Source: Streptomyces griseoviridis
GTDB lineage: Bacteria; Actinomycetota; Actinomycetes; Streptomycetales; Streptomycetaceae
NCBI RefSeq assembly: GCF_005222485.1
Contig: NZ_CP029078.1
Location: 7,813,501-7,877,500 of the forward strand
Length of the DNA: 64,000 bases
Direction of reading: 5' to 3'
Made by a program: the position numbers and the translations under genes. Of the stretch, positions 1-64,000 are shown piece after piece (within the stretch, counting starts at the first letter, position 1; each line of letters begins with the position of its first letter). Below the pieces are notes generated by a model that made no database searches, was not told the origin of the DNA, and saw only the letters and a list, made by a program, of their open reading frames with translations.

Positions 1-490
1 CCCCGGAGGCGGCGATGTACGCGGCGGGCGGCGGCGCCGGGTCGAGCGTCGTCGAGCGGACCGTGTGCAGCTCGCCCAGCTCACCCGCGCGCACGGCGGC
101 CCGCGCGGCCACGAAACCGGCGTCGAAACGGCGGTTGTAGCCGATCTGGATCGGCACCCCGCTGTCCTTGACGGCCGCGAGGACCCGCACGCCCTCGCCC
201 ATGGTCCGCGCGACGGGCTTCTCGCAGAAGACCGGGATGCCCGCCTCGACGGCGGCGACGATCAGCGCCGGGTGGGCGTCGGTCGCGGCGGCCACCACGA
301 CGCCGTCCACGCCCGCCGCGAGCACCGCCTCGGGCGAGTCCGCGACCTCGCCGCCGAACCGCTCGGCGGCGGCCTTGGCGGCGTCCGCGAACGGGTCGGC
401 GAGGACGAGCGAGTCGACGGCGTCGAGTCCGGAGAGGGTCTCGGCGTGGAAGGCGCCGATGCGGCCGAGGCCGAGGATTCCGATACGCAT
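1..490 (-). CDS. Gfo/Idh/MocA oxidoreductase, C-terminus beyond window
   Basis: NAD(P)-dependent sugar or inositol dehydrogenase of the Gfo/Idh/MocA family, expected to oxidise a polyol or sugar in the cytoplasm. The N-terminus shows the Rossmann fingerprint GLGRIG at about residues 7-12 and the family signature CEKPV near residue 90, with the start read as MRIGILGLG. Only about 163 residues are in the window; the gene runs off the left edge, so the substrate-binding domain is not visible. It lies head-to-tail with the downstream SDR and PhyH genes on the same strand, suggesting one catabolic operon. The exact substrate cannot be told; iolG-like inositol dehydrogenase is one option. Confidence 0.85.
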   Translation of the reverse strand, partial: MRIGILGLGRIGAFHAETLSGLDAVDSLVLADPFADAAKAAAERFGGEVADSPEAVLAAGVDGVVVAAATDAHPALIVAAVEAGIPVFCEKPVARTMGEGVRVLAAVKDSGVPIQIGYNRRFDAGFVAARAAVRAGELGELHTVRSTTLDPAPPPAAYIAASG

Positions 491-546
491 GGGGATGCTG
501 CTCCTTCGGTGCGGGTCGTGCGGTCGTACGTGCGGGGGAGGAAGAG

Positions 547-1323
547 TCAGTCGAGGCCGCCGAGGACGTTCTGGTCCCAGTCGATCACCGATCCGGTGAC
601 CACGCCCGAGCGGTCGGACAGCAGGAACACCACGAAGTCGGCGATCTCGTCGGGCTGCCCGAGCTTGCCCATCGGCAGCCGGGCCGCCGCCTCCTCGCGC
701 CAGTCGTCGCCCGCGCCGTGGAACGCCTTCTGCGTCGCGTCCTCGCCCTCGGTCGCCGTCCAGCCGATGTTCAGGCCGTTGACGCGGACCCGGTCGAAGC
801 GGTGGGCGTGCGCCGCGTTGCGGGTCAGGCCGATCAGACCGGCCTTCGCGGCGACGTACGGCGCGAGGAAGGACTGCCCGCCGTGCGCCGAGGACGTGAT
901 GATGTTGACGACCGTGCCGGGCGCCTTGCGCGCGACCATGTCCGCGACCGCGGCCTGCATCGCGAAGAACGGCGCCCGCAGATTGATCGCGATGTGCTGG
1001 TCGAACAGGTCGGGCGTGGTGTCGAGCAGAGTGCCCCTGGTGGTGAGACCCGCCGAGTTGACCAGGCAGTCCACCCGCCCGTACGCGGCGATCACATCAC
1101 CCACCACGGTGCCCGCCTGCCCCGCGTCCGCGAGGTCGGCGCGCACGAACATCGCCTTGCCGCCCTCCCGGGTCAGCTCGGTCACCAGCTCCTCGCCCGG
1201 CGCCGGACGGCGGCCCGACACCGCGACCACCGCGCCCTCCCGGACCGCGGCCCGCGCGATGGCGGCCCCCACGCCCTGGCTGCCGCCGTTGACGAGGACG
1301 ACCTTGTCGTCGAGAAGTCCCAT
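547..1323 (-). CDS. short-chain dehydrogenase/reductase
   Basis: Classical SDR of 258 aa, a normal family length, likely an NAD(P)-dependent sugar or hydroxy-acid oxidoreductase. Visible landmarks are the cofactor motif GGSQGVG near residue 13, NSAG near residue 89, a catalytic Ser in the ITSSAH stretch and the YVAAK catalytic Tyr/Lys near residue 155. It follows the PhyH-type oxygenase gene by 15 bp and precedes the Gfo/Idh gene on the same strand, so the three probably share a transcript. Substrate is unknown; the neighbours point to a carbohydrate or polyol. Confidence 0.85.
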   Translation of the reverse strand: MGLLDDKVVLVNGGSQGVGAAIARAAVREGAVVAVSGRRPAPGEELVTELTREGGKAMFVRADLADAGQAGTVVGDVIAAYGRVDCLVNSAGLTTRGTLLDTTPDLFDQHIAINLRAPFFAMQAAVADMVARKAPGTVVNIITSSAHGGQSFLAPYVAAKAGLIGLTRNAAHAHRFDRVRVNGLNIGWTATEGEDATQKAFHGAGDDWREEAAARLPMGKLGQPDEIADFVVFLLSDRSGVVTGSVIDWDQNVLGGLD

Positions 1324-1338
1324 GTCGTGCTGGTCCTT

Positions 1339-2505
1339 TCAGCTTTCGCGGCGCTCGGCGGCGGCCCGCAGGCCGCGCCGCAGCGTCTCGGGGGTCCACG
1401 ACTCGCGCAGCGCGCGCCGCACGATGTCCGCCTGGGACGGCGGCGCGAGGCCGTCGACCGGCGGGTCGCTGTCGAGGTTGGTGGGGAACGGGTACCCCTC
1501 CGCGCTCGCGGCGATCACGTTCTCCGCCCACCCCTGGCCTGCGCCCTCGGCGAGCCGGGCCCGCAGCACCGGGTAGACGGCGTTCACCACCGCCTCGCGG
1601 TCCACCGTCTCCATGGCCCGGCCGAACGCCGACGACACCTGGAGCAGGTTGGCCGTGCGCCGGACGTCCGCCGAGCGGTTGGTGCCCGCCGCGTGGAACA
1701 CCGCGGGGTTGAAGAACGCCGCGTCGCCCTTGGCGAGCGGGAGTTGGACGTACCGCTCCTCGAAGTACGCCTGGAACGCGGGCAGTCGCCACGCCAGATA
1801 GCCGGGCGCGAACTTCTGCGAGTGCGGAAGGTACATCGTCGGGCCGGACTCGACCGGCATGTCGCAGTGCGCCACCGCCCCCTGGAGGGTGAGCACAGGG
1901 GAGAGCCGGTGCACATGGGCCGGGTACGCGGCGGCGGCCTCGGCGGAGAGGAACCCGAGGTGGTAGTCGCGGTGCGGACTCTGCGCGGCGCCGCCCGGGT
2001 TGACGACGTTGACCTGCGAGGTGACCTGGTAGCCGGGGCCGAGCCAGGCCGAGGAGACCAGTGCCAGCAGGTCGTTGGCGTAGTAGTCGGCGAACGCCTG
2101 AGGGTCGTGCAGCGCCGCCTTCTCCAGCGCGTTCCACACCCGGTCGTTGGCGCCGGGCTTCGCGAAGTGGTCGCCCGCGCCCGTGCCCGAGGCCCGCTGC
2201 TCGGCGATCAGCGCGGCGAAGACGTCGCCGAGCCGGTCGACGACCTCCGGGTCGGGGAAGGCGCCTTCGAGGACCACGATCCCGGGGCCCTCGGCGAAGG
2301 CGCGGACCAGCTCGGCCCTGACGGCGTCCTGGTCGCCGGCCGCGCGCAGCCCGGCGCTGTCGTAGACCAGGACGCCCCGCTCGACCGAGGACGCGTACGG
2401 GTAGTCCGCGAGATCGGTGTCCCGCTCGACCAGCTCGCGGAAGGCGGCGAGGTCGCAGTCCCGCTCGGACAGGCGGGCGCGGTGCGGTACGGACGTGAAG
2501 GACAT
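1339..2505 (-). CDS. phytanoyl-CoA dioxygenase (PhyH) family protein
   Basis: Non-haem iron oxygenase-like protein of 388 aa. The segment SPHRDYHLGF carries the HxD iron-binding pair of the PhyH family and a distal His lies in the VFHAAGTNRS segment, so the Fe(II)/2-oxoglutarate centre looks intact. The start was placed at MSFTSVPH rather than an ATG 30 bp upstream, because GAAGGGA sits at ribosome-binding distance. It is divergent from a LacI regulator, with a 12-bp perfect palindrome between them. The natural substrate is not evident; many actinobacterial PhyH proteins act in catabolic gene sets. Confidence 0.75.
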   Translation of the reverse strand: MSFTSVPHRARLSERDCDLAAFRELVERDTDLADYPYASSVERGVLVYDSAGLRAAGDQDAVRAELVRAFAEGPGIVVLEGAFPDPEVVDRLGDVFAALIAEQRASGTGAGDHFAKPGANDRVWNALEKAALHDPQAFADYYANDLLALVSSAWLGPGYQVTSQVNVVNPGGAAQSPHRDYHLGFLSAEAAAAYPAHVHRLSPVLTLQGAVAHCDMPVESGPTMYLPHSQKFAPGYLAWRLPAFQAYFEERYVQLPLAKGDAAFFNPAVFHAAGTNRSADVRRTANLLQVSSAFGRAMETVDREAVVNAVYPVLRARLAEGAGQGWAENVIAASAEGYPFPTNLDSDPPVDGLAPPSQADIVRRALRESWTPETLRRGLRAAAERRES

Positions 2506-2571
2506 CGTCGTCCCTTCGGGGGAGTGGGGTCGCACGGCCGTCGGTGACAGAACCGGGCCGCGCTGTCATTG

Positions 2572-2583
2572 TTGTCATGACAA
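2572..2583. promoter_or_regulatory. palindromic operator between PhyH and LacI genes
   Basis: Perfect 12-bp palindrome TTGTCATGACAA in the 131-bp divergent intergenic region. Its place between a LacI regulator and a catabolic operon fits an operator, probably for that regulator. Inference only. Confidence 0.5.
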
Positions 2584-2636
2584 AGCCCTCGAACAACTGG
2601 CAGCGGGCCATCAAAAACCCCTCAAGGAGCCGACCC

Positions 2637-3668
2637 ATGGGCCACCCCTTCCCGATCCGGGAGATCGCCCGCCAGGCGGGGCTGAGCGAGGCCACCGTGG
2701 ACCGGGTCCTGAACGCCAGGGGAGGGGTCCGCGAGAGCACCGAGCGTGAGGTCAGGCAGGCCATCGCCGATCTGGACCGGCAGCGCGCCCAGGTCCGCCT
2801 GGTCGGCCGCGCCTTCATGATCGACATAGTCATGCAGACACCGGAACGGTTCTCCACCGCCGTCCGGGCCGCCCTGGAGGCCGAGCTGCCCGCCCTGCAC
2901 CCGGCCGTGGTCCGCTCCCGCTTCCACTTCAGGGAGACCGGTCCGGTCGCCGAGCTGACCCGCACCCTGGACCGGACGGCGCGGCGCGGCTCCCAGGGCG
3001 TCATCCTCAAGGCGCCCGACGTCCCCGAGATCACCGACGCGGTCGGCCGCCTCGCCGACGCGGGCATCCCCGTCGTCACCCTGGTGACCGACCTGCCCGC
3101 CACCGCCCGCCTCGCCTACGTCGGCAGCGACAACCGGGCCGCGGGCGCGACCGCCGCCTACCTCATGGGCCAGTGGCTCGGCGACCGCCCTGGCAACGTC
3201 CTCACCAGCCTCAGCAGCGGCTTCTTCCGCAACGAGGAGGAGCGCGAGATGGGCTTCCGCGCCGCCATGCGGGCCCGCCACCCGCACCGCGCCCTGGTCG
3301 AGATCGCCGGCGGCCAGGGCCTGGACGCCACCCAGTACGACCTGGTCAGGGCGGCCCTGGAACGCGACCCCGAGATCCGGGCCGTCTACTCCATGGGCGG
3401 CGGCAACATCGCCACCCTGCGCGCCTTCGCCGACCTCGGCCGCGCCTGCGCGGTGTTCGTCGCCCACGACCTCGACCACGACAACACCCGCCTGCTGCGC
3501 GAGCACCGGCTCTCCGCCGTGCTCCACCACGACCTGCGCCAGGACATGCGGGAGGCCTGCCAGGTCGTGATGCGCGCGCACGGCGCGCTGCCGCCCGCAG
3601 GACCCACCCTGCCGTCCGCGATCCAGGTCGTCACCCCCTACAACATGCCCCCGCAGACGACGGGTTGA
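2637..3668 (+). CDS. LacI-family transcriptional regulator
   Basis: DNA-binding repressor of 343 aa. The N-terminal helix-turn-helix reads IREIARQAGLSEATVDRVLN, followed by a periplasmic-binding-protein-like effector domain. The start MGHPFPIRE is preferred over an in-frame ATG about 90 bp upstream because AAGGAG lies just before it and the HTH then begins within 10 residues, as is usual. The HTH has TVDRVLN where most members have TVSRVLN. It is divergent from the PhyH/SDR/Gfo-Idh operon, its probable target, and a small hydrolase gene follows 9 bp downstream. Confidence 0.9.
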   Translation: MGHPFPIREIARQAGLSEATVDRVLNARGGVRESTEREVRQAIADLDRQRAQVRLVGRAFMIDIVMQTPERFSTAVRAALEAELPALHPAVVRSRFHFRETGPVAELTRTLDRTARRGSQGVILKAPDVPEITDAVGRLADAGIPVVTLVTDLPATARLAYVGSDNRAAGATAAYLMGQWLGDRPGNVLTSLSSGFFRNEEEREMGFRAAMRARHPHRALVEIAGGQGLDATQYDLVRAALERDPEIRAVYSMGGGNIATLRAFADLGRACAVFVAHDLDHDNTRLLREHRLSAVLHHDLRQDMREACQVVMRAHGALPPAGPTLPSAIQVVTPYNMPPQTTG

Positions 3669-3677
3669 GGAGCCGCG

Positions 3678-4292
3678 ATGCCGAGGACCGAGCACCTTCA
3701 GATCGCGGGCGTCCCGATGCGCGCCGAGCTGACACCCGGCGGCCCGGTGGGCGTGCTCGCCCTGCACGCGAGCAACGAGGGCGGCACCGCCGAACTGGCC
3801 CGGATCGTCGCGGAGTCGACCGGCGCGACCTGCCTGGTCTTCACCCAGCCAGGTACCAGTCCGGTCCATGTCCCGTCCCCCGAGATGGCGGTGGCGCACT
3901 GCGCGGCGCTGCGGGAGTTCCTGGCCCGCGTCGAGATCACCGTCTCGCTCCACGGCCATCTGCGCCGGACCGCGCCCCGCTCCCTCTTCCTCGGCGGCGC
4001 CAACCGCCAGGCCGCACACCGGCTCGCCACCGGACTCGGCGTGCTGCGACCGGAGTTCGACCCGGTCACCGACCTCGACGCGATCCCGAGGGCGCTGCGC
4101 GGACTGCACCCCCGCAACCCGGTGAACCTGGCCCGCGACGGCGGGGTCCAGGTCGAACTCCCGCTCGCCGCCCGCACCGTGACCCCCCACGACCAGGACA
4201 CCCCCGACACCCCGCCGGCCGCCGTCGCCGACGCCCTGGTGACGGGCGTGCGGCTGCTCACCGGACGCGCCCTCACCCCTCCTCGACGGTGA
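3678..4292 (+). CDS. poly-gamma-glutamate-hydrolase-like protein
   Basis: 204-aa protein resembling the phage poly-gamma-glutamate hydrolase family (zinc peptidase-like fold). It has an early HASNEGGT segment, an acidic stretch, and SLHGHLRR near residue 95, similar in placement to metal-binding and substrate-binding residues of that family. No signal peptide is seen, so it probably acts in the cytoplasm. It follows the LacI gene by 9 bp and overlaps the convergent Gfo/Idh gene by 20 bp. Family assignment is by remembered motif resemblance only and the substrate in this cluster is unclear. Confidence 0.5.
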   Translation: MPRTEHLQIAGVPMRAELTPGGPVGVLALHASNEGGTAELARIVAESTGATCLVFTQPGTSPVHVPSPEMAVAHCAALREFLARVEITVSLHGHLRRTAPRSLFLGGANRQAAHRLATGLGVLRPEFDPVTDLDAIPRALRGLHPRNPVNLARDGGVQVELPLAARTVTPHDQDTPDTPPAAVADALVTGVRLLTGRALTPPRR

Positions 4293-5433
4293 CCCACGCG
4301 CCGGCGGCCGCCGAGCGGATCATCGCGTCCACCACGGCCGCGCTGCGCACCGCGTCCCGGAGCGAGGCGCCGACGGACCTCTTCTCGGCGATCGAGCGCA
4401 GGAACCGGTACGCCTCGATCACCTTGAGGTCGTCGTAGCCCATGGCGTTCGCCGCGCCCGGCTGGAACGCCCCGAACTCGCCGTCGGCCGGGCCGACATA
4501 CACCGTGCTGACCGGCTGGTCCTGGTAGTCGGTGCCGACACTGACCGCCAACTCGTTCATCCTGCGGAAGTCCCAGGACACCGAGCCCTCGGTGCCGTGC
4601 ACCTCGAAGCCGTAGTTGTTCTGCTCGCCGACCGAGACCCGGCACGCCTCTAGCACCCCGCGGGCACCGGAGGCGAAGCGCAGCAGACAGCTGACGTAGT
4701 CCTCGTTCTCGACCGGGCCGAACTCCCCGCCCGAGGCCCGGCTGTGACCGGCCGTCGCGCCGGTCGGGCGGGCCCGCTCGGGCACGAACACCGCGGTGTC
4801 GGCGGTGACGGACGTGATGTCCCCCAGCAGATGGCGGGCGAGGTCGGCGCCGTGCGAGGCGAGGTCGCCCAGCACCCCGCTGCCGCCGCGCTCCCGCTCG
4901 AACCGCCAGCTCAGCGCCCCCTCGGGATGCGCCGCGTAGTCGCTGAACAGCCGGACCCTGACATGGGTGACGGTCCCGATCCCACCGCCCGCGATCAGCT
5001 CGCGGGCCCGCTCGACGGCAGGCGCGTTGCGGTAGTTGAAGCCGACCGCGCCGCGCACTCCGGCGCGGGCGACCGCGCCCGCCACCGCCCGCGCGTCCGC
5101 CAGGTCGAGGCCCACCGGCTTCTCGATCCACAGGTGCTTGCCCGCCTCGGCGACGGCCACCCCGATCTCGCGGTGCAGGAAGTTCGGGGCGGTGACGCTG
5201 ACCGCGTCCACCGCCGGGTCGTCCAGCACCGCACGCCACTCCCGGGTCGCCGTCGCGAACCCGTACCGCTCGGCGGCCTCCTCGGCACGTCCCGGCACCT
5301 CGTCGGCGACCGCCACCAGCTCGGGGCGGAGGCCGAGGAGCGGATAGTGGTGTGGGAGCCTGGCGTAGGCCTGGGTGTGCACCCGGCCCATCCAGCCGAA
5401 CCCGATGACGGCGACACCCAGCGAATCCACCAT
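4273..5433 (-). CDS. Gfo/Idh/MocA family oxidoreductase
   Basis: 386-aa NAD(P)-dependent dehydrogenase. The Rossmann motif GFGWMG is at about residue 11, EKPVGLDLADAR carries the family EKP signature near residue 105, and the C-terminal sheet domain is complete. MVDSLGV is chosen as the start because GAAGGG precedes it; the longer reading adds 14 residues without a ribosome-binding site. The promoter region it shares with the divergent LacI gene holds two near-identical palindromes, so it is probably controlled by that repressor. Substrate is probably a sugar or cyclitol. Confidence 0.88.
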   Translation of the reverse strand: MVDSLGVAVIGFGWMGRVHTQAYARLPHHYPLLGLRPELVAVADEVPGRAEEAAERYGFATATREWRAVLDDPAVDAVSVTAPNFLHREIGVAVAEAGKHLWIEKPVGLDLADARAVAGAVARAGVRGAVGFNYRNAPAVERARELIAGGGIGTVTHVRVRLFSDYAAHPEGALSWRFERERGGSGVLGDLASHGADLARHLLGDITSVTADTAVFVPERARPTGATAGHSRASGGEFGPVENEDYVSCLLRFASGARGVLEACRVSVGEQNNYGFEVHGTEGSVSWDFRRMNELAVSVGTDYQDQPVSTVYVGPADGEFGAFQPGAANAMGYDDLKVIEAYRFLRSIAEKRSVGASLRDAVRSAAVVDAMIRSAAAGAWVTVEEG

Positions 5434-5446
5434 GACAGCCCTTCGT

Positions 5447-5458
5447 TGGACCGGTCCA
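5447..5458. promoter_or_regulatory. LacI-type operator copy 1
   Basis: Perfect palindrome TGGACCGGTCCA 14 bp upstream of the Gfo/Idh start codon. It matches 11 of 12 bases of a second copy next to the divergent LacI gene. Likely the repressor's own operator. Confidence 0.65.
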
Positions 5459-5538
5459 TAACCTGTCCCGGCCACCCTGGGCGCACGCTCGCCCTGCTGT
5501 CAAGCCTTTCCGGACCGTTTGACAGGGCCACCGCATCC

Positions 5539-5552
5539 ATGGAACGGTCCAT
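5539..5552. promoter_or_regulatory. LacI-type operator copy 2
   Basis: ATGGAACGGTCCAT, a palindrome broken only at the centre, ends 2 bp before the LacI start codon. Together with the copy at the Gfo/Idh side it suggests autoregulation plus repression of the divergent gene, possibly through a DNA loop of about 92 bp. Confidence 0.65.
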
Positions 5553-5554
5553 CC

Positions 5555-6568
5555 ATGAGAGCGCCAACGATCCGTGACGTGGCCGAGTCGGCCGGCGTCT
5601 CCAAGTCGCTCGTCTCCCTCGTGCTGCGCGGCTCCGACCAGGTGCGCCCCGAGAAGCGGGACGCCGTGCTGCGGGCCGTGCGCGAGCTGGGCTACCGGCC
5701 GAACGCCGCCGCCCGCAGCCTCAGCGAACAGCGCACCCGCACGGTCGGCGTCCTCCTCAACGACCTGCGCAACCCCTGGTTCGTCGACCTGCTCGACGGC
5801 CTGAACTCGCTGCTCCACGAGAACGGCCTGCACATGCTGCTGGCCGACGCCCGCCTCAACCGCCGCACCGGACAGGACCTCACGGGCCCCTTCCTCGACC
5901 AGCGCGCCGACGGCCTGGTGGTCATCGGCACGCTGCCCGACCCGGCCGCCCTCGACGCCGTCGCCGCCCGCATCCCGGTCGTCGTGGCCGGCGCCCACGA
6001 CCCGGTGCCCGACGGCGTCGACGTCGTCGCGGGGGACGACGAGCGCGGCGCCAGGATCGCCACCGAGCACCTCGTCGGGCTCGGGCACCGGCGGATCGCG
6101 CACATCGCGGGGTACGGCGCGGTCGGCGCGCTGCGCGGGCGCGGCTTCGAGGAGACGACCCGGGCGCACGGGATCGCGGGGCAGTGCCCGGTCGAGCCGA
6201 GCGACATGACCGAGGAGGGCGGCTACCGCACCACCGTCCGGCTGCTCAGCCGCCCCGACCGGCCCACCGCCCTGTTCGCCGCCAACGACATCGCGTCGAT
6301 CGGCGCGGTCTCCGCCGTCGAGGAACTCGGCCTGCGCGTCCCGCACGACGTGTCCGTCGTCGGCTACGACAACACCAGCATCTCCCGGCTCCGGCACGTC
6401 TGGCTGACCACCGTGGACAGCGCGGGCCACGAGATCGGCCGCCGCGCGGCCCGCTGCCTGCTCGACCGGATCGAGCACGCGGGCGGGCCGGGCGCACCCG
6501 GGCAGCGCCAGCTGACCGTGCCGTCGCTCCAGGTCAGAGGGACCACCGCGGCGCCGCTCACAGATTGA
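5555..6568 (+). CDS. LacI-family transcriptional regulator
   Basis: 337-aa LacI repressor. The HTH TIRDVAESAGVSKSLVS starts at residue 5, followed by the hinge and a complete sugar-binding domain ending with LQVRGTTAAPL. The start MRAPTIRD is used because the longer ATG reading would put extra residues before the HTH and would place the operator inside coding sequence. It is divergent from a Gfo/Idh dehydrogenase and overlaps the convergent cupin gene by 11 bp. Two TGGAMCGGTCCA palindromes upstream are its likely binding sites. Confidence 0.92.
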   Translation: MRAPTIRDVAESAGVSKSLVSLVLRGSDQVRPEKRDAVLRAVRELGYRPNAAARSLSEQRTRTVGVLLNDLRNPWFVDLLDGLNSLLHENGLHMLLADARLNRRTGQDLTGPFLDQRADGLVVIGTLPDPAALDAVAARIPVVVAGAHDPVPDGVDVVAGDDERGARIATEHLVGLGHRRIAHIAGYGAVGALRGRGFEETTRAHGIAGQCPVEPSDMTEEGGYRTTVRLLSRPDRPTALFAANDIASIGAVSAVEELGLRVPHDVSVVGYDNTSISRLRHVWLTTVDSAGHEIGRRAARCLLDRIEHAGGPGAPGQRQLTVPSLQVRGTTAAPLTD

Positions 6569-6902
6569 TCGCGTACACCTTCCGCAACGTCTCGTGGACC
6601 GTCCAGGTGGTCCGCTCGCCCTCCCGCAGCACGGCCAGGTCGCCGGGGCCCACGGTGAGCGTCCGGCCGCCCTCGACCTCGATCGTCGCCGACCCGCTGA
6701 CCACCACGAACAGCTCGTCCGCCTCCGTGTCGGTGACCACGCCGGGCGTGATCTGCCAGATTCCGCGCATCTGCCGGCCGTCGTCCGACTCCCACACCAC
6801 CTTGCCGGTGACCTCGGGCGTCCCGGAGACGATCTGCGCGGGGTCGAGCGGCTCGGGTTCGAGGACGGCGTCGGGAACGTGGAGAGCGAAACTGTGCGTC
6901 AT
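6558..6902 (-). CDS. cupin domain protein (DUF861-like)
   Basis: 114-aa single-domain cupin. The GRQMRGIWQITPG segment, the VVVSGSATIEVEGG strand and TVGPGDLAVLREGERTTWTVHE match the compact cupin_3 (DUF861) pattern, in which a Trp-rich region often replaces part of the metal site. Such proteins often bind small polar ligands or serve as isomerases. It lies convergent to the LacI gene with an 11-bp overlap, and its upstream side faces the 36-bp repeat array. Specific function unknown. Confidence 0.8.
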   Translation of the reverse strand: MTHSFALHVPDAVLEPEPLDPAQIVSGTPEVTGKVVWESDDGRQMRGIWQITPGVVTDTEADELFVVVSGSATIEVEGGRTLTVGPGDLAVLREGERTTWTVHETLRKVYAINL

Positions 6903-7017
6903 GGGGGGACCCTAACGAGCGCCTTCCCCGGCCGGGGACGGACAGAGTGTGCGGGCAAGCCGGGCACGGGCGGACACTCCGTCGCCCCGGACACTGCGTC
7001 GCCCCGGCGGGACGACG

Positions 7018-7485
7018 GGCATCCGGCTGTCCGGTTTGCTCGGCGGTCCGTCCGGCGTCCGGCTGTCCGGTTCGCTCGGGGGTCCGCCCGGCATTCGGCT
7101 GTCCGGTTCGCTCGGAGGTTCGTCCGGCGTCCGGTTGATCGGTCAGCTCGGCGGGACGACGGGCGTCCGGCTGTCCGGTTCGCTCGGGGGTCCGCCCGGC
7201 ATTCGGCTGTCCGGTTCGCTCGGGGGTCCGCCCGGCATTCGGCTGTCCGGTTCGCTCGGGGGTCCGTCCGGCGTCCGGCTGTCCGGTTCGCTCGGCGGGA
7301 CGACGGGCATTCGGCTGTCCGGTTCGCTCGGAGGTCCGTCCGGCGTCCGGTTGATCGGTTCGCTCGGCGGGACGACGGGCATCCGGCTGTCCGGTTCGCT
7401 CGGAGGTCCGTCCGGCGTCCGGCTGTCCGGTCCTCGCTGCGGGACGCCCGGCGTCCGGCCGTCCGACGCGCCGGCGGTCCGCCCG
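7018..7485. repeat. 36-bp tandem repeat array, 13 units
   Basis: Thirteen head-to-tail units of exactly 36 bp fill most of the 6903-7519 intergenic region. Eleven are well conserved and the last two degenerate. Units share CGGCTGTCCGGTTCGCTCGG and alternate between endings such as GGGTCCGCCC and CGGGACGACG. There are no unique spacers, so this is not a CRISPR array. Because 36 is a multiple of three, long reading frames stay open on both strands (for example a GVRLSGSLGGPP-type 12-residue repeat), but no ribosome-binding site or family supports a protein. Confidence 0.9.
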
Positions 7486-7519
7486 CCCGGCCGAGTCGCG
7501 CGCCGGCCTGCCGCGGGCG

Positions 7520-8044
7520 ATGGTGGTGGACATGGCGGACTCCTCGGCGGCCGTCACCGAGCCGCGTCGCAACGACACCCGCGAGACCGTCCTGTTCGGC
7601 GGTGTGTACGGCTCCGTGCTGGCCTGTTCCATGGTCGCCGCCCTCACCCAGTACGGGCACGCCTCGCGCGGCAGCCGGCGCTACGACGCGGCCTGGCTGC
7701 TGGTCACCGCGTTCGCCTCCGCCCTCGCCCACGGGTACGCCCACTACATCGCCGAACGCGCCCCGCACCGCAGGGGCGACACACTGCGCGCGCTCGCCGC
7801 CGAGTGGCCGCTGATCACCGCCGTGCTGCCGACGGTGCTGATCCTGGCCGGCGCCGGCTGGGGCTGGTGGCCGCCCGCCGGGGTGGAGTACGCGGCGTTC
7901 GCGCTGAACATCGCGCTGCTGTTCGCCCTCGGCCTGGTCACCGCCCGCTGGTCGCGGCGGCCCTGGACGGTCGCCGTCGGCATCGGCGCGGCCGACGCGC
8001 TGCTCGGCGTGGTCGTCGTGGTGGCCAACGCGATCATCAAATAA
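7520..8044 (+). CDS. integral membrane protein
   Basis: 174-aa membrane protein with about four hydrophobic segments (around GSVLACSMVAAL, WLLVTAFASALAHGYAHYI, VLPTVLILAGAGWGWW and VVVVVANAIIK). A His-containing ALAHGYAHYIAERAP stretch follows the second segment. The start could also be the ATG 12 bp downstream (MADSSAAV), which has a GGTGG stretch before it. The gene lies between the repeat array and the hydroxyquinol genes without an obvious operon link, 78 bp before the dioxygenase. No function can be given. Confidence 0.7.
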   Translation: MVVDMADSSAAVTEPRRNDTRETVLFGGVYGSVLACSMVAALTQYGHASRGSRRYDAAWLLVTAFASALAHGYAHYIAERAPHRRGDTLRALAAEWPLITAVLPTVLILAGAGWGWWPPAGVEYAAFALNIALLFALGLVTARWSRRPWTVAVGIGAADALLGVVVVVANAIIK

Positions 8045-8122
8045 GGCGCGTCCGCCCCCGCCCGGCTCCCGCGGGCGGGATGCTGGTCCCCGCGAGCAAC
8101 ACCCCCTGGGAGGAGTTCCGGC

Positions 8123-8989
8123 ATGACCATCGACGCCACCGGCAGCACGGTCACGGACGAGGCGGTGCGCAGCCTCGACACCACCGCGGACCCGCGGCTG
8201 CGGGAACTGCTCACCGGTCTCGTCCGGCACCTGCACGCCTATGTCCGCGAGACCGGCCTCACCCAGAGGGAGTGGGAGCGGGCGATCGGATTCCTCACCG
8301 CGACCGGACAGGCCTGCACGGGCACCCGCCAGGAGTTCGTGATGCTCTCCGACGTGCTCGGGGTGTCCATGCTGGTCGAGGAGGTCAACAGCCCCGACGA
8401 CCCGGCCGCCACCGCGTCGACGGTCCTCGGCCCCTTCCACGTCACCGAGTCGCCGGTCCGCGCGCCCGACGCCACCATCGACCTGGCCGGCGGCGGCGAA
8501 CCGTGCGTGGTCGACTTGCGGGTGCGCTCCGCCGACGGCACCCCGCTGCCGGGCGCGACGGTCGACGTGTGGCAGGCCGACGGCAACGGCTTCTACGACG
8601 TCCAGCGTCCCGACGCGCAGCCGCCAGGCAACGGGCGCGGCCTGTTCACCGCCGACGCCGAGGGCCGCGTCCGGTTCCGCAGCTGCGTGCCGAGCGCCTA
8701 CCCGATCCCGACGGACGGTCCGGTCGGCGTCCTGCTCAGGGCCGCCGGACGCCACCCCTACCGGCCCGCCCACATCCATTTCGTCGTCACGGCGAAGGGC
8801 CATGTCCCGCTCACCACGCACCTCTTCGTGGCGGGCGGCGACTACCTCGACTCGGACGCCGTCTTCGCCGTCAGGCCCAGCCTGGTCCGGGAGTTCGTCA
8901 GGACCGAGGACCCCGCTCTCGCCCGGACGTTCGGCCTGACCGGCGCCTTCCGCCTGACCCGCTTCGACCTGGTACTGGAGCGCACGTGA
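8123..8989 (+). CDS. intradiol dioxygenase (hydroxyquinol 1,2-dioxygenase-like)
   Basis: 288-aa intradiol ring-cleavage dioxygenase, expected to open hydroxyquinol or a catechol to maleylacetate or a muconate in the cytoplasm using Fe(III). The N-terminal catechol dioxygenase domain is present and LGPFHV begins the catalytic domain. Tyr ligand candidates lie in GFYDVQ and SAYPIPTDGP; the His ligands are in RPAHIHF. GGAGGAG precedes the ATG. It overlaps the maleylacetate reductase gene by 4 bp (GTGA), so the pair is translationally coupled. That neighbour argues for hydroxyquinol rather than catechol as substrate. Confidence 0.85.
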   Translation: MTIDATGSTVTDEAVRSLDTTADPRLRELLTGLVRHLHAYVRETGLTQREWERAIGFLTATGQACTGTRQEFVMLSDVLGVSMLVEEVNSPDDPAATASTVLGPFHVTESPVRAPDATIDLAGGGEPCVVDLRVRSADGTPLPGATVDVWQADGNGFYDVQRPDAQPPGNGRGLFTADAEGRVRFRSCVPSAYPIPTDGPVGVLLRAAGRHPYRPAHIHFVVTAKGHVPLTTHLFVAGGDYLDSDAVFAVRPSLVREFVRTEDPALARTFGLTGAFRLTRFDLVLERT

Positions 8990-10062
8990 GCGACCACCTC
9001 GACTTCACCCATGAGACCCGTCCGGTCCGGGTCGTCTTCCGGCTGGGCGCCGCGACCGGCGCCGTGGCGACGGAGACCGCGCGGCTCGGGCTGCGCCGGC
9101 TGCTGGTGGTGTGCGGGGCGCGCGGCGCGGACACCGCGCGGGCGGTCGCCGACGCGCTCGGCCCCGCCTGCGCGGGCCTGCACGACGGGGCGCTGCCGCA
9201 CGTCCCCGTGGAGGCGGCCGACCGGGTCGTCGCGGTGGCGCGGGCGGCGGGCGCCGACGGCTGCGTGGCGGTCGGCGGCGGCTCCGCGATCGGCCTCGGC
9301 AAGGCGCTCGCGCTGCGCACCGGGCTGCCGCTGATCGCCGTGCCCTCCACCTACGCGGGCTCGGAGGCGACCGCCGTCTGGGGGTTGACCGAGAACGGCG
9401 CCAAACGCACGGGCCAGGACGCCGTGGTGCAGCCCCGCGCGATCCTCTACGACCCCCAGCTGACCCACTCCCTGCCCGTGGCGCTCTCGGTCACCAGCGG
9501 CATCAACGCCATCGCGCACGCGGCCGAGGCCCTGTACGCCCCCGACCGCTCGCCGCTGATCGCGCTGATGGCCGAGGACGGCGTGCGGGCCATGGCGGGC
9601 GCCCTGCCCGAGGTGGCGGCCGACCCCGGCTCGCCGCGGGCGCGCGGGCGGGCGCTGTACGCGGCCTGGCTCTGCGGGTCCTGCCTGGGCGCCACGGCCA
9701 TGGGCCTGCACCACAAGCTCTGCCATGTCCTGGGCGGCGGCTTCGGCCTCCCGCACGCCGAGACCCACACGGTGGTGCTGCCCCACGTCCTCGCCCACAA
9801 CGCGCCGGCCGCCCCCGAGGCCCTCGCCGTCCTGGCCCGCGCCCTGGGCACCGGCGACGCCCCGCGCGCCCTGCACGACCTCGCGGCCCGCCTCGGCGCC
9901 CCCACCTCGCTGGCCGAACTCGGCCTGAAGGAAGGCGACTTGACGGCGGCGGCGGAGCAGGTGGCGGCCCAGACGTACCCCAACCCCCGTGAGGTCACCG
10001 TGCCCGGGGTGCTGGCCCTGCTGCGCGCGGCCCACGCGGGCGACCCGCCCTCGGGTTCCTGA
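8986..10062 (+). CDS. maleylacetate reductase (iron-containing alcohol dehydrogenase family)
   Basis: 358-aa Fe-ADH-fold enzyme expected to reduce maleylacetate to 3-oxoadipate with NAD(P)H. The cofactor segment VGGGSAIGLGKALA and the His-rich HHKLCHVLGGGFGLPHAETH segment are characteristic of this branch. GTG is the start, overlapping the stop of the dioxygenase gene. With that gene it forms the lower hydroxyquinol (resorcinol-type) pathway. No monooxygenase making hydroxyquinol is found next to it. Confidence 0.85.
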   Translation: MSDHLDFTHETRPVRVVFRLGAATGAVATETARLGLRRLLVVCGARGADTARAVADALGPACAGLHDGALPHVPVEAADRVVAVARAAGADGCVAVGGGSAIGLGKALALRTGLPLIAVPSTYAGSEATAVWGLTENGAKRTGQDAVVQPRAILYDPQLTHSLPVALSVTSGINAIAHAAEALYAPDRSPLIALMAEDGVRAMAGALPEVAADPGSPRARGRALYAAWLCGSCLGATAMGLHHKLCHVLGGGFGLPHAETHTVVLPHVLAHNAPAAPEALAVLARALGTGDAPRALHDLAARLGAPTSLAELGLKEGDLTAAAEQVAAQTYPNPREVTVPGVLALLRAAHAGDPPSGS

Positions 10063-10070
10063 CGGCGCGA

Positions 10071-10120
10071 CGGTCTCGTCCGTGGCGTGAGGGTCTCGTC
10101 CGTGGCGTGACGGTCTCCAC
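10071..10120. repeat. 20-bp direct repeat, 2.5 copies
   Basis: Two full copies of a 20-bp unit ending in TCTCGTCCGTGGCGTGA plus a half copy sit immediately after the maleylacetate reductase stop codon. No function is evident. Confidence 0.7.
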
Positions 10121-10168
10121 AGCGCACCGGACGGCCGTCCCCGAGTGCCCGGGATATGGCGGACAAAA

Positions 10169-10201
10169 TTGTTGACAATGTTGTCTGGCTAGATTTAGGT
10201 T
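10169..10201 (+). promoter_or_regulatory. promoter and FadR-type operator of the regulator gene
   Basis: TTGTTGACAA (TTGT-N2-ACAA palindrome) at 10169-10178 overlaps a -35-like TTGACA at 10172. An 18-bp spacer leads to a -10-like TAGGTT at 10196. The same ten bases recur upstream of the transporter gene about 4.3 kb downstream, so it is probably the operator of the GntR-family regulator it precedes, giving autoregulation. Confidence 0.65.
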
Positions 10202-10230
10202 CGACAGGCACTCACTCAGGGAGGGCACAC

Positions 10231-10881
10231 ATGCCGAAAGAAGCCCGTCCGAGCACCGGCGAACAGGCCAAACAGCACGCGCTCGGGCAGCTGCGGCAGG
10301 CGATCCTGCACGGCGAGATGGCACCGGCGCAGCGGCTGGTGGAGAACGAACTCGCCGAGCAGCTCGGTGTGACCCGGGCCAGCATCCGGGCGGCACTCAT
10401 CGACCTGGAGGCCCAGGGCCTGGTCGAGCGGATCCGCAACCGCGGCTCGCGGGTGCGGGTGGTGACCGTGGAGGAAGCGGTCGCCATCACCGAGTGCCGG
10501 ATGGCCCTCGAAGGACTCTGCGCGGCCAAGGCCGCCACCCTGGTCACCGACGAACAGATCGCCGAACTCACCGAGTTGGGCACCGCGATGACCAAGGCGG
10601 TCGCCGACGGCGAGCCGATGACGTACTCCGAGCTGAACCAGCGACTGCACGCCAGGGTCCGGGACTTCTCGGGCCAGCGCACCGCCGTCGACCTGCTGGA
10701 GCGGCTCAATGCCCAACTGGTGCGCCACCGCTTCCAGTTGGCGCTGCGGCCGGGGCGTCCGCAGCACTCCCTGAACGAGCACCTGGCGATGATCGACACG
10801 ATCAGCGCCCGGGACCCGCAGGCGGCCGAGACGGCCGTCCGCGCCCACCTCACCAGCGTGATCGAGGCGCTGCGCGACTGA
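10231..10881 (+). CDS. GntR/FadR-family transcriptional regulator
   Basis: 216-aa regulator with an N-terminal winged HTH (ENELAEQLGVTRASIRAALI, about residues 35-55) and an all-helical FCD-type ligand domain, as in FadR-subfamily regulators of organic acid catabolism. The start MPKEARPST has GGGAGG upstream; a longer reading from 10156 would translate the operator. It heads a gene set for ring-cleavage product degradation and likely senses a pathway intermediate. Confidence 0.9.
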   Translation: MPKEARPSTGEQAKQHALGQLRQAILHGEMAPAQRLVENELAEQLGVTRASIRAALIDLEAQGLVERIRNRGSRVRVVTVEEAVAITECRMALEGLCAAKAATLVTDEQIAELTELGTAMTKAVADGEPMTYSELNQRLHARVRDFSGQRTAVDLLERLNAQLVRHRFQLALRPGRPQHSLNEHLAMIDTISARDPQAAETAVRAHLTSVIEALRD

Positions 10882-10926
10882 TCACGTGCGAGGCGGGCGC
10901 ACCCTCTGCCACAAGGAGAAGTGAGC

Positions 10927-11679
10927 ATGACGCTTGGCAAGGCGCCCGCCGCGCCACCCCGATCCACCCTCGTCGTCACCGCCCACGCCGGGGACTTCGT
11001 CTGGCGGGCCGGCGGCGCCATCGCGCTGGCCGCCGCCCGCGGCGAGAAGGTCACCATCGCGTGTCTGACCTTCGGTGAGCGCGGGGAGTCCGCCAAGGCG
11101 TGGCGCGAAGGCCGCGAGCTGCACGAGATCAAGGCGATGAGACAGGACGAGGCCGAGCGCGCCGCCGCCGTCCTCGGCGCCGAGGTCCGCTTCTTCGACG
11201 CCGGTGACTACCCGCTCGTCGCCACCGCCGAGCTGACCGACCGGCTGGTCGCCGTCTACCGCGCCACCCAGCCGGACGTCGTCCTCACCCACCCGGTCGA
11301 CGACCCGTACAACTGCGACCACCCGGCCGCCAACCGGATGGCCCTCGAAGCCCGCGTCCTCGCCCAGGCCATCGGGTATCCGGGGGAGGGCGACATCATC
11401 GGCGCCCCGCCGGTCTTCTACTTCGAGCCCCACCAGCCGGAGATGAGCGGCTTCAGGCCCGAGGTGCTGCTCGACATCACCGAGGTGTGGGAGACCAAGC
11501 GCGCCGCGATGGAGTGCCTCGGCGCCCAGCAGCACCTGTGGTCCTACTACACCGATCTCGCCGTGCGCCGCGGCGTCCAGCTCAGGCGCAACGCCGGACC
11601 GAACCTCGGTCTCGCGCACACCACCCTGGCCGAGGCTTTCATGCGGCCGTTCCCGCAGATCACGAAGGAGCTGGCATGA
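10927..11679 (+). CDS. galB: 4-oxalomesaconate hydratase-like PIG-L/LmbE protein
   Basis: 250-aa member of the PIG-L/LmbE zinc family. The usual metal motif AHPDD is replaced by AHAGDFVWRAGGAIA, as I recall for the GalB hydratase of gallate degradation. The second metal motif HPVDDPYNCDHPAA is intact. Expected reaction: hydration of 4-oxalomesaconate to 4-carboxy-4-hydroxy-2-oxoadipate. The ATG is chosen over the GTG two codons earlier, which lies too close to AAGGAG. The downstream aldolase gene overlaps it by 4 bp and the tautomerase gene follows, supporting the pathway. Confidence 0.78.
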   Translation: MTLGKAPAAPPRSTLVVTAHAGDFVWRAGGAIALAAARGEKVTIACLTFGERGESAKAWREGRELHEIKAMRQDEAERAAAVLGAEVRFFDAGDYPLVATAELTDRLVAVYRATQPDVVLTHPVDDPYNCDHPAANRMALEARVLAQAIGYPGEGDIIGAPPVFYFEPHQPEMSGFRPEVLLDITEVWETKRAAMECLGAQQHLWSYYTDLAVRRGVQLRRNAGPNLGLAHTTLAEAFMRPFPQITKELA

Positions 11680-12380
11680 GCGGCGTCATCGTCACCCACC
11701 CGCCGAAGGCCGACCCGAAGGACGTCGAGGCGCTCGCCGGGTTCGGCGTGGCCACCGTCAGCGAGGCGATGGGCCGCACCGGACTGCTGGGGCCCGACAT
11801 CCGCCCGGTCCAGCAGGGCGTGCGGGTCGCGGGCACCGCCGTCACCGTGCTCAGCTGGCCGGGCGACAACCTCATGATCCACGCGGCCGTCGAACAGTGC
11901 GGCGAGGGCGACATCCTGGTGGTCACCACCACCTCGCCGTCCACCGACGGCATGTTCGGCGAGCTGTTCGCCACCGCCCTCAAGCAGCGCGGGGTGCGCG
12001 CCGTCGTCACCGGCGCCGGGATCAGGGACACCCAGGAGCTACGCGAGATGGGCTTCGCGGCCTGGGCGCGGGCCGTCTCCTCGCAGGGCACCGTCAAGGC
12101 CACCGGCGGCTCGGTCAACGTACCGATCGCCCTGGACGGCCAGGTCGTCCGCCCCGGAGACGTGATCATCGCCGACGACGACGGCGTGGTCGTCGTCCCC
12201 CGCGAGAAGGCCCGCGAGACGGCCGAGCGCTCCGCGGCCCGCGAGGCCAAGGAGGCGGCCACCCGCGAGGCGTTCCTCGGCGGCCAACTCGGCCTCGACC
12301 GCTACGGGTTGCGTGAGACGCTTGAGCGGCTCGGGGTCTCCTACCGGACCTACGAGGCGTGGGAAGGGGAGCGGTCGTGA
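11676..12380 (+). CDS. galC: 4-carboxy-4-hydroxy-2-oxoadipate aldolase (RraA-like)
   Basis: 234-aa protein of the RraA/HMG-CHA aldolase family, expected to cleave 4-carboxy-4-hydroxy-2-oxoadipate into pyruvate and oxaloacetate with a divalent metal. Seen are TVSEAMGRTG at the N-terminus, the GIRDTQELREMGF segment with the conserved Arg-Asp pair, and a C-terminal IADDDGVVVVP strand with acidic metal ligands. AAGGAG precedes the ATG, which overlaps the galB-like stop. Family members may also decarboxylate oxaloacetate. Neighbours make the aldolase role more likely than RNase E inhibition. Confidence 0.82.
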   Translation: MSGVIVTHPPKADPKDVEALAGFGVATVSEAMGRTGLLGPDIRPVQQGVRVAGTAVTVLSWPGDNLMIHAAVEQCGEGDILVVTTTSPSTDGMFGELFATALKQRGVRAVVTGAGIRDTQELREMGFAAWARAVSSQGTVKATGGSVNVPIALDGQVVRPGDVIIADDDGVVVVPREKARETAERSAAREAKEAATREAFLGGQLGLDRYGLRETLERLGVSYRTYEAWEGERS

Positions 12381-13498
12381 CCGGTCCCGCCGAGGTGCGC
12401 TGCGCCCTGCTGCGCGGCGGCACCTCCAAAGGCGCCTACTTCCTGGCCGACGACCTGCCCGCCGACCCCGCCGTCCGGGACGACCTGCTGCTGCGGATCA
12501 TGGGCAGCCCCGACCCGCGCCAGATCGACGGGATCGGCGGGGCGCACCCGCTCACCAGCAAGGTCGCCGTCGTCTCCGCCTCCGACGACCCCGGGGCCGA
12601 CGTCGACTACCTGTTCCTCCAGGTGGCGGTGGACCGGCCCGAGGTCACCGACCGGCAGAACTGCGGCAACATCCTCGCCGGCGTGGGGCCGTTCGCCGTC
12701 GAACGCGGGCTGGTGGCCGCCGGCGGCAGCGAGACGTCGGTGCGGATCCGGATGCTCAACACGGGGGAGTCGGCCGTCGCCACCTTCCCCACGCCCGGCG
12801 GGCGCGTCGACTACACCGGCGCCGCCGAGATCTCCGGGGTGCCGGGGACGGCCGCCGCCGTGGTCATCGAGTTCCCGGCGGGCGCCACCCCGCTGCTGCC
12901 CACCGGCCACGTCCGCGACACCGTCGCGGGCGTCACCGTCACCCTCGTCGACAACGGCATGCCGACGGTGCTGATCCCGGCCGCCGCGCTCGGGGTCACC
13001 GGCTACGAGCGGCCCGGAGAACTGGAGTCGGACCCGGCGCTCGCCGACCGGCTGCGGGAGATCCGGCTCGCGGCCGGCCCGCTGATGGGCCTCGGCGACG
13101 TCACCTCCGCCACCGTGCCCAAGCTCAGCCTGCTCGCACCGCCGCGCGCCGGCGGCGCCGTCACCACCCGCACCTTCATCCCGGTGCGCTGCCACACCTC
13201 CATCGGCGTCCTGGGCGCCGCGAGCGTCGCGGCGGGGCTGCGGCTGCCGGGCGGGGTGGGGGAGGGCATCGCCCGGCTGCCGGAGACCGGCGACCGCGTC
13301 CGGGTCGAACACCCCACCGGGTTTCTCGACATCGACACGGACGTCGATCCCGGTTCCGGCACCGCGCCGCCCGCGGCCCGCCGCACGGCCGTCGTCCGCA
13401 CCGCGCGCAAGATCTTCGACGGCACGGTCTTCCCCCGGCCCGCCACCACCCCGCCCGCACACCCCCTGGGAGGCAACGATGGCCCCGCCCCTCGGTGA
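12377..13498 (+). CDS. galD: 4-oxalomesaconate tautomerase-like PrpF protein
   Basis: 373-aa PrpF-family isomerase (diaminopimelate-epimerase-like fold). It opens with CALLRGGTSKGAYF, the typical PrpF/GalD motif, then GSPDPRQIDGIGGAHPLTSKVA and NCGNILAGVGPFA, which carries a family Cys. Expected to isomerise the keto and enol forms of 4-oxalomesaconate. GTG overlaps the aldolase stop (GTGA), and the extradiol dioxygenase gene starts 20 bp before this gene ends. Other PrpF proteins isomerise 2-methylaconitate; context favours the gallate-like role. Confidence 0.8.
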   Translation: MTGPAEVRCALLRGGTSKGAYFLADDLPADPAVRDDLLLRIMGSPDPRQIDGIGGAHPLTSKVAVVSASDDPGADVDYLFLQVAVDRPEVTDRQNCGNILAGVGPFAVERGLVAAGGSETSVRIRMLNTGESAVATFPTPGGRVDYTGAAEISGVPGTAAAVVIEFPAGATPLLPTGHVRDTVAGVTVTLVDNGMPTVLIPAAALGVTGYERPGELESDPALADRLREIRLAAGPLMGLGDVTSATVPKLSLLAPPRAGGAVTTRTFIPVRCHTSIGVLGAASVAAGLRLPGGVGEGIARLPETGDRVRVEHPTGFLDIDTDVDPGSGTAPPAARRTAVVRTARKIFDGTVFPRPATTPPAHPLGGNDGPAPR

Positions 13499-14429
13499 CA
13501 TCGCGCACGTCGGCCACGCCCAGCTGTTCACCCCCGAGCTGGACGCCAGCGTCGCCTTCTGCACCGACTTCCTCGGTCTGACCGTCAACGGGCAGCAGGG
13601 CGACAGCGTCTTCCTGCGCACCTTCGACGACTACGAGCACCACAGCCTGGTCCTCACCGCCCGGGACCGACCGGGCCTCGGCAGAACGGCGTTGCGCACG
13701 TCGAGCGAGGAGGCGCTGCACCGGCGGGTGGCGGCCGTGGAGGCGACGGGCGCCACCGGGACCTGGGTCGAGGACGAACCGGGACTCGGCCGGCTGTACG
13801 TCACCACCGACCCGGACGGACACGAGCACGCCCTGTACTGGGAGAGCGAACACTACGTCGCGCCAACGGAGTTGCGGCCCGCGCTGAAGAACCAGCCGCA
13901 GGCCAAGCCCGATCGGGGCGTCGGGGTGCGCCGCCTCGACCACGTCAACTTCCTCGCCGCCGACGTGCTCGCCAACGCGGAGTTCCAGGAACAGGTCCTC
14001 GGCGCCCGGCCCACCGAGCAGATCCGGCTCGACTCCGGGCGGATCGCGGCCCGTTGGCTGACCTTCACGGACAAGTCCTACGACGTCGTCTACACGTCGG
14101 ACTGGACCGGATCGAGCGGGCGGCTGCACCACATCGCCTTCGCCACCGACACCCGCGAGGACATCCTGCGCGCCGCCGATCTGGCCATCGACACCGGCGT
14201 GTTCATCGAGACGGGCCCGCACAAGCACGCCATCCAGCAGACGTTCTTCCTCTACGTCTACGAGCCGGGCGGCAACCGCATCGAGCTGTGCAACCCGCTC
14301 ACCCGGCTGGTGCTCGCCCCCGACTGGCCGCTGATCACCTGGACCGAGGCGGAGCGCGCCAAGGGGCAGGCGTGGGGGCTCAAGACCATCGAATCCTTCC
14401 ACACGCACGGGACCCCGCCGATCGTCTGA
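13479..14429 (+). CDS. VOC-superfamily extradiol dioxygenase (catechol 2,3-dioxygenase-like)
   Basis: 316-aa type I extradiol dioxygenase with two VOC repeats. Iron ligands can be placed in the second repeat: His in RRLDHVNF, His in GRLHHIAF and Glu in NRIELCN. CTGGGAGG precedes the ATG, which overlaps the galD-like gene by 20 bp. In known gallate pathways the dioxygenase belongs to the unrelated LigB-type class (GalA), so this gene occupying that slot is unusual. Its substrate could be gallate, a gallate analogue or a protocatechuate-type diol. Confidence 0.82.
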   Translation: MAPPLGDIAHVGHAQLFTPELDASVAFCTDFLGLTVNGQQGDSVFLRTFDDYEHHSLVLTARDRPGLGRTALRTSSEEALHRRVAAVEATGATGTWVEDEPGLGRLYVTTDPDGHEHALYWESEHYVAPTELRPALKNQPQAKPDRGVGVRRLDHVNFLAADVLANAEFQEQVLGARPTEQIRLDSGRIAARWLTFTDKSYDVVYTSDWTGSSGRLHHIAFATDTREDILRAADLAIDTGVFIETGPHKHAIQQTFFLYVYEPGGNRIELCNPLTRLVLAPDWPLITWTEAERAKGQAWGLKTIESFHTHGTPPIV

Positions 14430-14467
14430 CGGACCTCGCTGGGGAGCCGCCCCGACCTCGGATGAGA

Positions 14468-14511
14468 TTGTTGACAAAAGCGTTGACACTCCTGGGGCGG
14501 CTCCCTACCGT
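14468..14511 (+). promoter_or_regulatory. operator and promoter of the aromatic acid carrier gene
   Basis: TTGTTGACAA at 14468-14477 repeats the site upstream of the FadR-type regulator gene. Just after it come TTGACA (14483), a 17-bp spacer and TACCGT (14506), a plausible sigma-70-type promoter. Suggests that one regulator controls both ends of the cluster. Confidence 0.6.
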
Positions 14512-14604
14512 CATCCGCACACCGGGTCGACCGCGCGAGCCGCAGAGCCCCGCCGCGTCGAAGCCCCTCCAGAGGGCGCCACCCTGGACGAGAGGAAAAC
14601 AACG

Positions 14605-15933
14605 ATGTCCTCCTCACCCCCGACGGCCTCCCGGGGCGGCAGACTGGCCCTCCTGGTGCTCGGCCTGTGCTGGCTCGCCGTCCTCTTCGACGGCCTCGAC
14701 ATGTTCATCTACGGCTCCGTCCTGCCGCACCTGCTGGAGACGAAGACCTTCGGGCTCACCGCCGACCGGGCGGGCGACCTCGGCAGCTACGCCACCTTCG
14801 GCATGCTGGTCGGCGCGCTCGCCGCGGGCACCGTCGCCGACCGGATCGGCCGCAAGAAGCTGATGGTCGGCTGCGTCACGCTGTTCTCGCTCGCCTCCGC
14901 GCTCTGCGCCGTCTCCGGCACCCTCGCCGTCTTCGGACTCGGCCGCACCCTCGCGGGCATCGGCCTCGGCGGACTGCTGCCCACCGCGATCAGCATGGTC
15001 TGCGACTACGCCCCGCGCGGCCGCGGCGCCCTCGTCATCGGCACCCTGATGACCGCCCACCACACCGGCGGCATCCTCTCCGCCTACGTCGCCAAGTGGC
15101 TGGTGGAACCGGTCGGTTGGCGGGCCGCGTTCTGGGTCTGCGTGCTGCCGCTGCTCTTCGCCCCGGTGCTCGCCAGGTTCCTGCCCGAGTCGCTGAGCTT
15201 CCTCGTCGCCAAGGGCCGCACCGAGGAGGCCCACGCCCTCGCCGCCCGCTACGACACCGAACCGCCCGCCGTCCAGGACCCGAAGCAGCGCCCCGCCGAC
15301 CGCTGGAACGCGCTGCTGAACCTGTTCAGGGCCGGCGAGTGGAGCCAGACCCTGCTGTACTGGCTCGCCTCCTTCGGCGGGCTGCTCCTCGTCTACGGCG
15401 TCGCCACCTGGCTGCCCACCCTGATGCGCGGCGAAGGCTACGCGCTCGGCTCCGCCCTCAGCTTCGTCGTCGTCTTCAACCTCGGCGGTGTCGTCGGCAT
15501 GCTGGTCGCGGGCCGCGCCGCCGACCGCTTCGGCGCCCCGCGCATCTCGGCGCTCTGGTTCGCCCTCACCGCCGTCGGCGTCTACCTGCTCAGCGTCCAC
15601 CTGCCGATGGGCGTCACCATGGCCGTCGTCTTCCTCACCGGCGTCTTCCTCAACAGCGCCCAGACGATGATCTACGCGACCGTCTCGCTGCGCTCCACGC
15701 CGGGCAACCGCGCCACCGCCGTCGGCTGGACCTCGGGCATGGGCCGCTTCGGCGCCGTCTTCGGCCCCTGGCTCGGCGGCCAGCTGCTCGCCTCCGGCCA
15801 CGGCGACCTCGGCTTCACCGCCTTCGCCCTCGCCGGAGTCTCCTCCATGGTCTTCATCGGCGCCGCCGCCCTGCGCACCTCCCGCCGCGGCACGGCCGAC
15901 GAGGGGGGCGCCGAACTGGCCGCCGCGCACTGA
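14605..15933 (+). CDS. MFS transporter, aromatic acid:H+ symporter type
   Basis: 442-aa, 12-segment major facilitator. The first segment ends with DGLDMFIYG, matching the DxxD-like motif of the aromatic acid/H+ symporter branch, and DRIGRKKLMVG is the MFS loop 2-3 motif. Expected to import the aromatic acid degraded by the upstream enzymes, as GalT and PcaK do. It starts 175 bp after the dioxygenase gene with its own promoter and operator. GAGAGG precedes the ATG. Confidence 0.87.
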   Translation: MSSSPPTASRGGRLALLVLGLCWLAVLFDGLDMFIYGSVLPHLLETKTFGLTADRAGDLGSYATFGMLVGALAAGTVADRIGRKKLMVGCVTLFSLASALCAVSGTLAVFGLGRTLAGIGLGGLLPTAISMVCDYAPRGRGALVIGTLMTAHHTGGILSAYVAKWLVEPVGWRAAFWVCVLPLLFAPVLARFLPESLSFLVAKGRTEEAHALAARYDTEPPAVQDPKQRPADRWNALLNLFRAGEWSQTLLYWLASFGGLLLVYGVATWLPTLMRGEGYALGSALSFVVVFNLGGVVGMLVAGRAADRFGAPRISALWFALTAVGVYLLSVHLPMGVTMAVVFLTGVFLNSAQTMIYATVSLRSTPGNRATAVGWTSGMGRFGAVFGPWLGGQLLASGHGDLGFTAFALAGVSSMVFIGAAALRTSRRGTADEGGAELAAAH

Positions 15934-16014
15934 CCGGTACGCACCCCCCCGACGACCCTCGTCCGCCTCCGATCGGCAGCAGGCGCTCACGTAGCCCGCC
16001 CGCGCGGTCCGTCC

Positions 16015-16047
16015 GGTGCCCGATGCCGTGGTGCGGCGTCGGGCACC
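16015..16047. terminator. hairpin between convergent MFS and TetR genes
   Basis: 14-bp arms GGTGCCCGATGCCG and CGGCGTCGGGCACC pair at 13 of 14 positions (one possible G-U) around a 5-nt loop. It lies between the stop codons of two convergent genes, so it probably works in both directions. There is no clear T-run, as is common in Streptomyces. Confidence 0.65.
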
Positions 16048-16090
16048 TGGCGTTCGCCGTACCGGCGTCCGGGGCGCCGGCCGCGGGACG

Positions 16091-16669
16091 TCAGCGGGCG
16101 GCCCGTACCCCGTCGAGGGCGATGGCGAGCACCCGGTCGCGCTGGGCGTCGTCGTTGAAGGTCGTTCCCGTGACTCCGGCCAGCAGCCGCAGCAGATCGC
16201 TGAAGTCCATGTCGGTGCGGGCCGCGCCCGCCGCCTGGGCTCTCTCGAACAGCGGGCCGCCCGCCGCGTACATCGACTCGCGGCAGGCCAGGAAGGTCGC
16301 CGAGTCGTCGTCGAGCGCCTCGCGCACCGCCCGCTTGGTCACCATGTACTCGGTGAACCGGCGCAGCCAGGTGGTGAGCGCCTCCCACGGCTCCAGCGGG
16401 GCGACCTCCTCGGCGACCCGCACCAGTTCGTCGACCTCGGCCGCGTACACGCTCTCGAAGAGATGGCGGCGGGTCGGGAAGTTCCGGTACAGGGTGCCGA
16501 TGCCGACGCCCGCCCGGCGGGCGATGTCCTCGAGGGACGCCTCCGCGCCGTTCTCCGCGAACGCCGCGCGGGCCGCGACCAGCAGGGCGTCGTAGTTGCG
16601 GGCGGCGTCCTTACGGTGTGGGCGCTGCGCGGCCACGATCTCGGTCACGGGGTACGGCGTGGGGGTCAT
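16091..16669 (-). CDS. TetR-family regulator
   Basis: 192-aa repressor. The HTH lies at about residues 38-60 (LEDIARRAGVGIGTLYRNFP), followed by a typical ligand domain ending with MDFSDLLRLLAGVT. GGAGG precedes the ATG; longer readings cross the operators and lack a ribosome-binding site. It is divergent from a DHA2-type exporter, and two strong tandem palindromes lie between them, the classic arrangement of a drug-responsive repressor/efflux pair. Confidence 0.92.
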   Translation of the reverse strand: MTPTPYPVTEIVAAQRPHRKDAARNYDALLVAARAAFAENGAEASLEDIARRAGVGIGTLYRNFPTRRHLFESVYAAEVDELVRVAEEVAPLEPWEALTTWLRRFTEYMVTKRAVREALDDDSATFLACRESMYAAGGPLFERAQAAGAARTDMDFSDLLRLLAGVTGTTFNDDAQRDRVLAIALDGVRAAR

Positions 16670-16699
16670 GGCGGCCTCCCGGGTCGGCTCACGGTTGAA

Positions 16700-16717
16700 G
16701 CGGAGGTATGCCTCCGC
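16700..16717. promoter_or_regulatory. TetR-type operator 1
   Basis: GCGGAGG-TATG-CCTCCGC, 7-bp perfect arms around 4 bp, 30 bp upstream of the TetR start codon. Its centre is 22 bp from that of a second similar palindrome, about two helical turns, so the sites face the same side of the helix. Confidence 0.7.
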
Positions 16718-16720
16718 TAC

Positions 16721-16740
16721 AGTGGAGGGGTACCTCCACT
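16721..16740. promoter_or_regulatory. TetR-type operator 2
   Basis: AGTGGAGG-GGTA-CCTCCACT, 8-bp perfect arms around 4 bp. Shares the GGAGG-N4-CCTCC core with the neighbouring site, so both are probably bound by the adjacent repressor. Confidence 0.7.
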
Positions 16741-16993
16741 TTACCAGTGAGGGGCGCGTTCGCCGTGGTCCCGTGCGCCCGCACATGACGCCGACGCGCC
16801 ACCGCCCCCCCCGTACCACCTCGCGCCCGCCCGCGGCGGGTGCCGCGCGCACCACCCGCAACCCCGGCCACCCACACCGTCCCGCGACTGCCCACGACGA
16901 CCGTCCGCGTACCCGGCGATCCCGCACCGTCCCGCCGGACCCGCGCGACCGCCGTCCGGGGCCACGGCCGCGCCCGCTCCGGAGAGGCTCCCC

Positions 16994-18547
16994 ATGCCCC
17001 GCACATCCACCCGTCTCACCTTCGCGGTCCTCGCGACCGGTGCCGGTGTGTTCTCCATGCTCCAGTCGCTGATCGCGCCGGCCCTGCCGACCGTCCAACA
17101 CGCCCTGCACACCTCGCAGTCGACCGCGACCTGGGTGATGACCGCCTATCTGCTGTCGGCCTCCGTCTTCACGCCGATACTCGGCCGGGTCGGCGACCTG
17201 ATCGGCAAGAAGCGCACCCTCGTCGCGGTCCTGCTGACGGTCGCGGCGGGCTGCCTGCTCGCCGCGCTCGCGCCGACCATCGGCGTGCTGATCGTCGCCC
17301 GGGTCGTGCAGGGCATCGGCGGCGCGCTGTTCCCGCTGTCGTTCGGCATCATCCGGGACGAGTTCGACGCCTCCGAGGTCACCGGCAGCATCGGCAACCT
17401 CTCCGCGGTCATCGCGGCGGGCGGCGGCGTCGGCATGGTCGCCGCCGGTCCCATCGTGACCGCCCTCGACTACCGCTGGCTGTTCTGGATACCGGTCGCG
17501 GTCGTCATCGCGGCCACCCTGATCGCCGTCCGCTACATACCCGAGTCACCCAACCGGGCCCAGGGCAAGGTCAGTTGGCTCGGCGCCGGACTGCTGTTGG
17601 GTTGGCTGGTCGCGCTGCTGCTGCCGCTCAGCCAGGCCGGCGTCTGGGGCTGGGGCTCCGGCCGGGTGATCGGCCTGCTCGGCGCCGCCGTCGTCCTGTT
17701 CGCGCTGTGGCTGCTGTCCGAGGCCCGCTCGGCGACCCCGCTGATCGACCTTCGGGTGATGCGGCTGCCCGCCGTCTGGACGACGAACACGGCCGCGCTC
17801 CTCTTCGGCGCGGGCATGTACGCGATCTGGTCGTTCCTGCCCGGCTTCGTCCAGACCCCCGCCTCGGCCGGATACGGCTTCGGCGCGAGCGTCACGGCCT
17901 CGGGCCTGCTGATGCTCCCGATGCTGATCGCGATGTTCGTCTCCGGCCTGCTCAGCGCCCGTCTGTCGCCGGTGCTCGGCGCGAAGACCCTGCTCACCAC
18001 GGGCGCCGCCCTGGGCGCGGTCGCCTGCGGCATGCTGACCCTCTGGCACGCCGAACGCTGGCAGATCGGCCTGGTCGCCGGCGTCTTCGGCCTCGGCATC
18101 GGACTGGCCTTCGCGTCGATGGCCAACCTGATCGTCGGCAGCGTCCCGCCCTCCCAGACGGGCGCGGCCACCGGCATGAACGCCAACATCCGCACCATCG
18201 GCGGCTCCATCGGCGCGGCGCTCACGAGCGTCCTGGTCACCGGCAGGCTCCAGCCGTCGGGCCTCCCGCACGAGTCGGGCTACACCCACGGCTTCGCCCT
18301 CCTGACGGCACTCTGCCTGGCAGCGGCCCTGGCGGCCCTCCTGGTACCGACGGGACGCGGGGGACACGGGGGACGGGTGACGGGGGCGCCGCTGGCCGCG
18401 GGTTCGGCGAGCGGACCGGGCGCGGTGGAGACGGTGGCGACGGCGACGGTGGCGACGGGAGCGGTGGCGACGGAGGCGGTGGACGTGGCCGGGCCGACGG
18501 TGACGCGGGAGGCCACGGGGCCGGCCGGGGGGACCAGCCGGGTCTGA
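16994..18547 (+). CDS. MFS drug exporter, DHA2 (14-segment) type
   Basis: 517-aa integral membrane exporter resembling EmrB/QacA transporters. TWVMTAYLLSASVFTPILGR and GDLIGKKR are the usual DHA2 landmarks, and RVVQGIGGALFPLSFGI is a motif C-like segment. About 440 residues form the transporter. The last 60 or so (after LVPTGRGGHGG) are Gly/Ala/Thr/Val-rich and encoded by imperfect short repeats, so the C-terminus looks like an extension into repetitive DNA. GGAGAGG precedes the ATG. Probably repressed by the divergent TetR protein; the substrate is unknown. Confidence 0.88.
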   Translation: MPRTSTRLTFAVLATGAGVFSMLQSLIAPALPTVQHALHTSQSTATWVMTAYLLSASVFTPILGRVGDLIGKKRTLVAVLLTVAAGCLLAALAPTIGVLIVARVVQGIGGALFPLSFGIIRDEFDASEVTGSIGNLSAVIAAGGGVGMVAAGPIVTALDYRWLFWIPVAVVIAATLIAVRYIPESPNRAQGKVSWLGAGLLLGWLVALLLPLSQAGVWGWGSGRVIGLLGAAVVLFALWLLSEARSATPLIDLRVMRLPAVWTTNTAALLFGAGMYAIWSFLPGFVQTPASAGYGFGASVTASGLLMLPMLIAMFVSGLLSARLSPVLGAKTLLTTGAALGAVACGMLTLWHAERWQIGLVAGVFGLGIGLAFASMANLIVGSVPPSQTGAATGMNANIRTIGGSIGAALTSVLVTGRLQPSGLPHESGYTHGFALLTALCLAAALAALLVPTGRGGHGGRVTGAPLAAGSASGPGAVETVATATVATGAVATEAVDVAGPTVTREATGPAGGTSRV

Positions 18548-18667
18548 CGGCCTGCTGGGACCAGCCGGGTCTGACGGTTTTCCGGGACCAGCTCAGGTCT
18601 GACGGCCTGCTGGGACCAGCCTGGTCTGACGTTCTGCCGGACCAGCCCGGGGCTGACGGTCTGCCGG
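18530..18667. repeat. about 27-bp tandem repeat, 5 units
   Basis: Five imperfect units of 26-28 bp sharing GGGACCAGCC, GGTCTGACGG and CTGCTG-type blocks start at the exporter stop codon and run toward the tRNA gene. Not coding as far as can be seen. Confidence 0.75.
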
Positions 18668-18780
18668 CGCGGCCCACGTGTCGCCGCCCGCCGCCCCTCC
18701 GTCACCGGCCGCGCGGGAGGGGGCTCCGGATGCGATAAGGTCGACCAGCACGATCACGCGGACGCACCGCGTGGACGCGG

Positions 18781-18854
<74 letters not shown>

Positions 18855-18870
18855 CTGGAGACAGTCGCAG

Positions 18871-18910
18871 GTGAGGGGCGGTTCCGGAGCAATCCGGGGC
18901 CGCCCCTCAC
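18871..18910 (+). terminator. tRNA-Pro terminator hairpin
   Basis: 11-bp perfect arms GTGAGGGGCGG and CCGCCCCTCAC, with a small inner CCGGA/TCCGG stem, begin 16 nt after the tRNA 3' end. Confidence 0.8.
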
Positions 18911-19062
18911 CCCATTCTGGGGACCGGCCGCGGACCTGCCTCCCGCCCGTCCGGAGCAATCCAACTCCCCCCCCGACACTCGACTCCCGAAGACAGCGAG
19001 CCGGTGCCATTCCGGGCCAGCTGACGACCGGAGCAGCGCGCCGTCAGCATCCCGGCCGGGGG

Positions 19063-19071
19063 CGCCCCCGG
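19063..19071. repeat. 9-bp target site duplication, left copy
   Basis: CGCCCCCGG abuts the left end of the IS element and is repeated at 21234-21242 directly after the right end. Confidence 0.8.
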
Positions 19072-19114
19072 CCAATGCAGTTGCTTTTGAGCTACAGAGA
19101 TCGTTGCGCCGCGT

Positions 19115-20515
19115 GTGACGGGTTGGGGTGTGGGGCAACGGGTGCGGATCGGGATCCTGACGAAGGTGTTCACCGCCGAGCTGGTGGACGCAGCGATAGC
19201 CGCGCACGACCGGGCCGAGCAGCGCCGCCGTCTTCTGCCGGCTCGGCTGGTCGTGTACTTCGTCCTGGCCCTGTGCCTGTTCGCCCGGGATTCGTACGAG
19301 GAGGTGCTGCGGGTGCTGACCAGCGGTATCCCGGGCAGCCGGGCCCTTGTGCGGGTGAACCGGTCGTCGTTGTGCCGGGCTCGCACCCGTCTCGGCGAGG
19401 ACGTCCTGGAGACCTTGTTCCTCCAGGTGGCTGGCCCGCTTGCGACCCCGGGCACGCCCGGTGCGTGGTGGCGGGGGCTGCGGCTCCTCGCCCTGGACGG
19501 CACCCAGTTTGATCTCCCGGATTCGACGAGTAACGGCGACACCTTTGACGGCCCCTCCACCACCGGCGGCGTCCCCTTCGGATTCCCCCAGGTCAGGGCG
19601 GTGGTCCTTGCGGAGATCGGAACGCACGGAGTCCTGGATGCCCGCCTCGGCGGCTACCGTGACGGCGAGCGCAGCCTCGCCTACCCGATGGCCGGCTCCA
19701 CCGGCCCCGGCGACCTGGTCATCGCCGACCGCGGCTTCTGGTCGGTCGAGTTTACTCACGCCTTCACCGTGGTGGGCGCGGATCTGCTGGTCAGGCTCCA
19801 GTCCAACCACCTTGGAACCATCCAGGAAGAACTTCCGGACGGCTCGTACCTGTCGATGGCGCGACCGGGAAAGGATGTCCGGCTCCGAGCCGCGCGAGAG
19901 GGCCGAACGCTGCCCAAGCACGTGATCTACCGAGTCATTACCTTCGCCAAGGGCGACAAGGTCACCTACCTGGGCACGACCCTGCTGGATTCCGAGCAGT
20001 ACCCGGCCGCCGAGCTGGTCGCGCTCTACCGGGAACGCTGGGAGATCGAGCTCGCCTTCGACGAGATCAAGAACCACCTCGGGCCGGGCGGCCCGATCAG
20101 GTCGCGGACACCGGAGGGCGTCCGGCAGGAACTGTGGGCCTACCTCGCGGTCCACCACGCGATCCGCCAGTTCGCCCACACAGCCGCCCTTGGACGACCG
20201 GCTGTGGACACCGACCGTATCTCCTACCTGAAGTGCGTCCGCATCGTCCGCCGCAGCGTTCCTTCCCAGCTCGGAGCTACCGCCACCAAGCTCGCCCGCT
20301 CCTTCGCCGAGGCCGGGCGGGAGGCACGTGCACGCCTCCTCCCGGCTCGGCGCAGCCGGGACTGCCCACGCGCGATCAAGAAGCCGAACCGCTGGCCCGT
20401 GCTGAGGACTCGCGCTAGACGCGGCACCGTGCAACCCGGCCGCTGGGCGCACAACCAGACCTCGAAGCCGAGGAGCACCCGCCGGGCCGGAAAACCAGCC
20501 ATCAAGGGAACGTAA
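19115..20515 (+). CDS. IS4-family DDE transposase
   Basis: 466-aa transposase, apparently complete. It has an IS4 N-terminal domain, then the catalytic triad: first Asp in LALDGTQFDLPD, second Asp in VIADRGFWS, and Glu in the YREK-type motif YRERWEIELAFDEIK, whose Tyr-Arg-Glu-Lys spacing matches Y-x2-R-x3-E-x6-K. It starts with GTG 43 bp inside the left end. The basic C-terminal tail (RTRARRGTVQPGRW onward) may bind DNA. No frameshift is seen, so it could be active. Confidence 0.93.
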   Translation: MTGWGVGQRVRIGILTKVFTAELVDAAIAAHDRAEQRRRLLPARLVVYFVLALCLFARDSYEEVLRVLTSGIPGSRALVRVNRSSLCRARTRLGEDVLETLFLQVAGPLATPGTPGAWWRGLRLLALDGTQFDLPDSTSNGDTFDGPSTTGGVPFGFPQVRAVVLAEIGTHGVLDARLGGYRDGERSLAYPMAGSTGPGDLVIADRGFWSVEFTHAFTVVGADLLVRLQSNHLGTIQEELPDGSYLSMARPGKDVRLRAAREGRTLPKHVIYRVITFAKGDKVTYLGTTLLDSEQYPAAELVALYRERWEIELAFDEIKNHLGPGGPIRSRTPEGVRQELWAYLAVHHAIRQFAHTAALGRPAVDTDRISYLKCVRIVRRSVPSQLGATATKLARSFAEAGREARARLLPARRSRDCPRAIKKPNRWPVLRTRARRGTVQPGRWAHNQTSKPRSTRRAGKPAIKGT

Positions 20516-20569
20516 GCGCTGCACCGCTGCCTTCTGCTTGCCTGACGTCCGTAGGCGCCTCAGCTCAGC

Positions 20570-21040
20570 TCAGTTGCTGCGCTTGAACCTGTTGAGGTCG
20601 CAGACGTCTGGGTCGCCCCGGTACTCATAGAGGCGAGGGACTCGCCGACTTCCGTCGACATACAGCCCCGTGCCGTAATAGCCCCCCTCCTCCGAACTGT
20701 TCCAGTAGCCGCTGATTGTGTGGAACGTCAGCGAGATGGGGTAATCGACGCTGTCAGTGCTGGTCAGCTCCCACGTCCCGTTGCCCTCTCTCTCCTCTGG
20801 TGGGCCCTCTGTACCCTCAGGGTCCGTCGGCCACCCCGTAGTCGTGAACGTTCCATCACCCTTGAGGGTCACAGAACGGTCTGCTGCATCTTGATAGGTG
20901 CCGACCAGATCCTGACTGGCCAGCTCGTCCGGCCGCTGGCCCTCCCCTGGGCAGGGTGAGTATCGGGCGAAGCACCCTGTCGTGGTCGAAACAGCGACCA
21001 GAGTTAGTGCCCCCACAAGGCCGCCGAGTCTTCGATTCAT
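20570..21040 (-). CDS. predicted lipoprotein carried by the IS element
   Basis: 156-aa secreted protein. The N-terminus is basic (MNRRLGG), followed by a hydrophobic stretch and VSTTTGC, a usable lipobox, so the mature protein is probably lipid-anchored from Cys23. The rest, rich in Gly, Asp and Tyr (GTYQDAADRSVTLKGDGTFT, NGTWELTSTD), resembles small beta-sheet lipoproteins of actinomycetes. It lies wholly between the transposase stop and the right inverted repeat, in opposite orientation, so it moves with the element. Its base composition is less GC-extreme than its neighbours. No function known. Confidence 0.75.
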   Translation of the reverse strand: MNRRLGGLVGALTLVAVSTTTGCFARYSPCPGEGQRPDELASQDLVGTYQDAADRSVTLKGDGTFTTTGWPTDPEGTEGPPEEREGNGTWELTSTDSVDYPISLTFHTISGYWNSSEEGGYYGTGLYVDGSRRVPRLYEYRGDPDVCDLNRFKRSN

Positions 21041-21233
21041 GTTCTCCCCTGCACGATCGAGAATCTCCTTGAGACTGCGCCGGAGCAGCAGGTGCCGCCC
21101 GCTCGACTACGGCTTGCCCGGCACTATCCGCTCCATCATCGCCGTAACGGCCGCCAGCACAGTGGGCGGGCCAGTTGAGGTGACTTCTCATTTCTCGACC
21201 TCAGCGGCATGGTCGTTAACGCAACTGCATTGG

Positions 21234-21242
21234 CGCCCCCGG
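21234..21242. repeat. 9-bp target site duplication, right copy
   Basis: CGCCCCCGG directly after the right inverted repeat, identical to 19063-19071. Confidence 0.8.
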
Positions 21243-21325
21243 CCCCCGGCCGCCGTCACCCCCGTCCGGCCGGATCGGACGGTGAGACGACGAAGGGTCC
21301 TTGACGGGCGCCGCAGACTTGGACC

Positions 21326-21670
21326 GTGACCATTCTCCTCGTCTTGAACGCGGTTCTCGCCGCGGGTGGCCTCTGCTTCGCGATAGTCGCCGCGCTCCGT
21401 CCCTCGGCCCTCGTCACGGAGGACGCGGACGGAGCCGGCGTTCACTTCTACGCGCGGATGTACGCGGCCAAAGCCGTCCCGCTCTGCGTGCTCGCCGCCG
21501 TCGTCCCGTTTCTCGCCACGGGAGCCGTACCGGGCCTGTGCCTGCTGGGCGCAGCCCTCTCCCAGGTGACGGACGCGGCGATCGGGCTCGGGCGACGCGA
21601 CCTGCGCCAGGTCGTCGGCGGCACCGTCGCGGCCGTCGTGCACACCCTGCTCGCCGTCCTGATCTGGTGA
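21326..21670 (+). CDS. small membrane protein (DUF4267-like)
   Basis: 114-aa protein with four hydrophobic segments (LLVLNAVLAAGGLCFAIVAAL, VPLCVLAAVVPFLATGAV, LCLLGAALSQVTDAAIGL, VVGGTVAAVVHTLLAVLIW). The ARMYAAKAVPL loop and the DAAIGLGRRD segment recall a small family of unknown membrane proteins. GTG is the start; no strong Shine-Dalgarno sequence is visible and the message may be nearly leaderless. It lies just right of the IS element. Function unknown. Confidence 0.65.
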   Translation: MTILLVLNAVLAAGGLCFAIVAALRPSALVTEDADGAGVHFYARMYAAKAVPLCVLAAVVPFLATGAVPGLCLLGAALSQVTDAAIGLGRRDLRQVVGGTVAAVVHTLLAVLIW

Positions 21671-21766
21671 CGAGCGCGATCAGGCCGCCCCTTTCGGGAG
21701 TGACGGGTCGGGTGGCCTCAGCTGAACGGTTCCCGAGTGAATGCACCTCTGTAGCGTCCGGGCGGC

Positions 21767-22408
21767 TCAACTCGCCTCGATACGGCGGCCCGTGAGCCGC
21801 ACCGGGTCGATGCGTACCCACAGATCGCGGTCACCGCCCGCCCAGGGCTTGGTGTGCGCCTGGCGCTCGTACTCCTCGACGGCGCCGACGTCGGTGACCC
21901 GGCGGGCCGGTCCGACGGCGAGGACGCTCCACCCTTCGCTGCGGGCCTCGTCGACCTGGTCGACCTCGAACGCCGCCTCGACGCCGTCGCTCAGCGCTGC
22001 CGCCGACCCGTGGCCCGTTCGGAAGACGATCCCGCCGTCGACGACCGCGTAGTTGACCGGCAGGATCGCGGGCCCCTGTGTCGTGGTGACCGCGACGCGG
22101 CCGACGCCGTGCGTGGACATGAGCGCCTGGCACTGCTCGGGCGTGAGCTTGAGCAACGTCGGTCTGGCGGCCGCCACTCCGGTGCCTTCGGGCAGGTCGA
22201 CGCCCCCTCCGCGCAGCCGGGACACCGACGTGTCGAGCGCGTCCGCGACCCGTTCGAGGAAGGTGAGCCCGGGGGCCGCGGTGGGTTGCGACTCGACGTA
22301 GCGCAGGTATCCGGCCGGGATGTCCGTGCGGTCGGCCACGTCCTCGACGCTCAGGCCCAACTCCTCACGACGGCTGACGAGCCTCCGTCCGATGTCTCCG
22401 GCGGGCAT
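21767..22408 (-). CDS. XRE HTH fused to pyridoxamine-phosphate-oxidase-like domain
   Basis: 213-aa two-domain protein. Residues 5-65 form an XRE-type helix-turn-helix (LGLSVEDVADRTDIPAGYLRYVE). Residues 85-210 form a split-barrel flavin-binding-like domain (GRVAVTTTQGPAILPVNYAVVDGGIVFRTGHG). This fusion is common in streptomycetes, often near redox or stress genes, and may be a regulator with an F420- or flavin-responsive domain. The ATG start is preferred; a GTG three codons upstream is too close to the AAGGA site. Confidence 0.8.
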   Translation of the reverse strand: MPAGDIGRRLVSRREELGLSVEDVADRTDIPAGYLRYVESQPTAAPGLTFLERVADALDTSVSRLRGGGVDLPEGTGVAAARPTLLKLTPEQCQALMSTHGVGRVAVTTTQGPAILPVNYAVVDGGIVFRTGHGSAAALSDGVEAAFEVDQVDEARSEGWSVLAVGPARRVTDVGAVEEYERQAHTKPWAGGDRDLWVRIDPVRLTGRRIEAS

Positions 22409-22517
22409 CGCCCTCACATCCTTTCGCTGTCGGTACTCCGCCGGACCCGGCCGGAGGGGGCAGGTTCAGTGACACAAGCGTGCCGCGGGCGCTCTGCGAG
22501 GGGCCATTGCACGTCGG

Positions 22518-23063
22518 CTACGCCCCGTGGACGGTCCTCTGCTCGGCGTTCCAGTCGCGGGGGCCGATGTGGTTCCAACGCGCGGAGCCCCAGCGGTCGG
22601 TGGAGGTGGGATCGACCAGCGCGCTCGCCGTGTGCAGGTCTCCCGGAAGGGACGCGGTTGCCATCATCGCGGCGGCGTGGCGGGGGTCAGTCTCAGGCGG
22701 TACGACGAGCAACTCCCGGTGGCCCGGCCCGTAGGAGAAGAGGTAGATCACGTGGGGGTCCTCCTCGGCGTCGAACCAGCCGAGCCGGACCGAGTGCGAT
22801 CCCACCGTGACGTGCGGTGGAATGCTCGGCCACAGACGCCGGTTGACCGTCGCGTGCGTGACACGGCCCCACCGGTGATCGAGATCCCTTACCAGCGGCG
22901 GCAGTTCACGCTCGAAGTCACGTGACCGCGGCCACCAGGCTCCGTCCAGCCGCGACGTCGCGCCCGCCGGGGTCACGGTCAGCCGCAGCTCGTCACCGTC
23001 GCGCGTGGGCCCGGCCGTCCGTCGCGCCGGGGAATACAGTTCGCTGTCACCGATGGTCATCAC
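22518..23063 (-). CDS. DUF5994 family protein
   Basis: 181-aa protein of a streptomycete family without known function. The hallmark is LDGAWWPRSRDFERELPPLV at about residues 39-58, followed by a WGRVTHATVNRRLWP strand and a VPPETDPRHAAAMMATAS motif near residue 125. A second copy lies on the other side of the slipin gene. No signal peptide or membrane segment is seen. Role unknown. Confidence 0.75.
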   Translation of the reverse strand: MMTIGDSELYSPARRTAGPTRDGDELRLTVTPAGATSRLDGAWWPRSRDFERELPPLVRDLDHRWGRVTHATVNRRLWPSIPPHVTVGSHSVRLGWFDAEEDPHVIYLFSYGPGHRELLVVPPETDPRHAAAMMATASLPGDLHTASALVDPTSTDRWGSARWNHIGPRDWNAEQRTVHGA

Positions 23064-23299
23064 GTGTCACCGCATCCGCCTGGGCCGTCACCTGTACGGA
23101 GGCCGCTCTCCCGACCCGGCCGACCCCGAGCGACGCTCCCTGCGCCGTCTTCTCAGAGTACGCCTTCCTGAACAAATCACCGCTGGGGCGGCGTCGCCCC
23201 GACCGACCGGCCGGGCGGTCGTCGGGGCTCCGCTCTCTGGTTCCACGGGCGCGAGGTCCCGCGCACGGGCTCGCGACCCGGTGATCCGGAAGGCGCTCG

Positions 23300-24307
23300 T
23301 CAGCTGGTCAGTGACTCCTCCGCCTCTTCGCGGGTGGGCCAGTTGTCCAGGCGTTCCCTGGCGACTTCCGCGCGGCTGCCGGCCGGGTCGGCGGGCGCCG
23401 GGAGGGAGGGCGTGCGGACCGGCGACGGGGTGCCGGGTTCCGGGATCACGGTGTCGACGGAGAACGCGGGGCGCTTGCCGGCGGGGCGTACGCGGCGATT
23501 GCCGGACGCCTCGTCGGTGCCGCCCACGTCGTCGGCGTTCCTGCCCTGGCGTTCGAAGAAGCGGAGCATCTCGACGGGGAACGGCATCACGAGGGTGCTG
23601 TTCTTCTCCGCCGAGACGTCCACCACCGTCTGGAGCAGCCGCAGTTGGAGCGCTCCGGGGGTGTCGGCCATGTTCGCCGCGGCGTCGGTCAGCCGCTGGG
23701 ACGCCTGGAACTCTCCGTCGGCGGCGATGACCCTGGCCCGGCGTTCCCGCTCGGCCTCGGCCTGCTTGGACATGGAGCGCATCATCGAGTCAGGCAGCGC
23801 GATGTCCTTGATCTCCACGCGTTCGATGCGCAGGCCCCACGGCTCCTCGGTCGGAGCGTCCATCACCTTCTTCAGATCCGCGTTGATGTGGTCACGGTCG
23901 GAGAGCAGCGTGTCCAGGTCGGCCTTGCCGATGACGGAACGCAGTGAGGTCTGGGCGATCTGCGAGACGGCACTGGGGTAGTCGTTCACGTTCACCAGGG
24001 CCTTGACGGGGTCGACGACCCGGAAGTAGACGACCGCGTCGACGGTGAGGGTGACGTTGTCGGCGGTGATGGACCGCTGCGGCGGGATGCCGAGGACCTC
24101 GGTCTGCACGGAGACCTTCCGCATCCGGTCCCCGAACGGACGGATGAGGTGCAGGCCGGGCCCGCGGATGTGGGGCAGCAGCCGTCCGAAGCGGAACACC
24201 ACGCCCTTCTCGTACTGCTGGACGTCGCGCACGCTCAGGGCCAGTGCGATGAGCACGGCCACGGCGAACACCGCCAGCACGGTGATCAGAACACCCACGG
24301 TTCTCAC
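23300..24307 (-). CDS. SPFH/band 7 slipin (stomatin-like) membrane protein
   Basis: 335-aa stomatin-like protein. One N-terminal transmembrane segment (VLITVLAVFAVAVLIALAL) is followed by the band-7 domain: EKGVVFRFGRLLPHIRGPGLHLIRPF, then RSITADNVTLTVDAVVYFRV and RIERVEIKDIALPDSM. A helical region with EAERERRARVIAADGEFQAS and a low-complexity Pro-rich tail end it. Expected to scaffold membrane microdomains. GTG at 24307 or 24298 are both possible starts. No NfeD-type partner gene is adjacent; instead DUF5994 genes lie on both sides. Confidence 0.85.
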   Translation of the reverse strand: MRTVGVLITVLAVFAVAVLIALALSVRDVQQYEKGVVFRFGRLLPHIRGPGLHLIRPFGDRMRKVSVQTEVLGIPPQRSITADNVTLTVDAVVYFRVVDPVKALVNVNDYPSAVSQIAQTSLRSVIGKADLDTLLSDRDHINADLKKVMDAPTEEPWGLRIERVEIKDIALPDSMMRSMSKQAEAERERRARVIAADGEFQASQRLTDAAANMADTPGALQLRLLQTVVDVSAEKNSTLVMPFPVEMLRFFERQGRNADDVGGTDEASGNRRVRPAGKRPAFSVDTVIPEPGTPSPVRTPSLPAPADPAGSRAEVARERLDNWPTREEAEESLTS

Positions 24308-24444
24308 ATTCCCTATGTTGGTGACGGCCTGGGACCGGATGGTCCCGGGAAGCTCAGGGCAGGGGAGGACCCCGGCCTGTCGGGTGCGGTACGGCGGCCG
24401 GGGTCCTGGGCTGCTGTCGAGATCGCGTGGTGCGTACGCCCGGG

Positions 24445-24933
24445 TCAGCCGGGCGCGGTGTGGAGCGTGCCGGTCCGTACCGGCCCGCGCACGCCGGTGA
24501 CGGTGAGGATCTGCTCGGCCGACAGGGCGTTGCCGTCCCGCACCGCCATCTCCATCGCCGCGTGCGCGGGGCCCGGACGGGTGCCGGGCGGGATCACCAG
24601 GAACAGGAAGTGGTCCTGTTCGCCACGGGTGACGATCATGGTGTTGTCGCTCACGGCGGACCAGTCGACGCGGACCATGTGGTCGCCGACGTGTACATGG
24701 CCCGGCGTCTCGTCCCAGTCGCTCGCGTCGAGCCCCACCCTGGCCAGCGGGCCGAGCCTCGCCGTCAAGGCGTCGAGCAGCTCCGACAACTGGCTCGCGA
24801 GGTCGCGATTGCGTGGCCACCAGGCGCCGTCGAAGGCGCCGGTGCGCGTGGCTGTCGTCTCCCACCGCAGCACAGCGGTACCGGGAACGACGGGAACCCC
24901 GCAGGTGTCGGCGAGCAGCCTGACCGTGATCAT
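24445..24933 (-). CDS. DUF5994 family protein
   Basis: 162-aa paralogue of the protein encoded 1.4 kb away. Shared landmarks are FDGAWWPRNRDLASQLSELL and the VIPPGTRPGPAHAAMEMAV segment. The start MITVRLLADT has GAGG six bases upstream; a longer reading adds about 84 low-complexity residues and is less likely. It probably shares a role or transcript with the slipin gene downstream. Function unknown. Confidence 0.72.
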   Translation of the reverse strand: MITVRLLADTCGVPVVPGTAVLRWETTATRTGAFDGAWWPRNRDLASQLSELLDALTARLGPLARVGLDASDWDETPGHVHVGDHMVRVDWSAVSDNTMIVTRGEQDHFLFLVIPPGTRPGPAHAAMEMAVRDGNALSAEQILTVTGVRGPVRTGTLHTAPG

Positions 24934-25268
24934 GGCGACCTCGTTCGTCTCGCCACCGACGGCATCCTGCCGCGGCCGGGACGAGGAACGTTCTTCGCCG
25001 GGAGCGACACGGGCACGGGCGCCGATGTACGGAAGACCCTCGGTGCCTCCACCGTACTCCGCCGAGATCCCGAACCGCCTCGGTGCGCCCGCGGCGGGCG
25101 GCGGACCGTGCTCAGGCTCCCTCGCGTGCGGCGGCTCGACGATCACCGGTGACCTCCCGGTGCGGATCCTGGCCGGCGCCCGCACGTCCGTCGGACGGGG
25201 GTCCGGGCTCTCGCGGCCCGCACCCCCGCCCTTCTCCGTGCCGGGGCGCTACTTGGCATACGTCGGCG
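24934..25268. other. intergenic region with 20-bp duplication
   Basis: No gene seen. At its right edge a 20-bp tandem duplication (25245-25284, 18 of 20 identical) repeats the last codons and stop of the neighbouring lyase gene (YAK-stop), apparently by replication slippage. Confidence 0.6.
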
Positions 25269-26516
25269 CTACTTGGCGTACATCAGGGTGCCGAAGCCGA
25301 GTTGGTCGAAGCCGCCGCTCGTCGAGCCGTAGTCGCCTCCGCCGCCTTCGGGGCGTACCGACTCCGCCATGGCCTGGATGTACGGGACGGAGAGTCCGCG
25401 GCGCTTCGCGTAGTGGTAGTACAGGATGTCCCACACCGGACGGAGTTGGCCGCGGCTGTCGGTGGCGATCACGGTCTGCGACTGCTGCGAGCAACTCTGC
25501 CCGGTGCCCCAGGTGTACGTGGTGAAGGGCACGTCCTGGCCGAGGTTGTACTTGGCGATGTACTGGGCGCACTTCATGACGCGGTTGTTGTCGTAGCCGT
25601 ACAGGTCGTCGCCCTGGGACCAGGCCATCTCGCAGAACGTGGCGAGCTGGCCCATGCCCATCATGGTGTGGCCCTGGTCGCGTCCGCTCTCCTGGTACTG
25701 GGCGAGGCCCTGGTCGGCGTAGACGAACGGGATCGCGTGGGTGACGGAGCCGTTGCCCGCGCCGTTCTTGAAGTAGGTGACCGCCTGGTCGTACTTGGCC
25801 GCGTCGTCGCACAGGATCCCGATCGCGAGGATCGAGTTCATGGTGCAGAGGTCCCAGTTGGCCCAGTAGTTGGTGACGCAGGCGGTGTTGTGGTTGAGGA
25901 GGAAGTCGTTGTTGAGCGGATAGAAGACGTCGAGCATCATCGTCTTGAACCGGTCGAGGTCGAACCCGCTGTAGCCGCGCATCAGTTCAGCGGCGTTCGC
26001 GAACTGGTAGCCGTAGATCCCGGCCGCCAGGAACCGGTCGGCGTTGCCGGTCACGGTGGTCAGTTTCGCCGACCACGCGTTGAGGATCTTGACTGCCGTG
26101 TCCGCGTTGGCGGTGGTGCCGCCGATCTTCCAGCGCAGCGCGTTCTGGTAGGCCGCGTGGATGTCGTTGTACAGAATCCCGTAGTTCTCGCCGGTCCCGC
26201 CGCGGATGACGGTGGCCTGGGGGTTGGGCGTCCAGGAGCTGGCCGAATGCGCGTTGGCGACCAGCCGGTTCCAACCGGACAGCCAGGGCTCCTTGCCCGC
26301 GGCCACGTACACCTTGGCGCGGTTCAGTTCGCCGTAGGCGTGCAGCATGCCCGGGTGGGTGAACGTCGCCGGCGCGGCGCTCGCGGTGCCGCCGGTGAGC
26401 GCGGAGGCCGAGGCGCCGACGGCGAGCGCGGCGGAGACTCCGCCCACGGCCTTCAGCAGGCCCCGACGGCTCGGCCCGGCGTCCTGAGAACTGATGGGGG
26501 AATCGGTGCGGCTCAT
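25269..26516 (-). CDS. Tat-exported alginate-lyase-like protein
   Basis: 415-aa secreted protein of the alginate lyase (alpha/alpha barrel) superfamily. The Tat signal SRRGLLKAVGG starts near residue 16 and is followed by a hydrophobic stretch and an AxA cleavage region. The mature part has NYWANWDLCTMNSILAIG and the ESGRDQGHTMMGMGQLA motif, typical of PL5-like and related lyases. It probably cleaves an acidic polysaccharide outside the cell. It is a shorter homologue of the 1,171-aa lyase-like gene downstream of the same LacI regulator. Exact substrate not evident. Confidence 0.82.
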   Translation of the reverse strand: MSRTDSPISSQDAGPSRRGLLKAVGGVSAALAVGASASALTGGTASAAPATFTHPGMLHAYGELNRAKVYVAAGKEPWLSGWNRLVANAHSASSWTPNPQATVIRGGTGENYGILYNDIHAAYQNALRWKIGGTTANADTAVKILNAWSAKLTTVTGNADRFLAAGIYGYQFANAAELMRGYSGFDLDRFKTMMLDVFYPLNNDFLLNHNTACVTNYWANWDLCTMNSILAIGILCDDAAKYDQAVTYFKNGAGNGSVTHAIPFVYADQGLAQYQESGRDQGHTMMGMGQLATFCEMAWSQGDDLYGYDNNRVMKCAQYIAKYNLGQDVPFTTYTWGTGQSCSQQSQTVIATDSRGQLRPVWDILYYHYAKRRGLSVPYIQAMAESVRPEGGGGDYGSTSGGFDQLGFGTLMYAK

Positions 26517-27253
26517 GAGGATGCGTCTCCCATGCGGTGGAGGGTCCAGGTGGGGGTGACGTGCGGTGGGGGTGACGTGAGGGGGGTGACGTGAGGGGGT
26601 GACGTGCGGTCAGGGTGACCTGTGGATAGGGCGTCGCCGAAGAGGGCGGGGCGGCCCGCGAGCTGGTCCGGTCGACTAGGAATCGGTTACTACGTCGAGT
26701 GAGCAGAGCTTCTTCCTGTCTCGAAAGCGCGTCAAGTCTCCTGACGTGCTTTCGAAAAGGACGGGTCACCTCATCGACATGAGTCGAGTCGCGGGAAGTC
26801 CGCCCCCAAGGTCCTGACGATTCGCTCAGCGGGAGGAGTTCTCCCAGCCCAGAGATGGGATGCTCTCGGCATCTCCTCGCCCCCGGGCCACCGGCGGGCG
26901 CGCTCCGAGCCGCAGGGTCGAGAGCCGCACGCGAGCAGCCCGATCGTCGGCGAGGACAGAGATCGTGTCCGAAATGTGGACCGTCCGGACGGAAAACGAT
27001 TGCCGAACAGGCGTCAACCGACGCCGACAGGCACCGACATCGGCGGTTTCCAGGGCGGCGACGCGGACGCTCCCGCCCACCGTGAACTGCGGGTCGACCA
27101 GTCGACCGGTCCGTTTAATTCCCCTGCGGCACCCTCAGCCCCTCGCGCACACCCGCACGCGGGACCGTACGTCCGGCCACCCCACGCTCGGCACAGACCC
27201 GTTGGGCGGCCCCGCGGGGGCGTGGTCCTACGGCGAGGTGGTCCGCGCCGTCC
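26517..27253. other. 737-bp intergenic region upstream of lyase gene
   Basis: No convincing gene. It contains four degenerate GGGGTGACGTG repeats (about 26550-26616) in the leader of the lyase gene and a strong 14-bp inverted repeat at 26721-26755. An 84-aa reading frame on the minus strand lacks a start signal and was rejected. Confidence 0.55.
26721..26755. promoter_or_regulatory. 14-bp inverted repeat upstream of lyase gene
   Basis: TCGAAAGCGCGTCA and TGACGTGCTTTCGA pair at 13 of 14 positions around a 7-base spacer, about 205 bp upstream of the lyase start. It could be an operator or a hairpin. The TTTCGAAA-like core resembles LacI-family sites, but the partner is unknown. Confidence 0.5.
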
Positions 27254-28369
27254 TCACGGGGTCGGGCGGGTGGAGTGCCTGATGACCAGTTGGGTGCTGA
27301 GCACCACGTGGTCGTCCCCCGCGAGCCGTTCCGAGCGCCCGAGGGCCAGGCGTACGGCGGTCACGCCCAGTTCCTCGTACGGCACCCGCACCGTGGTGAG
27401 CGAGGGCGACAGGTCGGCCGCGAACGGCACGTCGTCGAAGCCCACGACCGACACGTCCCCCGGCACGTCGAGACCGGCCTCGCGGAGGGCCGCGAGCGCC
27501 CCCACGGCCACCATGTCGGTGCCCGCGAAGACCGCCGTGAACTCCAGTCCCGAGCGCAGCGCGTCCCGGGTCCGCTGATAGCCCGAGACGCGGGTGTACA
27601 GGCCCGCGAGGTCCAGTTCCTCGGCGTACGGCACGCCGTGCGCGCGCAACGCCTGCTGGTACCCGGCGCGGCGCTCCTCGGAACTGCTCTGCTGGGTCTC
27701 GCCGCCGAGGAAGAGGATGCGCCGGTGTCCCGCGGTGAGCAGATGGTCGGCGGCCTGGAAGGCGCCGCCCTTGTTGTCGTACTCCACGACCGTCACCGGG
27801 AGACCCCCTGGCAGCGGCGGACGCCCGCACAGCACCAGCCGGGAGCCGGCCGCGTCCAGGGCGGTCGCGTACTGCGCCATGCGCCGGTGGTAGGCGTCGT
27901 CCGGCACGATTCCGCCGACGAGGACGACCGCCGCCGCGTGCTGCTCACGCATGAGCTGCACCAGGTTGTCCTCGCGCCGGGTGTCACCGTGGGTGGCGCA
28001 GACCAGGCTCAGCCGACCCCGCGCGGCCGCCTCCTGCTCGACCCCGGCGGCGACATGGGCGAGCGAGGGCCCCGTGATGTCCTGGATGACCAGCGCGATG
28101 GGGCCCGCCACCTGGCCGGACAGCGCCTTGGCGTGCACGTTCACCACGTAGTGGAGTGACGTCACCGCCGCCATGACCCGGGCCCTGGTCTCCTCGGAGA
28201 CCGGGTAGTTCCCGGCGAGCGTGCGGGAAACGGTTGCTACCGACACTCCCGCTTTCGCGGCGACGTCCCTGATCGTGCTGGGCTTGTCCTGCCCGGCACT
28301 GCCACCCCGACGCCTGCCGTTCCCTGTCCGTCGGCTCGTCGCGCGAGCTCCGGTCTCCTGATCCGTCAC
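27254..28369 (-). CDS. LacI-family transcriptional regulator
   Basis: 371-aa repressor starting at GTG. After about 30 basic, Gly-rich residues comes the HTH STIRDVAAKAGVSVATVSRT, then a full sugar-binding domain (GPIALVIQDITGPSLAHVAAG through VSVVGFDDVPFAADLSPSL). It lies between two alginate-lyase-like genes on the same strand, so it probably controls polysaccharide use. An AAACGTATTCT site 70 bp upstream of its start recurs ahead of the D-2-hydroxyacid dehydrogenase gene 5 kb away, suggesting autoregulation and a local regulon. Confidence 0.9.
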   Translation of the reverse strand: MTDQETGARATSRRTGNGRRRGGSAGQDKPSTIRDVAAKAGVSVATVSRTLAGNYPVSEETRARVMAAVTSLHYVVNVHAKALSGQVAGPIALVIQDITGPSLAHVAAGVEQEAAARGRLSLVCATHGDTRREDNLVQLMREQHAAAVVLVGGIVPDDAYHRRMAQYATALDAAGSRLVLCGRPPLPGGLPVTVVEYDNKGGAFQAADHLLTAGHRRILFLGGETQQSSSEERRAGYQQALRAHGVPYAEELDLAGLYTRVSGYQRTRDALRSGLEFTAVFAGTDMVAVGALAALREAGLDVPGDVSVVGFDDVPFAADLSPSLTTVRVPYEELGVTAVRLALGRSERLAGDDHVVLSTQLVIRHSTRPTP

Positions 28370-28438
28370 AGCTCGACGTTACTGCATCCGCAGCCGCTTG
28401 AGACGAGCGGCGGCGAGAACCCTCGGCGATGGGACGGC

Positions 28439-28449
28439 AAACGTATTCT
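28439..28449. promoter_or_regulatory. putative LacI operator A (AAACGTATTCT)
   Basis: Identical over 11 bases to 33860-33870, and located just upstream of the LacI gene. Confidence 0.5.
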
Positions 28450-28525
28450 CCTTGCGCCGACCAGGGACGTGCGCGGGTGGCGGCCCCGCATCGAGGCCGG
28501 GGCCGCCACCCGTTCCCATGGGCCG

Positions 28526-31500
28526 TTACCGGGGGAGCGAGGAGAACCGCAGCAGCTGGACCTCGGCGATGTTGGCGTTCCCGCCGTGCTCGTCCAGGAC
28601 GCGCAGCATCGGGATCGACTGGTGCTCAGCCGGTGTGAACAGGTACCACTGCTGGTCGCTCGTCGCGCCCGAGACGGTGAGGAACGTCTTCCAGGTCGCG
28701 CCGCCGTCGGTGGAGCCCTGGAGGACCGTCCCGTTGGACCGGCTCGCGTACCCGGCACGGGGACGGACGCGTACGCCGTCGAAGTCGAGCGAGGAGCCGT
28801 CGGTCGGCTTCACCGTCACCCAGCCGTTGGCGGTGGTGGTGTCGGTGGCGGTGGTGACATCGCCGTCGAACATGCGCCAGCCGTTGGCGGCCGTCGTGCC
28901 CGTGCCCGGCCACGGCGGGGTGGACGCGTCGACCCACTCCCGCGCGACGCCGACCGTCACCACGTGGGTGTTCCACAGGTCGAGCGAGGACCCGTCGGTG
29001 GTCCCGGAGACCGTCGAGCAGACCTGCCCGCCGGTCGTCACACAGTCGGCGGTGAACCGCAGCGCGCGGCCGAAGGCCACGTCCTCCGGGAGCACCGCGG
29101 TCGCCTTCCAGTGGGTGTCGTCGGTGCGGGTGACGGTCGCGTCGACGCCTTCGACACGGACGTCGACCGCGGCCGGCGACCTGGCGGCCACGAGGTCGAG
29201 CGTCACGGTGTCACCGTTGACGGCCCGGCCCGCCACGGGGTTGTCGGACGAGAGCTTCACCGACGAGAAGACCTGCGCCGTCTCGAACCGCTCACCGTGG
29301 ATCCGGAACTCGCTGAACGACGAGATCCCGGGGTAGCTCGGGTCGGTGGGGACGCCCGGGTGGTCCACCTGGATCTTGAAGAACCGGAACGACAGGTCCT
29401 TGACCGCCGCCCGGACCGGGATCGTCTCCATCGCGAACCCCGGGGTCGTGTCGGTGGTCTCGCGCGAGGTCAGCAGGGTCCAGCCCTGGCCGTCGTTCGA
29501 GCCGTAGACGTTCGCTCCCTGCGACCGGTTGCCGAAGTTGTACCGGGCCTGGAGCCCGAACGCCTCCGCCCGCACCCGGAATCCGGCCCCGAAGTCGACG
29601 CTGGACGGGGCCCGCAGATCGCCTGAGGTGGTGTTGATGTCACCGTCGACCAGATTGGCCACCGACGTCGCCGAGAGCGCCGACGTCACCAGCGAGGGGT
29701 AGTCGAGTGAACTGTCGTCTGCGAGGACGGGGTTGAGCGGGCGCAGCGCCTTGACCGCCTTCTGCACGGTCACCAGACCGTCCAGGAACGCACCGCTGTC
29801 GGCGGTGTCGATCGACGCCCGCACCGACGCGACGGCGGCGTCGAACGCGTCCCGGGTCTCCTCGACGTACGCCGTGCGGGAGTTGAAGCCCGACTGAGCA
29901 GCCGTCAGCGCGCGGGCCCGGTCGGGCGCGACGACCAGACCGACGTTCAGGACGGTGGTGGTGGTGCCGTCGTCGGCGACCACGGTCCGCTCGACCTCAC
30001 CCTTCTGTGCGCGGGTGGGCTTCCAGCGGAACGCCCCGGTGGCCGTGTCGACCGTGGCGCCCCCCGGCAGCCCGTCGGCCTCGTAACTGACGCTCTCCGC
30101 ACCGGAGTCGGCCGCCGCGAGCGACCGTTCGAGGGTCTCGCCCGCCACCCCGATGAGCGTGGTCTCCTGCCCCTGCGGGAACGTCGGCGGGGTGAGCTGC
30201 GCCTTCGCCCGGAGGTTGACGCTGTCGACGTCGACGCTCACCTTCGACGAGCCGACGACCGTGTAGTACGCCAGGTTCTCGCCGCCGGTGCTCCCGGGCA
30301 CGAGCGCGTAGTCCATGTCGTAGGTGACGTACCGCCACTTCCCGTGCGTGTTAGGCAGGTTCACCGTTCGGTAGGGAGCGAGCGCCATGTTCTTGCGGAT
30401 CTCAAGGGTCGCCTGGCCGCTCGTGCGGACCAGGACCCCGACCGGGCTGTACCCGTCGCGGCTGTCGTACATCAACGTGCGGACCGCGATGCTGGTGCCC
30501 TTCTTCGAGGCCCGCATCCGGACGACGTCACGTCCGTCGGCCACGTGGTCCTTGGAACGGCTGTCCAGGGCGATGCTGCGATCCGCCACCCGTACGGCCG
30601 AGTCGGCCGACAGCGCGGCCCGCGTCTGCCCCGCGACCTGCCGGGGCAGCGAGAGCCAGTAGTCCGGGTTGTAATCGGGGTTGCTGTTCCAGAAGTTGTA
30701 GGCCTTCGTGCCCCAGTAGAACTTCGGGCCGTCGGCCTGGTCGCGCATCCTGGCGACGTTGGGGGCCTCCTTGCGGACGTCGACGCCCAACTCGTACCTG
30801 TAGACGTCGTACAGCTCGTCGATCGGGTCGAACTGCCGCCCCCGGTAAGCCTCCGAGAGCTTGCCCGGACCGCCGGTGGTGTCGATCCACTTGATGGTCC
30901 TGCCCATCATGTAGGCGTAGAAGGTGTCCGCGCCCGCGAGCAGCCGGTTCTTGCCGAACGCGTAGGCGGAGACGGCGTTCCTCCTGGTCGACGGAGTGCC
31001 CTTGACCGGGTCCAGCTTGGTGCCCTGCACCGTGATGATGCGGGCGATCTCGGACAGGGCGTTGATGCCGTCCCAGGCGTGCGCCTGGTCGCGGCCCATC
31101 TCCTGCTCCTGGACGAACGCGCGACCATAGGGGTTCAACGGGTCCTTCTTGCCGATCTCACGGATCAGGGAGATCAAGGAGCCGTTGGTGTGGGGGTCCT
31201 TGTTGGTGGAGTTGACCGAGAACCACTCGACGCCCTCGTTGTAGCCGGCCCGGTCGTCCGTGAAGATGTAGCCCGCCAATTCGCCGACGATCGGGTACGT
31301 CTGCTGGTTCATGAAGAACGTGTTGCCGTACAGCAGGGTCCTGATGACCGGGGTGATCAGATGGCCGGCCAGGTTCTCGCTGTCCGCGGCGGTCCAGGAC
31401 GTGTCATAGCCGTCGGTGCCCGCGTTCACGCTGGAGTAGCGGAAGATCTCGGCCGCGGCGAGCATCCGCATCAGGGGTACGCCCGCGTGGATGTGATCGT

Positions 31501-32041
31501 CCGGGTAGGGCGCGTACTTGGCGGGGTCCATGTGGGACCAGGTACGGATGATGTGCATGCCGTTGGCGCGGTAGGCGGGGTCACCGGTGATGTAGTACTG
31601 GATCGCCTGGGTGTAGGCGCCGAAGGCGTCCGTGATGAACTTCGCCTCGACTCCTTGGGAGTTGAACGCGTCCGTTGCCGGAACGTCGACCCCCGAGCCG
31701 CGGTTGACCGAAGTGAGCGACCTCGAAGCGTAGTTGGTCTCGATCATCGCCGCGTAGTACGAGGACCACGGCTCGACACCGCCGAGCACCTGCTGCCGGG
31801 CCCGCACCAGACTCGACGCGCTCACGGCGATCCCGGGATGCACGAACCCCGCGCTACTGGTGACCTGCTTCAGCGTGACGCCGGGGAAGGCGTCGGCTGC
31901 GGGATCGGGGGCCGCCGCTCCCGCCGGGGAAGCCGGGGAAGCCGGGGAAGCCGGGACGAGGATCGCCAGCAGAGCGAACAGCGCAACGACGGTCGCTGAC
32001 CGCCGCGCGTGTCTGAACCTCTTCGATATGTGCCGCCACAT
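28526..32041 (-). CDS. large multidomain secreted lyase-like protein with discoidin-type modules
   Basis: 1,171-aa exported protein. An N-terminal signal (RRSATVVALFALLAIL, then Pro-Ala-Ser repeats) precedes an alpha/alpha-barrel lyase-like region of roughly residues 60-500. That region has FMNQQTYPIVGELAGYIFTD and MGRDQAHAWDGINALSEI, like the GRDQ-GH motif of its smaller neighbour. Next come a beta-rich carbohydrate-binding-like region, a cadherin/Ig-like domain near LIGVAGETLERSLAAADSG, and two F5/8-type-C-like modules (around SVANLVDGDINTTSGDL and ANGWRMFDGDVTTATDTTT). AAAGGAG decides the start. Likely degrades an acidic glycan at the cell surface. It lies downstream of a candidate operator (GTAAGCGTTTAC). 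Confidence 0.8.
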   Translation of the reverse strand: MWRHISKRFRHARRSATVVALFALLAILVPASPASPASPAGAAAPDPAADAFPGVTLKQVTSSAGFVHPGIAVSASSLVRARQQVLGGVEPWSSYYAAMIETNYASRSLTSVNRGSGVDVPATDAFNSQGVEAKFITDAFGAYTQAIQYYITGDPAYRANGMHIIRTWSHMDPAKYAPYPDDHIHAGVPLMRMLAAAEIFRYSSVNAGTDGYDTSWTAADSENLAGHLITPVIRTLLYGNTFFMNQQTYPIVGELAGYIFTDDRAGYNEGVEWFSVNSTNKDPHTNGSLISLIREIGKKDPLNPYGRAFVQEQEMGRDQAHAWDGINALSEIARIITVQGTKLDPVKGTPSTRRNAVSAYAFGKNRLLAGADTFYAYMMGRTIKWIDTTGGPGKLSEAYRGRQFDPIDELYDVYRYELGVDVRKEAPNVARMRDQADGPKFYWGTKAYNFWNSNPDYNPDYWLSLPRQVAGQTRAALSADSAVRVADRSIALDSRSKDHVADGRDVVRMRASKKGTSIAVRTLMYDSRDGYSPVGVLVRTSGQATLEIRKNMALAPYRTVNLPNTHGKWRYVTYDMDYALVPGSTGGENLAYYTVVGSSKVSVDVDSVNLRAKAQLTPPTFPQGQETTLIGVAGETLERSLAAADSGAESVSYEADGLPGGATVDTATGAFRWKPTRAQKGEVERTVVADDGTTTTVLNVGLVVAPDRARALTAAQSGFNSRTAYVEETRDAFDAAVASVRASIDTADSGAFLDGLVTVQKAVKALRPLNPVLADDSSLDYPSLVTSALSATSVANLVDGDINTTSGDLRAPSSVDFGAGFRVRAEAFGLQARYNFGNRSQGANVYGSNDGQGWTLLTSRETTDTTPGFAMETIPVRAAVKDLSFRFFKIQVDHPGVPTDPSYPGISSFSEFRIHGERFETAQVFSSVKLSSDNPVAGRAVNGDTVTLDLVAARSPAAVDVRVEGVDATVTRTDDTHWKATAVLPEDVAFGRALRFTADCVTTGGQVCSTVSGTTDGSSLDLWNTHVVTVGVAREWVDASTPPWPGTGTTAANGWRMFDGDVTTATDTTTANGWVTVKPTDGSSLDFDGVRVRPRAGYASRSNGTVLQGSTDGGATWKTFLTVSGATSDQQWYLFTPAEHQSIPMLRVLDEHGGNANIAEVQLLRFSSLPR

Positions 32042-32740
32042 GCAGCTCTCCTTTGGATTGCGGCGCCTCCGCCCACGGGCGCCGACGACGGCCGGCCAAT
32101 CGGGGGACGCGCGGCGCGCATGAGGGCCCGCGCGATCGTCCGCAGGCCCGTGGCTGCCACCGGGTGCCACGCTCGGTGGGGCCTCGGCGGGATCCTTGCA
32201 CAAGGTGAAGCGGATAGTAAGCGTTTACGCGGCGATAGTTTCGCCGGCGGTCGTTCGTGTGAACTGCGCGCGGCAAAAGGGGAGTTGGGGCGCTTCGGAG
32301 CGGGAGCGCCGGGGCGTGCCGGATTTGACGAGGGCAAGGCTGAGCAGGGCTGCTGACCAGGCCCGACGCTTGGATTTGGGTGGTCTGGCGGCGGCTGGTC
32401 CGAAGGGCGACAGGGTTGGGATGACGGGAGCGCTCGGGAGGCGGTGAGGGAGCGGGTAGGGGCGGGTAGGGGGCGGGCTTTGCTGGGGTCCGGGGAGGTG
32501 GGGAGCGTGAGCGTGCGCCGTGGGTCGCCCGTTTACTACGTCGCTGGACTGGTCCGTTGCTGCCCGCTTGCCCGCTTGCCTGCTGCTCCCCGCTGCCGCC
32601 CGTTCGCGCGTTCGCCCGTCTCGGATCGCGGTTCTGGCGGTCGTCCGTCCTGGGCCACCGTCCTGTCGGCTCGTCCGCCCTTGATCACCGTCCCGTCCGA
32701 GCGACGCACACCCGCCCTCGCTGCGGAGGCCGTCCAGAGG
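32042..32740. other. intergenic region with operator and C/T-rich repeats
   Basis: No gene seen in 699 bp. It holds a LacI-like site at 32217-32228 and, from about 32560 to 32700, short CGTCC/CCGCTTG-type imperfect repeats. Confidence 0.5.
32217..32228. promoter_or_regulatory. putative LacI operator B (GTAAGCGTTTAC)
   Basis: Near-palindromic 12-mer about 175 bp upstream of the large lyase gene. Its complement GTAAACGCTTAC resembles the GTAAACGTATTC site before the dehydrogenase gene. Confidence 0.5.
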
Positions 32741-33751
32741 TCAAGCCGCCCGGGTGAGGTCCGCCGATCTGACCGCGTGCTGCGGCGGCAGGCCCGCCCT
32801 GTCCCGCTCCAGCTCCTCCACCACCGTGGAGCCGAGCCGGGAGAGTTCGTTGCCGAGGGAGCCCGCGATGTGCGGCGTGAGGAACACGTTGGGCAATCCG
32901 TACAACGGGGAGTCGGCGGGCAAAGGTTCGGGTTCGGTGACGTCCAGCACCGCACTCAGACGACGGCTGACCAGCTCGTCCGTCAACGCGTCGGGGTCGA
33001 TCAGCGCACCGCGTGAGGTGTTGACGAGCACCCCGCCGTCGCGGATCAGGGCGAGCCGTCGCCGGTCGAGCATGCGGTACGTCTCCGGGATGTCAGGGGC
33101 GTGCAGGCTGACGATGTCGCTGCCCCGCAGCAACTCGTCGAGCGGCAGCGACACCGCGCCCAGCGCGAGCGCCTCGGCCTCGTCCACGTACGGGTCGTAG
33201 AGCGAGACGTCGAAGTCGAAGGGCCGCAGCAGCTCCAGGAGTCTGCGGCCGACCCGCGAGGCGCCGATGATGCCGAGGCGCCGGCCGAGGTTGCCCACGT
33301 CGGCGTAGTCCGCGGGCGGCGGGTAGACCGTCTCGACGCGAAACCGTTCGCGACGGACGAAGGCGTCCTTGCCCGCCAGCAGGATCGCGGCCAGGGCGTA
33401 CTCGGCGACGGGAAGCGCGTTGGCGTACACCGCGCTGGAGACGGCGATGTCGCGCTCCCAGACGGCGGGGCCGAGCAGGCTCCTGACACTGCCGGCCGCG
33501 TGCAGCACGCGCCGCAGTCGGGGCATGGCGGCGAGCACGTCGGCGCCGATGTGCGGACAGCCCCAGCCGGTGATGAGGATCTCCACCTCTGCGAGGGAAG
33601 CCGCCGGCTGGTCGGCGAAGTCCCGCACGACGAGCCCGGGATCGATCCGGACGAGCTCCCGCAACCGCGCCAGCACAGGAGGGGGGAAGAGTGCGGGCAG
33701 ATGTGCCGGATCCATGGCGAACAAGGCTGTCGGCAGTGGTGCGACGGGCAT
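32741..33751 (-). CDS. D-2-hydroxyacid dehydrogenase family protein
   Basis: 336-aa NAD-dependent dehydrogenase of the D-isomer-specific 2-hydroxyacid family. The cofactor motif GIIGASRVGRRLLELL is near residue 160, NTSRGALIDPDAL is the canonical segment near residue 245, and the catalytic His sits in VFLTPHIAGSLGNE. It may interconvert a hydroxy and keto acid from sugar breakdown. AGGAG precedes the ATG. Its leader contains an 86-bp purine tract and operator C, so it probably belongs to the LacI regulon of this locus. Confidence 0.85.
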   Translation of the reverse strand: MPVAPLPTALFAMDPAHLPALFPPPVLARLRELVRIDPGLVVRDFADQPAASLAEVEILITGWGCPHIGADVLAAMPRLRRVLHAAGSVRSLLGPAVWERDIAVSSAVYANALPVAEYALAAILLAGKDAFVRRERFRVETVYPPPADYADVGNLGRRLGIIGASRVGRRLLELLRPFDFDVSLYDPYVDEAEALALGAVSLPLDELLRGSDIVSLHAPDIPETYRMLDRRRLALIRDGGVLVNTSRGALIDPDALTDELVSRRLSAVLDVTEPEPLPADSPLYGLPNVFLTPHIAGSLGNELSRLGSTVVEELERDRAGLPPQHAVRSADLTRAA

Positions 33752-33770
33752 GGTTCTCCTGCTTCTGCGC

Positions 33771-33856
33771 GGTGGGAAGAGCGAGGGGAGGGGAGGGGGA
33801 GGGAAGGGGGAGGGAAGCGGGGAGTGGGGAGTAGAGAGTGAAGAGGCGAAGGGGTA
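33771..33856. repeat. 86-bp polypurine tract with G-quadruplex potential
   Basis: Almost uninterrupted G/A run on the + strand with several GGGG and GGGGG blocks separated by single A bases. It lies in the leader of the minus-strand dehydrogenase gene, next to operator C. Confidence 0.7.
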
Positions 33857-33857
33857 A

Positions 33858-33870
33858 GTAAACGTATTCT
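33858..33870. promoter_or_regulatory. putative LacI operator C
   Basis: GTAAACGTATTCT contains the same 11-mer AAACGTATTCT as the site before the LacI gene. It lies between the divergent dehydrogenase and alpha/beta hydrolase genes. Confidence 0.55.
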
Positions 33871-34026
33871 AACGTAACCGTGGCTCCTTGCCCTGGTCAA
33901 TGGGCGTGCGGGCGCTGCCGAGGGGAGGGGAGGGCTCAGGGGTGGCCGCCGGGAATTTCGGCTCGGCGGGTGGTAACCGGCCCTTGCCGTGCCGGTCGTC
34001 TGCGTTCTACCGTCCTACTGTCTTCG

Positions 34027-34039
34027 ACAAACGGTTACC
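34027..34039. promoter_or_regulatory. putative LacI operator D
   Basis: ACAAACGGTTACC, related to the GTAAACG-type sites of this locus, 44 bp upstream of the 11-codon leader frame of the hydrolase gene. Confidence 0.35.
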
Positions 34040-34083
34040 AGTCAGCAGTACCGAGCGCGTAGAACTGCCCTGGAGGGTCTGCC

Positions 34084-34119
34084 ATGAGCCACTGGTCCGA
34101 CGAGGAGCGGCGGCGTTGA
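34084..34119 (+). CDS. 11-codon leader reading frame (or frameshifted N-terminus)
   Basis: A short frame reading MSHWSDEERRR has a good ribosome-binding site (CTGGAGGG, 7 bases before ATG). It ends at TGA, whose first base pair overlaps a TTG that opens the hydrolase frame (TTGA). Either it is a translated leader that couples translation to the hydrolase, or it is the true N-terminus separated by a one-base frameshift. Confidence 0.45.
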   Translation: MSHWSDEERRR

Positions 34120-34898
34120 CCGGTCGTGTCGCGTTGTTCCACACCGTTCTCGGTCCGGTCGGCGCCCCCGCGATTCTGCTGGTCCACGGCTGGGGCGGCG
34201 ACGGCCGGGAGTGGTCGCCGCACGCCGAGGCCCTGGCCGAACGGTTCCGTGTCGTCGTCCCCGACCTGCGCGGCCACGGCCGTTCCACGGTGCCGGCGCA
34301 GGGCAACACCCCGACGGAGATGGCCGATGACCTGGCCGTCCTGACGCGCGACCTCGCCGCCGGGCCGGTCATCGCCGTGGGGCACTCGATGGGGGGTCAG
34401 GTCGTCAACCTGCTCGCCGTCCGGCATCCGTACGCCGTCCGGTCGGTCGTCGCCCTCGATCCGGCGCACGGCGCGCACGGCGCGGAGGTCGACGGCATTC
34501 CCGCCAGGCTTGCGGAGTACCGGGCGGAAGGCGCCCGCGCGGCGGCCGCCTTCGTCGCCGGCGCCTTCGCGCCCGACGCCCCGGCCGGACTGCGTACGGC
34601 CCATGTCCGCACCATGCTCGGTACGCCTGACCATGTCGTCGCCCAGGCGTACGCGGGCATGTACACGGACCCGGGCGCCGTCGGCATCCGCCCGCACAGC
34701 GAGGCGTATCTGGGACGGCGCCCGCAACCGGCGCTGACCGTCTGGACGTCCGAGGAGGCCGCGGCCTGGGAGCGCGGCACCCTGCGCGTGCCCGGCTCCC
34801 GGGTGGAACACTGGGCCGGCACCGGCCACTACCTCCACGAGGAGCGGACAGAACACACGGTCCGACTCCTGACGGCCTGGGCGACGACGACGGGCTGA
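34116..34898 (+). CDS. alpha/beta hydrolase
   Basis: About 260-aa hydrolase. The oxyanion-hole segment HGWGGDGREW, the nucleophile elbow GHSMGG and the catalytic His in GTGHYLHEE are all present, in family order. The in-frame ATG at 33888 has no ribosome-binding site and would add a low-complexity stretch across the operator. TTG at 34116, coupled to an 11-codon upstream frame, is more plausible. It probably removes ester groups or acts on a small metabolite in the polysaccharide locus; substrate unknown. Confidence 0.78.
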   Translation: MTGRVALFHTVLGPVGAPAILLVHGWGGDGREWSPHAEALAERFRVVVPDLRGHGRSTVPAQGNTPTEMADDLAVLTRDLAAGPVIAVGHSMGGQVVNLLAVRHPYAVRSVVALDPAHGAHGAEVDGIPARLAEYRAEGARAAAAFVAGAFAPDAPAGLRTAHVRTMLGTPDHVVAQAYAGMYTDPGAVGIRPHSEAYLGRRPQPALTVWTSEEAAAWERGTLRVPGSRVEHWAGTGHYLHEERTEHTVRLLTAWATTTG

Positions 34899-34923
34899 GC
34901 GCGGCGGGCGAGGCGCGGGCGCC

Positions 34924-35083
34924 CGTTACCGGCTTCCGCCGTGCGTCACCGGTCTCCGCCGTGCGTTACCGGCTTCCGCCGTGCGTCACCGGCTTCCGCC
35001 GCCCGTCACCTGCCTCCGCCGTGCGTTACCGGCTTCCGCCGCCCGTCACCTGCCTCCGTCGCCCGTCACCGCTCTCCGTCGTG
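34924..35083. repeat. 20-bp tandem repeat, 8 units
   Basis: Eight exact-length 20-bp units, consensus CGTYACCGGCTTCCGCCGTG, with point changes between units. Fills most of the gap between the hydrolase and sigma-factor genes. No spacers and no coding evidence. Confidence 0.85.
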
Positions 35084-35248
35084 CGGCGCGGGCCGCGGCG
35101 CGGTGCCGGTCGAACAAGGGTGCCCGTGCCCGTGAGCGGGCTCTGTCGTCTCCTCGGTCGTCCCGGTGTCCGGCGCCCGTCTAGGGTTGGCAGCAGCCGA
35201 GAGGGAGGTGCCGAGAGGATCTCTCGGACACCCGGAGGAGGCCACCCA

Positions 35249-35821
35249 GTGAGCCGTGCCGATGTTCTGGTCGCGACGGGATCCGACGCGCTGGTTCCAT
35301 GGATGCGCGCCTGCGCGCGCGGCGACTCCGAGGCGTTCAGCGTGCTCTACACGGCGCTGTTCCCGCGCGTGCGGGCCACCGCCTGGGGCGTGCTGCGCGA
35401 TGTGGCGCAGGCCGAGGAGGTCGCCCAGGAGGTGATAGCCGAAGTGTGGAGCAGCAGCGGCCGGTTCTGCGCGGAACGCGGCACCGTGGCGGGCTGGGTG
35501 GTCGCCATCGCGCACCGCCGTGCTGTGGACCGGGCGCGCTCACGGACCCGCGCCTCACGCCGCGAACAGCAGTACGCACAGCTGGCGACGACACCGGACT
35601 ACGACAGCGTCGTCGAACAGGTGATGTACCGGCTGGACGCGGACGAGGTGCGGCAGTGTCTGGAGCGCCTGACTGACCTGCAACGTCAGGCGCTCACCCT
35701 GGTCTACCTGGACGGCACCACCCACGCCGACGGCGCCGCCCGCCTCGGCGTCCCCCTCGGCACCTTCAAGACCCGCGTCCGCGACGCGCTCGAACGGCTG
35801 CGCAGGGAACTGGACGACTGA
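35249..35821 (+). CDS. ECF-subfamily RNA polymerase sigma factor
   Basis: 190-aa sigma factor. Region 2 runs through SVLYTALFPRVRATAWGVLR and AEEVAQEVIAEVW; region 4 is LTDLQRQALTLVYLDGTTHADGAARLGVPLGTFKTRVRDAL. It most resembles SigK-type ECF factors. GTG start with GGAGGAG before it. No anti-sigma gene follows: the next 500 bp hold no complete gene, then the RHS gene. It may be an orphan or controlled elsewhere. Whether it drives the RHS gene cannot be told. Confidence 0.9.
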   Translation: MSRADVLVATGSDALVPWMRACARGDSEAFSVLYTALFPRVRATAWGVLRDVAQAEEVAQEVIAEVWSSSGRFCAERGTVAGWVVAIAHRRAVDRARSRTRASRREQQYAQLATTPDYDSVVEQVMYRLDADEVRQCLERLTDLQRQALTLVYLDGTTHADGAARLGVPLGTFKTRVRDALERLRRELDD

Positions 35822-36317
35822 CCCGCCGCCCCGACGGCTACCGCGCCCCCGTCGCTCCTCGACCTGGAGCGGCAGCGTGCGGGGGCCGACGAGCCGGCCG
35901 ACGCCGAACACTCCGACCCCGACCCCGAGGCCCGGCCCGAGGTGTTGGATGCCGCCCGGTTCACCGGTGACGCGGCAGGAGAAGCGGGAGAAGGCGACGG
36001 CCGAGTTCCCGTGGCCGGCCCCTTGCTCCGAGCGGTTCGGTCGATATTCGGACACGGCGCGAAATGTATTTCCGGCAATGGGAGACGGGTCTTTTCGGAC
36101 GTGCCGGACGCGTTGTCTCTGTTGCGTCTGAGCAGTGCGGCAACGGCAGTTGGATCAGAGTCCGAAAGGTATTCCAGGGGTAATGTGATCGCCGATGTTG
36201 ACGCTGATGAAAGGAATTCCTCGCTCCGTTCATCGATTTCCCCCGATGCCTGTACCGGGCAGCGGAGAGGCGGTTAGGCTCGCCCCCGGTCGCCACTGCT
36301 ACCGGAGGGGTCCCTGC
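35822..36317. other. 496-bp intergenic region ahead of RHS gene
   Basis: No convincing gene. The first part is GC-rich with an open Asp/Glu-rich frame without a start signal. The part after about 36040 is less GC-rich than the surroundings and probably contains the RHS promoter. Confidence 0.5.
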
Positions 36318-39300
36318 GTGCCCGTAGGTCAGTTCTTCACCCAGGCCACCAACTTCAGCAGTGCGGTGACGGGTGGCGTCGACGCCCGAACCGGACTCTT
36401 CACCGTCCGGATCGCACTGAGCAATCTCGTCGGAAATCGCAATCTCGGACCCTCGCTCCCGCTGGAGATGAGTTACTCGCCGCTCGACAGCACCGACGCG
36501 GGGTTCGGTCAGGGAATTTCTCTCGGACTGAGCACCTATGACACCACCGACCGATTACTCTCCTTGTCCACGGGCGAGCAGTACAAAGTGCAGGAGACCG
36601 GCACCCGGCTGATTCTGCGACAGAGCAAGCTCGACACCGTCCATTTCACCAAGGACAAGGATTCCTATCGGATCGTCCACAAGTCGGGCGACGTGGAGAT
36701 CCTGACCGGCCCCCGAGGCGCCTCCGACCTCAAGGTGCCCACCGCCCTGCTGACACCCGCAGGGCACCGGCTGACCCTCTCGTGGAACTTCAACGGGCCC
36801 CGGCCGCGCCTGAGGGAGGTCAAGGACGAGACCGACACGCTCCTGACCGTCGACTACACCGGCACCTCCAAGACCACCCTGCGGGTCCTGCCCGGCAAGG
36901 CCGAGGGCCACGACATCGAACTGCGGCTCAAGAACGGCCGGTTGGGCGGAGTGCGGCACCTCGGACTCGGCGCGGACGCCCCCCTCGACTGGAGCTTCGA
37001 CTACGACTCCATGGGCCGGCAGGGCGAATGGGGTTCCTGGCTGACCGGCGTCACCCTGCCCGGCGGCATGACCGAGACCGCCCACTACCGGGCCGACGGC
37101 CACCAGTTCCCGCGGTCCGCCGGGCTGCCCGCGCTGCCGTACGTGTACCGGTTCGTGCAGGCACCCGGCGCCGGACAGCCCCCGATCGAGGCGACGTTCA
37201 CCTACACCGACAACAACTTCCTCGGCGGCCACTCCGGGGTGAGCTGGGACTCCGGCCGGGACAACCTCTACGAGGTGCTGACCGACTACACCTACGGCTC
37301 CACCGAGTCCAGGGTCTGCGGCGACCGCACCACGACCATCACCCGCGGCTACGACACCTACCACCTCCAGACATCGGAGGAGACCCGGCAGAACGGCTTC
37401 TCCCGCAGCGTCAGCACCGAGTACCACGCGGTCCGCGGAAGGCCCTTCGACGGGCAGCCCGCACAGTTCCAGCTGCCGAGGAAACGCACGGTGACCTGGA
37501 CCGACAACGCGCGGCGCACACGCCAGGAGATCACCGAGACCTCCTTCGACGCGGCGGGCAACCCGCAGAGCCAGACGGAACCCGACGGCACCCGCACCGA
37601 GTGGACGTACTACCCGGCGAGCGGCAGCGGCGGCGACTGCCCGCCCGACCCGAACGGCTTCGCCCGGTTCCCCGCGAGCGTCACCACCACGCCGCCCGCC
37701 ACCCGGTTCACCGCCCCCGTCCACCGCACCCGCCACCGCTACACCGCCTACCGGAACACCCCGGACCCACAAGTCGGCACCACCGTCCTGAAGTCAGAGG
37801 AACTGGCGTACGCCGACGGCACCCTCCTCAAGCGGACGGCCTTCGAACACGCCTTTGCCGGGCCGGAGTTCGGCCGGCTCACCCGCCTCACGGAGACCGA
37901 GTACCCGGACGGCGACGGCGGCGCCTCGTACACCGCGACCCAGACGTGCGGCTTCTCCACGGAGCGGGACACGCTGGTGCAGACCCACGCGCTCACCACC
38001 CACGACGGGCTCACCACCCAGCGCTCCAGGCGGCGTTCGCGGTTCACCGGACGGCTCTGGTCGAGCACCGACGCGCAGGGCAACGTCACCGAGACGACCT
38101 ACGACGGCCTCGGCCGCCCCCTGACGCACACCACCCACCCGGGGACGCCCTACCAGGCCCGGGAGACGCACGCCTACACGCTGGGTGGCGCCCACCCGTT
38201 CGTCGAGACGGCCACCGACCCGCTCGGCAACCAGCGCCGCGAGAGCTCCGACGGCGCGGGCAGGCCCGTCAGGCGCGAACGCCGGGACGCCGGCGGGGAC
38301 GGCGCGTGGCACACCGTCCAGACGCTGGAGTACGACGCGCAGGGCCGCGTCCACTCCATAGCGGCGCTCGACCAGGTCCGCGACGGCGGCCAGATCCAGT
38401 TGACCCAGACCTTCGCCTACGACGACTGGGGCCAGCTCGCGGCCACCGCCTACGACGACGGATCGACCGTCCTCAGCACCACCGACCCCGTCCAACAGAC
38501 CACCACCGCACAACGGTTGGGCCGCGGCACCCCGGTGTCGGGCCGCGAGGTGACGACCCGGGACACCCGCGGCGAGCCGGTCAGCGTCGCACGGTACGAC
38601 CTCCAGGGGGCGCCCGCGGGCATCCACACGCTGGAGCGCGACGGCTGGGGGAGGGTGCGGAGCGAGACCGACGCGCTGGGCAACACCACTCTCTACGACC
38701 GCGACCCGCGCGGCCGGCTCGTGCGCACCACCCTCCCGGACGGCACCGAGATCTCCCGTGGCCACGCGCCGTTCTCCTCCGCCGAGTTGGTCACCGAGAT
38801 CGCCGTCGACGCGGTGCCCTACGGCACCCGGAGCTTCGACGGCCTCGGCCGCCCGACCGCGACCAGCTCGGGCGGACGGAGCTGGTCGCACCGGTACGCC
38901 GCCCCGGGCGACCCCTTCCCCACGCAGGTCACGGCGCCCGACGGCCAGGTCAGCTGCTACCGGTTCGTCCCCCAACTCGACAACGCCGTGGCGCGGATCG
39001 ACGCGGGTCCCCTCACCGCGCGGTTCACCCACGACCCCGTCACCGGCGCCCTGACGAACGCCGAGGCCGACGGCGTCACCGTCGCCCGCGCTTACCACCC
39101 CTCGGGCCTCCTGGACACCGACACCACCCGGCTCCCCGGCCGGCCCGACCGCACCGCCACGTCCGGGTACACGGTGGGCGGGCTCGACCAGAGCTACCTG
39201 ACCGTGGACGGCGCCTCCCAGGAGACCGCACGCGACGCCCACGGCCGCGTCTCGGCGGTCACCGACCCCGCCATGCGGACCTCGCTCAGCTACGACGGCG

Positions 39301-41159
39301 CCGACCGCCTGACCGGCTGGGTCGCCCGCGACCTGCTCTCGGACCACACCCTCACCACCGCGCTGACCCTGGACGACTTCGGCCGCGAGGTCCGCCGCAC
39401 CCTCACCGACAACCAGGGGGTGAGCTGGACCCTCACCCAACTCTGGCAGCGGAACGACCTGTTGAGCCGCCGCACGTTCGCACGCGGCACCACCACCCTG
39501 CGCGACGAGACGTTCAGCTACAGCGCGCGCGGCCAACTCACCGGCTACACCTGCGAAGGAGCCGCACCACCGCTGGACGACCGGGGCAACGCGGTCACCG
39601 GGCAGACCCTGGCGTACGACGCCTACGGCAACGTCACCCGCTGCACGACCGCCTTCCGGGGCGGCACCGACACCGCCGACCACCTCTTCGAGAACCCGGC
39701 CGACCCCTGCCAGCTCACCGCCGTCCGCCACAGCCACCCGTCCTACCCGTCGCGGATCGAACTGCGCTACGACGCGGCCGGCCGGCTGACCACCGACGAC
39801 GCCGGACGCCCCCTCGGCTACGACCCGTTGGGCCGGCTGACCGCCGTCGGATCGTCGAACCGCTACGGCTACGACCCCCTCGACCGGCTGCTCTCCCAGG
39901 AGACGGACGGCGCGACCAGTGTCCTCTACTACCGCGGCGAACGGCTCGCCTCGGTGGTCGAGGGCGACCGGCGCACCCGTCTGCTCCGGCTCGACCAGGG
40001 CTGTGTCGCCCAGCGCCGGGAGGGCGGACAGCCCGGCACCCGGCTGCTGGGGACCGACGCGAAACAGAGCGTGCTGGTGTCGGCCGGCGGCAGGCAGTAC
40101 GAGGAGAGGGCCTACACCCCCTACGGGCACAGCCCACCGGACGCGTCGGGCAGTGTGCCCGGCTACGACGGCGAACGCGTCGACCCGGCGCTCGGCTGGT
40201 CGCACCTCGGCAACGGCTACCGCGCCTACCACCCCACCCTGATGCGGTTCATCGCGCCGGACAGCCTGAGCCCGTTCGGCGCGGGCGGCGTCAACCCGTA
40301 CGTCTACTGCCTGGGCGACCCCGTCAACCGGGTTGATCCGAGCGGCCACTTGAGCTGGCAGGCCTGGCTGGGGATCGGCCTGGGCGTCGCGGGACTCGCC
40401 CTGACGGTGGTCACCGGCGGGCTCGCCATCGCCGCCGCCGGCGGAGTGCTCGCCGCCGTCACCGCGGCCTCCACGACGACACTCGTCGTCGGCGCCCTCG
40501 GCGTTGTGTCCGACGTGACGGCGATCGCGAGCGGGGCGCTGGAAGAGGCATCGCCGAAGGCGTCGTCGGTGCTGGGCTACGTCTCGCTCGGCACCGGGCT
40601 CGCCGGGCTCGGAGAGGCCGCCGTCGGCGCCACCCGGGGCATCTCCGCGCTGGCGAGGCGGACCCCAGAACTGGCCGCCGACCTCGACCGCGCGGGCGGG
40701 AGCCTGGCCGCTCCCGAGATCGAGCTGGTGGCGGACTCCGCGACCTACGACCGGCTGCGGAACTTCCGTTACGTGCGCAACAGTTCGGGGCGCCGGGTCT
40801 GGCTCACCGAATGGCGCACCCGCCAGGGGGTGTTCAGGCCGCGCGTCGAGAGCGCGCTGGAACGGGGCAGGAACGTCACCATCCTGTCAGGCACCCACGG
40901 CGACCGGTGGGGCGCGCTGAAACCGCACGAGGACTTCCTCTCGGCGGACCGGAGACTGGCCGACGAACTGATGGAGCGGTTCGGGCGCCCGGGGAGCGTA
41001 CGCGTCGTCGACATGTCCGCCCTCAACTCCCCTGATCTCAGGGCCATTCTGGAAGGGAATTCGGAGGTGGTGGCCGCCTTCTGCTACAGCCGCAACAACG
41101 CGAACATCCGACGGATTCTCGGACTCGACGCCACGAGGTCGTACGTCAGACGCCTGTGA
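36318..41159 (+). CDS. RHS repeat protein with toxin-like C-terminal domain
   Basis: 1,613-aa RHS/YD-repeat protein. Dozens of YD-type repeats (for example YDGLGRP, YDPLGRL) form the presumed hollow shell. The RHS core ends with VNPYVYCLGDPVNRVDPSGH near residue 1340, the usual boundary before a variable effector. After it come a hydrophobic stretch (LGVAGLALTVVTGGLAIAAA) and a unique tail with SGTHGD (His at 1527) and AFCYSRN (Cys at 1589). This spacing is like a caspase/C80-type His/Cys dyad, but that is inference. GTG start after GGAGG. No signal peptide. A 365-aa unknown protein gene follows at 75 bp and may be its partner. Confidence 0.88.
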   Translation: MPVGQFFTQATNFSSAVTGGVDARTGLFTVRIALSNLVGNRNLGPSLPLEMSYSPLDSTDAGFGQGISLGLSTYDTTDRLLSLSTGEQYKVQETGTRLILRQSKLDTVHFTKDKDSYRIVHKSGDVEILTGPRGASDLKVPTALLTPAGHRLTLSWNFNGPRPRLREVKDETDTLLTVDYTGTSKTTLRVLPGKAEGHDIELRLKNGRLGGVRHLGLGADAPLDWSFDYDSMGRQGEWGSWLTGVTLPGGMTETAHYRADGHQFPRSAGLPALPYVYRFVQAPGAGQPPIEATFTYTDNNFLGGHSGVSWDSGRDNLYEVLTDYTYGSTESRVCGDRTTTITRGYDTYHLQTSEETRQNGFSRSVSTEYHAVRGRPFDGQPAQFQLPRKRTVTWTDNARRTRQEITETSFDAAGNPQSQTEPDGTRTEWTYYPASGSGGDCPPDPNGFARFPASVTTTPPATRFTAPVHRTRHRYTAYRNTPDPQVGTTVLKSEELAYADGTLLKRTAFEHAFAGPEFGRLTRLTETEYPDGDGGASYTATQTCGFSTERDTLVQTHALTTHDGLTTQRSRRRSRFTGRLWSSTDAQGNVTETTYDGLGRPLTHTTHPGTPYQARETHAYTLGGAHPFVETATDPLGNQRRESSDGAGRPVRRERRDAGGDGAWHTVQTLEYDAQGRVHSIAALDQVRDGGQIQLTQTFAYDDWGQLAATAYDDGSTVLSTTDPVQQTTTAQRLGRGTPVSGREVTTRDTRGEPVSVARYDLQGAPAGIHTLERDGWGRVRSETDALGNTTLYDRDPRGRLVRTTLPDGTEISRGHAPFSSAELVTEIAVDAVPYGTRSFDGLGRPTATSSGGRSWSHRYAAPGDPFPTQVTAPDGQVSCYRFVPQLDNAVARIDAGPLTARFTHDPVTGALTNAEADGVTVARAYHPSGLLDTDTTRLPGRPDRTATSGYTVGGLDQSYLTVDGASQETARDAHGRVSAVTDPAMRTSLSYDGADRLTGWVARDLLSDHTLTTALTLDDFGREVRRTLTDNQGVSWTLTQLWQRNDLLSRRTFARGTTTLRDETFSYSARGQLTGYTCEGAAPPLDDRGNAVTGQTLAYDAYGNVTRCTTAFRGGTDTADHLFENPADPCQLTAVRHSHPSYPSRIELRYDAAGRLTTDDAGRPLGYDPLGRLTAVGSSNRYGYDPLDRLLSQETDGATSVLYYRGERLASVVEGDRRTRLLRLDQGCVAQRREGGQPGTRLLGTDAKQSVLVSAGGRQYEERAYTPYGHSPPDASGSVPGYDGERVDPALGWSHLGNGYRAYHPTLMRFIAPDSLSPFGAGGVNPYVYCLGDPVNRVDPSGHLSWQAWLGIGLGVAGLALTVVTGGLAIAAAGGVLAAVTAASTTTLVVGALGVVSDVTAIASGALEEASPKASSVLGYVSLGTGLAGLGEAAVGATRGISALARRTPELAADLDRAGGSLAAPEIELVADSATYDRLRNFRYVRNSSGRRVWLTEWRTRQGVFRPRVESALERGRNVTILSGTHGDRWGALKPHEDFLSADRRLADELMERFGRPGSVRVVDMSALNSPDLRAILEGNSEVVAAFCYSRNNANIRRILGLDATRSYVRRL

Positions 41160-41234
41160 GAATCCGCGGGCGCCGCCCGACCGCACCGCCACCCGCCCTC
41201 GCGTACCCCGTCGCAGCAGTGGAGGAGAGAACCC

Positions 41235-42332
41235 ATGTGGACGTCCGTGTCGAAGCTCTCGGTGACGATCGAGACCGGTGAGCAGAAGTGCACCATCTAC
41301 GGAAACTCCCTGAACATGATCGGCGTCGTGGTCAGCGTCCAGCCGACCGACGACAACGGAGATCCGGTCCAGGTCGACAGCTCCACCCTGCTGGACAACA
41401 CCTGGCTCATCGACTACGTCGACGGCTCGACCCTCAACTGGTACGGCTCCTCCGAGTGGAGCTACACGGACAGCCCGAACGAGTTCCACACCATCCCCGG
41501 CGGCAGCCGGGCCGCCGAGGTGGTGGCCGCCGACGACGGCACCCCGCAGGTCAAGTTCTACGTGTACTGCTCCGCCGCCGCGCGGCTGCGCACCAAGTCG
41601 ATCGGCGTCCGGGTCCGCACCGCCTCGGGCGAGAGGATCTCCAGCTCGCAGAACGGCGACTTCCACAGCTCGGTGGTGCTGTCGGCTCTGGAGTCGTTCT
41701 TCTACGGACGCGGTGACATCAACTGGGAGTACGAGCGCGCCGAGACGTACTCCGGTGACGCGTCCGACGTCTACAACTTCTCCCTCACCTGCGCCAAGAA
41801 CGGCTTCTACTTCAAGACGTTCTCGGTGCGGGGCTGCTGCACGGACTACGGCTACGACGGGCTGGCCGGCTGGATCCTCGCGAACTCCTGGAAGGACTTC
41901 TACGGCGCCTACGTCTGGTACCGGGAACCGCACCGGCGCACCCGCGAGACCATCATCAACTTCCCCGGCGACTGGTCCGACGACGTGACCGTCTACGACG
42001 ACGACGCAGAGAAGAACAGCCGCGGTCTCGGATTCACCTGGGCCCACAACCACCATGGCGGCGGCGGGACGTGGGACATCCCGAACGGGCCGATGACGTA
42101 CTGGTGGCAGTACTACGAGACCACCGTCGTCGCCTACGACCAGTACGGGAACTCGGGGAAGTTCTGGGTGGACACCCGCAACATCAACCCCGACTACTCG
42201 ATCAGCGCCACCGACACGGTCACCGAGAACGCCCACGGCCGGTTCGACGTCCACACCGAGCCCGGCGGCACCGACGTGAACGCGTCGTGGTCGGGCCCGA
42301 GGCTGGACATCTACGACTACAACCCGAACTGA
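41235..42332 (+). CDS. unknown protein downstream of RHS gene
   Basis: 365-aa protein I do not recognise. It has no signal peptide or membrane segment and is rich in Trp, Tyr, Asn and Asp (TWLIDYVDGSTLNWYG, WAHNHHGGGGTWDIPNGP), suggesting an all-beta binding or carbohydrate-active fold. A CCTDYGYDG segment near residue 200 has adjacent cysteines. GGAGGAG precedes the ATG. It lies 75 bp after the RHS gene on the same strand, so co-expression is likely. It could be a partner, an immunity-like factor or an independent secreted or cargo protein. Confidence 0.7.
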   Translation: MWTSVSKLSVTIETGEQKCTIYGNSLNMIGVVVSVQPTDDNGDPVQVDSSTLLDNTWLIDYVDGSTLNWYGSSEWSYTDSPNEFHTIPGGSRAAEVVAADDGTPQVKFYVYCSAAARLRTKSIGVRVRTASGERISSSQNGDFHSSVVLSALESFFYGRGDINWEYERAETYSGDASDVYNFSLTCAKNGFYFKTFSVRGCCTDYGYDGLAGWILANSWKDFYGAYVWYREPHRRTRETIINFPGDWSDDVTVYDDDAEKNSRGLGFTWAHNHHGGGGTWDIPNGPMTYWWQYYETTVVAYDQYGNSGKFWVDTRNINPDYSISATDTVTENAHGRFDVHTEPGGTDVNASWSGPRLDIYDYNPN

Positions 42333-42396
42333 GCCACCAAGAGGCCCGGCAGCGCCCGGTGCCCCGCCGTGTCGCTGATGCGGTGGCCGGCGCCGG

Positions 42397-43935
42397 TCAC
42401 CGGGTGAACTGGTCGCGCAGGTCGTCCGCGACCAGGTCGAGGCCGTCCTCCCGGGCCGCCACGGGCGGGATCGTGCGGTAGCGGTCGGGCAGCCCGCAGC
42501 GGGCCAAGTAGGCGGGCACGGAGGTGTGCCGCTCGACCCAGGCGGCCATCTCCGCCTCCGTGTCCGGGAGTTCGTCGAGAAGGCGGGTGAAGACGTCGCG
42601 GTGGTAGGCGACGGCCCGGCCGTCGGCGGCGTCGGTGACGGTCTCCAGGTGATGGCAGCCGTCCACCCGCGAGGCGGTCTCGGCGGCGCCGTCGAGATGG
42701 AGCACCGACCAGGGCCGCGCGCCGAGTTCGGCCAGCGCGCGCCGCAGCACCCAGAGCGCGCCGTCGAGGAGGACCGTGTCGTCCTCCAGGACCAGGACCG
42801 AGGTGAGGCCGTCGATCCTGGCCTCCCGGATCGCGGTCCGGTGGGCGAGGGCTCGGGCCGTGAGGGGGCCGGCGGACACCGTGACGGCGGGCTGGTGGTG
42901 CACACGGTCGGGGCGGACGCCCCACGCGTCGAGCCGGGCCCTGAGGCGGTCACGGCGTTCGGGCCGGTCCTCGACACAGACGCAGGTGACGGCGTCGAAC
43001 GCGGAGAACGGATGCGCCCGTTCGGCCCGGTAGCGGGCGACGCCCTCGCGTACCGCGTCCTCCCCGAGGAACTCCGCGAAGTGGGCGAGCGCCTCGTCGG
43101 CGGGCAGGCCGAGTTCGTCATGGGCGATCAGGTAGTTGCGCAGCCGCTGGTACCAGGTCCGGGTGGCGGGGGCTGGGCGCGGGCCGTCGAAGCGATGGGT
43201 CCAGCGCAGCGCGGGCAGACAGCGGACGGAGTGGCCCGCGCGCCTGAACTTCTCGTGCAGGTAGCCCTCTTCGCCCCCGTGGCCGGTGAACGCCGGGTTC
43301 AGGCCCGGCCACGCCTTGGTCCGGCAGGCGAAGACACCGAGCCCCTGCATACCGATCTCGAACGCCGGGGCGCCGGGGTCGGCGCCGCGCGGGTCGGAGC
43401 CCCACTGCCCGTACATGCCCTGCCCCCACCGGGGTTCCCAGTGCGTCGACACGGTGTCCGCGTCCTCCGACACCAGCGGCCCCTGGACCAGGTCGCCGCT
43501 GTCGGGGTCTTCGTCGATATGGGCCAACAGGGCGTCCAGCGCCCCCGGATGGAGCTGCACGTGCGAGTCGACGCAGAGCGCCCACTCGGTGTCCGCCTCG
43601 CGGAAGACCCGGTCGCGCGCCGCGGTGCCCACCCGCCGGTCGTAGGGGACGTACCGCAGCCCCGGCACCGCCCGCGCCAGCCGTGCGAAGGCCGCCGCGT
43701 GCGGTCCCGACGGATGGTTGTCGACGAGCAGCAGACGGCAGCGCTGCATCGCCTCGGGGTGGTAGAGCAGCAGGCTCATCACCGTGAAGTACACGCCGTC
43801 GTAGTCGTCGTAGGTCGCCATCCCCACCGTGAGGGTGCCGTCCCGCCCGCTCTGCCCGTTCTCGGTGAGGACCTCCACCACCGGCTCCGCGCCGGTCACT
43901 TCGCCCCGTGCCCTGCCGGGCCGTTCCTTCGCCAT
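42397..43935 (-). CDS. two-domain glycosyltransferase (GT2-like plus GT25-like)
   Basis: 512-aa cytoplasmic protein with two transferase-like halves. The first (about residues 30-300) is GT-A-like: VGMATYDDYDGVYFTVMSLL, the metal-binding CVDSHVQLH (DxH), and GHGGEEGYLHEKFRRAGH, as in polypeptide GalNAc-transferase-like GT2 proteins. The second (about 330-500) resembles GT25/LPS transferases: CVEDRPERRDRLRARL, and SVLVLEDDTVLLDGAL with the acidic EDD motif. AGGGAG precedes MAKERPGR, so this start is preferred to the upstream ATG. Convergent to the unknown 365-aa gene. Acceptor unknown. Confidence 0.8.
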   Translation of the reverse strand: MAKERPGRARGEVTGAEPVVEVLTENGQSGRDGTLTVGMATYDDYDGVYFTVMSLLLYHPEAMQRCRLLLVDNHPSGPHAAAFARLARAVPGLRYVPYDRRVGTAARDRVFREADTEWALCVDSHVQLHPGALDALLAHIDEDPDSGDLVQGPLVSEDADTVSTHWEPRWGQGMYGQWGSDPRGADPGAPAFEIGMQGLGVFACRTKAWPGLNPAFTGHGGEEGYLHEKFRRAGHSVRCLPALRWTHRFDGPRPAPATRTWYQRLRNYLIAHDELGLPADEALAHFAEFLGEDAVREGVARYRAERAHPFSAFDAVTCVCVEDRPERRDRLRARLDAWGVRPDRVHHQPAVTVSAGPLTARALAHRTAIREARIDGLTSVLVLEDDTVLLDGALWVLRRALAELGARPWSVLHLDGAAETASRVDGCHHLETVTDAADGRAVAYHRDVFTRLLDELPDTEAEMAAWVERHTSVPAYLARCGLPDRYRTIPPVAAREDGLDLVADDLRDQFTR

Positions 43936-44250
43936 GCGCGCTCCCTGAGCCACCCCACTGTGTGTAGTCGGGGACTCTCGCACAGTCGCCGACCGGCGGG
44001 GCGCGAACCGGGTCGCCTCCCTCTCTCCGGTCGATTCCTTCGTCCCCCTGTCCGAACCCGCCCGGCCGCTCGCGCCGGTGTACGGAGTCCGCGGCCCCCG
44101 ATGGTCAACTCGGCTGCTGGGTAAGCCCCGTACGCGTGAAGGCGCCCCAACGTCCGGGCTCCGCGATCCCCGGCAGCGGTATCACTGAGGCACCCGGCGC
44201 GCGGACGTCCGCTCCGCGACGCACCCCCCGCTCCCGTCCTGGAGTCGATC
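43936..44250. other. divergent intergenic region
   Basis: 315 bp between the glycosyltransferase and the secreted-protein gene. No gene or clear repeat seen; it must hold promoters for both. Confidence 0.4.
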
Positions 44251-44751
44251 GTGCTCTCACGCAAGCTGCTCACCTTCGCGGCGACCTTCGTCACCTCCCT
44301 CGGCGTGGGAGGCACCCAGACCGCGTCCGCGCTCGACCACGCCGAGGCGCCCACCGGCCCCAGCCACGCGACCCGGCTGACGGCGACCGAGGCCGCCGCG
44401 AACGTGCTGCCGCCCTCGATCCAGGGCCTGCACGCGGTGCTGTGGGACGCCGAGACCAACGAGCCGCTGCGGGGCAGGCAGATCGTCTTCACCAACACGG
44501 GAGGCAGGGAGCTGTGCCGCGCGGTCACCGACCCCCTCGGGGAGGCCGCCTGCAGCGCCCCGCTCGCCCTGAGCCTCAGCACACCCGACACCCTCATCAA
44601 CGGCTACACGGCCTCCTACAGCGGCGACCGCGACCACCTGCCCGCCACCGCGCACGGCACGATCAACATCGACGTCGACTGCATGTCCACCCCGCCGCCC
44701 TCGGACCGCGCCCTGAAGGACGACGTCGTCATGGTGGTGTGGACCAGGTGA
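44251..44751 (+). CDS. secreted Ig-like protein ending in the start of an S74 chaperone domain
   Basis: 166-aa protein with a signal peptide (RKLLTFAATFVTSLGVGG, then a TASALD cleavage region) and one Ig-like module (LHAVLWDAETNEPLRGRQIVFTN). It ends in SDRALKDDVV, which resembles the opening SDRRLK motif of the S74 intramolecular chaperone domain of phage tail spikes. The rest of such a domain appears in the next gene, in another frame, starting at an overlapping GTGA. So this may be one gene split in two. GTG start with GGAG upstream. Confidence 0.68.
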   Translation: MLSRKLLTFAATFVTSLGVGGTQTASALDHAEAPTGPSHATRLTATEAAANVLPPSIQGLHAVLWDAETNEPLRGRQIVFTNTGGRELCRAVTDPLGEAACSAPLALSLSTPDTLINGYTASYSGDRDHLPATAHGTINIDVDCMSTPPPSDRALKDDVVMVVWTR

Positions 44752-45209
44752 GCGGCCGACTGCGGGCCCTGACGGCCGTGTTCCGCCGCCCGGCACCGCG
44801 CGGGGCGCCCTCGGGCCGCCATCTGGCGTCCGCCGCCGCCGGGGGAGACGTCACCGGCGGGGAACCGGTCAACGGCTACCAACTCCTGGAGAAGGTCGCG
44901 GAGTTGCCGGTCAGCACCTGGCGCTACACCTGGGACCCGCCGGAGATCAGGCACTTGGGCCCGATGGCACAGGACTGGTGGGCGGCCTTCGGCGTCGGCA
45001 TCGACGACAGGACGATCTGCTGCACCGACGCCAACGGCGTGGCCGTGGTCGCGATCCAGGCGCTGCACCGGCTGCTGGCCGAGACCCGGCGGGAGGTCGC
45101 GGAGCTGCGGGAGGCCCTCGACGGCCTGACGGCGCCGGCCGCGCCCGCCGCCGAACCCGCCCCGCCCGCCAGTCCCCTCGACGCGGCGGTCGACACCCTC
45201 GCCCCCTGA
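44748..45209 (+). CDS. S74-type (endosialidase) chaperone-like protein
   Basis: 153-aa protein. After about 40 variable residues, YQLLEKVAELPVSTWRYTWD and RHLGPMAQDWWAAFGVGIDD match the core of the peptidase S74/endosialidase chaperone domain, followed by a coiled-coil-like LLAETRREVAELREAL and a Pro/Ala-rich tail. In phage tail spikes the domain trimerises the fold and then cleaves itself off. The first part of the domain, including the Ser of SDRALK, is in the preceding gene. The 4-bp overlap suggests translational coupling. No phage genes are nearby. Confidence 0.75.
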   Translation: MSGRLRALTAVFRRPAPRGAPSGRHLASAAAGGDVTGGEPVNGYQLLEKVAELPVSTWRYTWDPPEIRHLGPMAQDWWAAFGVGIDDRTICCTDANGVAVVAIQALHRLLAETRREVAELREALDGLTAPAAPAAEPAPPASPLDAAVDTLAP

Positions 45210-45222
45210 CCGGGACCGCTCC

Positions 45223-45255
45223 GGCCCCGCACCCGCCGAACGGCGACGCGGGGCC
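45223..45255 (+). terminator. hairpin terminator after S74-like gene
   Basis: Arms GGCCCCGC and GCGGGGCC with an inner GCCG/CGGC stem, 14 bp after the stop codon. Confidence 0.6.
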
Positions 45256-45346
45256 CGAGCGAGCACCTGGCCCAGGGCGGGTTCCCTGCAACGATCCGCC
45301 TACAGCCAGTCGCCTGCGGTGACCTGCCTACAGCGAACCGCTGCTC

Positions 45347-45931
45347 CTACTTGCTGGCCGCGAACCGCATCAGCGCGTGCTCGTCGCCCTGCTTGATCTT
45401 GCCGGTCGTGTTGATCACTTCGAGCTTCCAACTGCCGCCCACCCGGACGGCCTTGGCGACGGCGCAGCCGTTGTCCTGGGTCAGCAGGCTCGGCCAGATG
45501 TCGGCGACCTGCTGCGAGGTGCCGCCGGTCGCGTCGTACACCTTGAAGCTGATGTTGCGCGCCTTCTGGAACGAACTCCCCTTCTTGTAGGCGGCGGCGA
45601 CGAAGACGATGGAGGTGATGTTGGCCGGGATGCGCGCGAACTCGACGGTGACGGTCTCGTCGTCACCGTCCCCGCGCCCGGTCTGGTTGTCGCCGCTGTG
45701 CGCCAGCGATCCGTTGCCCATGGGGTCGAGGGAGTCGAGGCCGGCGAGCCGCACCGGGTCCCCGCCCTGCAGGGCTATGGCGATCAGGTCGAGGTCGGTG
45801 CCGGACTTGCGGCGCAGCATGCCCATCACTCCGCCGCTGCTGCCGGCGGTGGGGTCCCAGGACACCCCTATGGACAGATGGGTCACCCCGTCCAGATCCG
45901 CGGGGCCGTCTTCCTTCGTGAGCGTAATCAT
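45347..45931 (-). CDS. TerD-family protein
   Basis: 194-aa calcium-binding-type TerD domain protein (tellurium/stress response family, with wide roles in Streptomyces). Typical blocks are THLSIGVSWDP, GTDLDLIAIAL, HSGDNQTGRGDGDDETV with acidic Ca-ligand residues, and SIVFVAAAYKKG. The start MITLTKEDGP has AGGA upstream; the longer reading adds a basic stretch without a ribosome-binding site. Single gene, divergent from the biosynthetic cluster; no terZABCEF neighbours. Cytoplasmic, role unknown. Confidence 0.88.
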   Translation of the reverse strand: MITLTKEDGPADLDGVTHLSIGVSWDPTAGSSGGVMGMLRRKSGTDLDLIAIALQGGDPVRLAGLDSLDPMGNGSLAHSGDNQTGRGDGDDETVTVEFARIPANITSIVFVAAAYKKGSSFQKARNISFKVYDATGGTSQQVADIWPSLLTQDNGCAVAKAVRVGGSWKLEVINTTGKIKQGDEHALMRFAASK

Positions 45932-46266
45932 GCGTGGATCATCCTTTTGATGACGAAACCGATGTAGGCAAAGTGTGCCTGGCCTCGGCGCCGTCGCGTA
46001 CGGGCGGGGTCGACCGGGGGACGGCACGGGCGCACGGCGCCGCCGCCGACGCGGTCGCCGCCCCTGCCGTCACCGCCGTCACGGCTGTCGCTTCCGCCGC
46101 CGTCCAGGAGCCGGTCCGGCGCTCCGCGCCGCCGTCGCCCCCACCGTCGGGATGATCTCTTTCCGCTGTGTTCCCGCTGGTCGCACCCGGATTCCCGGCA
46201 AGATCAGAATTACTCCGCACTATTCCAAGGCCATTGCTTAGCAAAATGTTTCCCGTCTTGAAATCT

Positions 46267-46302
46267 CTCCACCGTATTCTGTTGCGGAGTGGTACGGTGG
46301 AG
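46267..46302. promoter_or_regulatory. 10-bp inverted repeat
   Basis: CTCCACCGTA and TACGGTGGAG form perfect 10-bp arms separated by 16 bases, about 240 bp before the first gene of the cluster. Could be an operator or hairpin. Confidence 0.45.
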
Positions 46303-46428
46303 CGTCGATCGTCCCCGAGATCCAAGTCGTTCTCGTGATCCGATGCGCTGGGGTGCGCTCGGGTCGCCAAGAATGAGGCGACGTCGAGAAGACACTTCTG
46401 TCACCTGTTCTCCGTCACGTCCGTCTTT

Positions 46429-46463
46429 TTGACGTCCGATTGTTCGAACGAATAGGTTCGAAC
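46429..46463 (+). promoter_or_regulatory. promoter with paired GTTCGAAC palindromes
   Basis: TTGACG (46429), an 18-bp spacer and TAGGTT (46453) match the Streptomyces vegetative promoter pattern. Two identical palindromes GTTCGAAC, at 46442-46449 and 46456-46463, overlap the spacer and -10 with 14 bp between centres. A repressor bound there would block the whole downstream operon. Leader of about 75 nt to the first ATG. Confidence 0.6.
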
Positions 46464-46540
46464 GGGTGGAAATGAGGGGCGACGGTGCCGCACCGCGTTG
46501 TCACAGTCGGATTTCACCGATCACTCGCGAAAGGCGAAGT

Positions 46541-46939
46541 ATGGCCGACGAAGCCGAAAAGCCCGCTGAGAACCCCACCGACTACGAGACATTCATGGCC
46601 TCCGTGATCTCCCTCGACGGAAAGTCGCTGATCGCGGATCTCCGCAAGGCCGAGACCGAGTTCCCCGAGCTGATCACCGCCTTCACCTATCTGAGCATCC
46701 ACGCGGCGGCCTCCGTCATCGCCGGCAACACCTTCCGCCGCGGCAACCTCCTCGCCGACTGCGGCCCCGCCGTCGCCGAACTGGCGATCACCGCGGCGAA
46801 CTCCGTGGTCAAGAGCCCCGACCTGGCCAAGAGCGCGATCTCCAGGATCAACGCGCACTACATCCAGGCGGCCATGGAGAAGTCCATGGAAGAGGGGCAC
46901 GTCGTCACGCCCACGGTGGTCAAGGTCTCCGAGTTCTGA
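46541..46939 (+). CDS. unknown small protein, first gene of cluster
   Basis: 132-aa soluble, mostly helical protein without recognised family. It has an acidic Lys/Glu-rich N-terminus, then LIADLRKAETEFPELITAFTYL, the small-residue-rich segment LSIHAAASVIAGNTFRRGN and ISRINAHYIQAAMEKSMEEGH. AAAGG precedes the chosen ATG. It opens the apparent operon with prenyl and phosphonate genes, so a structural, regulatory or accessory role in that pathway is possible. No catalytic motif is seen. Confidence 0.65.
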   Translation: MADEAEKPAENPTDYETFMASVISLDGKSLIADLRKAETEFPELITAFTYLSIHAAASVIAGNTFRRGNLLADCGPAVAELAITAANSVVKSPDLAKSAISRINAHYIQAAMEKSMEEGHVVTPTVVKVSEF

Positions 46940-46971
46940 GCCGCCGACGGGACCGCAACGGAAACAGTGGG

Positions 46972-47217
46972 GTGACTGCTGTCATGAACCCGATCAACCT
47001 GGTCGACCTGTCCAGACTGTTCCAGGCGGGCGTCCTGGCCGAGCCCGCGAGATGGGCGGACATCCTCGACGGCGCGCCGCCGGCCGACCGCGCCCGCGTC
47101 GAGCACGTCCTCGCCGCGCTGCTCGCCGAACCCGAGGACGAACGCATGCTGCGGCTGCCGATGGCCGACACCGACATGGTCGACTTCGAGATCCCGGAAG
47201 AGGCCGATCACCGATGA
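46972..47217 (+). CDS. unknown small protein overlapping isoprenyl-synthase-like gene
   Basis: 81-aa protein (or 77 aa if the in-frame ATG at 46984 is used). LVDLSRLFQAGVLAEPARWADIL and RARVEHVLAALLAEP suggest two or three helices; the C-terminus is acidic (DTDMVDFEIPEE). Its stop overlaps the next start (ATGA), showing translational coupling to the isoprenyl-synthase-like gene. No family recognised. It might be a small subunit or partner of that enzyme; this is inference from coupling alone. Confidence 0.6.
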   Translation: MTAVMNPINLVDLSRLFQAGVLAEPARWADILDGAPPADRARVEHVLAALLAEPEDERMLRLPMADTDMVDFEIPEEADHR

Positions 47218-48248
47218 ACCCCTCGCCGAGCACCCGGTCGACGACCGGCGCCGCCACCCGCGACGACATCGTCTGGAACCTCGCCGAACACGCCGTGTCC
47301 TACCCGGCCTTCACCGAACACCCCGGCATCAGAGCCGAGTTCGTCCGCTCGCTGCACAAACGCACCCGGCTGTGGGAGCCGTTGCTCAGCCTGCTGGCCG
47401 CGGAGTTCGACCACCGCCCCTCCGAAGCCTCCGCCCGGGTCCTCAGCGGCTGGTTCACCATGGTCCACCTCTCCGCGCCGATCGACCAACTGGTCGACCG
47501 CGACCCGATGTCCGACCACTGGCGGCGGCTCGGCGGCGCCGGCGCCATCGAACTCGTCCTCGCCCTGAAGGACCAGGTCTTCCGCGCCCCGCTGCTGGCG
47601 CTCGACCCGGGGACCGACCCCGGCACCGCCCACGCCGTCACCCGGGCCACCGTCGAACTGGGCTCCGCCTGCCTCACCGCGTCCATCGGCGAGTACCTCG
47701 ACGTCGTCGGCTACTCCGAACTCCGCTCCGAGCCACCGTTCCCGGCCCAGGCGGCCGCCCGAGTCGCCCTGTTCTACGAGCAGTTGGTCGGCTGGAAGTC
47801 GTCCGTCATCTACGAGTGCCTGCTGCGCTGCGCCGCCCTGACGATGGAGGCACCGGCCCCCGCGGTCGACGCGCTCGCCGCCTTCGGCCACCACATCGGG
47901 TTCGCGGTCCAGGTCCTCGACGACGCGGGAGGCGTCTGGGGCGGCGGCGACGACCTGGAGAAGGAACCCGTCAAAGTGACCTCCCCGCTCGCCTACGCCC
48001 TCACCGTCGACCACCCCCAGCGCGACGAACTGGTCGACCTGCTGCACACCCCGGCCGCCCGCCGCGACGTCAAGCGGACCCGCGAGATCCTCGACGACAT
48101 CCAGGCCAGGGCGTTCCTCGAATTCCTCATCCGGGATCGGATCTCGCTGGCCGTCGGCGCCCTCACCGACGTCCTCCCCGGGCTCGTCGCGCCCCTGGAA
48201 CGCTGGGCGGACGCCTACTTCCGGCGCACCTCGCAGGCCCCGCGGTGA
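47214..48248 (+). CDS. isoprenyl-diphosphate-synthase-like protein with degenerate first Asp motif
   Basis: 344-aa all-helical protein of the trans-isoprenyl diphosphate synthase fold. Where the first Asp-rich motif (DDxxD) is expected it has IDQLVDRD (Asp91, Gln92, Asp95, Asp97). The second motif region reads VLDDAGGVWGGGDDLEKEP (Asp236, Asp237) and is followed by VKVTSPLAYAL, which resembles the KxTLP stretch of prenyl synthases. Loss of one Asp suggests altered chemistry: a prenyltransferase to another acceptor, a cyclase, or a regulatory subunit. A canonical synthase is encoded 2.6 kb downstream. It couples to the P450 gene by a GTGA overlap. Confidence 0.72.
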   Translation: MNPSPSTRSTTGAATRDDIVWNLAEHAVSYPAFTEHPGIRAEFVRSLHKRTRLWEPLLSLLAAEFDHRPSEASARVLSGWFTMVHLSAPIDQLVDRDPMSDHWRRLGGAGAIELVLALKDQVFRAPLLALDPGTDPGTAHAVTRATVELGSACLTASIGEYLDVVGYSELRSEPPFPAQAAARVALFYEQLVGWKSSVIYECLLRCAALTMEAPAPAVDALAAFGHHIGFAVQVLDDAGGVWGGGDDLEKEPVKVTSPLAYALTVDHPQRDELVDLLHTPAARRDVKRTREILDDIQARAFLEFLIRDRISLAVGALTDVLPGLVAPLERWADAYFRRTSQAPR

Positions 48249-49621
48249 CCGAGGCCGCCGCACCGTCGGCGCCCGCCGCCCCGGGGCGGCCGGCGGCGAT
48301 GCCGGGACTGCCGTACTTCGGCGGCATCGTCAGGATGAAGAAGGACCCCATCGCCTACCTGGGCGAAGCGAGCCGCAAGGGCCCGGTGGTGCTCCTCGGA
48401 CGGCTCGGCAGGCGGGCCTTCTACCAGGTCAACGACCCCGACCTGGTGCGGTCGGTGATGACGGCGCCCCGCGCGGACGTCGGCATGACCCGCACGAGCG
48501 ATGTCCTCGGCATCCTGTTCGGCGAGTCCGTCTTCACGATGCAGGACGAACCCTGGCGCAAGCGGCGCGACGAACTCCAGCCGGCGTTCAGGACCTCGAA
48601 CCTGCCGGAGCTGTTCGGGTCGGCGGCGGGCGAGATCGAGCGGACCGTCGACCGGTTCCAGGCCGTCGCCGACGCCCGCGGCTCCGTCGACTGCAGCGCC
48701 GCGCTCCTCGACCTCCTCCAGCGCATGATCGTCCGGATGATGTTCGGGGTGGCCGTCCCGGAGACCGCCGAACACCTGACCCGCGCCTTCGACTACGGCC
48801 TGGAGTACCGGCAGCGGCGCCGGTGGTCCCTTGCGGGGCTGCCGCTGTGGTTCCCGACCCCGGCGAACCGCAGGTTCAACGACGGGGTCGCCCGGCTCAA
48901 CGCGAGCATCGTCGAGATCATCGAGGACCACCGCGCCCACCCCCCGGAGCGGGCCGGCCTGCTCACGATGCTGATGGAGTGCCGGGACGAGAAGACGGGC
49001 GCCGGCTGGAGCGACGACGAACTGCTGGCCGAGGTGAAGACCACCTTCGTCGCCGGCTGGCTCACCACCACGACCGCCGCGACCTGGCTCTTCGACCTCC
49101 TCGGCCGCCACCCCGGGATCACCGACCGGGTGGTCGCCGAACTCGACGCGCTGCCCGCCGACCGCCCCCTCGGCTACGACGACCTGCACCGACTGGAGTA
49201 CACGGAGGACACGATCCTGGAGGCGATGCGCCTCTTCCCGCCCGGCTGGCTGCTCAGCAGACGGGTGCGGCGCCCCTACACCCTGGGCGGTCTGCGACTC
49301 GACGACAACGCTGTCCTCCTGGTGTCGCCGTACGCGCTGCACCGGGACCCGGCGCACTGGAGGGAGCCGCAGCGCTTCGACCCCGACCGCTTCCGCGACA
49401 GCACCCACGGCGAGGCGCACAAGGCCGCGTTCCTGCCGTTCGGATACGGGCCACGGGTCTGTATCGGCCGGGGCGTGGCGATGATGGAGCTGAAGATGAT
49501 CGTCGCGACCCTGCTGCGGCGCTTCCGCTTCACCCTCGCCGACCCCGCGCCCGCCACCCTCCAGCCCGTCTCCTTCCTGCGCCGCGCCGAACCGCTCGTC
49601 CTCGACATCGCCCCGCGCTGA
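48245..49621 (+). CDS. cytochrome P450 with atypical I-helix
   Basis: 458-aa P450. The haem loop FGYGPRVCIG (Cys406) and the ExxR motif EAMR (residues 326-329) are intact, and it is longer than typical 400-aa bacterial P450s, closer to CYP102-haem-domain or plant-like lengths. The I-helix reads VAGWLTTTTAATW (269-281). The usual acid of the A-G-x-D/E-T motif is Leu273, which affects proton delivery and is known in a few P450s with unusual reactions. GTG start overlapping the upstream stop. Likely oxidises the prenyl or terpenoid product of the cluster. Confidence 0.88.
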   Translation: MTEAAAPSAPAAPGRPAAMPGLPYFGGIVRMKKDPIAYLGEASRKGPVVLLGRLGRRAFYQVNDPDLVRSVMTAPRADVGMTRTSDVLGILFGESVFTMQDEPWRKRRDELQPAFRTSNLPELFGSAAGEIERTVDRFQAVADARGSVDCSAALLDLLQRMIVRMMFGVAVPETAEHLTRAFDYGLEYRQRRRWSLAGLPLWFPTPANRRFNDGVARLNASIVEIIEDHRAHPPERAGLLTMLMECRDEKTGAGWSDDELLAEVKTTFVAGWLTTTTAATWLFDLLGRHPGITDRVVAELDALPADRPLGYDDLHRLEYTEDTILEAMRLFPPGWLLSRRVRRPYTLGGLRLDDNAVLLVSPYALHRDPAHWREPQRFDPDRFRDSTHGEAHKAAFLPFGYGPRVCIGRGVAMMELKMIVATLLRRFRFTLADPAPATLQPVSFLRRAEPLVLDIAPR

Positions 49622-49942
49622 AGCACCCGGGAGAACGGGGCGATCCCGAAGAAACCCGGGCGATCCCGGGAAACACCGGAAAACATCGGGGAACACTGGG
49701 AAACACCCGGCAATACGTAGAACACCGGGAAACACCCGGCAGCACCCGACAACACGGAGAACACCGGGAACACCGTGCACGCGGAAGGAACCGGAGTGAG
49801 CCCCGGCGATCCCGAGCGAGCCCTTTTCGGCCGGGTCCCGCCCGGCGCCCGCCCGAAAAGCCCACCGACATCGATTTCCGGCCCGGCCGACACCCGTCGG
49901 ACACGGAGATCCGGGCCGCCCCTCACCGTGACGAGGTACGCA
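49622..49942. repeat. intergenic region with GGGAAACACC-type degenerate repeats
   Basis: About 49635-49777 consists of 10-12-bp imperfect repeats built on GGGAAACACC or GGAGAACACC, repeated roughly ten times, unlike the surrounding composition. No gene or hairpin stands out. It separates the first four genes of the cluster from the methyltransferase gene and may hold an internal promoter. Confidence 0.7.
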
Positions 49943-50854
49943 ATGAGAAAAGTCTCGCTGAACTCACCCGCATCCGAACTGAACCCGCCCGAGCCGGAAG
50001 GAAACGCACCTGACGGCCGTCGAGCCGTCATCGACACCGAATACGAGCGCGAAGTCGCCCGGATGTACGACGAGAAACAGAACGATTTCAACCTGCTGCT
50101 CGGCAAAGAGACCAACCTCGTCCACCACCATTTCGGGATCGGCGACTTCGACCGGTCACCCGGCGCCCTCCAGGACGAATCCGCGATCCAGCGGCGGCTG
50201 CACGAACTGGAGAACGCCCAGACCGAGCGGCTGCTCGACCTGCTCGACGGACTCGGCCCCGAACACCGGATCTTCGACGGCGGCTCCGGACGCGGCGGAA
50301 CGGCGTTCATGGCCCACGAACGCCTCGGCTGCTCCGTCGACGGCGCCACCATCTCCCAGTACCAGCGCGGGTTCGCCGAACGCAGCGCCCACGAGCGCGG
50401 CTGCGCCGACAAGGTGCGGTTCCACTTCATGAACATGCTGCGCACCGGACTGCCCACCGCGACCGTCGACGCCGCCCTCACCAACGAGGTCACCATGTAC
50501 GTCAGTGACCTCACCGCGCTGTTCCGGGAGTTCGCCCGGATCGTCAAACCCGGCGGCCGCTACGTCTTCGCGACCTGGGCCGTCGACGAGAGCGGCTCGG
50601 GCGACGAGATCATCTCCGCGATCGACCGGCACTACGCCTGCACCATGCACACCCGGGGCGCCTATCTGCGGGCCCTGCTGGAGTCCGGGTTCGTGCCCTA
50701 CCACGTCGCCCAGATGGACGAAGACGCGCTGCCCTACTGGGAGTTGCGCGGGCGCAGCGAACACAGCGACACCATCGAGAAGCTGTTCATCGACGGGTAC
50801 GACACCTCGACGATCGCCTACCTCATGGTCGCCGCCGAACGGATCGGGCCATGA
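49943..50854 (+). CDS. SAM-dependent C-methyltransferase, geranyl-diphosphate-2-C-methyltransferase-like
   Basis: 303-aa class I methyltransferase. FDGGSGRGGTAFMAHERLGC (motif I, residues 111-130) and LVHHHFGIGDFDR near residue 55 match the prenyl diphosphate C-methyltransferase family that makes 2-methyl-GPP. KPGGRYVFATWAVDES follows as motif III. Expected to add a methyl group to a prenyl diphosphate double bond. In 2-methylisoborneol clusters it sits beside a terpene cyclase; here the neighbours are a prenyl synthase, P450 and phosphonate genes. GAGG precedes the ATG; its stop overlaps the next start (ATGA). Confidence 0.8.
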   Translation: MRKVSLNSPASELNPPEPEGNAPDGRRAVIDTEYEREVARMYDEKQNDFNLLLGKETNLVHHHFGIGDFDRSPGALQDESAIQRRLHELENAQTERLLDLLDGLGPEHRIFDGGSGRGGTAFMAHERLGCSVDGATISQYQRGFAERSAHERGCADKVRFHFMNMLRTGLPTATVDAALTNEVTMYVSDLTALFREFARIVKPGGRYVFATWAVDESGSGDEIISAIDRHYACTMHTRGAYLRALLESGFVPYHVAQMDEDALPYWELRGRSEHSDTIEKLFIDGYDTSTIAYLMVAAERIGP

Positions 50855-51981
50855 ACCCCGACGCCTTACTCGACGAGTTCGACGACGAACTCTTCGCGTT
50901 CCTGCACCGCGAGCGGCCCCGCTCCGACACGTTCCGCCGGATGGTCAGCGACCACATGGACTGGCGCTCCTGGGACGACGGCACCCCGACCGCGCCGAAC
51001 GCGCGGGGCAAACGGGTCAGGCCGCTGCTGTCGCTGCTGACCGCGCGGGCCATCGCGGGGGACCACCGCGGAGCGATACCGGCGGGCATCGCCGTACAGC
51101 TCGTCCACGACTTCAGCATCATCCTCGACGACATCATGGACCGCGACCGGACGCGCAGGAACCGCCCGGCGCTCTGGGTCAGTTACGGCACGGGCCACGC
51201 GATGACGGCCGCCGCCGGGATCTACGTCGTCGGACTCGACGCCCTCCAGGACTACCCCGCACAGGGCGGCTCCCACGCCGACACCCGCGACCTCACCAGA
51301 ACGCTCCTCGAATCCTGCCTGGAGATGGCCGACGCCCAACACCTCGACCTGGACTGGGAACGACGGTTCGACCTCACGCTCGACGAGGTCAGAACCGTGG
51401 CCCTCGGCCGCTCCTGCCTGATCAGATGCGGGATCGAACTCGCTGCGGCGGTCAGCACCCCCGACCCCGCGATCCGCGCCGCCTTCCGCGAGTTCGGCGC
51501 GCTGGTCGCCACCGCCTTCTCGATCGTCGACGACCACCGCGGCCTGTGGGGCAGCGCGGAACGCAACGGCAAACCCCTGCTCAGCGACATCCGCGGGCAC
51601 AAGAAGACCTACCCGATCGTCGTCGGACAGCTGCGCTGCGCCCCCGCGGACCGCCCCCGGCTGCGCGAGCTGCTCGCCCACCCGGAACCGGGCGACCCCG
51701 AGATCGCCGCGATCATGGAACTGCTCGACGGTGCCGACGCCGCGGGCGCCACCCTGCGGGAAGTGCGACGGCTCGCCACGCTCGCCGTGGAACGGCTGAC
51801 CACACCGCCGCTGGCACGCTGCGCGGTCTCCGACCTCGTCGAGCTGACCCGGAACCTGTTCGCCGGTGCCCCCGCGTCCGCTCCCGGCACCGCACCCGCC
51901 CCCTCCTCGTCCCCCTCACTCGCTCCCGCTCCCGCCGAAAGGAGGACCCATGGCAACTCACCCTCAGCTGGGCGACGTTGA
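50851..51981 (+). CDS. trans-isoprenyl diphosphate synthase (GPP/FPP/GGPP synthase type)
   Basis: 376-aa prenyl chain-elongating enzyme. First Asp motif LDDIMDRD (Asp93, Asp94, Asp97), preceded by the LVHDFSII segment; GKRVRPLLSLL as the substrate-binding region; second motif VDDHRGLWG (Asp227, Asp228). The second motif lacks its last Asp but keeps the DD pair. The C-terminal 40 residues are Ala/Pro/Ser-rich and overlap the next gene by 32 bp. Product length cannot be judged from residues alone. It supplies substrate for the coupled methyltransferase gene upstream. Confidence 0.88.
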   Translation: MNPDALLDEFDDELFAFLHRERPRSDTFRRMVSDHMDWRSWDDGTPTAPNARGKRVRPLLSLLTARAIAGDHRGAIPAGIAVQLVHDFSIILDDIMDRDRTRRNRPALWVSYGTGHAMTAAAGIYVVGLDALQDYPAQGGSHADTRDLTRTLLESCLEMADAQHLDLDWERRFDLTLDEVRTVALGRSCLIRCGIELAAAVSTPDPAIRAAFREFGALVATAFSIVDDHRGLWGSAERNGKPLLSDIRGHKKTYPIVVGQLRCAPADRPRLRELLAHPEPGDPEIAAIMELLDGADAAGATLREVRRLATLAVERLTTPPLARCAVSDLVELTRNLFAGAPASAPGTAPAPSSSPSLAPAPAERRTHGNSPSAGRR

Positions 51982-52792
51982 GCCGGCCGCGCCGCCGTTC
52001 GTCACGCTCCCCGCGCTCACCACGGCCCGGCTGCCCGAAGCCGCCCCCCGGATCAAGGAGGCCTGGCTGCGCCATCCGGTCCTGGTGTTCCACCAGTGCG
52101 ATCTGACCCCCGAGGACCTCGTGCGGTTCGGCGCGATCTTCGGCACCCCGGTACCGGTGCCGGTCCAGGAGGACATCGTCGACACCACCGGGCTGCCGCC
52201 CGAGATCATGATCATCTCGAACATCGTGGAGAACGGCCGACGCGTCGGCCACCTCGGCGGCGGCGACCTGAGCTGGCACACCGACATGTGCTACGTGCCC
52301 GAACCCGCCCTCGCCAGCGCCCTCTACGCCGTCGAGACCCCCGAAGCGGCCGGCGACACCTGGTTCCTCGACATGACGGCCGTCCACGACAGCCTGCCCG
52401 CCGCCCTGCGCGCCCGGATCGCGACCCTGTCCTGCAAACACGACGACAGCCGCACCGCGGCGGGCGACCTGCGGCACGGCCGCGTCCCCGTCCTTGACGT
52501 CACCACCTCGTCGGGCGCCGTCCACCCCCTGGTCAGGGTCCGGCCCGAGACCGGGCGCAAGGCCCTCTACCTGGGGCGCCGCCTGAACGCCTACATCCCG
52601 GGGCTGCCGCTCGCCGAGTCCGACGCGCTCCTCGACGAACTCTGGGGGTACTGCGACGACCCCGCCCTGTCCTGGCCGCACCGCTGGCGGCCGGGCGACC
52701 TCGTGGTCTGGGACAACCGCGTCATGATGCACCGCCGCGACGCGATCCCGGACGGCTCCCGCCGGCTGATGCGCCGGATCCAGGCGAGGTGA
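51950..52792 (+). CDS. TauD/TfdA-family Fe(II)/2-oxoglutarate dioxygenase
   Basis: 280-aa oxygenase. Iron ligands: LSWHTDMCY (His110, Asp112) and the distal His261 in VMMHRRDA; the [10 protein letters not shown] tail offers the 2-oxoglutarate Arg. A very strong AAAGGAGGA decides the start MATHPQLG. TauD-like enzymes hydroxylate or desaturate small acids, including phosphonates in several C-P pathways. It lies directly before phosphonopyruvate decarboxylase, so a phosphonate intermediate is a likely substrate; the terpenoid part is the alternative. Confidence 0.85.
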
Positions 52793-52794
52793 CC

Positions 52795-53970
52795 ATGGAC
52801 GCGCCCGCCCTCCCGGAGGGCACCCCCGCCCTCGACCCCGACGCGGTCCTCGACACGCTGCTCGCCCACGGCTACCGCGAACTCGCCGTCGTCCCGTGCA
52901 GCTACCTCAAACCCCTGCTGGAGCGCGCCGCCCAGCGGCCCGACATCGTCTACTTCCCCGCGACCTGCGAGGGCGAGGCGGTGTCGGTCGCCGCCGGCGC
53001 CTGGCTGGCCGGCCGGCGCGTCGTCGTCGCCCTGCAGAACTCCGGGCTCGGCGACGCCCTCAACCCGCTCGCCTCCCTCTGCCTGCCCTACGGCATCCCG
53101 GTGCTGCTGCTGGTGTCGGTCCGCGGCGAACCCGGCACCCGCGACGAACCCCACCACGACGTGATGGGACGCACCACGGCCAGGATCCTCGACGACGTCG
53201 GGATCCGCCACGCCTGGCTGCCCAGCGACCCCGACGGATTCGTCCGGGCGATCGAGGAGGCCGAGTGCGTCATGGAGACCACCCGCAGGCCCTACTGCCT
53301 GCTCACCCGCAAGGGCTCCTTCCGCGACGTCCCGGTACCCGTGCCGCTCGCCCGCACCGCACCGGACCGACTCCCGTCCACCGCACCGACGTTGAGCCGC
53401 GCCGACGCCATCAGATGGCTGCGCGCCCGGCTGCCCGAGGAACAGGTGGTCATCACGACGACCGGGCTGACCAGCCGCGAACTGTACGCGGCGGGCGACC
53501 GCCCGACCCACCTCTACCTCAGCGGCTCCATGGGCTGCGCCGGAGCCGTCGGCCTCGGCATGGCCCGCTCGGGACGGCGTCCCGTCGCGGTCTTCGACGG
53601 CGACGGAGCCGTCCTGATGCGGTTCGGCACCCTCGTCAGCGCGGCGGCCTCCGCGGGACCCGACTTCCTCCACGTCGTCTTCAACAACGGCTGCTACGAC
53701 TCCACCGGAGGACAGCCGATCCAGGGCTCCGTACCGTTCGCCGCGACCGCCGAACTCCTCGGCTACGCCGCCACCGCGTGCTGCGACTCGCTCGCCGAAC
53801 TCCCGCCCGCCTACGACAAGGTGACGGCCCAGCCGGGCCCCCGGCTGCTGGAGATCAAGGTGACGACCGACCCGGTGCCCGCACCCCGGGTCCCGCTCGC
53901 CCTCCCGGAGATCGCGACCCGGCTGCGCGCCCTGCTCGACCCGCCCGCCATCACCGCCCCGGCCTCATGA
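52795..53970 (+). CDS. ppd: phosphonopyruvate decarboxylase
   Basis: 391-aa thiamine-diphosphate enzyme that decarboxylates phosphonopyruvate to phosphonoacetaldehyde, the step that makes C-P synthesis irreversible. Signature segments are [16 protein letters not shown] (TPP Glu), [30 protein letters not shown] and the TPP-binding [15 protein letters not shown] with [12 protein letters not shown]. This is the single-chain form with both halves fused. The ATG is preferred over the GTG two codons before it. It is immediately followed, with an ATGA overlap, by phosphoenolpyruvate mutase, the classic pairing. Confidence 0.93.
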
Positions 53971-54878
53971 CCGCCCCGGGACGGACCACGAGCAGGGCGG
54001 CGGCGCTCCGGCACCTCCTCGACCGCCCGGAGCTGAGCTTCCTGATGGAGGCGCACAACGGCCTGTCGGCGAAACTCGTCGAGCGGGCGGGGTTCGAGGG
54101 CATCTGGGCCAGCGGCCTGTCGATCGCGGCGGCCCTCGGGGTCCGCGACAGCAACGAGGCGAGCTGGACCCAGGTCCTTGAGGTCGCCGAGTTCATGAGC
54201 GACGCCACCAGGATCCCGATCCTGCTCGACGGCGACACCGGCTACGGCAACTTCAACTCGGTGCGGCGCCTGGTCCGCAAACTCGAACAACGCGGCGTCG
54301 CCGGCGTGTGCGTCGAGGACAAGCTGTTCCCGAAGATGAACAGCTTCGTCCGCGGCGGCGCCCAACCGCTCGCCGATGCCGAGGAGTTCGCCGGGAAGAT
54401 CGGCGCCGCGAAGTCCGCCCAGCACGATCCCGACTTCGTCGTCGTGGCCAGGACCGAGGCGCTGATCGCCGGCCAGGGCCTCGCCGAGGCGCTGCGCAGG
54501 GCCGAGTTGTACCGGTGCGCGGGCGCCGACGCCATCCTCGTCCACTCGGCGCGCTCCGACGCGGACGAGGTCCGGGCGTTCAAGGCGGAGTGGGGGGACC
54601 GGCTGCCGGTCGTCATCGTGCCGACGAAGTACTACCGCACCCCCACCGAGGTCTTCGCCGAGGACGGCTTCTCCACCGTCGTCTGGGCCAACCACCTCAT
54701 GCGCTCCGCGCTGCGCGCCATGCAGATCACCGCGTCGACGATCTTCGCCGAACAGCATCTGCGGAACGTGGAGGACGCCGTCGCGCCCCTGGCCGAGGTC
54801 TTCGAGATCCAGGGGGAGGACGAACTCGCCGAGGCGGAGCAGCGCTGGCTGCCGCAGCGGAACACACCGAGGCGCTGA
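53967..54878 (+). CDS. pepM: phosphoenolpyruvate phosphomutase
   Basis: 303-aa isocitrate-lyase-superfamily enzyme that converts phosphoenolpyruvate to phosphonopyruvate and so forms the C-P bond. The diagnostic signature is [11 protein letters not shown] (Glu117-Asp118-Lys119, Asn125-Ser126), which separates true mutases from carboxyphosphonoenolpyruvate- and methylisocitrate-lyase relatives. Also present are [23 protein letters not shown] and [12 protein letters not shown]. It overlaps the decarboxylase gene, so both are made together. No phosphonoacetaldehyde reductase or aminotransferase follows, so the next step is unclear. Confidence 0.95.
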
Positions 54879-55017
54879 CGGGCGTGGTCGCGGTTGCCGC
54901 ACACGGCCGCGATTCGGTACATAAGGACGCACGGGCGGCCCGACCCCCGGCCGCGCCGCGGTGAGGCCGCCGTGTCCCCCCGTCGCCCGCCACCCGTCCC
55001 CGAGAGGACCAAGGACC

Positions 55018-56607
55018 GTGAGCGCATCCGTCCCCGCCGCGTCCGACCTGCCGCTCCGGGCCCCCGAAGGACCCGGCCGCGAGCCACGCCACACCCTGGT
55101 GCTCGTCGTCGTCCTGGCCGCCGTCCTGATGGTGTCGATGGACAACTCCATCCTCAACGTGGCCCTGAAGACCCTCGCCGAGCCCGCGCCCGTCGGCCTG
55201 GGCGCCGACCACGGCCGGCTCCAGTGGGCCGTCGACTCCTACACCCTCGCCTACGCGGGCCTCCTGCTGGGCTCGGGGCTGCTGGGCGACCGGGTCGGCC
55301 ACAAGAAGCTGCTCATCGCGGGCATCGCCCTCTTCGGCGTCGCCTCCGCCCTGTCGGCGAACGCGCGGACCCCGGACCAACTGATCGGCCTGCGCGCCCT
55401 CATGGGGGTCGCCGGGTCCCTCATCATGCCCGCGACCCTGGCCATCATCTCCGCGGTCTTCCCCGGCGAGCGGCGCACCAGGGCGCTGGGCATCTGGACC
55501 GCCGTGGTCGGCGTGGCCGTCGCCCTCGGACCGATCATCGGCGGCGCGCTGCTCGAACGGTTCTGGTGGGGCGCGGTGTTCCTGGTCAACGTTCCTGTCG
55601 TGCTCGTCACCCTCGTCGCGATGTTCTTCGTCCTGCCGGACACCCGGCGCTCCGGCACCGCCCCCGCCCGCCGGATGGACCTCCCGGGCATCGCGCTGTC
55701 GGGACTCGGCCTGCTCGGCGTGGTCTACGGGGTGATCAAGGCCGGTGAACTGAACGACTGGACGGGCCGGGACGCGGGAGTGCCGCTCGCCGCGGGCCTC
55801 GCGCTGCTCGTCACGTTCGTCCTGTGGGAGCGGCACGTGAGCCAACCGGCCCTGGACATGCGGTACTTCAGGGAGCGCGGCTTCGCGGCGGCGGCGACCT
55901 CGCTGGGCGTGCTCTACTTCACGCTGGTCGGCGGCACCTTCGTGATCACCTTCTATCTGCAGAGCGTGCGCGGCTACGGCCCGCTGGTCACCGGCGTCTG
56001 CGTGCTGCCGCTGGCGGCCTCGTTGATCATCTTCGCGCCGCGGGTGCCGAAGCTCGTCACCCGGTTCGGGGTGCGCGCCGTCTGCACCTCGGGGCTGGCG
56101 GTCATGGCGGCCGGTCTGATCGGACTGGCCACGGTCGACCGGGCCACCTCGATCTGGGTCTTCGAGGCGTATCTGTTCGTCTTCGGCGCCGGCACCGCGC
56201 ATGTGCACCCGCCGTCGACCGGGACGATCGTGTCCGCGATGCCGGCCGAGGAGTCGGGCGCGGCCTCCGCGGTGAACAACACCTTCCGGCAGGTCGGGGC
56301 CTCGCTCGGGGCCGCCGTCCTCGGCTCCGTGCTCAACGCCGCCTACCACACCAGGATCGGCCCGGCGGTCGACGGCCTGGGGGAGGGCCGGGAGGGGCAG
56401 GCGAGCGGATCGGTCGCGGGCACCCTCCAGGTCGCCGACGACCTCGCGGCCCACGGCCGGGACCTCCAGGCGCACACGGTCGCGCAGGCCGCGTACGGCG
56501 GGTTCGTGCAGGCCATGCGGATCACCTGGGTGACGGCGGCCGTGGTGGTGCTGGTCACGACGGTGATCGTGTACCTGGTGATGCCGGGGCGGACGGCGGA
56601 CGCCTGA
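55018..56607 (+). CDS. MFS exporter, DHA2 (14-segment) type
   Basis: 529-aa exporter. VVLAAVLMVSMDNSILNVAL, LQWAVDSYTLAYAGLLLGSG and LGDRVGHKKL are DHA2 landmarks; the LRALMGVAGSLIMPATLAII segment is motif C-like. GTG start with GAGAGGA upstream. It lies 139 bp after the mutase gene on the same strand and is the likely export and self-protection pump for the cluster product. A general drug exporter unrelated to the cluster is the alternative. Confidence 0.85.
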   Translation: MSASVPAASDLPLRAPEGPGREPRHTLVLVVVLAAVLMVSMDNSILNVALKTLAEPAPVGLGADHGRLQWAVDSYTLAYAGLLLGSGLLGDRVGHKKLLIAGIALFGVASALSANARTPDQLIGLRALMGVAGSLIMPATLAIISAVFPGERRTRALGIWTAVVGVAVALGPIIGGALLERFWWGAVFLVNVPVVLVTLVAMFFVLPDTRRSGTAPARRMDLPGIALSGLGLLGVVYGVIKAGELNDWTGRDAGVPLAAGLALLVTFVLWERHVSQPALDMRYFRERGFAAAATSLGVLYFTLVGGTFVITFYLQSVRGYGPLVTGVCVLPLAASLIIFAPRVPKLVTRFGVRAVCTSGLAVMAAGLIGLATVDRATSIWVFEAYLFVFGAGTAHVHPPSTGTIVSAMPAEESGAASAVNNTFRQVGASLGAAVLGSVLNAAYHTRIGPAVDGLGEGREGQASGSVAGTLQVADDLAAHGRDLQAHTVAQAAYGGFVQAMRITWVTAAVVVLVTTVIVYLVMPGRTADA

Positions 56608-56648
56608 GCCGACGCGCGGTGCCCGCCGTCGCGTGAACCCGCGCGGCT

Positions 56649-58133
<1,485 letters not shown>

Positions 58134-58760
58134 TCACCGAGATCCGGATGTCCGGCCGGCCACCGCGCACGTCCCGGCGTCACGGACGCCCGAAAGGCCA
58201 CAGAGCGCGCAAAGTCCGCGCATCACCGATGTGCGCAGGTACCGGCTTCGAGCGGAGATTTTGCAGCACATGGGGGGCCTTGCCGCAAGGCCCCCCATGC
58301 GCTATATCTTGAGTATGGCGAGGAGCGGAAGAACTCCTTGCCTTTCTTTGTGTCCGGGTTTTTGGCTCGCCGCTCGCGCCCGCCGACGCCGATCACCGCC
58401 CGGCCCGCACACCGCCGCGGATCGCTCTCCCTCCGCCGCGCCGCCAAGCCGCCCCTCGAAGGTGTGGAACAGCATGCCGTGGCCGCTGTCCTCGCGCGGC
58501 AGCGGACGCCGCTGCTCCCCGGGCCGCGCAGGTCGCGGCTGCGGTGGACGGGTCTCCAAGTCGGCGACGACGAACGGGTCGTGCACGGGCATCCCGGGAG
58601 ACCCAGCGGGTGCTCGGTCGGCTGTTCGCTCTCGGCCGCGCCGGAAGCCTTCGGCGGCCGTCCCCGGCGGGAGCCCGGCCAACCACTGGACGCCCCCTTG
58701 ACGCCGTCTCCACCCGGGCCGACACTCCAGATGGGAATCCTAGTGAACAGGTAGGGAAAC
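58134..58760. other. 627-bp intergenic region
   Basis: No gene seen. It contains a very strong hairpin at 58269-58299 and, near 58698, a TTGACG that could serve as a -35 for the first leader peptide. Confidence 0.5.
58269..58299. terminator. perfect 14-bp hairpin
   Basis: Arms CATGGGGGGCCTTG and CAAGGCCCCCCATG with a CCG loop, the strongest hairpin seen in this window. It lies upstream of the monooxygenase gene and the leader-peptide region and probably insulates the two. Confidence 0.7.
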
Positions 58761-58883
58761 ATGAGGCGCCTTGAGTCGGCCGTCGACGGTGTGAGCCGCA
58801 CACCTCGGCCGTCGCCGCTGCTGACCTCCCGCCTGCACATCGATCTGCTGCGTGTGTGCAGCGCGATCGACCCCCTGGCCTGA
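58761..58883 (+). CDS. cysteine-attenuation-type leader peptide 1
   Basis: 40-aa peptide ending LTSRLHIDLLRVCSAIDPLA. The RxHIDLxRVxSA core matches the short leader peptides that precede sulfur-metabolism genes in Streptomyces, where ribosome stalling at Cys codons is thought to control downstream expression. GTAGGGAAAC precedes the ATG. A GST-like gene starts 110 bp later. One Cys codon lies in the core. Confidence 0.7.
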   Translation: MRRLESAVDGVSRTPRPSPLLTSRLHIDLLRVCSAIDPLA

Positions 58884-58992
58884 GCCCCCGCCCACCCCCG
58901 CGCCCCCGCCGCCGCGGGCGCGGGTGGATCCGGCTCCGTTGTCCGACGTCGCTTCCGCGCGCGTACGTCCGCGCCCGCCCCCGGGGAGATCC

Positions 58993-59868
58993 ATGACCGT
59001 CACACCGCTGTCCGCCCACGCCGCCACCCACGCCACCGCCAGGACCGCGCCCGCCTTCCGGGGCCGGATCGGGCGGGACGCGCGCAGCGGCCACTACGCC
59101 GTTCCCGGCCGCTACCGGCTGCACCTGTCGACCGCCTGTCCCGACGGCCTCCGCATCGCCGTCGTGCACAGCCTGCTCGGACTCGACACCGACTGTCCGG
59201 CCACCTTCCTGCCCGCCGTCCCCGCCGACCCCGAGCGCGGCCACGCCGTCCTGCGCCCGCTCTACGAGGCCAGCGCCCACCGCTACCCCGGGCCCGCCCT
59301 CGGACCCGTGCTCAGCGACTCCTGGTCCGGACGGATCGTCAGCACCCACACCCCCGACATCACGCGCGACCTCTCCCGCTTCGGCGGCGCGGGGCCCGCC
59401 CCCTACCCGTGCGGCGCCGAGTCGGAGATCGAGGCCGTCGAGCGGATGTGCCGGCAGGGCGTCGACGAGGCGGCGCAGCGGGCCGGGGCCGCCGAGGGCG
59501 GACAGGCCGAACGGGACGCGGCGCTCGGCACGTTGCTGGAGACGCTCGGCGCGCTCGACCGCTGGCTCGACGGGCGCGCGTACATGATCAGGGACCAGGT
59601 CACCGCCGCCGACGTCGAGGTCTGGACGACCCTCGTCCAGCTCGACACCGTGCACCGCCAGCACCTCGACGCCACCGCCGTCCACCGCATCGCCGACCAC
59701 CCCGCGCTCTGGTCCTACGCCCGCGCGATCACCGCCCACCCGGCCTTCGGCGGCCACCTCGACCTGGCCGGCATCGAACGCCGCCACCGCGCCCGCTGCC
59801 AGGGCCTCGAGTCCGCGGGAGCCGCCGTCCAGATCCTCGACTGGACGGCGCACACCACCCGTCCGTAG
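58993..59868 (+). CDS. glutathionyl-hydroquinone-reductase-like (Xi-class GST) protein
   Basis: 291-aa protein with a thioredoxin-like N-terminal half (YRLHLSTACPDGLRIAVVHSLLGL) and an all-helical C-terminal GST domain (AADVEVWTTLVQLDTVHRQH). Xi-class enzymes carry a catalytic CPWAHR; here the equivalent is CPDGLR, so the Cys-Pro pair is kept but the next two residues differ. Actinomycetes lack glutathione, so it may act with mycothiol or on another thiol conjugate. GGGGAG precedes the ATG. Its leader peptide suggests control by sulfur supply. Confidence 0.78.
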   Translation: MTVTPLSAHAATHATARTAPAFRGRIGRDARSGHYAVPGRYRLHLSTACPDGLRIAVVHSLLGLDTDCPATFLPAVPADPERGHAVLRPLYEASAHRYPGPALGPVLSDSWSGRIVSTHTPDITRDLSRFGGAGPAPYPCGAESEIEAVERMCRQGVDEAAQRAGAAEGGQAERDAALGTLLETLGALDRWLDGRAYMIRDQVTAADVEVWTTLVQLDTVHRQHLDATAVHRIADHPALWSYARAITAHPAFGGHLDLAGIERRHRARCQGLESAGAAVQILDWTAHTTRP

Positions 59869-59893
59869 CGCCGGTCCACCACCTGGACCGGCG
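59869..59893 (+). terminator. hairpin terminator directly after GST-like gene
   Basis: Perfect 10-bp arms CGCCGGTCCA and TGGACCGGCG with a CCACC loop, starting at the base after the stop codon. Confidence 0.75.
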
Positions 59894-59924
59894 TTGACAT
59901 CCGTGCGGTCCCTGTCTTTACTTA
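59894..59924 (+). promoter_or_regulatory. promoter-like element for leader peptide 2
   Basis: TTGACA directly follows the terminator, with a TTTACT/TACTTA -10-like stretch 17-19 bp later, about 80 bp before the second leader peptide. Confidence 0.5.
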
Positions 59925-60002
59925 CGGCCCGGAACGGTCCCTGACGACGTTCTCGGTGAAGCGCGCGACCCCTCGGGGACCGCACAGTGACGGGTGGACG
60001 CC

Positions 60003-60152
60003 ATGTACGCAGCTCCCAGGACGGCCGCACGCCGCTCCACGGGCTGCGTACGCCCGCACGCCGAACCCCTCGTCGCCGACCGCGCCGTCGATCTGCTCCG
60101 CGTCAACAGCGCACTGTGTACCGCACCGGGCCGCGCCCGCTGTCGGGGCTGA
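60003..60152 (+). CDS. cysteine-attenuation-type leader peptide 2
   Basis: 49-aa frame with the core RAVDLLRVNSALC followed by TAPGRARCRG. The DLLRVxSALC pattern matches the other two leaders in this region, although the usual HI is replaced by AV and the peptide runs on ten residues longer. It precedes the ABC permease gene by 150 bp. The ribosome-binding site is weak, so the start is uncertain. Confidence 0.6.
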   Translation: MYAAPRTAARRSTGCVRPHAEPLVADRAVDLLRVNSALCTAPGRARCRG

Positions 60153-60303
60153 CCACCGCCCTGCCCGCGCGCACCTGACGAACACCGGCTCCCCGGTGTC
60201 CCGTTCCCCTCCCGCCCCGGTCCCGTGCACCCGCGCCCGCCCGCGTCCCGCGGCCCCGCGCCACCGCCGCCGCCCGGGGCATCCGACTCCGCCGGAGCCC
60301 GCC

Positions 60304-61280
60304 ATGAGTGAACCCCCAGGCGCCGCCGTGTCCCTCGCCGAGGCACCGGCGGCCGACACACCGTCAGAAACCCTCACCGCACAGCGCGTCGTACCGCTGC
60401 GCAGACCGGGACGCTGGATCGCCACCGCCGTCGTACTGGTCCTGGTGGCCCAGTTCGCGCACGGACTCGCCACCAACCCGTTCTACCAATGGGACCGCTT
60501 CGGCTACTGGTTCCTGCGGCCCACGATCCTCGACGGGCTCCTCATCACCCTCCAAGTCACCGCCTACAGCGCGGTGTTGGGACTCCTCGGCGGCATCCTG
60601 CTGGCCCTCGCCCGGCTGTCGCGGAGCCCGGTGCTGCGCGCCGTCAGCTGGACCTACGTCTGGGCCCTGCGCTCCATCCCGCTCATCGTCGTCCTGATCT
60701 TCCTCTACAACTTCAGTGCCCTGTACCGGACGTTGAGCATCGGCCTCCCCTTCGGACCCGCCTTCTTCTCCTTCGACGAGTCACGGCTCGCCACCGACAT
60801 GGTCGTCGCCGTCATCGGACTCAGCCTCAACGAGGCCGCCTACGCCGCCGAGGTGGTGCGCGGCGGGATCCTCTCCGTCGACCAGGGACAGCACGAGGCG
60901 TCCTCCGCGCTCGGGCTCCCCAAGGGCTACCAGTTCACCAGGATCGTCCTGCCGCAGGCCCTGCGCTCCATCACCCCGAACTACGTCAACCAGCTGATCG
61001 GCCTGGTCAAGAGCACCTCGCTGGTCTTCTACGTCTCGCTCCTCGACCTGTTCGGGACCGTCCAGACGATGGGCTCCACCTACCCCGGCGACATCGTGCC
61101 GCTGCTCCTGGTGGTCACCGTCTGGTACCTGATCCTGACCAGCCTGGTCTCCGTCGTCCAGTTCTACGTCGAGCGGCACTACGCCAGGGGCGCCACCCGG
61201 TCGCTGCCGCCGACACCCGTACAGAAGATCCGCTCCGCCCTGCGGGACCTGCGGGAGCGCGCACGCCGGGAGGCCGCCGT

Positions 61281-61284
<4 letters not shown>
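60304..61284 (+). CDS. ABC transporter permease, polar amino acid type
   Basis: 326-aa inner membrane permease of the His/Glu/Gln/Arg/opine family. After a 60-residue cytoplasmic leader come five or more membrane segments. The ATP-binding-protein contact loop ASSALGLPKGYQFTRIVLPQAL (EAA motif) is intact near residue 200. The leader peptide upstream and sulfur-type neighbours suggest uptake of cystine or a sulfur-containing amino acid, as for TcyL-type permeases. ATGA overlap with the ATPase gene. No substrate-binding protein gene is seen within the window. Confidence 0.88.
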
Positions 61285-62066
<782 letters not shown>

Positions 62067-62135
62067 ACACCGGCGCCCCCGTGCCCCGCAGCTCCGACGC
62101 CACCCCCGCTCACCCGCTCCGGAGAACGCCACCCG

Positions 62136-63014
62136 ATGTCCACCGCACCCGCCCCGGCCACCGCACCCTCACCCGCCCCGGCCACCGCACCCGCACCCGC
62201 CGCACCCGGCTCCGACCTCCTCACCCCGGCCCCCTCCGACCTCCAGGACGACCCGGGCGACCCCTCCCACCCCCTCGACAACCCCGCCTGGGCCGCGCTC
62301 ACCGGCCCGCACGCCCACTTCGCCGAACGCGTCGGCCGCGCCGCCCGCTACCCCGCCGACGTGGCCCCCTTCCACGCCGTCTCCGACCCCCGCGACCCCC
62401 GGGCCTGGGCCGACCTGGCGCGACTCGTCGGTCCCGGCGGCATCGCCTCCGTGCGCGGGGTGACCGGCGGCCCGGCCGGCTGGGAGACCGTGCGCACCGG
62501 GTACGGCGTCCAGCTCGTCGACACCGCGCTGCGCGCCGAGGACGACCCCGAGGCCGTCCGCCTCGGACCCGACGACGTGCCGGAGATCCTCGACCTCGTC
62601 GCCCGCACCGAACCCGGCCCCTACCTGCCCCGCACCGTCGAGCTGGGCACCTACCTCGGCATCCGGCGGCACGGCCGGCTGATCGCGCTGGCCGGGGAGC
62701 GGCTGCGGCCGGCCGGCTGGACCGAGATCAGCGCGGTCTGCACCGACCCGGCCCACCGCGGCCAGGGTCTCGCCACCCGCCTGGTCCGCGCGGTCGCCGC
62801 GGGCGTCAGGGCCCGCGGCGAGCAGCCGTTCCTGCACGCGGCGGCCGACAACACCGACGCGATCCGGCTCTACGAGTCGATCGGCTTCACGCTCCGCCGC
62901 CGGACCGTCTTCACCCGGGTCCGCCGCACGGCAGCCGCGGAGCCCGCCGGGACGTCCGCACCGTCCGAGCGACCGCGCGCGATCCGGGCCGCCGCGCAGG
63001 AAGAAACCGCGTAG
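62136..63014 (+). CDS. GNAT-family N-acetyltransferase
   Basis: 292-aa acetyltransferase. After a Pro/Ala repeat stretch at residues 5-30 and an N-terminal lobe comes the GNAT domain: GWTEISAVCTDPAHRGQGLATRLVRAV has the acetyl-CoA RGQG-A motif, and DNTDAIRLYESIGFTLRRRT is the typical C-terminal block. It lies 69 bp after the ATPase gene, so probably in one operon. It may acetylate an imported amine or thiol compound. Upstream GGAG supports the start. Confidence 0.85.
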   Translation: MSTAPAPATAPSPAPATAPAPAAPGSDLLTPAPSDLQDDPGDPSHPLDNPAWAALTGPHAHFAERVGRAARYPADVAPFHAVSDPRDPRAWADLARLVGPGGIASVRGVTGGPAGWETVRTGYGVQLVDTALRAEDDPEAVRLGPDDVPEILDLVARTEPGPYLPRTVELGTYLGIRRHGRLIALAGERLRPAGWTEISAVCTDPAHRGQGLATRLVRAVAAGVRARGEQPFLHAAADNTDAIRLYESIGFTLRRRTVFTRVRRTAAAEPAGTSAPSERPRAIRAAAQEETA

Positions 63015-63064
63015 CCGTGCGGTTGGCCCCAGAGACGACGGCCGAGCGGACGGAGGGACGGACC

Positions 63065-63175
63065 ATGACCCGCGTGCTCTGTGTCCGCGCCCTGAACCCG
63101 CGCCGTCGCGTGCGCCTCACCTCCCGGCCGCACATCGACCTCCAGCGCGTGGCCGGCGCGCTCTGTTGCTCCTGA
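63065..63175 (+). CDS. cysteine-attenuation-type leader peptide 3
   Basis: 36-aa peptide ending LTSRPHIDLQRVAGALCCS. Core HIDLxRVxxALC with two consecutive Cys codons just before the stop, the clearest example of the three. It lies 74 bp before the LLM monooxygenase gene, a sulfur-assimilation-type enzyme, in line with cysteine-dependent attenuation. Confidence 0.78.
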   Translation: MTRVLCVRALNPRRRVRLTSRPHIDLQRVAGALCCS

Positions 63176-63249
63176 CCCGTTGCCCCAGCCGCCGCGCGCC
63201 CGCTCATGCGGCCCGGTGATCTCGTACGGACCTCCAGGAAGGCACCCTC

Positions 63250-64000
63250 GTGTCCCCGACACCCTCGACGCACTCGACCAGTTCGACGTCGCCGTCCTCC
63301 CCTCTGCATCTCGCCGTCGCGCTCGACGGCACCGGCTGGCACCCCGCCTCCTGGCGTGAGCCGGTGGCCAGGCCCCGGGACCTGTTCACCGCCGGATACT
63401 GGGCCGACCTCGTCGCCGAGGCCGAGCGCGGACTGCTCGACTTCGTGACCATCGAGGACGGACTCGGCCTCCAGTCCTCCCGCTACGGCGAGCCGGACGG
63501 CCGCACCGACCAGGTCCGCGGCCGGCTCGACGCCGTTCTCATCGCGTCCCGGGTGGCGCCCCTGACCCGGCACATCGGCCTGGTGCCGACCGTGGTGACC
63601 ACCCACACCGAGCCGTTCCACCTCTCCAAGGCGATCGCCACCCTCGACTACGTGAGCACCGGCCGCGCCGGGCTGCGCGTGCAGGTCACCGCGCGCCCCT
63701 TCGAGGCCGACCACTTCGGGCGCCGGGTGATCCCGCCCTTCGAGGACTACGACCGCCCCGCCGTCACCGAACTCTTCGAGGAGGCCGCCGACTACGTCGA
63801 GGTCGTGCGCCGGCTCTGGGACAGTTGGGAGGACGACGCGGAGATCAGGGACGTCGCCACCGGACGCTTCGTCGACCGCGCGAAACTCCACTACATCGAC
63901 TTCGAGGGCGCGTACTTCAGCGTCAAGGGCCCCTCCATCACCCCGCGTCCGCCGCAGGGCCAGCCGCTCGTCACCGCCCTCGCCCACCAGAGCGCCCCCT
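63250..64000 (+). CDS. LLM-class flavin monooxygenase (NtaA/SnaA/DszA type), 3' end beyond window
   Basis: At least 250 aa of a bacterial-luciferase-like FMNH2-dependent monooxygenase. LHLAVALDGTGWHPASWR opens the barrel; FVTIEDGLGLQSS and HIGLVPTVVTTHTEPFHLSKAIATLDYVS follow the NtaA/DszA pattern, and FDYD-like VRRLWDSWEDDA is typical. Such enzymes oxidise sulfonates, thioethers or chelating amines. GTG start with AGGAAGG. The preceding Cys-rich leader peptide favours a role in releasing sulfur from an organic compound. The gene runs off the right edge. Confidence 0.87.
   Translation, partial: MSPTPSTHSTSSTSPSSPLHLAVALDGTGWHPASWREPVARPRDLFTAGYWADLVAEAERGLLDFVTIEDGLGLQSSRYGEPDGRTDQVRGRLDAVLIASRVAPLTRHIGLVPTVVTTHTEPFHLSKAIATLDYVSTGRAGLRVQVTARPFEADHFGRRVIPPFEDYDRPAVTELFEEAADYVEVVRRLWDSWEDDAEIRDVATGRFVDRAKLHYIDFEGAYFSVKGPSITPRPPQGQPLVTALAHQSAP

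Follow-up and report, generated by a model that had tools for sequence, protein, structure and literature searches.

Ten plus-strand genes at positions 46541–56607 of the window, the 64,000-nucleotide stretch of the Streptomyces griseoviridis genome analyzed here, place prenyl and C–P genes together within ∼10 kb, and together they probably constitute one biosynthetic cluster whose product is a methylated terpenoid phosphonate. Judged from its sequence, the locus appears to be a rare, conserved gene set that builds a methylated terpene and a C–P unit in one pathway. The joint terpenoid–phosphonate pathway proposed in the initial annotation gains support from tight gene coupling, preserved gene order, and specificity among same-genus pepM loci, but one of its two prenyl-synthase-fold proteins, IDS1, is no normal prenyl synthase.

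All genes named in that annotation were found on the plus strand, and most of them do overlap. The first gene, smallA, most likely starts at 46541 and not at 46429. It is separated from smallB by 44 bp; smallB overlaps IDS1 and IDS1 overlaps the P450 gene by 4 bp each, the methyltransferase gene (MT) overlaps IDS2 by 4 bp, IDS2 overlaps TauD by 32 bp, TauD and Ppd lie 2 bp apart, and Ppd overlaps PepM by 4 bp. The run from MT through IDS2, TauD, and Ppd to PepM is thus nowhere interrupted by more than 2 bp and packs prenyl genes tightly together with C–P genes. Two sizeable gaps interrupt the run, one of 321 bp between P450 and MT and one of 139 bp between PepM and the exporter gene; both could accommodate separate promoters, and a scan limited to sigma-70-type sites detected none in either. 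All ten genes recur in the same order in locus L037, which we assign to a different Streptomyces because protein identities range from 74 to 92%. All ten frames are open there, and in nine of the ten genes differences at third codon positions are clearly more numerous than those at first or second positions. Since L037 also has the same flanks, the two loci reflect one inheritance and no independent assembly.

PepM, the phosphoenolpyruvate mutase (53967–54878), passes the NCBIfam PEP-mutase cut-off (TIGR02320, 363.4 vs 319.55 bits), matches 1m1b at E 2.7e-117, and carries the intact EDK-x5-NS signature (10 residues) that had been read from the sequence; among the six PEP_mutase-family places in the genome, only this one has the signature. 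The phosphonopyruvate decarboxylase Ppd (52795–53970) scores 304.9 bits against TIGR03297, by far its best family, just under the cut-off of 312.5. For the cytochrome P450 (48245–49621), the best named families are albaflavenone monooxygenase and pentalenene oxygenase, and for the TauD-family Fe/2-oxoglutarate oxygenase (51950–52792), PtlD (neopentalenolactone synthase), all below cut-off. The last gene encodes a DHA2-type MFS exporter (55018–56607), assigned by family match and kept in L037.

These assignments bear on the possibility that the locus instead encodes two distinct, co-regulated products side by side, a terpenoid and a phosphonate, for example acting together. The 321- and 139-bp gaps would fit such an arrangement, as would the lack of an obvious coupling enzyme and the fact that TauD and P450 score best against terpene-tailoring families, with nothing phosphonate-dedicated after Ppd. 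However, MT and IDS2 belong to one overlapping block with Ppd and PepM, the locus has a single exporter, and the C–P branch would stop at phosphonoacetaldehyde, a reactive compound, because none of the ten proteins matches a transaminase or reductase family; we therefore regard two products as rather unlikely.

MT (49943–50854; 303 residues) is a SAM methyltransferase of the GPP/IPP C-methyltransferase family. Its earlier description as a prenyl-diphosphate C-methyltransferase-like enzyme stands at the superfamily level, with near full-length homology to characterized members (PDB 4f84, 204 bits, residues 16–301; 3vc1, 201 bits, residues 31–301), but the protein falls below the cut-off for GPP 2-C-methyltransferases of the 2-MIB type (NF041943, 283.9 vs 400 bits). 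Two methyltransferases encoded at plasmid locus L069 of R. fascians share 42% identity with MT. Six plasmid records contain MT relatives, and two of them (the unannotated H26, and H27) gave no tblastn match to PepM. As in the noncanonical terpenoid clusters that carry prenyl-diphosphate methyltransferases (GPPMT, IPPMT, and FPPMT), an MT of this family is accompanied by a P450 and a prenyl synthase; in contrast to those clusters, MT is under the GPPMT cut-off, C–P genes are added, and the class I terpene cyclase family has no match among the ten frames scanned.

The prenyl-synthase fold claimed for two proteins is present in both, with intact motifs only in IDS2. IDS2 (50851–51981), of the trans-prenyl diphosphate synthase family (PF00348, 138 bits), has the hallmarks of chain-elongating enzymes (GKxxRP, FARM DDxxD, and post-FARM Arg pair) in 2 of 2 sequences; its FARM reads DDIMD and its IPP site is intact. 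Its allylic site is substituted in both sequences, the K of KT to R and the Q of FQ to S. Five further places in the genome match PF00348. Neither IDS2 (193.6) nor IDS1 (52.4) reaches the cut-off of 450 for family 2 encapsulin prenyl-transferase cargo (NF041169).

IDS1 (47214–48248) is a divergent protein of the same fold with most of the IPP site gone. Structure alignment gives 20% identity to the closest synthase of solved structure. The 50 entries listed by a structural search were all prenyl synthases, a listing that leaves room for other relatives of the fold. Its FARM is altered to DQxxD and its second motif reads DDAGGxWG. Across the IDS1 family (n = 15), two IPP-site features of chain-elongating synthases are missing: the R of GKxxRP and the post-FARM Arg pair occur in 0/15 each, whereas the FARM metal aspartates D1 and D5, the DD of the second motif, the K of KT, and the Q are each present in 15/15. 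Traces of the IPP site persist: the K after the second motif is retained in 14/15 members and Arg replaces the K of GKxxRP in 13/15. With IPP-binding residues mostly lost and metal- and allylic-diphosphate-binding residues invariant, IDS1 is probably a terpene cyclase or a non-IPP prenyl transferase. Insect IDS-derived terpene synthases likewise combine a prenyl-synthase fold with substituted IPP-binding residues, although IDS1 belongs to a bacterial family and has DQxxD in place of DDxxD; in the accessible part of one account, such insect cyclases descended from prenyl synthases are recognized by loss of the IPP site (PMC12376265). The plasmid search gave no match to IDS1.

The prenyl synthases could also be read as self-protection. 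Prenyl synthases and DXR can be inhibited by phosphonates and bisphosphonates, and the phosphonate might be an isoprenoid-pathway inhibitor that MT and the oxygenases modify, with IDS2 and/or IDS1 as target copies. The unusual allylic-site substitutions of IDS2 and the presence of the other PF00348 places would agree with this. However, neither MT, as a member of the prenyl-diphosphate C-methyltransferase family, nor IDS1, which is unlike a functional elongating synthase, fits naturally as a resistance copy, and we consider this reading very unlikely.

Comparison with other pepM loci places the cluster apart from those of its genus. PepM is up to 77% identical to metagenomic, Gram-negative, and other non-genus PepMs and 43–57% identical to 14 same-genus PepMs. 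In the PepM tree, one group (support 0.999) unites the window sequence with that of L037 and the eight closest PepM matches; a split with support 0.965 places this group, along with other non-genus PepMs, apart from the 14 same-genus PepMs. A class-wide search of 393 other genomes gave PepM matches with E ≤ 1e-70 in two, each from the same genus. As controls, we took 19.9 kb around each of the 14 pepM genes, from 13 other same-genus genomes. Like the window, all 14 combine an intact PepM with a Ppd no more than 10 kb away, detected by tblastn in every case; unlike it, they lack tblastn matches to IDS1, IDS2, P450, smallA, and smallB (0/14). Since tblastn with IDS2 alone was too weak, missing the annotated polyprenyl synthetase of locus L071, a profile of canonical prenyl synthases was also used; it found no prenyl synthase in the control loci (0/14 at E ≤ 1) and recovered every positive control, namely the L071 synthase and both IDS1 and IDS2, in L037 as well as the window. 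The terpene family covered by profile was that of the prenyl synthases; MT, P450, and TauD were searched for by tblastn only, with one partial match to MT, in L055 (31% identity across 109 residues), and TauD matches in 2/14 loci, and tblastn likewise gave MFS matches in 4/14. Among the compared same-genus pepM loci, the prenyl–pepM pairing is thus specific to this cluster type.

The non-genus affinity of PepM would suit a captured Gram-negative pathway for aminoethylphosphonate-type cell-surface phosphonolipids, with isoprenoid genes as membrane-lipid neighbors. The Roseomonas marmotae pepM–ppd pair indeed adjoins a polyprenyl synthetase and hopanoid genes, and that of Mycetohabitans rhizoxinica adjoins dxs, a likeness to the window. 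Yet both loci encode an AEP transaminase, a cytidylyltransferase, and a CDP-alcohol phosphatidyltransferase, none of which is matched by the ten window proteins, so the transaminase and nucleotidyltransferase that mark AEP phosphonolipid or phosphonoglycan clusters are missing; the window instead has MT, IDS1, and an exporter, and neither MT nor IDS1 has a tblastn match in the two loci. In two further annotated loci, from Mesorhizobium and Sinorhizobium, neither prenyl synthases nor terpene genes are listed, and we judge such a capture highly improbable.

Co-occurrence beyond L037 speaks in part to whether the terpene half regularly occurs without pepM, a pattern the initial annotation had weighed against a joint pathway. 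Shared contigs were inferred from equally sized longest contigs. IDS1 and PepM share one in four of 14 other IDS1 matches (276028, 676987, 98482, and 30174), three of which also agree with a smallA match; the remaining ten, including Sphingomonas trueperi ABIC65_002556 and Pyrinomonadaceae VJ875_27015, show no contig agreement among the best 120 of 6052 PepM matches. PepM and smallA agree on two more contigs (280205 and Amycolatopsis NBC_00345). Among the matches listed, IDS1 was found neither in Amycolatopsis nor on the contigs of PepM matches P0018 and P0020.

The two small proteins are less readily classified. SmallA (46541–46939; 132 aa) has no NCBIfam match, and its longer frame (46466–46936) matched nothing in Pfam; its AlphaFold model (pLDDT 48) is too poor for use. 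Besides its own entry it has 12 relatives, five of them on longest contigs equal in size to those of PepM matches (among the matches listed), and the relatives so far are either in such clusters only or unplaced. SmallB (46984–47217; 77 aa, ending ..DTDMVDF..) has no NCBIfam match and is 74–76% identical in L037. With its codon-position differences from L037 about equal (11, 14, and 15), it is counted as coding from its overlap with IDS1 and its position, and it is possibly a partner of IDS1. A DxDMVDxD stretch like that of smallB lies near the N terminus of the IDS1 relatives P0014 and P0015; blastp was weak (E 2.7 and 1.5), and a smallB–IDS1 gene fusion was set aside as a lead only. That IDS1 is instead a non-catalytic partner of IDS2, comparable to the small subunits of heterodimeric prenyl synthases, with an acyclic or prenyl-ester phosphonate as product, is barely credible: the degeneracy is complementary (IDS2 keeps IPP and FARM features, IDS1 keeps K(T) and Q), but the metal aspartates, needless in a dead subunit, are invariant in the IDS1 family.

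In the preferred scheme of one methylated terpenoid phosphonate, PepM would form phosphonopyruvate and Ppd would convert it to phosphonoacetaldehyde, while IDS2 would supply a short prenyl diphosphate that MT methylates, unless MT acts on IPP ahead of elongation. IDS1 would ionize the methylated allylic diphosphate, and the cation would be quenched internally, by cyclization, or by the phosphonate unit as nucleophile; the product would be oxidized by P450 and TauD and exported by the MFS protein. It is plausible, as the initial annotation suggested, that phosphonoacetaldehyde would be coupled with a methylated prenyl diphosphate. As ligase, aminotransferase, dehydrogenase, and nucleotidyltransferase families have no match among the ten proteins, IDS1 is our preferred candidate for joining the C–P unit to the terpene, the least certain step. 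More tentatively, the locus may specify a new natural product class, C-methylated terpenoids with a C–P bond, in which IDS1 alkylates phosphonoacetaldehyde or phosphonopyruvate with the methylated prenyl cation.

No description of a terpenoid phosphonate cluster was found in the accessible portions of the open-access literature. If such a cluster was noticed before, this would most likely have been in the 2015 PNAS survey, reportedly of 10,000 actinomycetes. In the available text of a 2025 survey of actinomycete phosphonate clusters, "prenyl" and "hybrid" are absent and "terpen" occurs once, in a reference (PMC12723261); the available sections of reviews on noncanonical methylated-terpenoid pathways make no mention of "phosphon" (PMC10881772, PMC11070974).

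Phosphonates and terpenoids are each a source of antibiotics and herbicides, and the compactness of the cluster (ten genes in about 10 kb) makes heterologous expression practical. A pathway joining both would open a hybrid chemical class, probably with a new enzyme that forms C–C or C–O bonds, and alkylation by IDS1, if true, would be a new route to extension of the phosphonate carbon skeleton.

The cluster's ten genes occupy the + strand (46541 to 56607) of a window that spans 7.81–7.88 Mb in a single-contig genome of 8.96 Mb. Family scans gave the order smallA and smallB (short proteins, the first lacking any family match in these scans and the second any NCBIfam family in the NCBIfam scan), IDS1 (a divergent prenyl-synthase-fold enzyme, weak polyprenyl synthetase match), P450, MT (a methyltransferase of the prenyl-diphosphate type), IDS2 (polyprenyl synthetase), TauD (Fe/2-oxoglutarate oxygenase), Ppd (phosphonopyruvate decarboxylase), PepM (PEP mutase) and an MFS exporter. 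Seven of the nine junctions overlap or are ≤44 bp apart, with larger gaps at P450–MT (321 bp) and PepM–MFS (139 bp); across MT–IDS2–TauD–Ppd–PepM, prenyl and C–P genes are intermixed, every gap being ≤2 bp. The P450–MT gap (49622–49942) contains loose repeats of GGGAAACACCCGG-like units.

A locus of Streptomyces sp. SolWspMP-5a-2 (L037) matches the window in the cluster and both flanks, keeping all ten genes in the same order at 74–92% identity, with six of nine junctions equal in length. A Pro/Ala/Ser-rich tail (51860–51981) closes IDS2 and shares 32 bp with the beginning of the TauD gene, an overlap also present in L037; a convergent FAD-dependent aromatic-hydroxylase gene (56649–58133), syntenic in L037, adjoins the exporter and was left out of the cluster. 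Upstream, 35824–45337 (∼9.5 kb) carries an RHS gene (36195–41159; 1654 aa, C-terminal Tox-HDC domain) and downstream genes. As L037 offers no counterpart to this stretch between the same two flanking matches, it appears to be a polymorphic-toxin island that was inserted here, or else a segment lost from L037.

The prenyl and C–P hybrid cluster proposed in the initial annotation proved real, conserved and, as judged from sequence searches, rare, since neither IDS1 nor smallA had a good match in the genome samples searched: IDS1 had none in 391 other genomes sharing the database genus label (best other E 5.9e-11, residues 188–329), its family alignment none at E 1e-40 in 198 other genomes, and smallA none at E 1e-6 in a class-wide sample of 393 other genomes, the three samples overlapping. 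For four of 14 other IDS1 matches, the longest contig equals in size that of a PepM match (276028, 676987, 98482 and 30174), smallA agreeing in three of these, and PepM and smallA agree in two further cases, including Amycolatopsis NBC_00345; such agreement is indirect, as one record may represent several sequences, and PepM matches were the best 120 of 6052.

PepM scores above its curated cut-off and alone among the genome's six PEP_mutase-family places bears EDK-x5-NS, bearing out the intact signature first read there. The nearest family to Ppd is phosphonopyruvate decarboxylase, 7.6 bits below cut-off. Because family scans of the ten proteins matched no transaminase, dehydrogenase or nucleotidyltransferase family, the C–P building block is likely phosphonoacetaldehyde or phosphonopyruvate itself.

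PepM was found (E ≤ 1e-70) at 14 places in 13 of the 391 other same-genus genomes. In 19.9 kb around each, tblastn detected Ppd in 14/14, MFS in 4, TauD in 2 and a partial MT match (31%) in 1, and IDS1, IDS2, P450, smallA and smallB in none. As tblastn with IDS2 overlooked the known synthase of a Roseomonas marmotae plasmid locus (L071), the prenyl-synthase comparison was redone with a profile of 14 canonical synthases, run on all stop-to-stop frames of ≥90 aa. This profile, covering prenyl synthases among terpene families, matched none of the 14 loci at E ≤ 1; it recovered the L071 gene (4.5e-49), IDS1 (2e-23) and IDS2 (4.3e-54) of the window, and both L037 counterparts. The cluster is best explained as making a joint terpenoid phosphonate, a reading that we judge moderately probable; one rival reading takes terpenoid and phosphonate as separate products.

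IDS2 has the counted IPP-site and FARM residues, with K of KT replaced by R and Q by S in both copies; another rival holds that one or both prenyl-synthase genes are self-resistance copies. MT shows homology to GPP 2-C-methyltransferase along almost its full length (4f84, 204 bits) and scores 283.9, under that family's cut-off of 400; its candidate substrates are IPP, GPP and FPP. Two methyltransferases of a Rhodococcus fascians plasmid locus share 42% identity with MT, and we assume that these are the R. fascians methyltransferases that review PMC10881772 names among enzymes for C6/C7 building blocks. Best scores were albaflavenone monooxygenase and pentalenene oxygenase for P450 and neopentalenolactone synthase PtlD for TauD, all under family cut-offs.

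A captured phosphonolipid pathway is a further rival. Among four annotated pepM loci examined, isoprenoid genes adjoin two and are absent beside pepM in those of Mesorhizobium and Sinorhizobium. On R. marmotae plasmid p1318-3 (L071, 5936–16879), genes for pepM, ppd, AEP transaminase, cytidylyltransferase and CDP-alcohol phosphatidyltransferase adjoin polyprenyl synthetase, ispH, hpnH and squalene-hopene cyclase genes, possibly linking phosphonolipids with hopanoids; on Mycetohabitans rhizoxinica pBRH01 (L072, 5633–14955), an AEP-type pepM locus is followed directly by dxs. The best PepM relatives in plasmid records reach ∼62% identity.

The last rival makes IDS1 non-catalytic. Relatives of IDS1 include Sphingomonas (66%) and Pyrinomonadaceae (46%) proteins. 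In a PepM tree of matches to the window PepM, arbitrarily rooted and with poorly supported inner order, the window sequence groups with that of L037 and with its eight nearest matches (one Amycolatopsis, seven unclassified, Streptomyces included) at support 0.999, and a split (0.965) sets this group with metagenomic and Gram-negative PepMs against the 14 other same-genus PepMs. Transfer into actinomycetes, whether or not as one cluster, is a reasonable inference.
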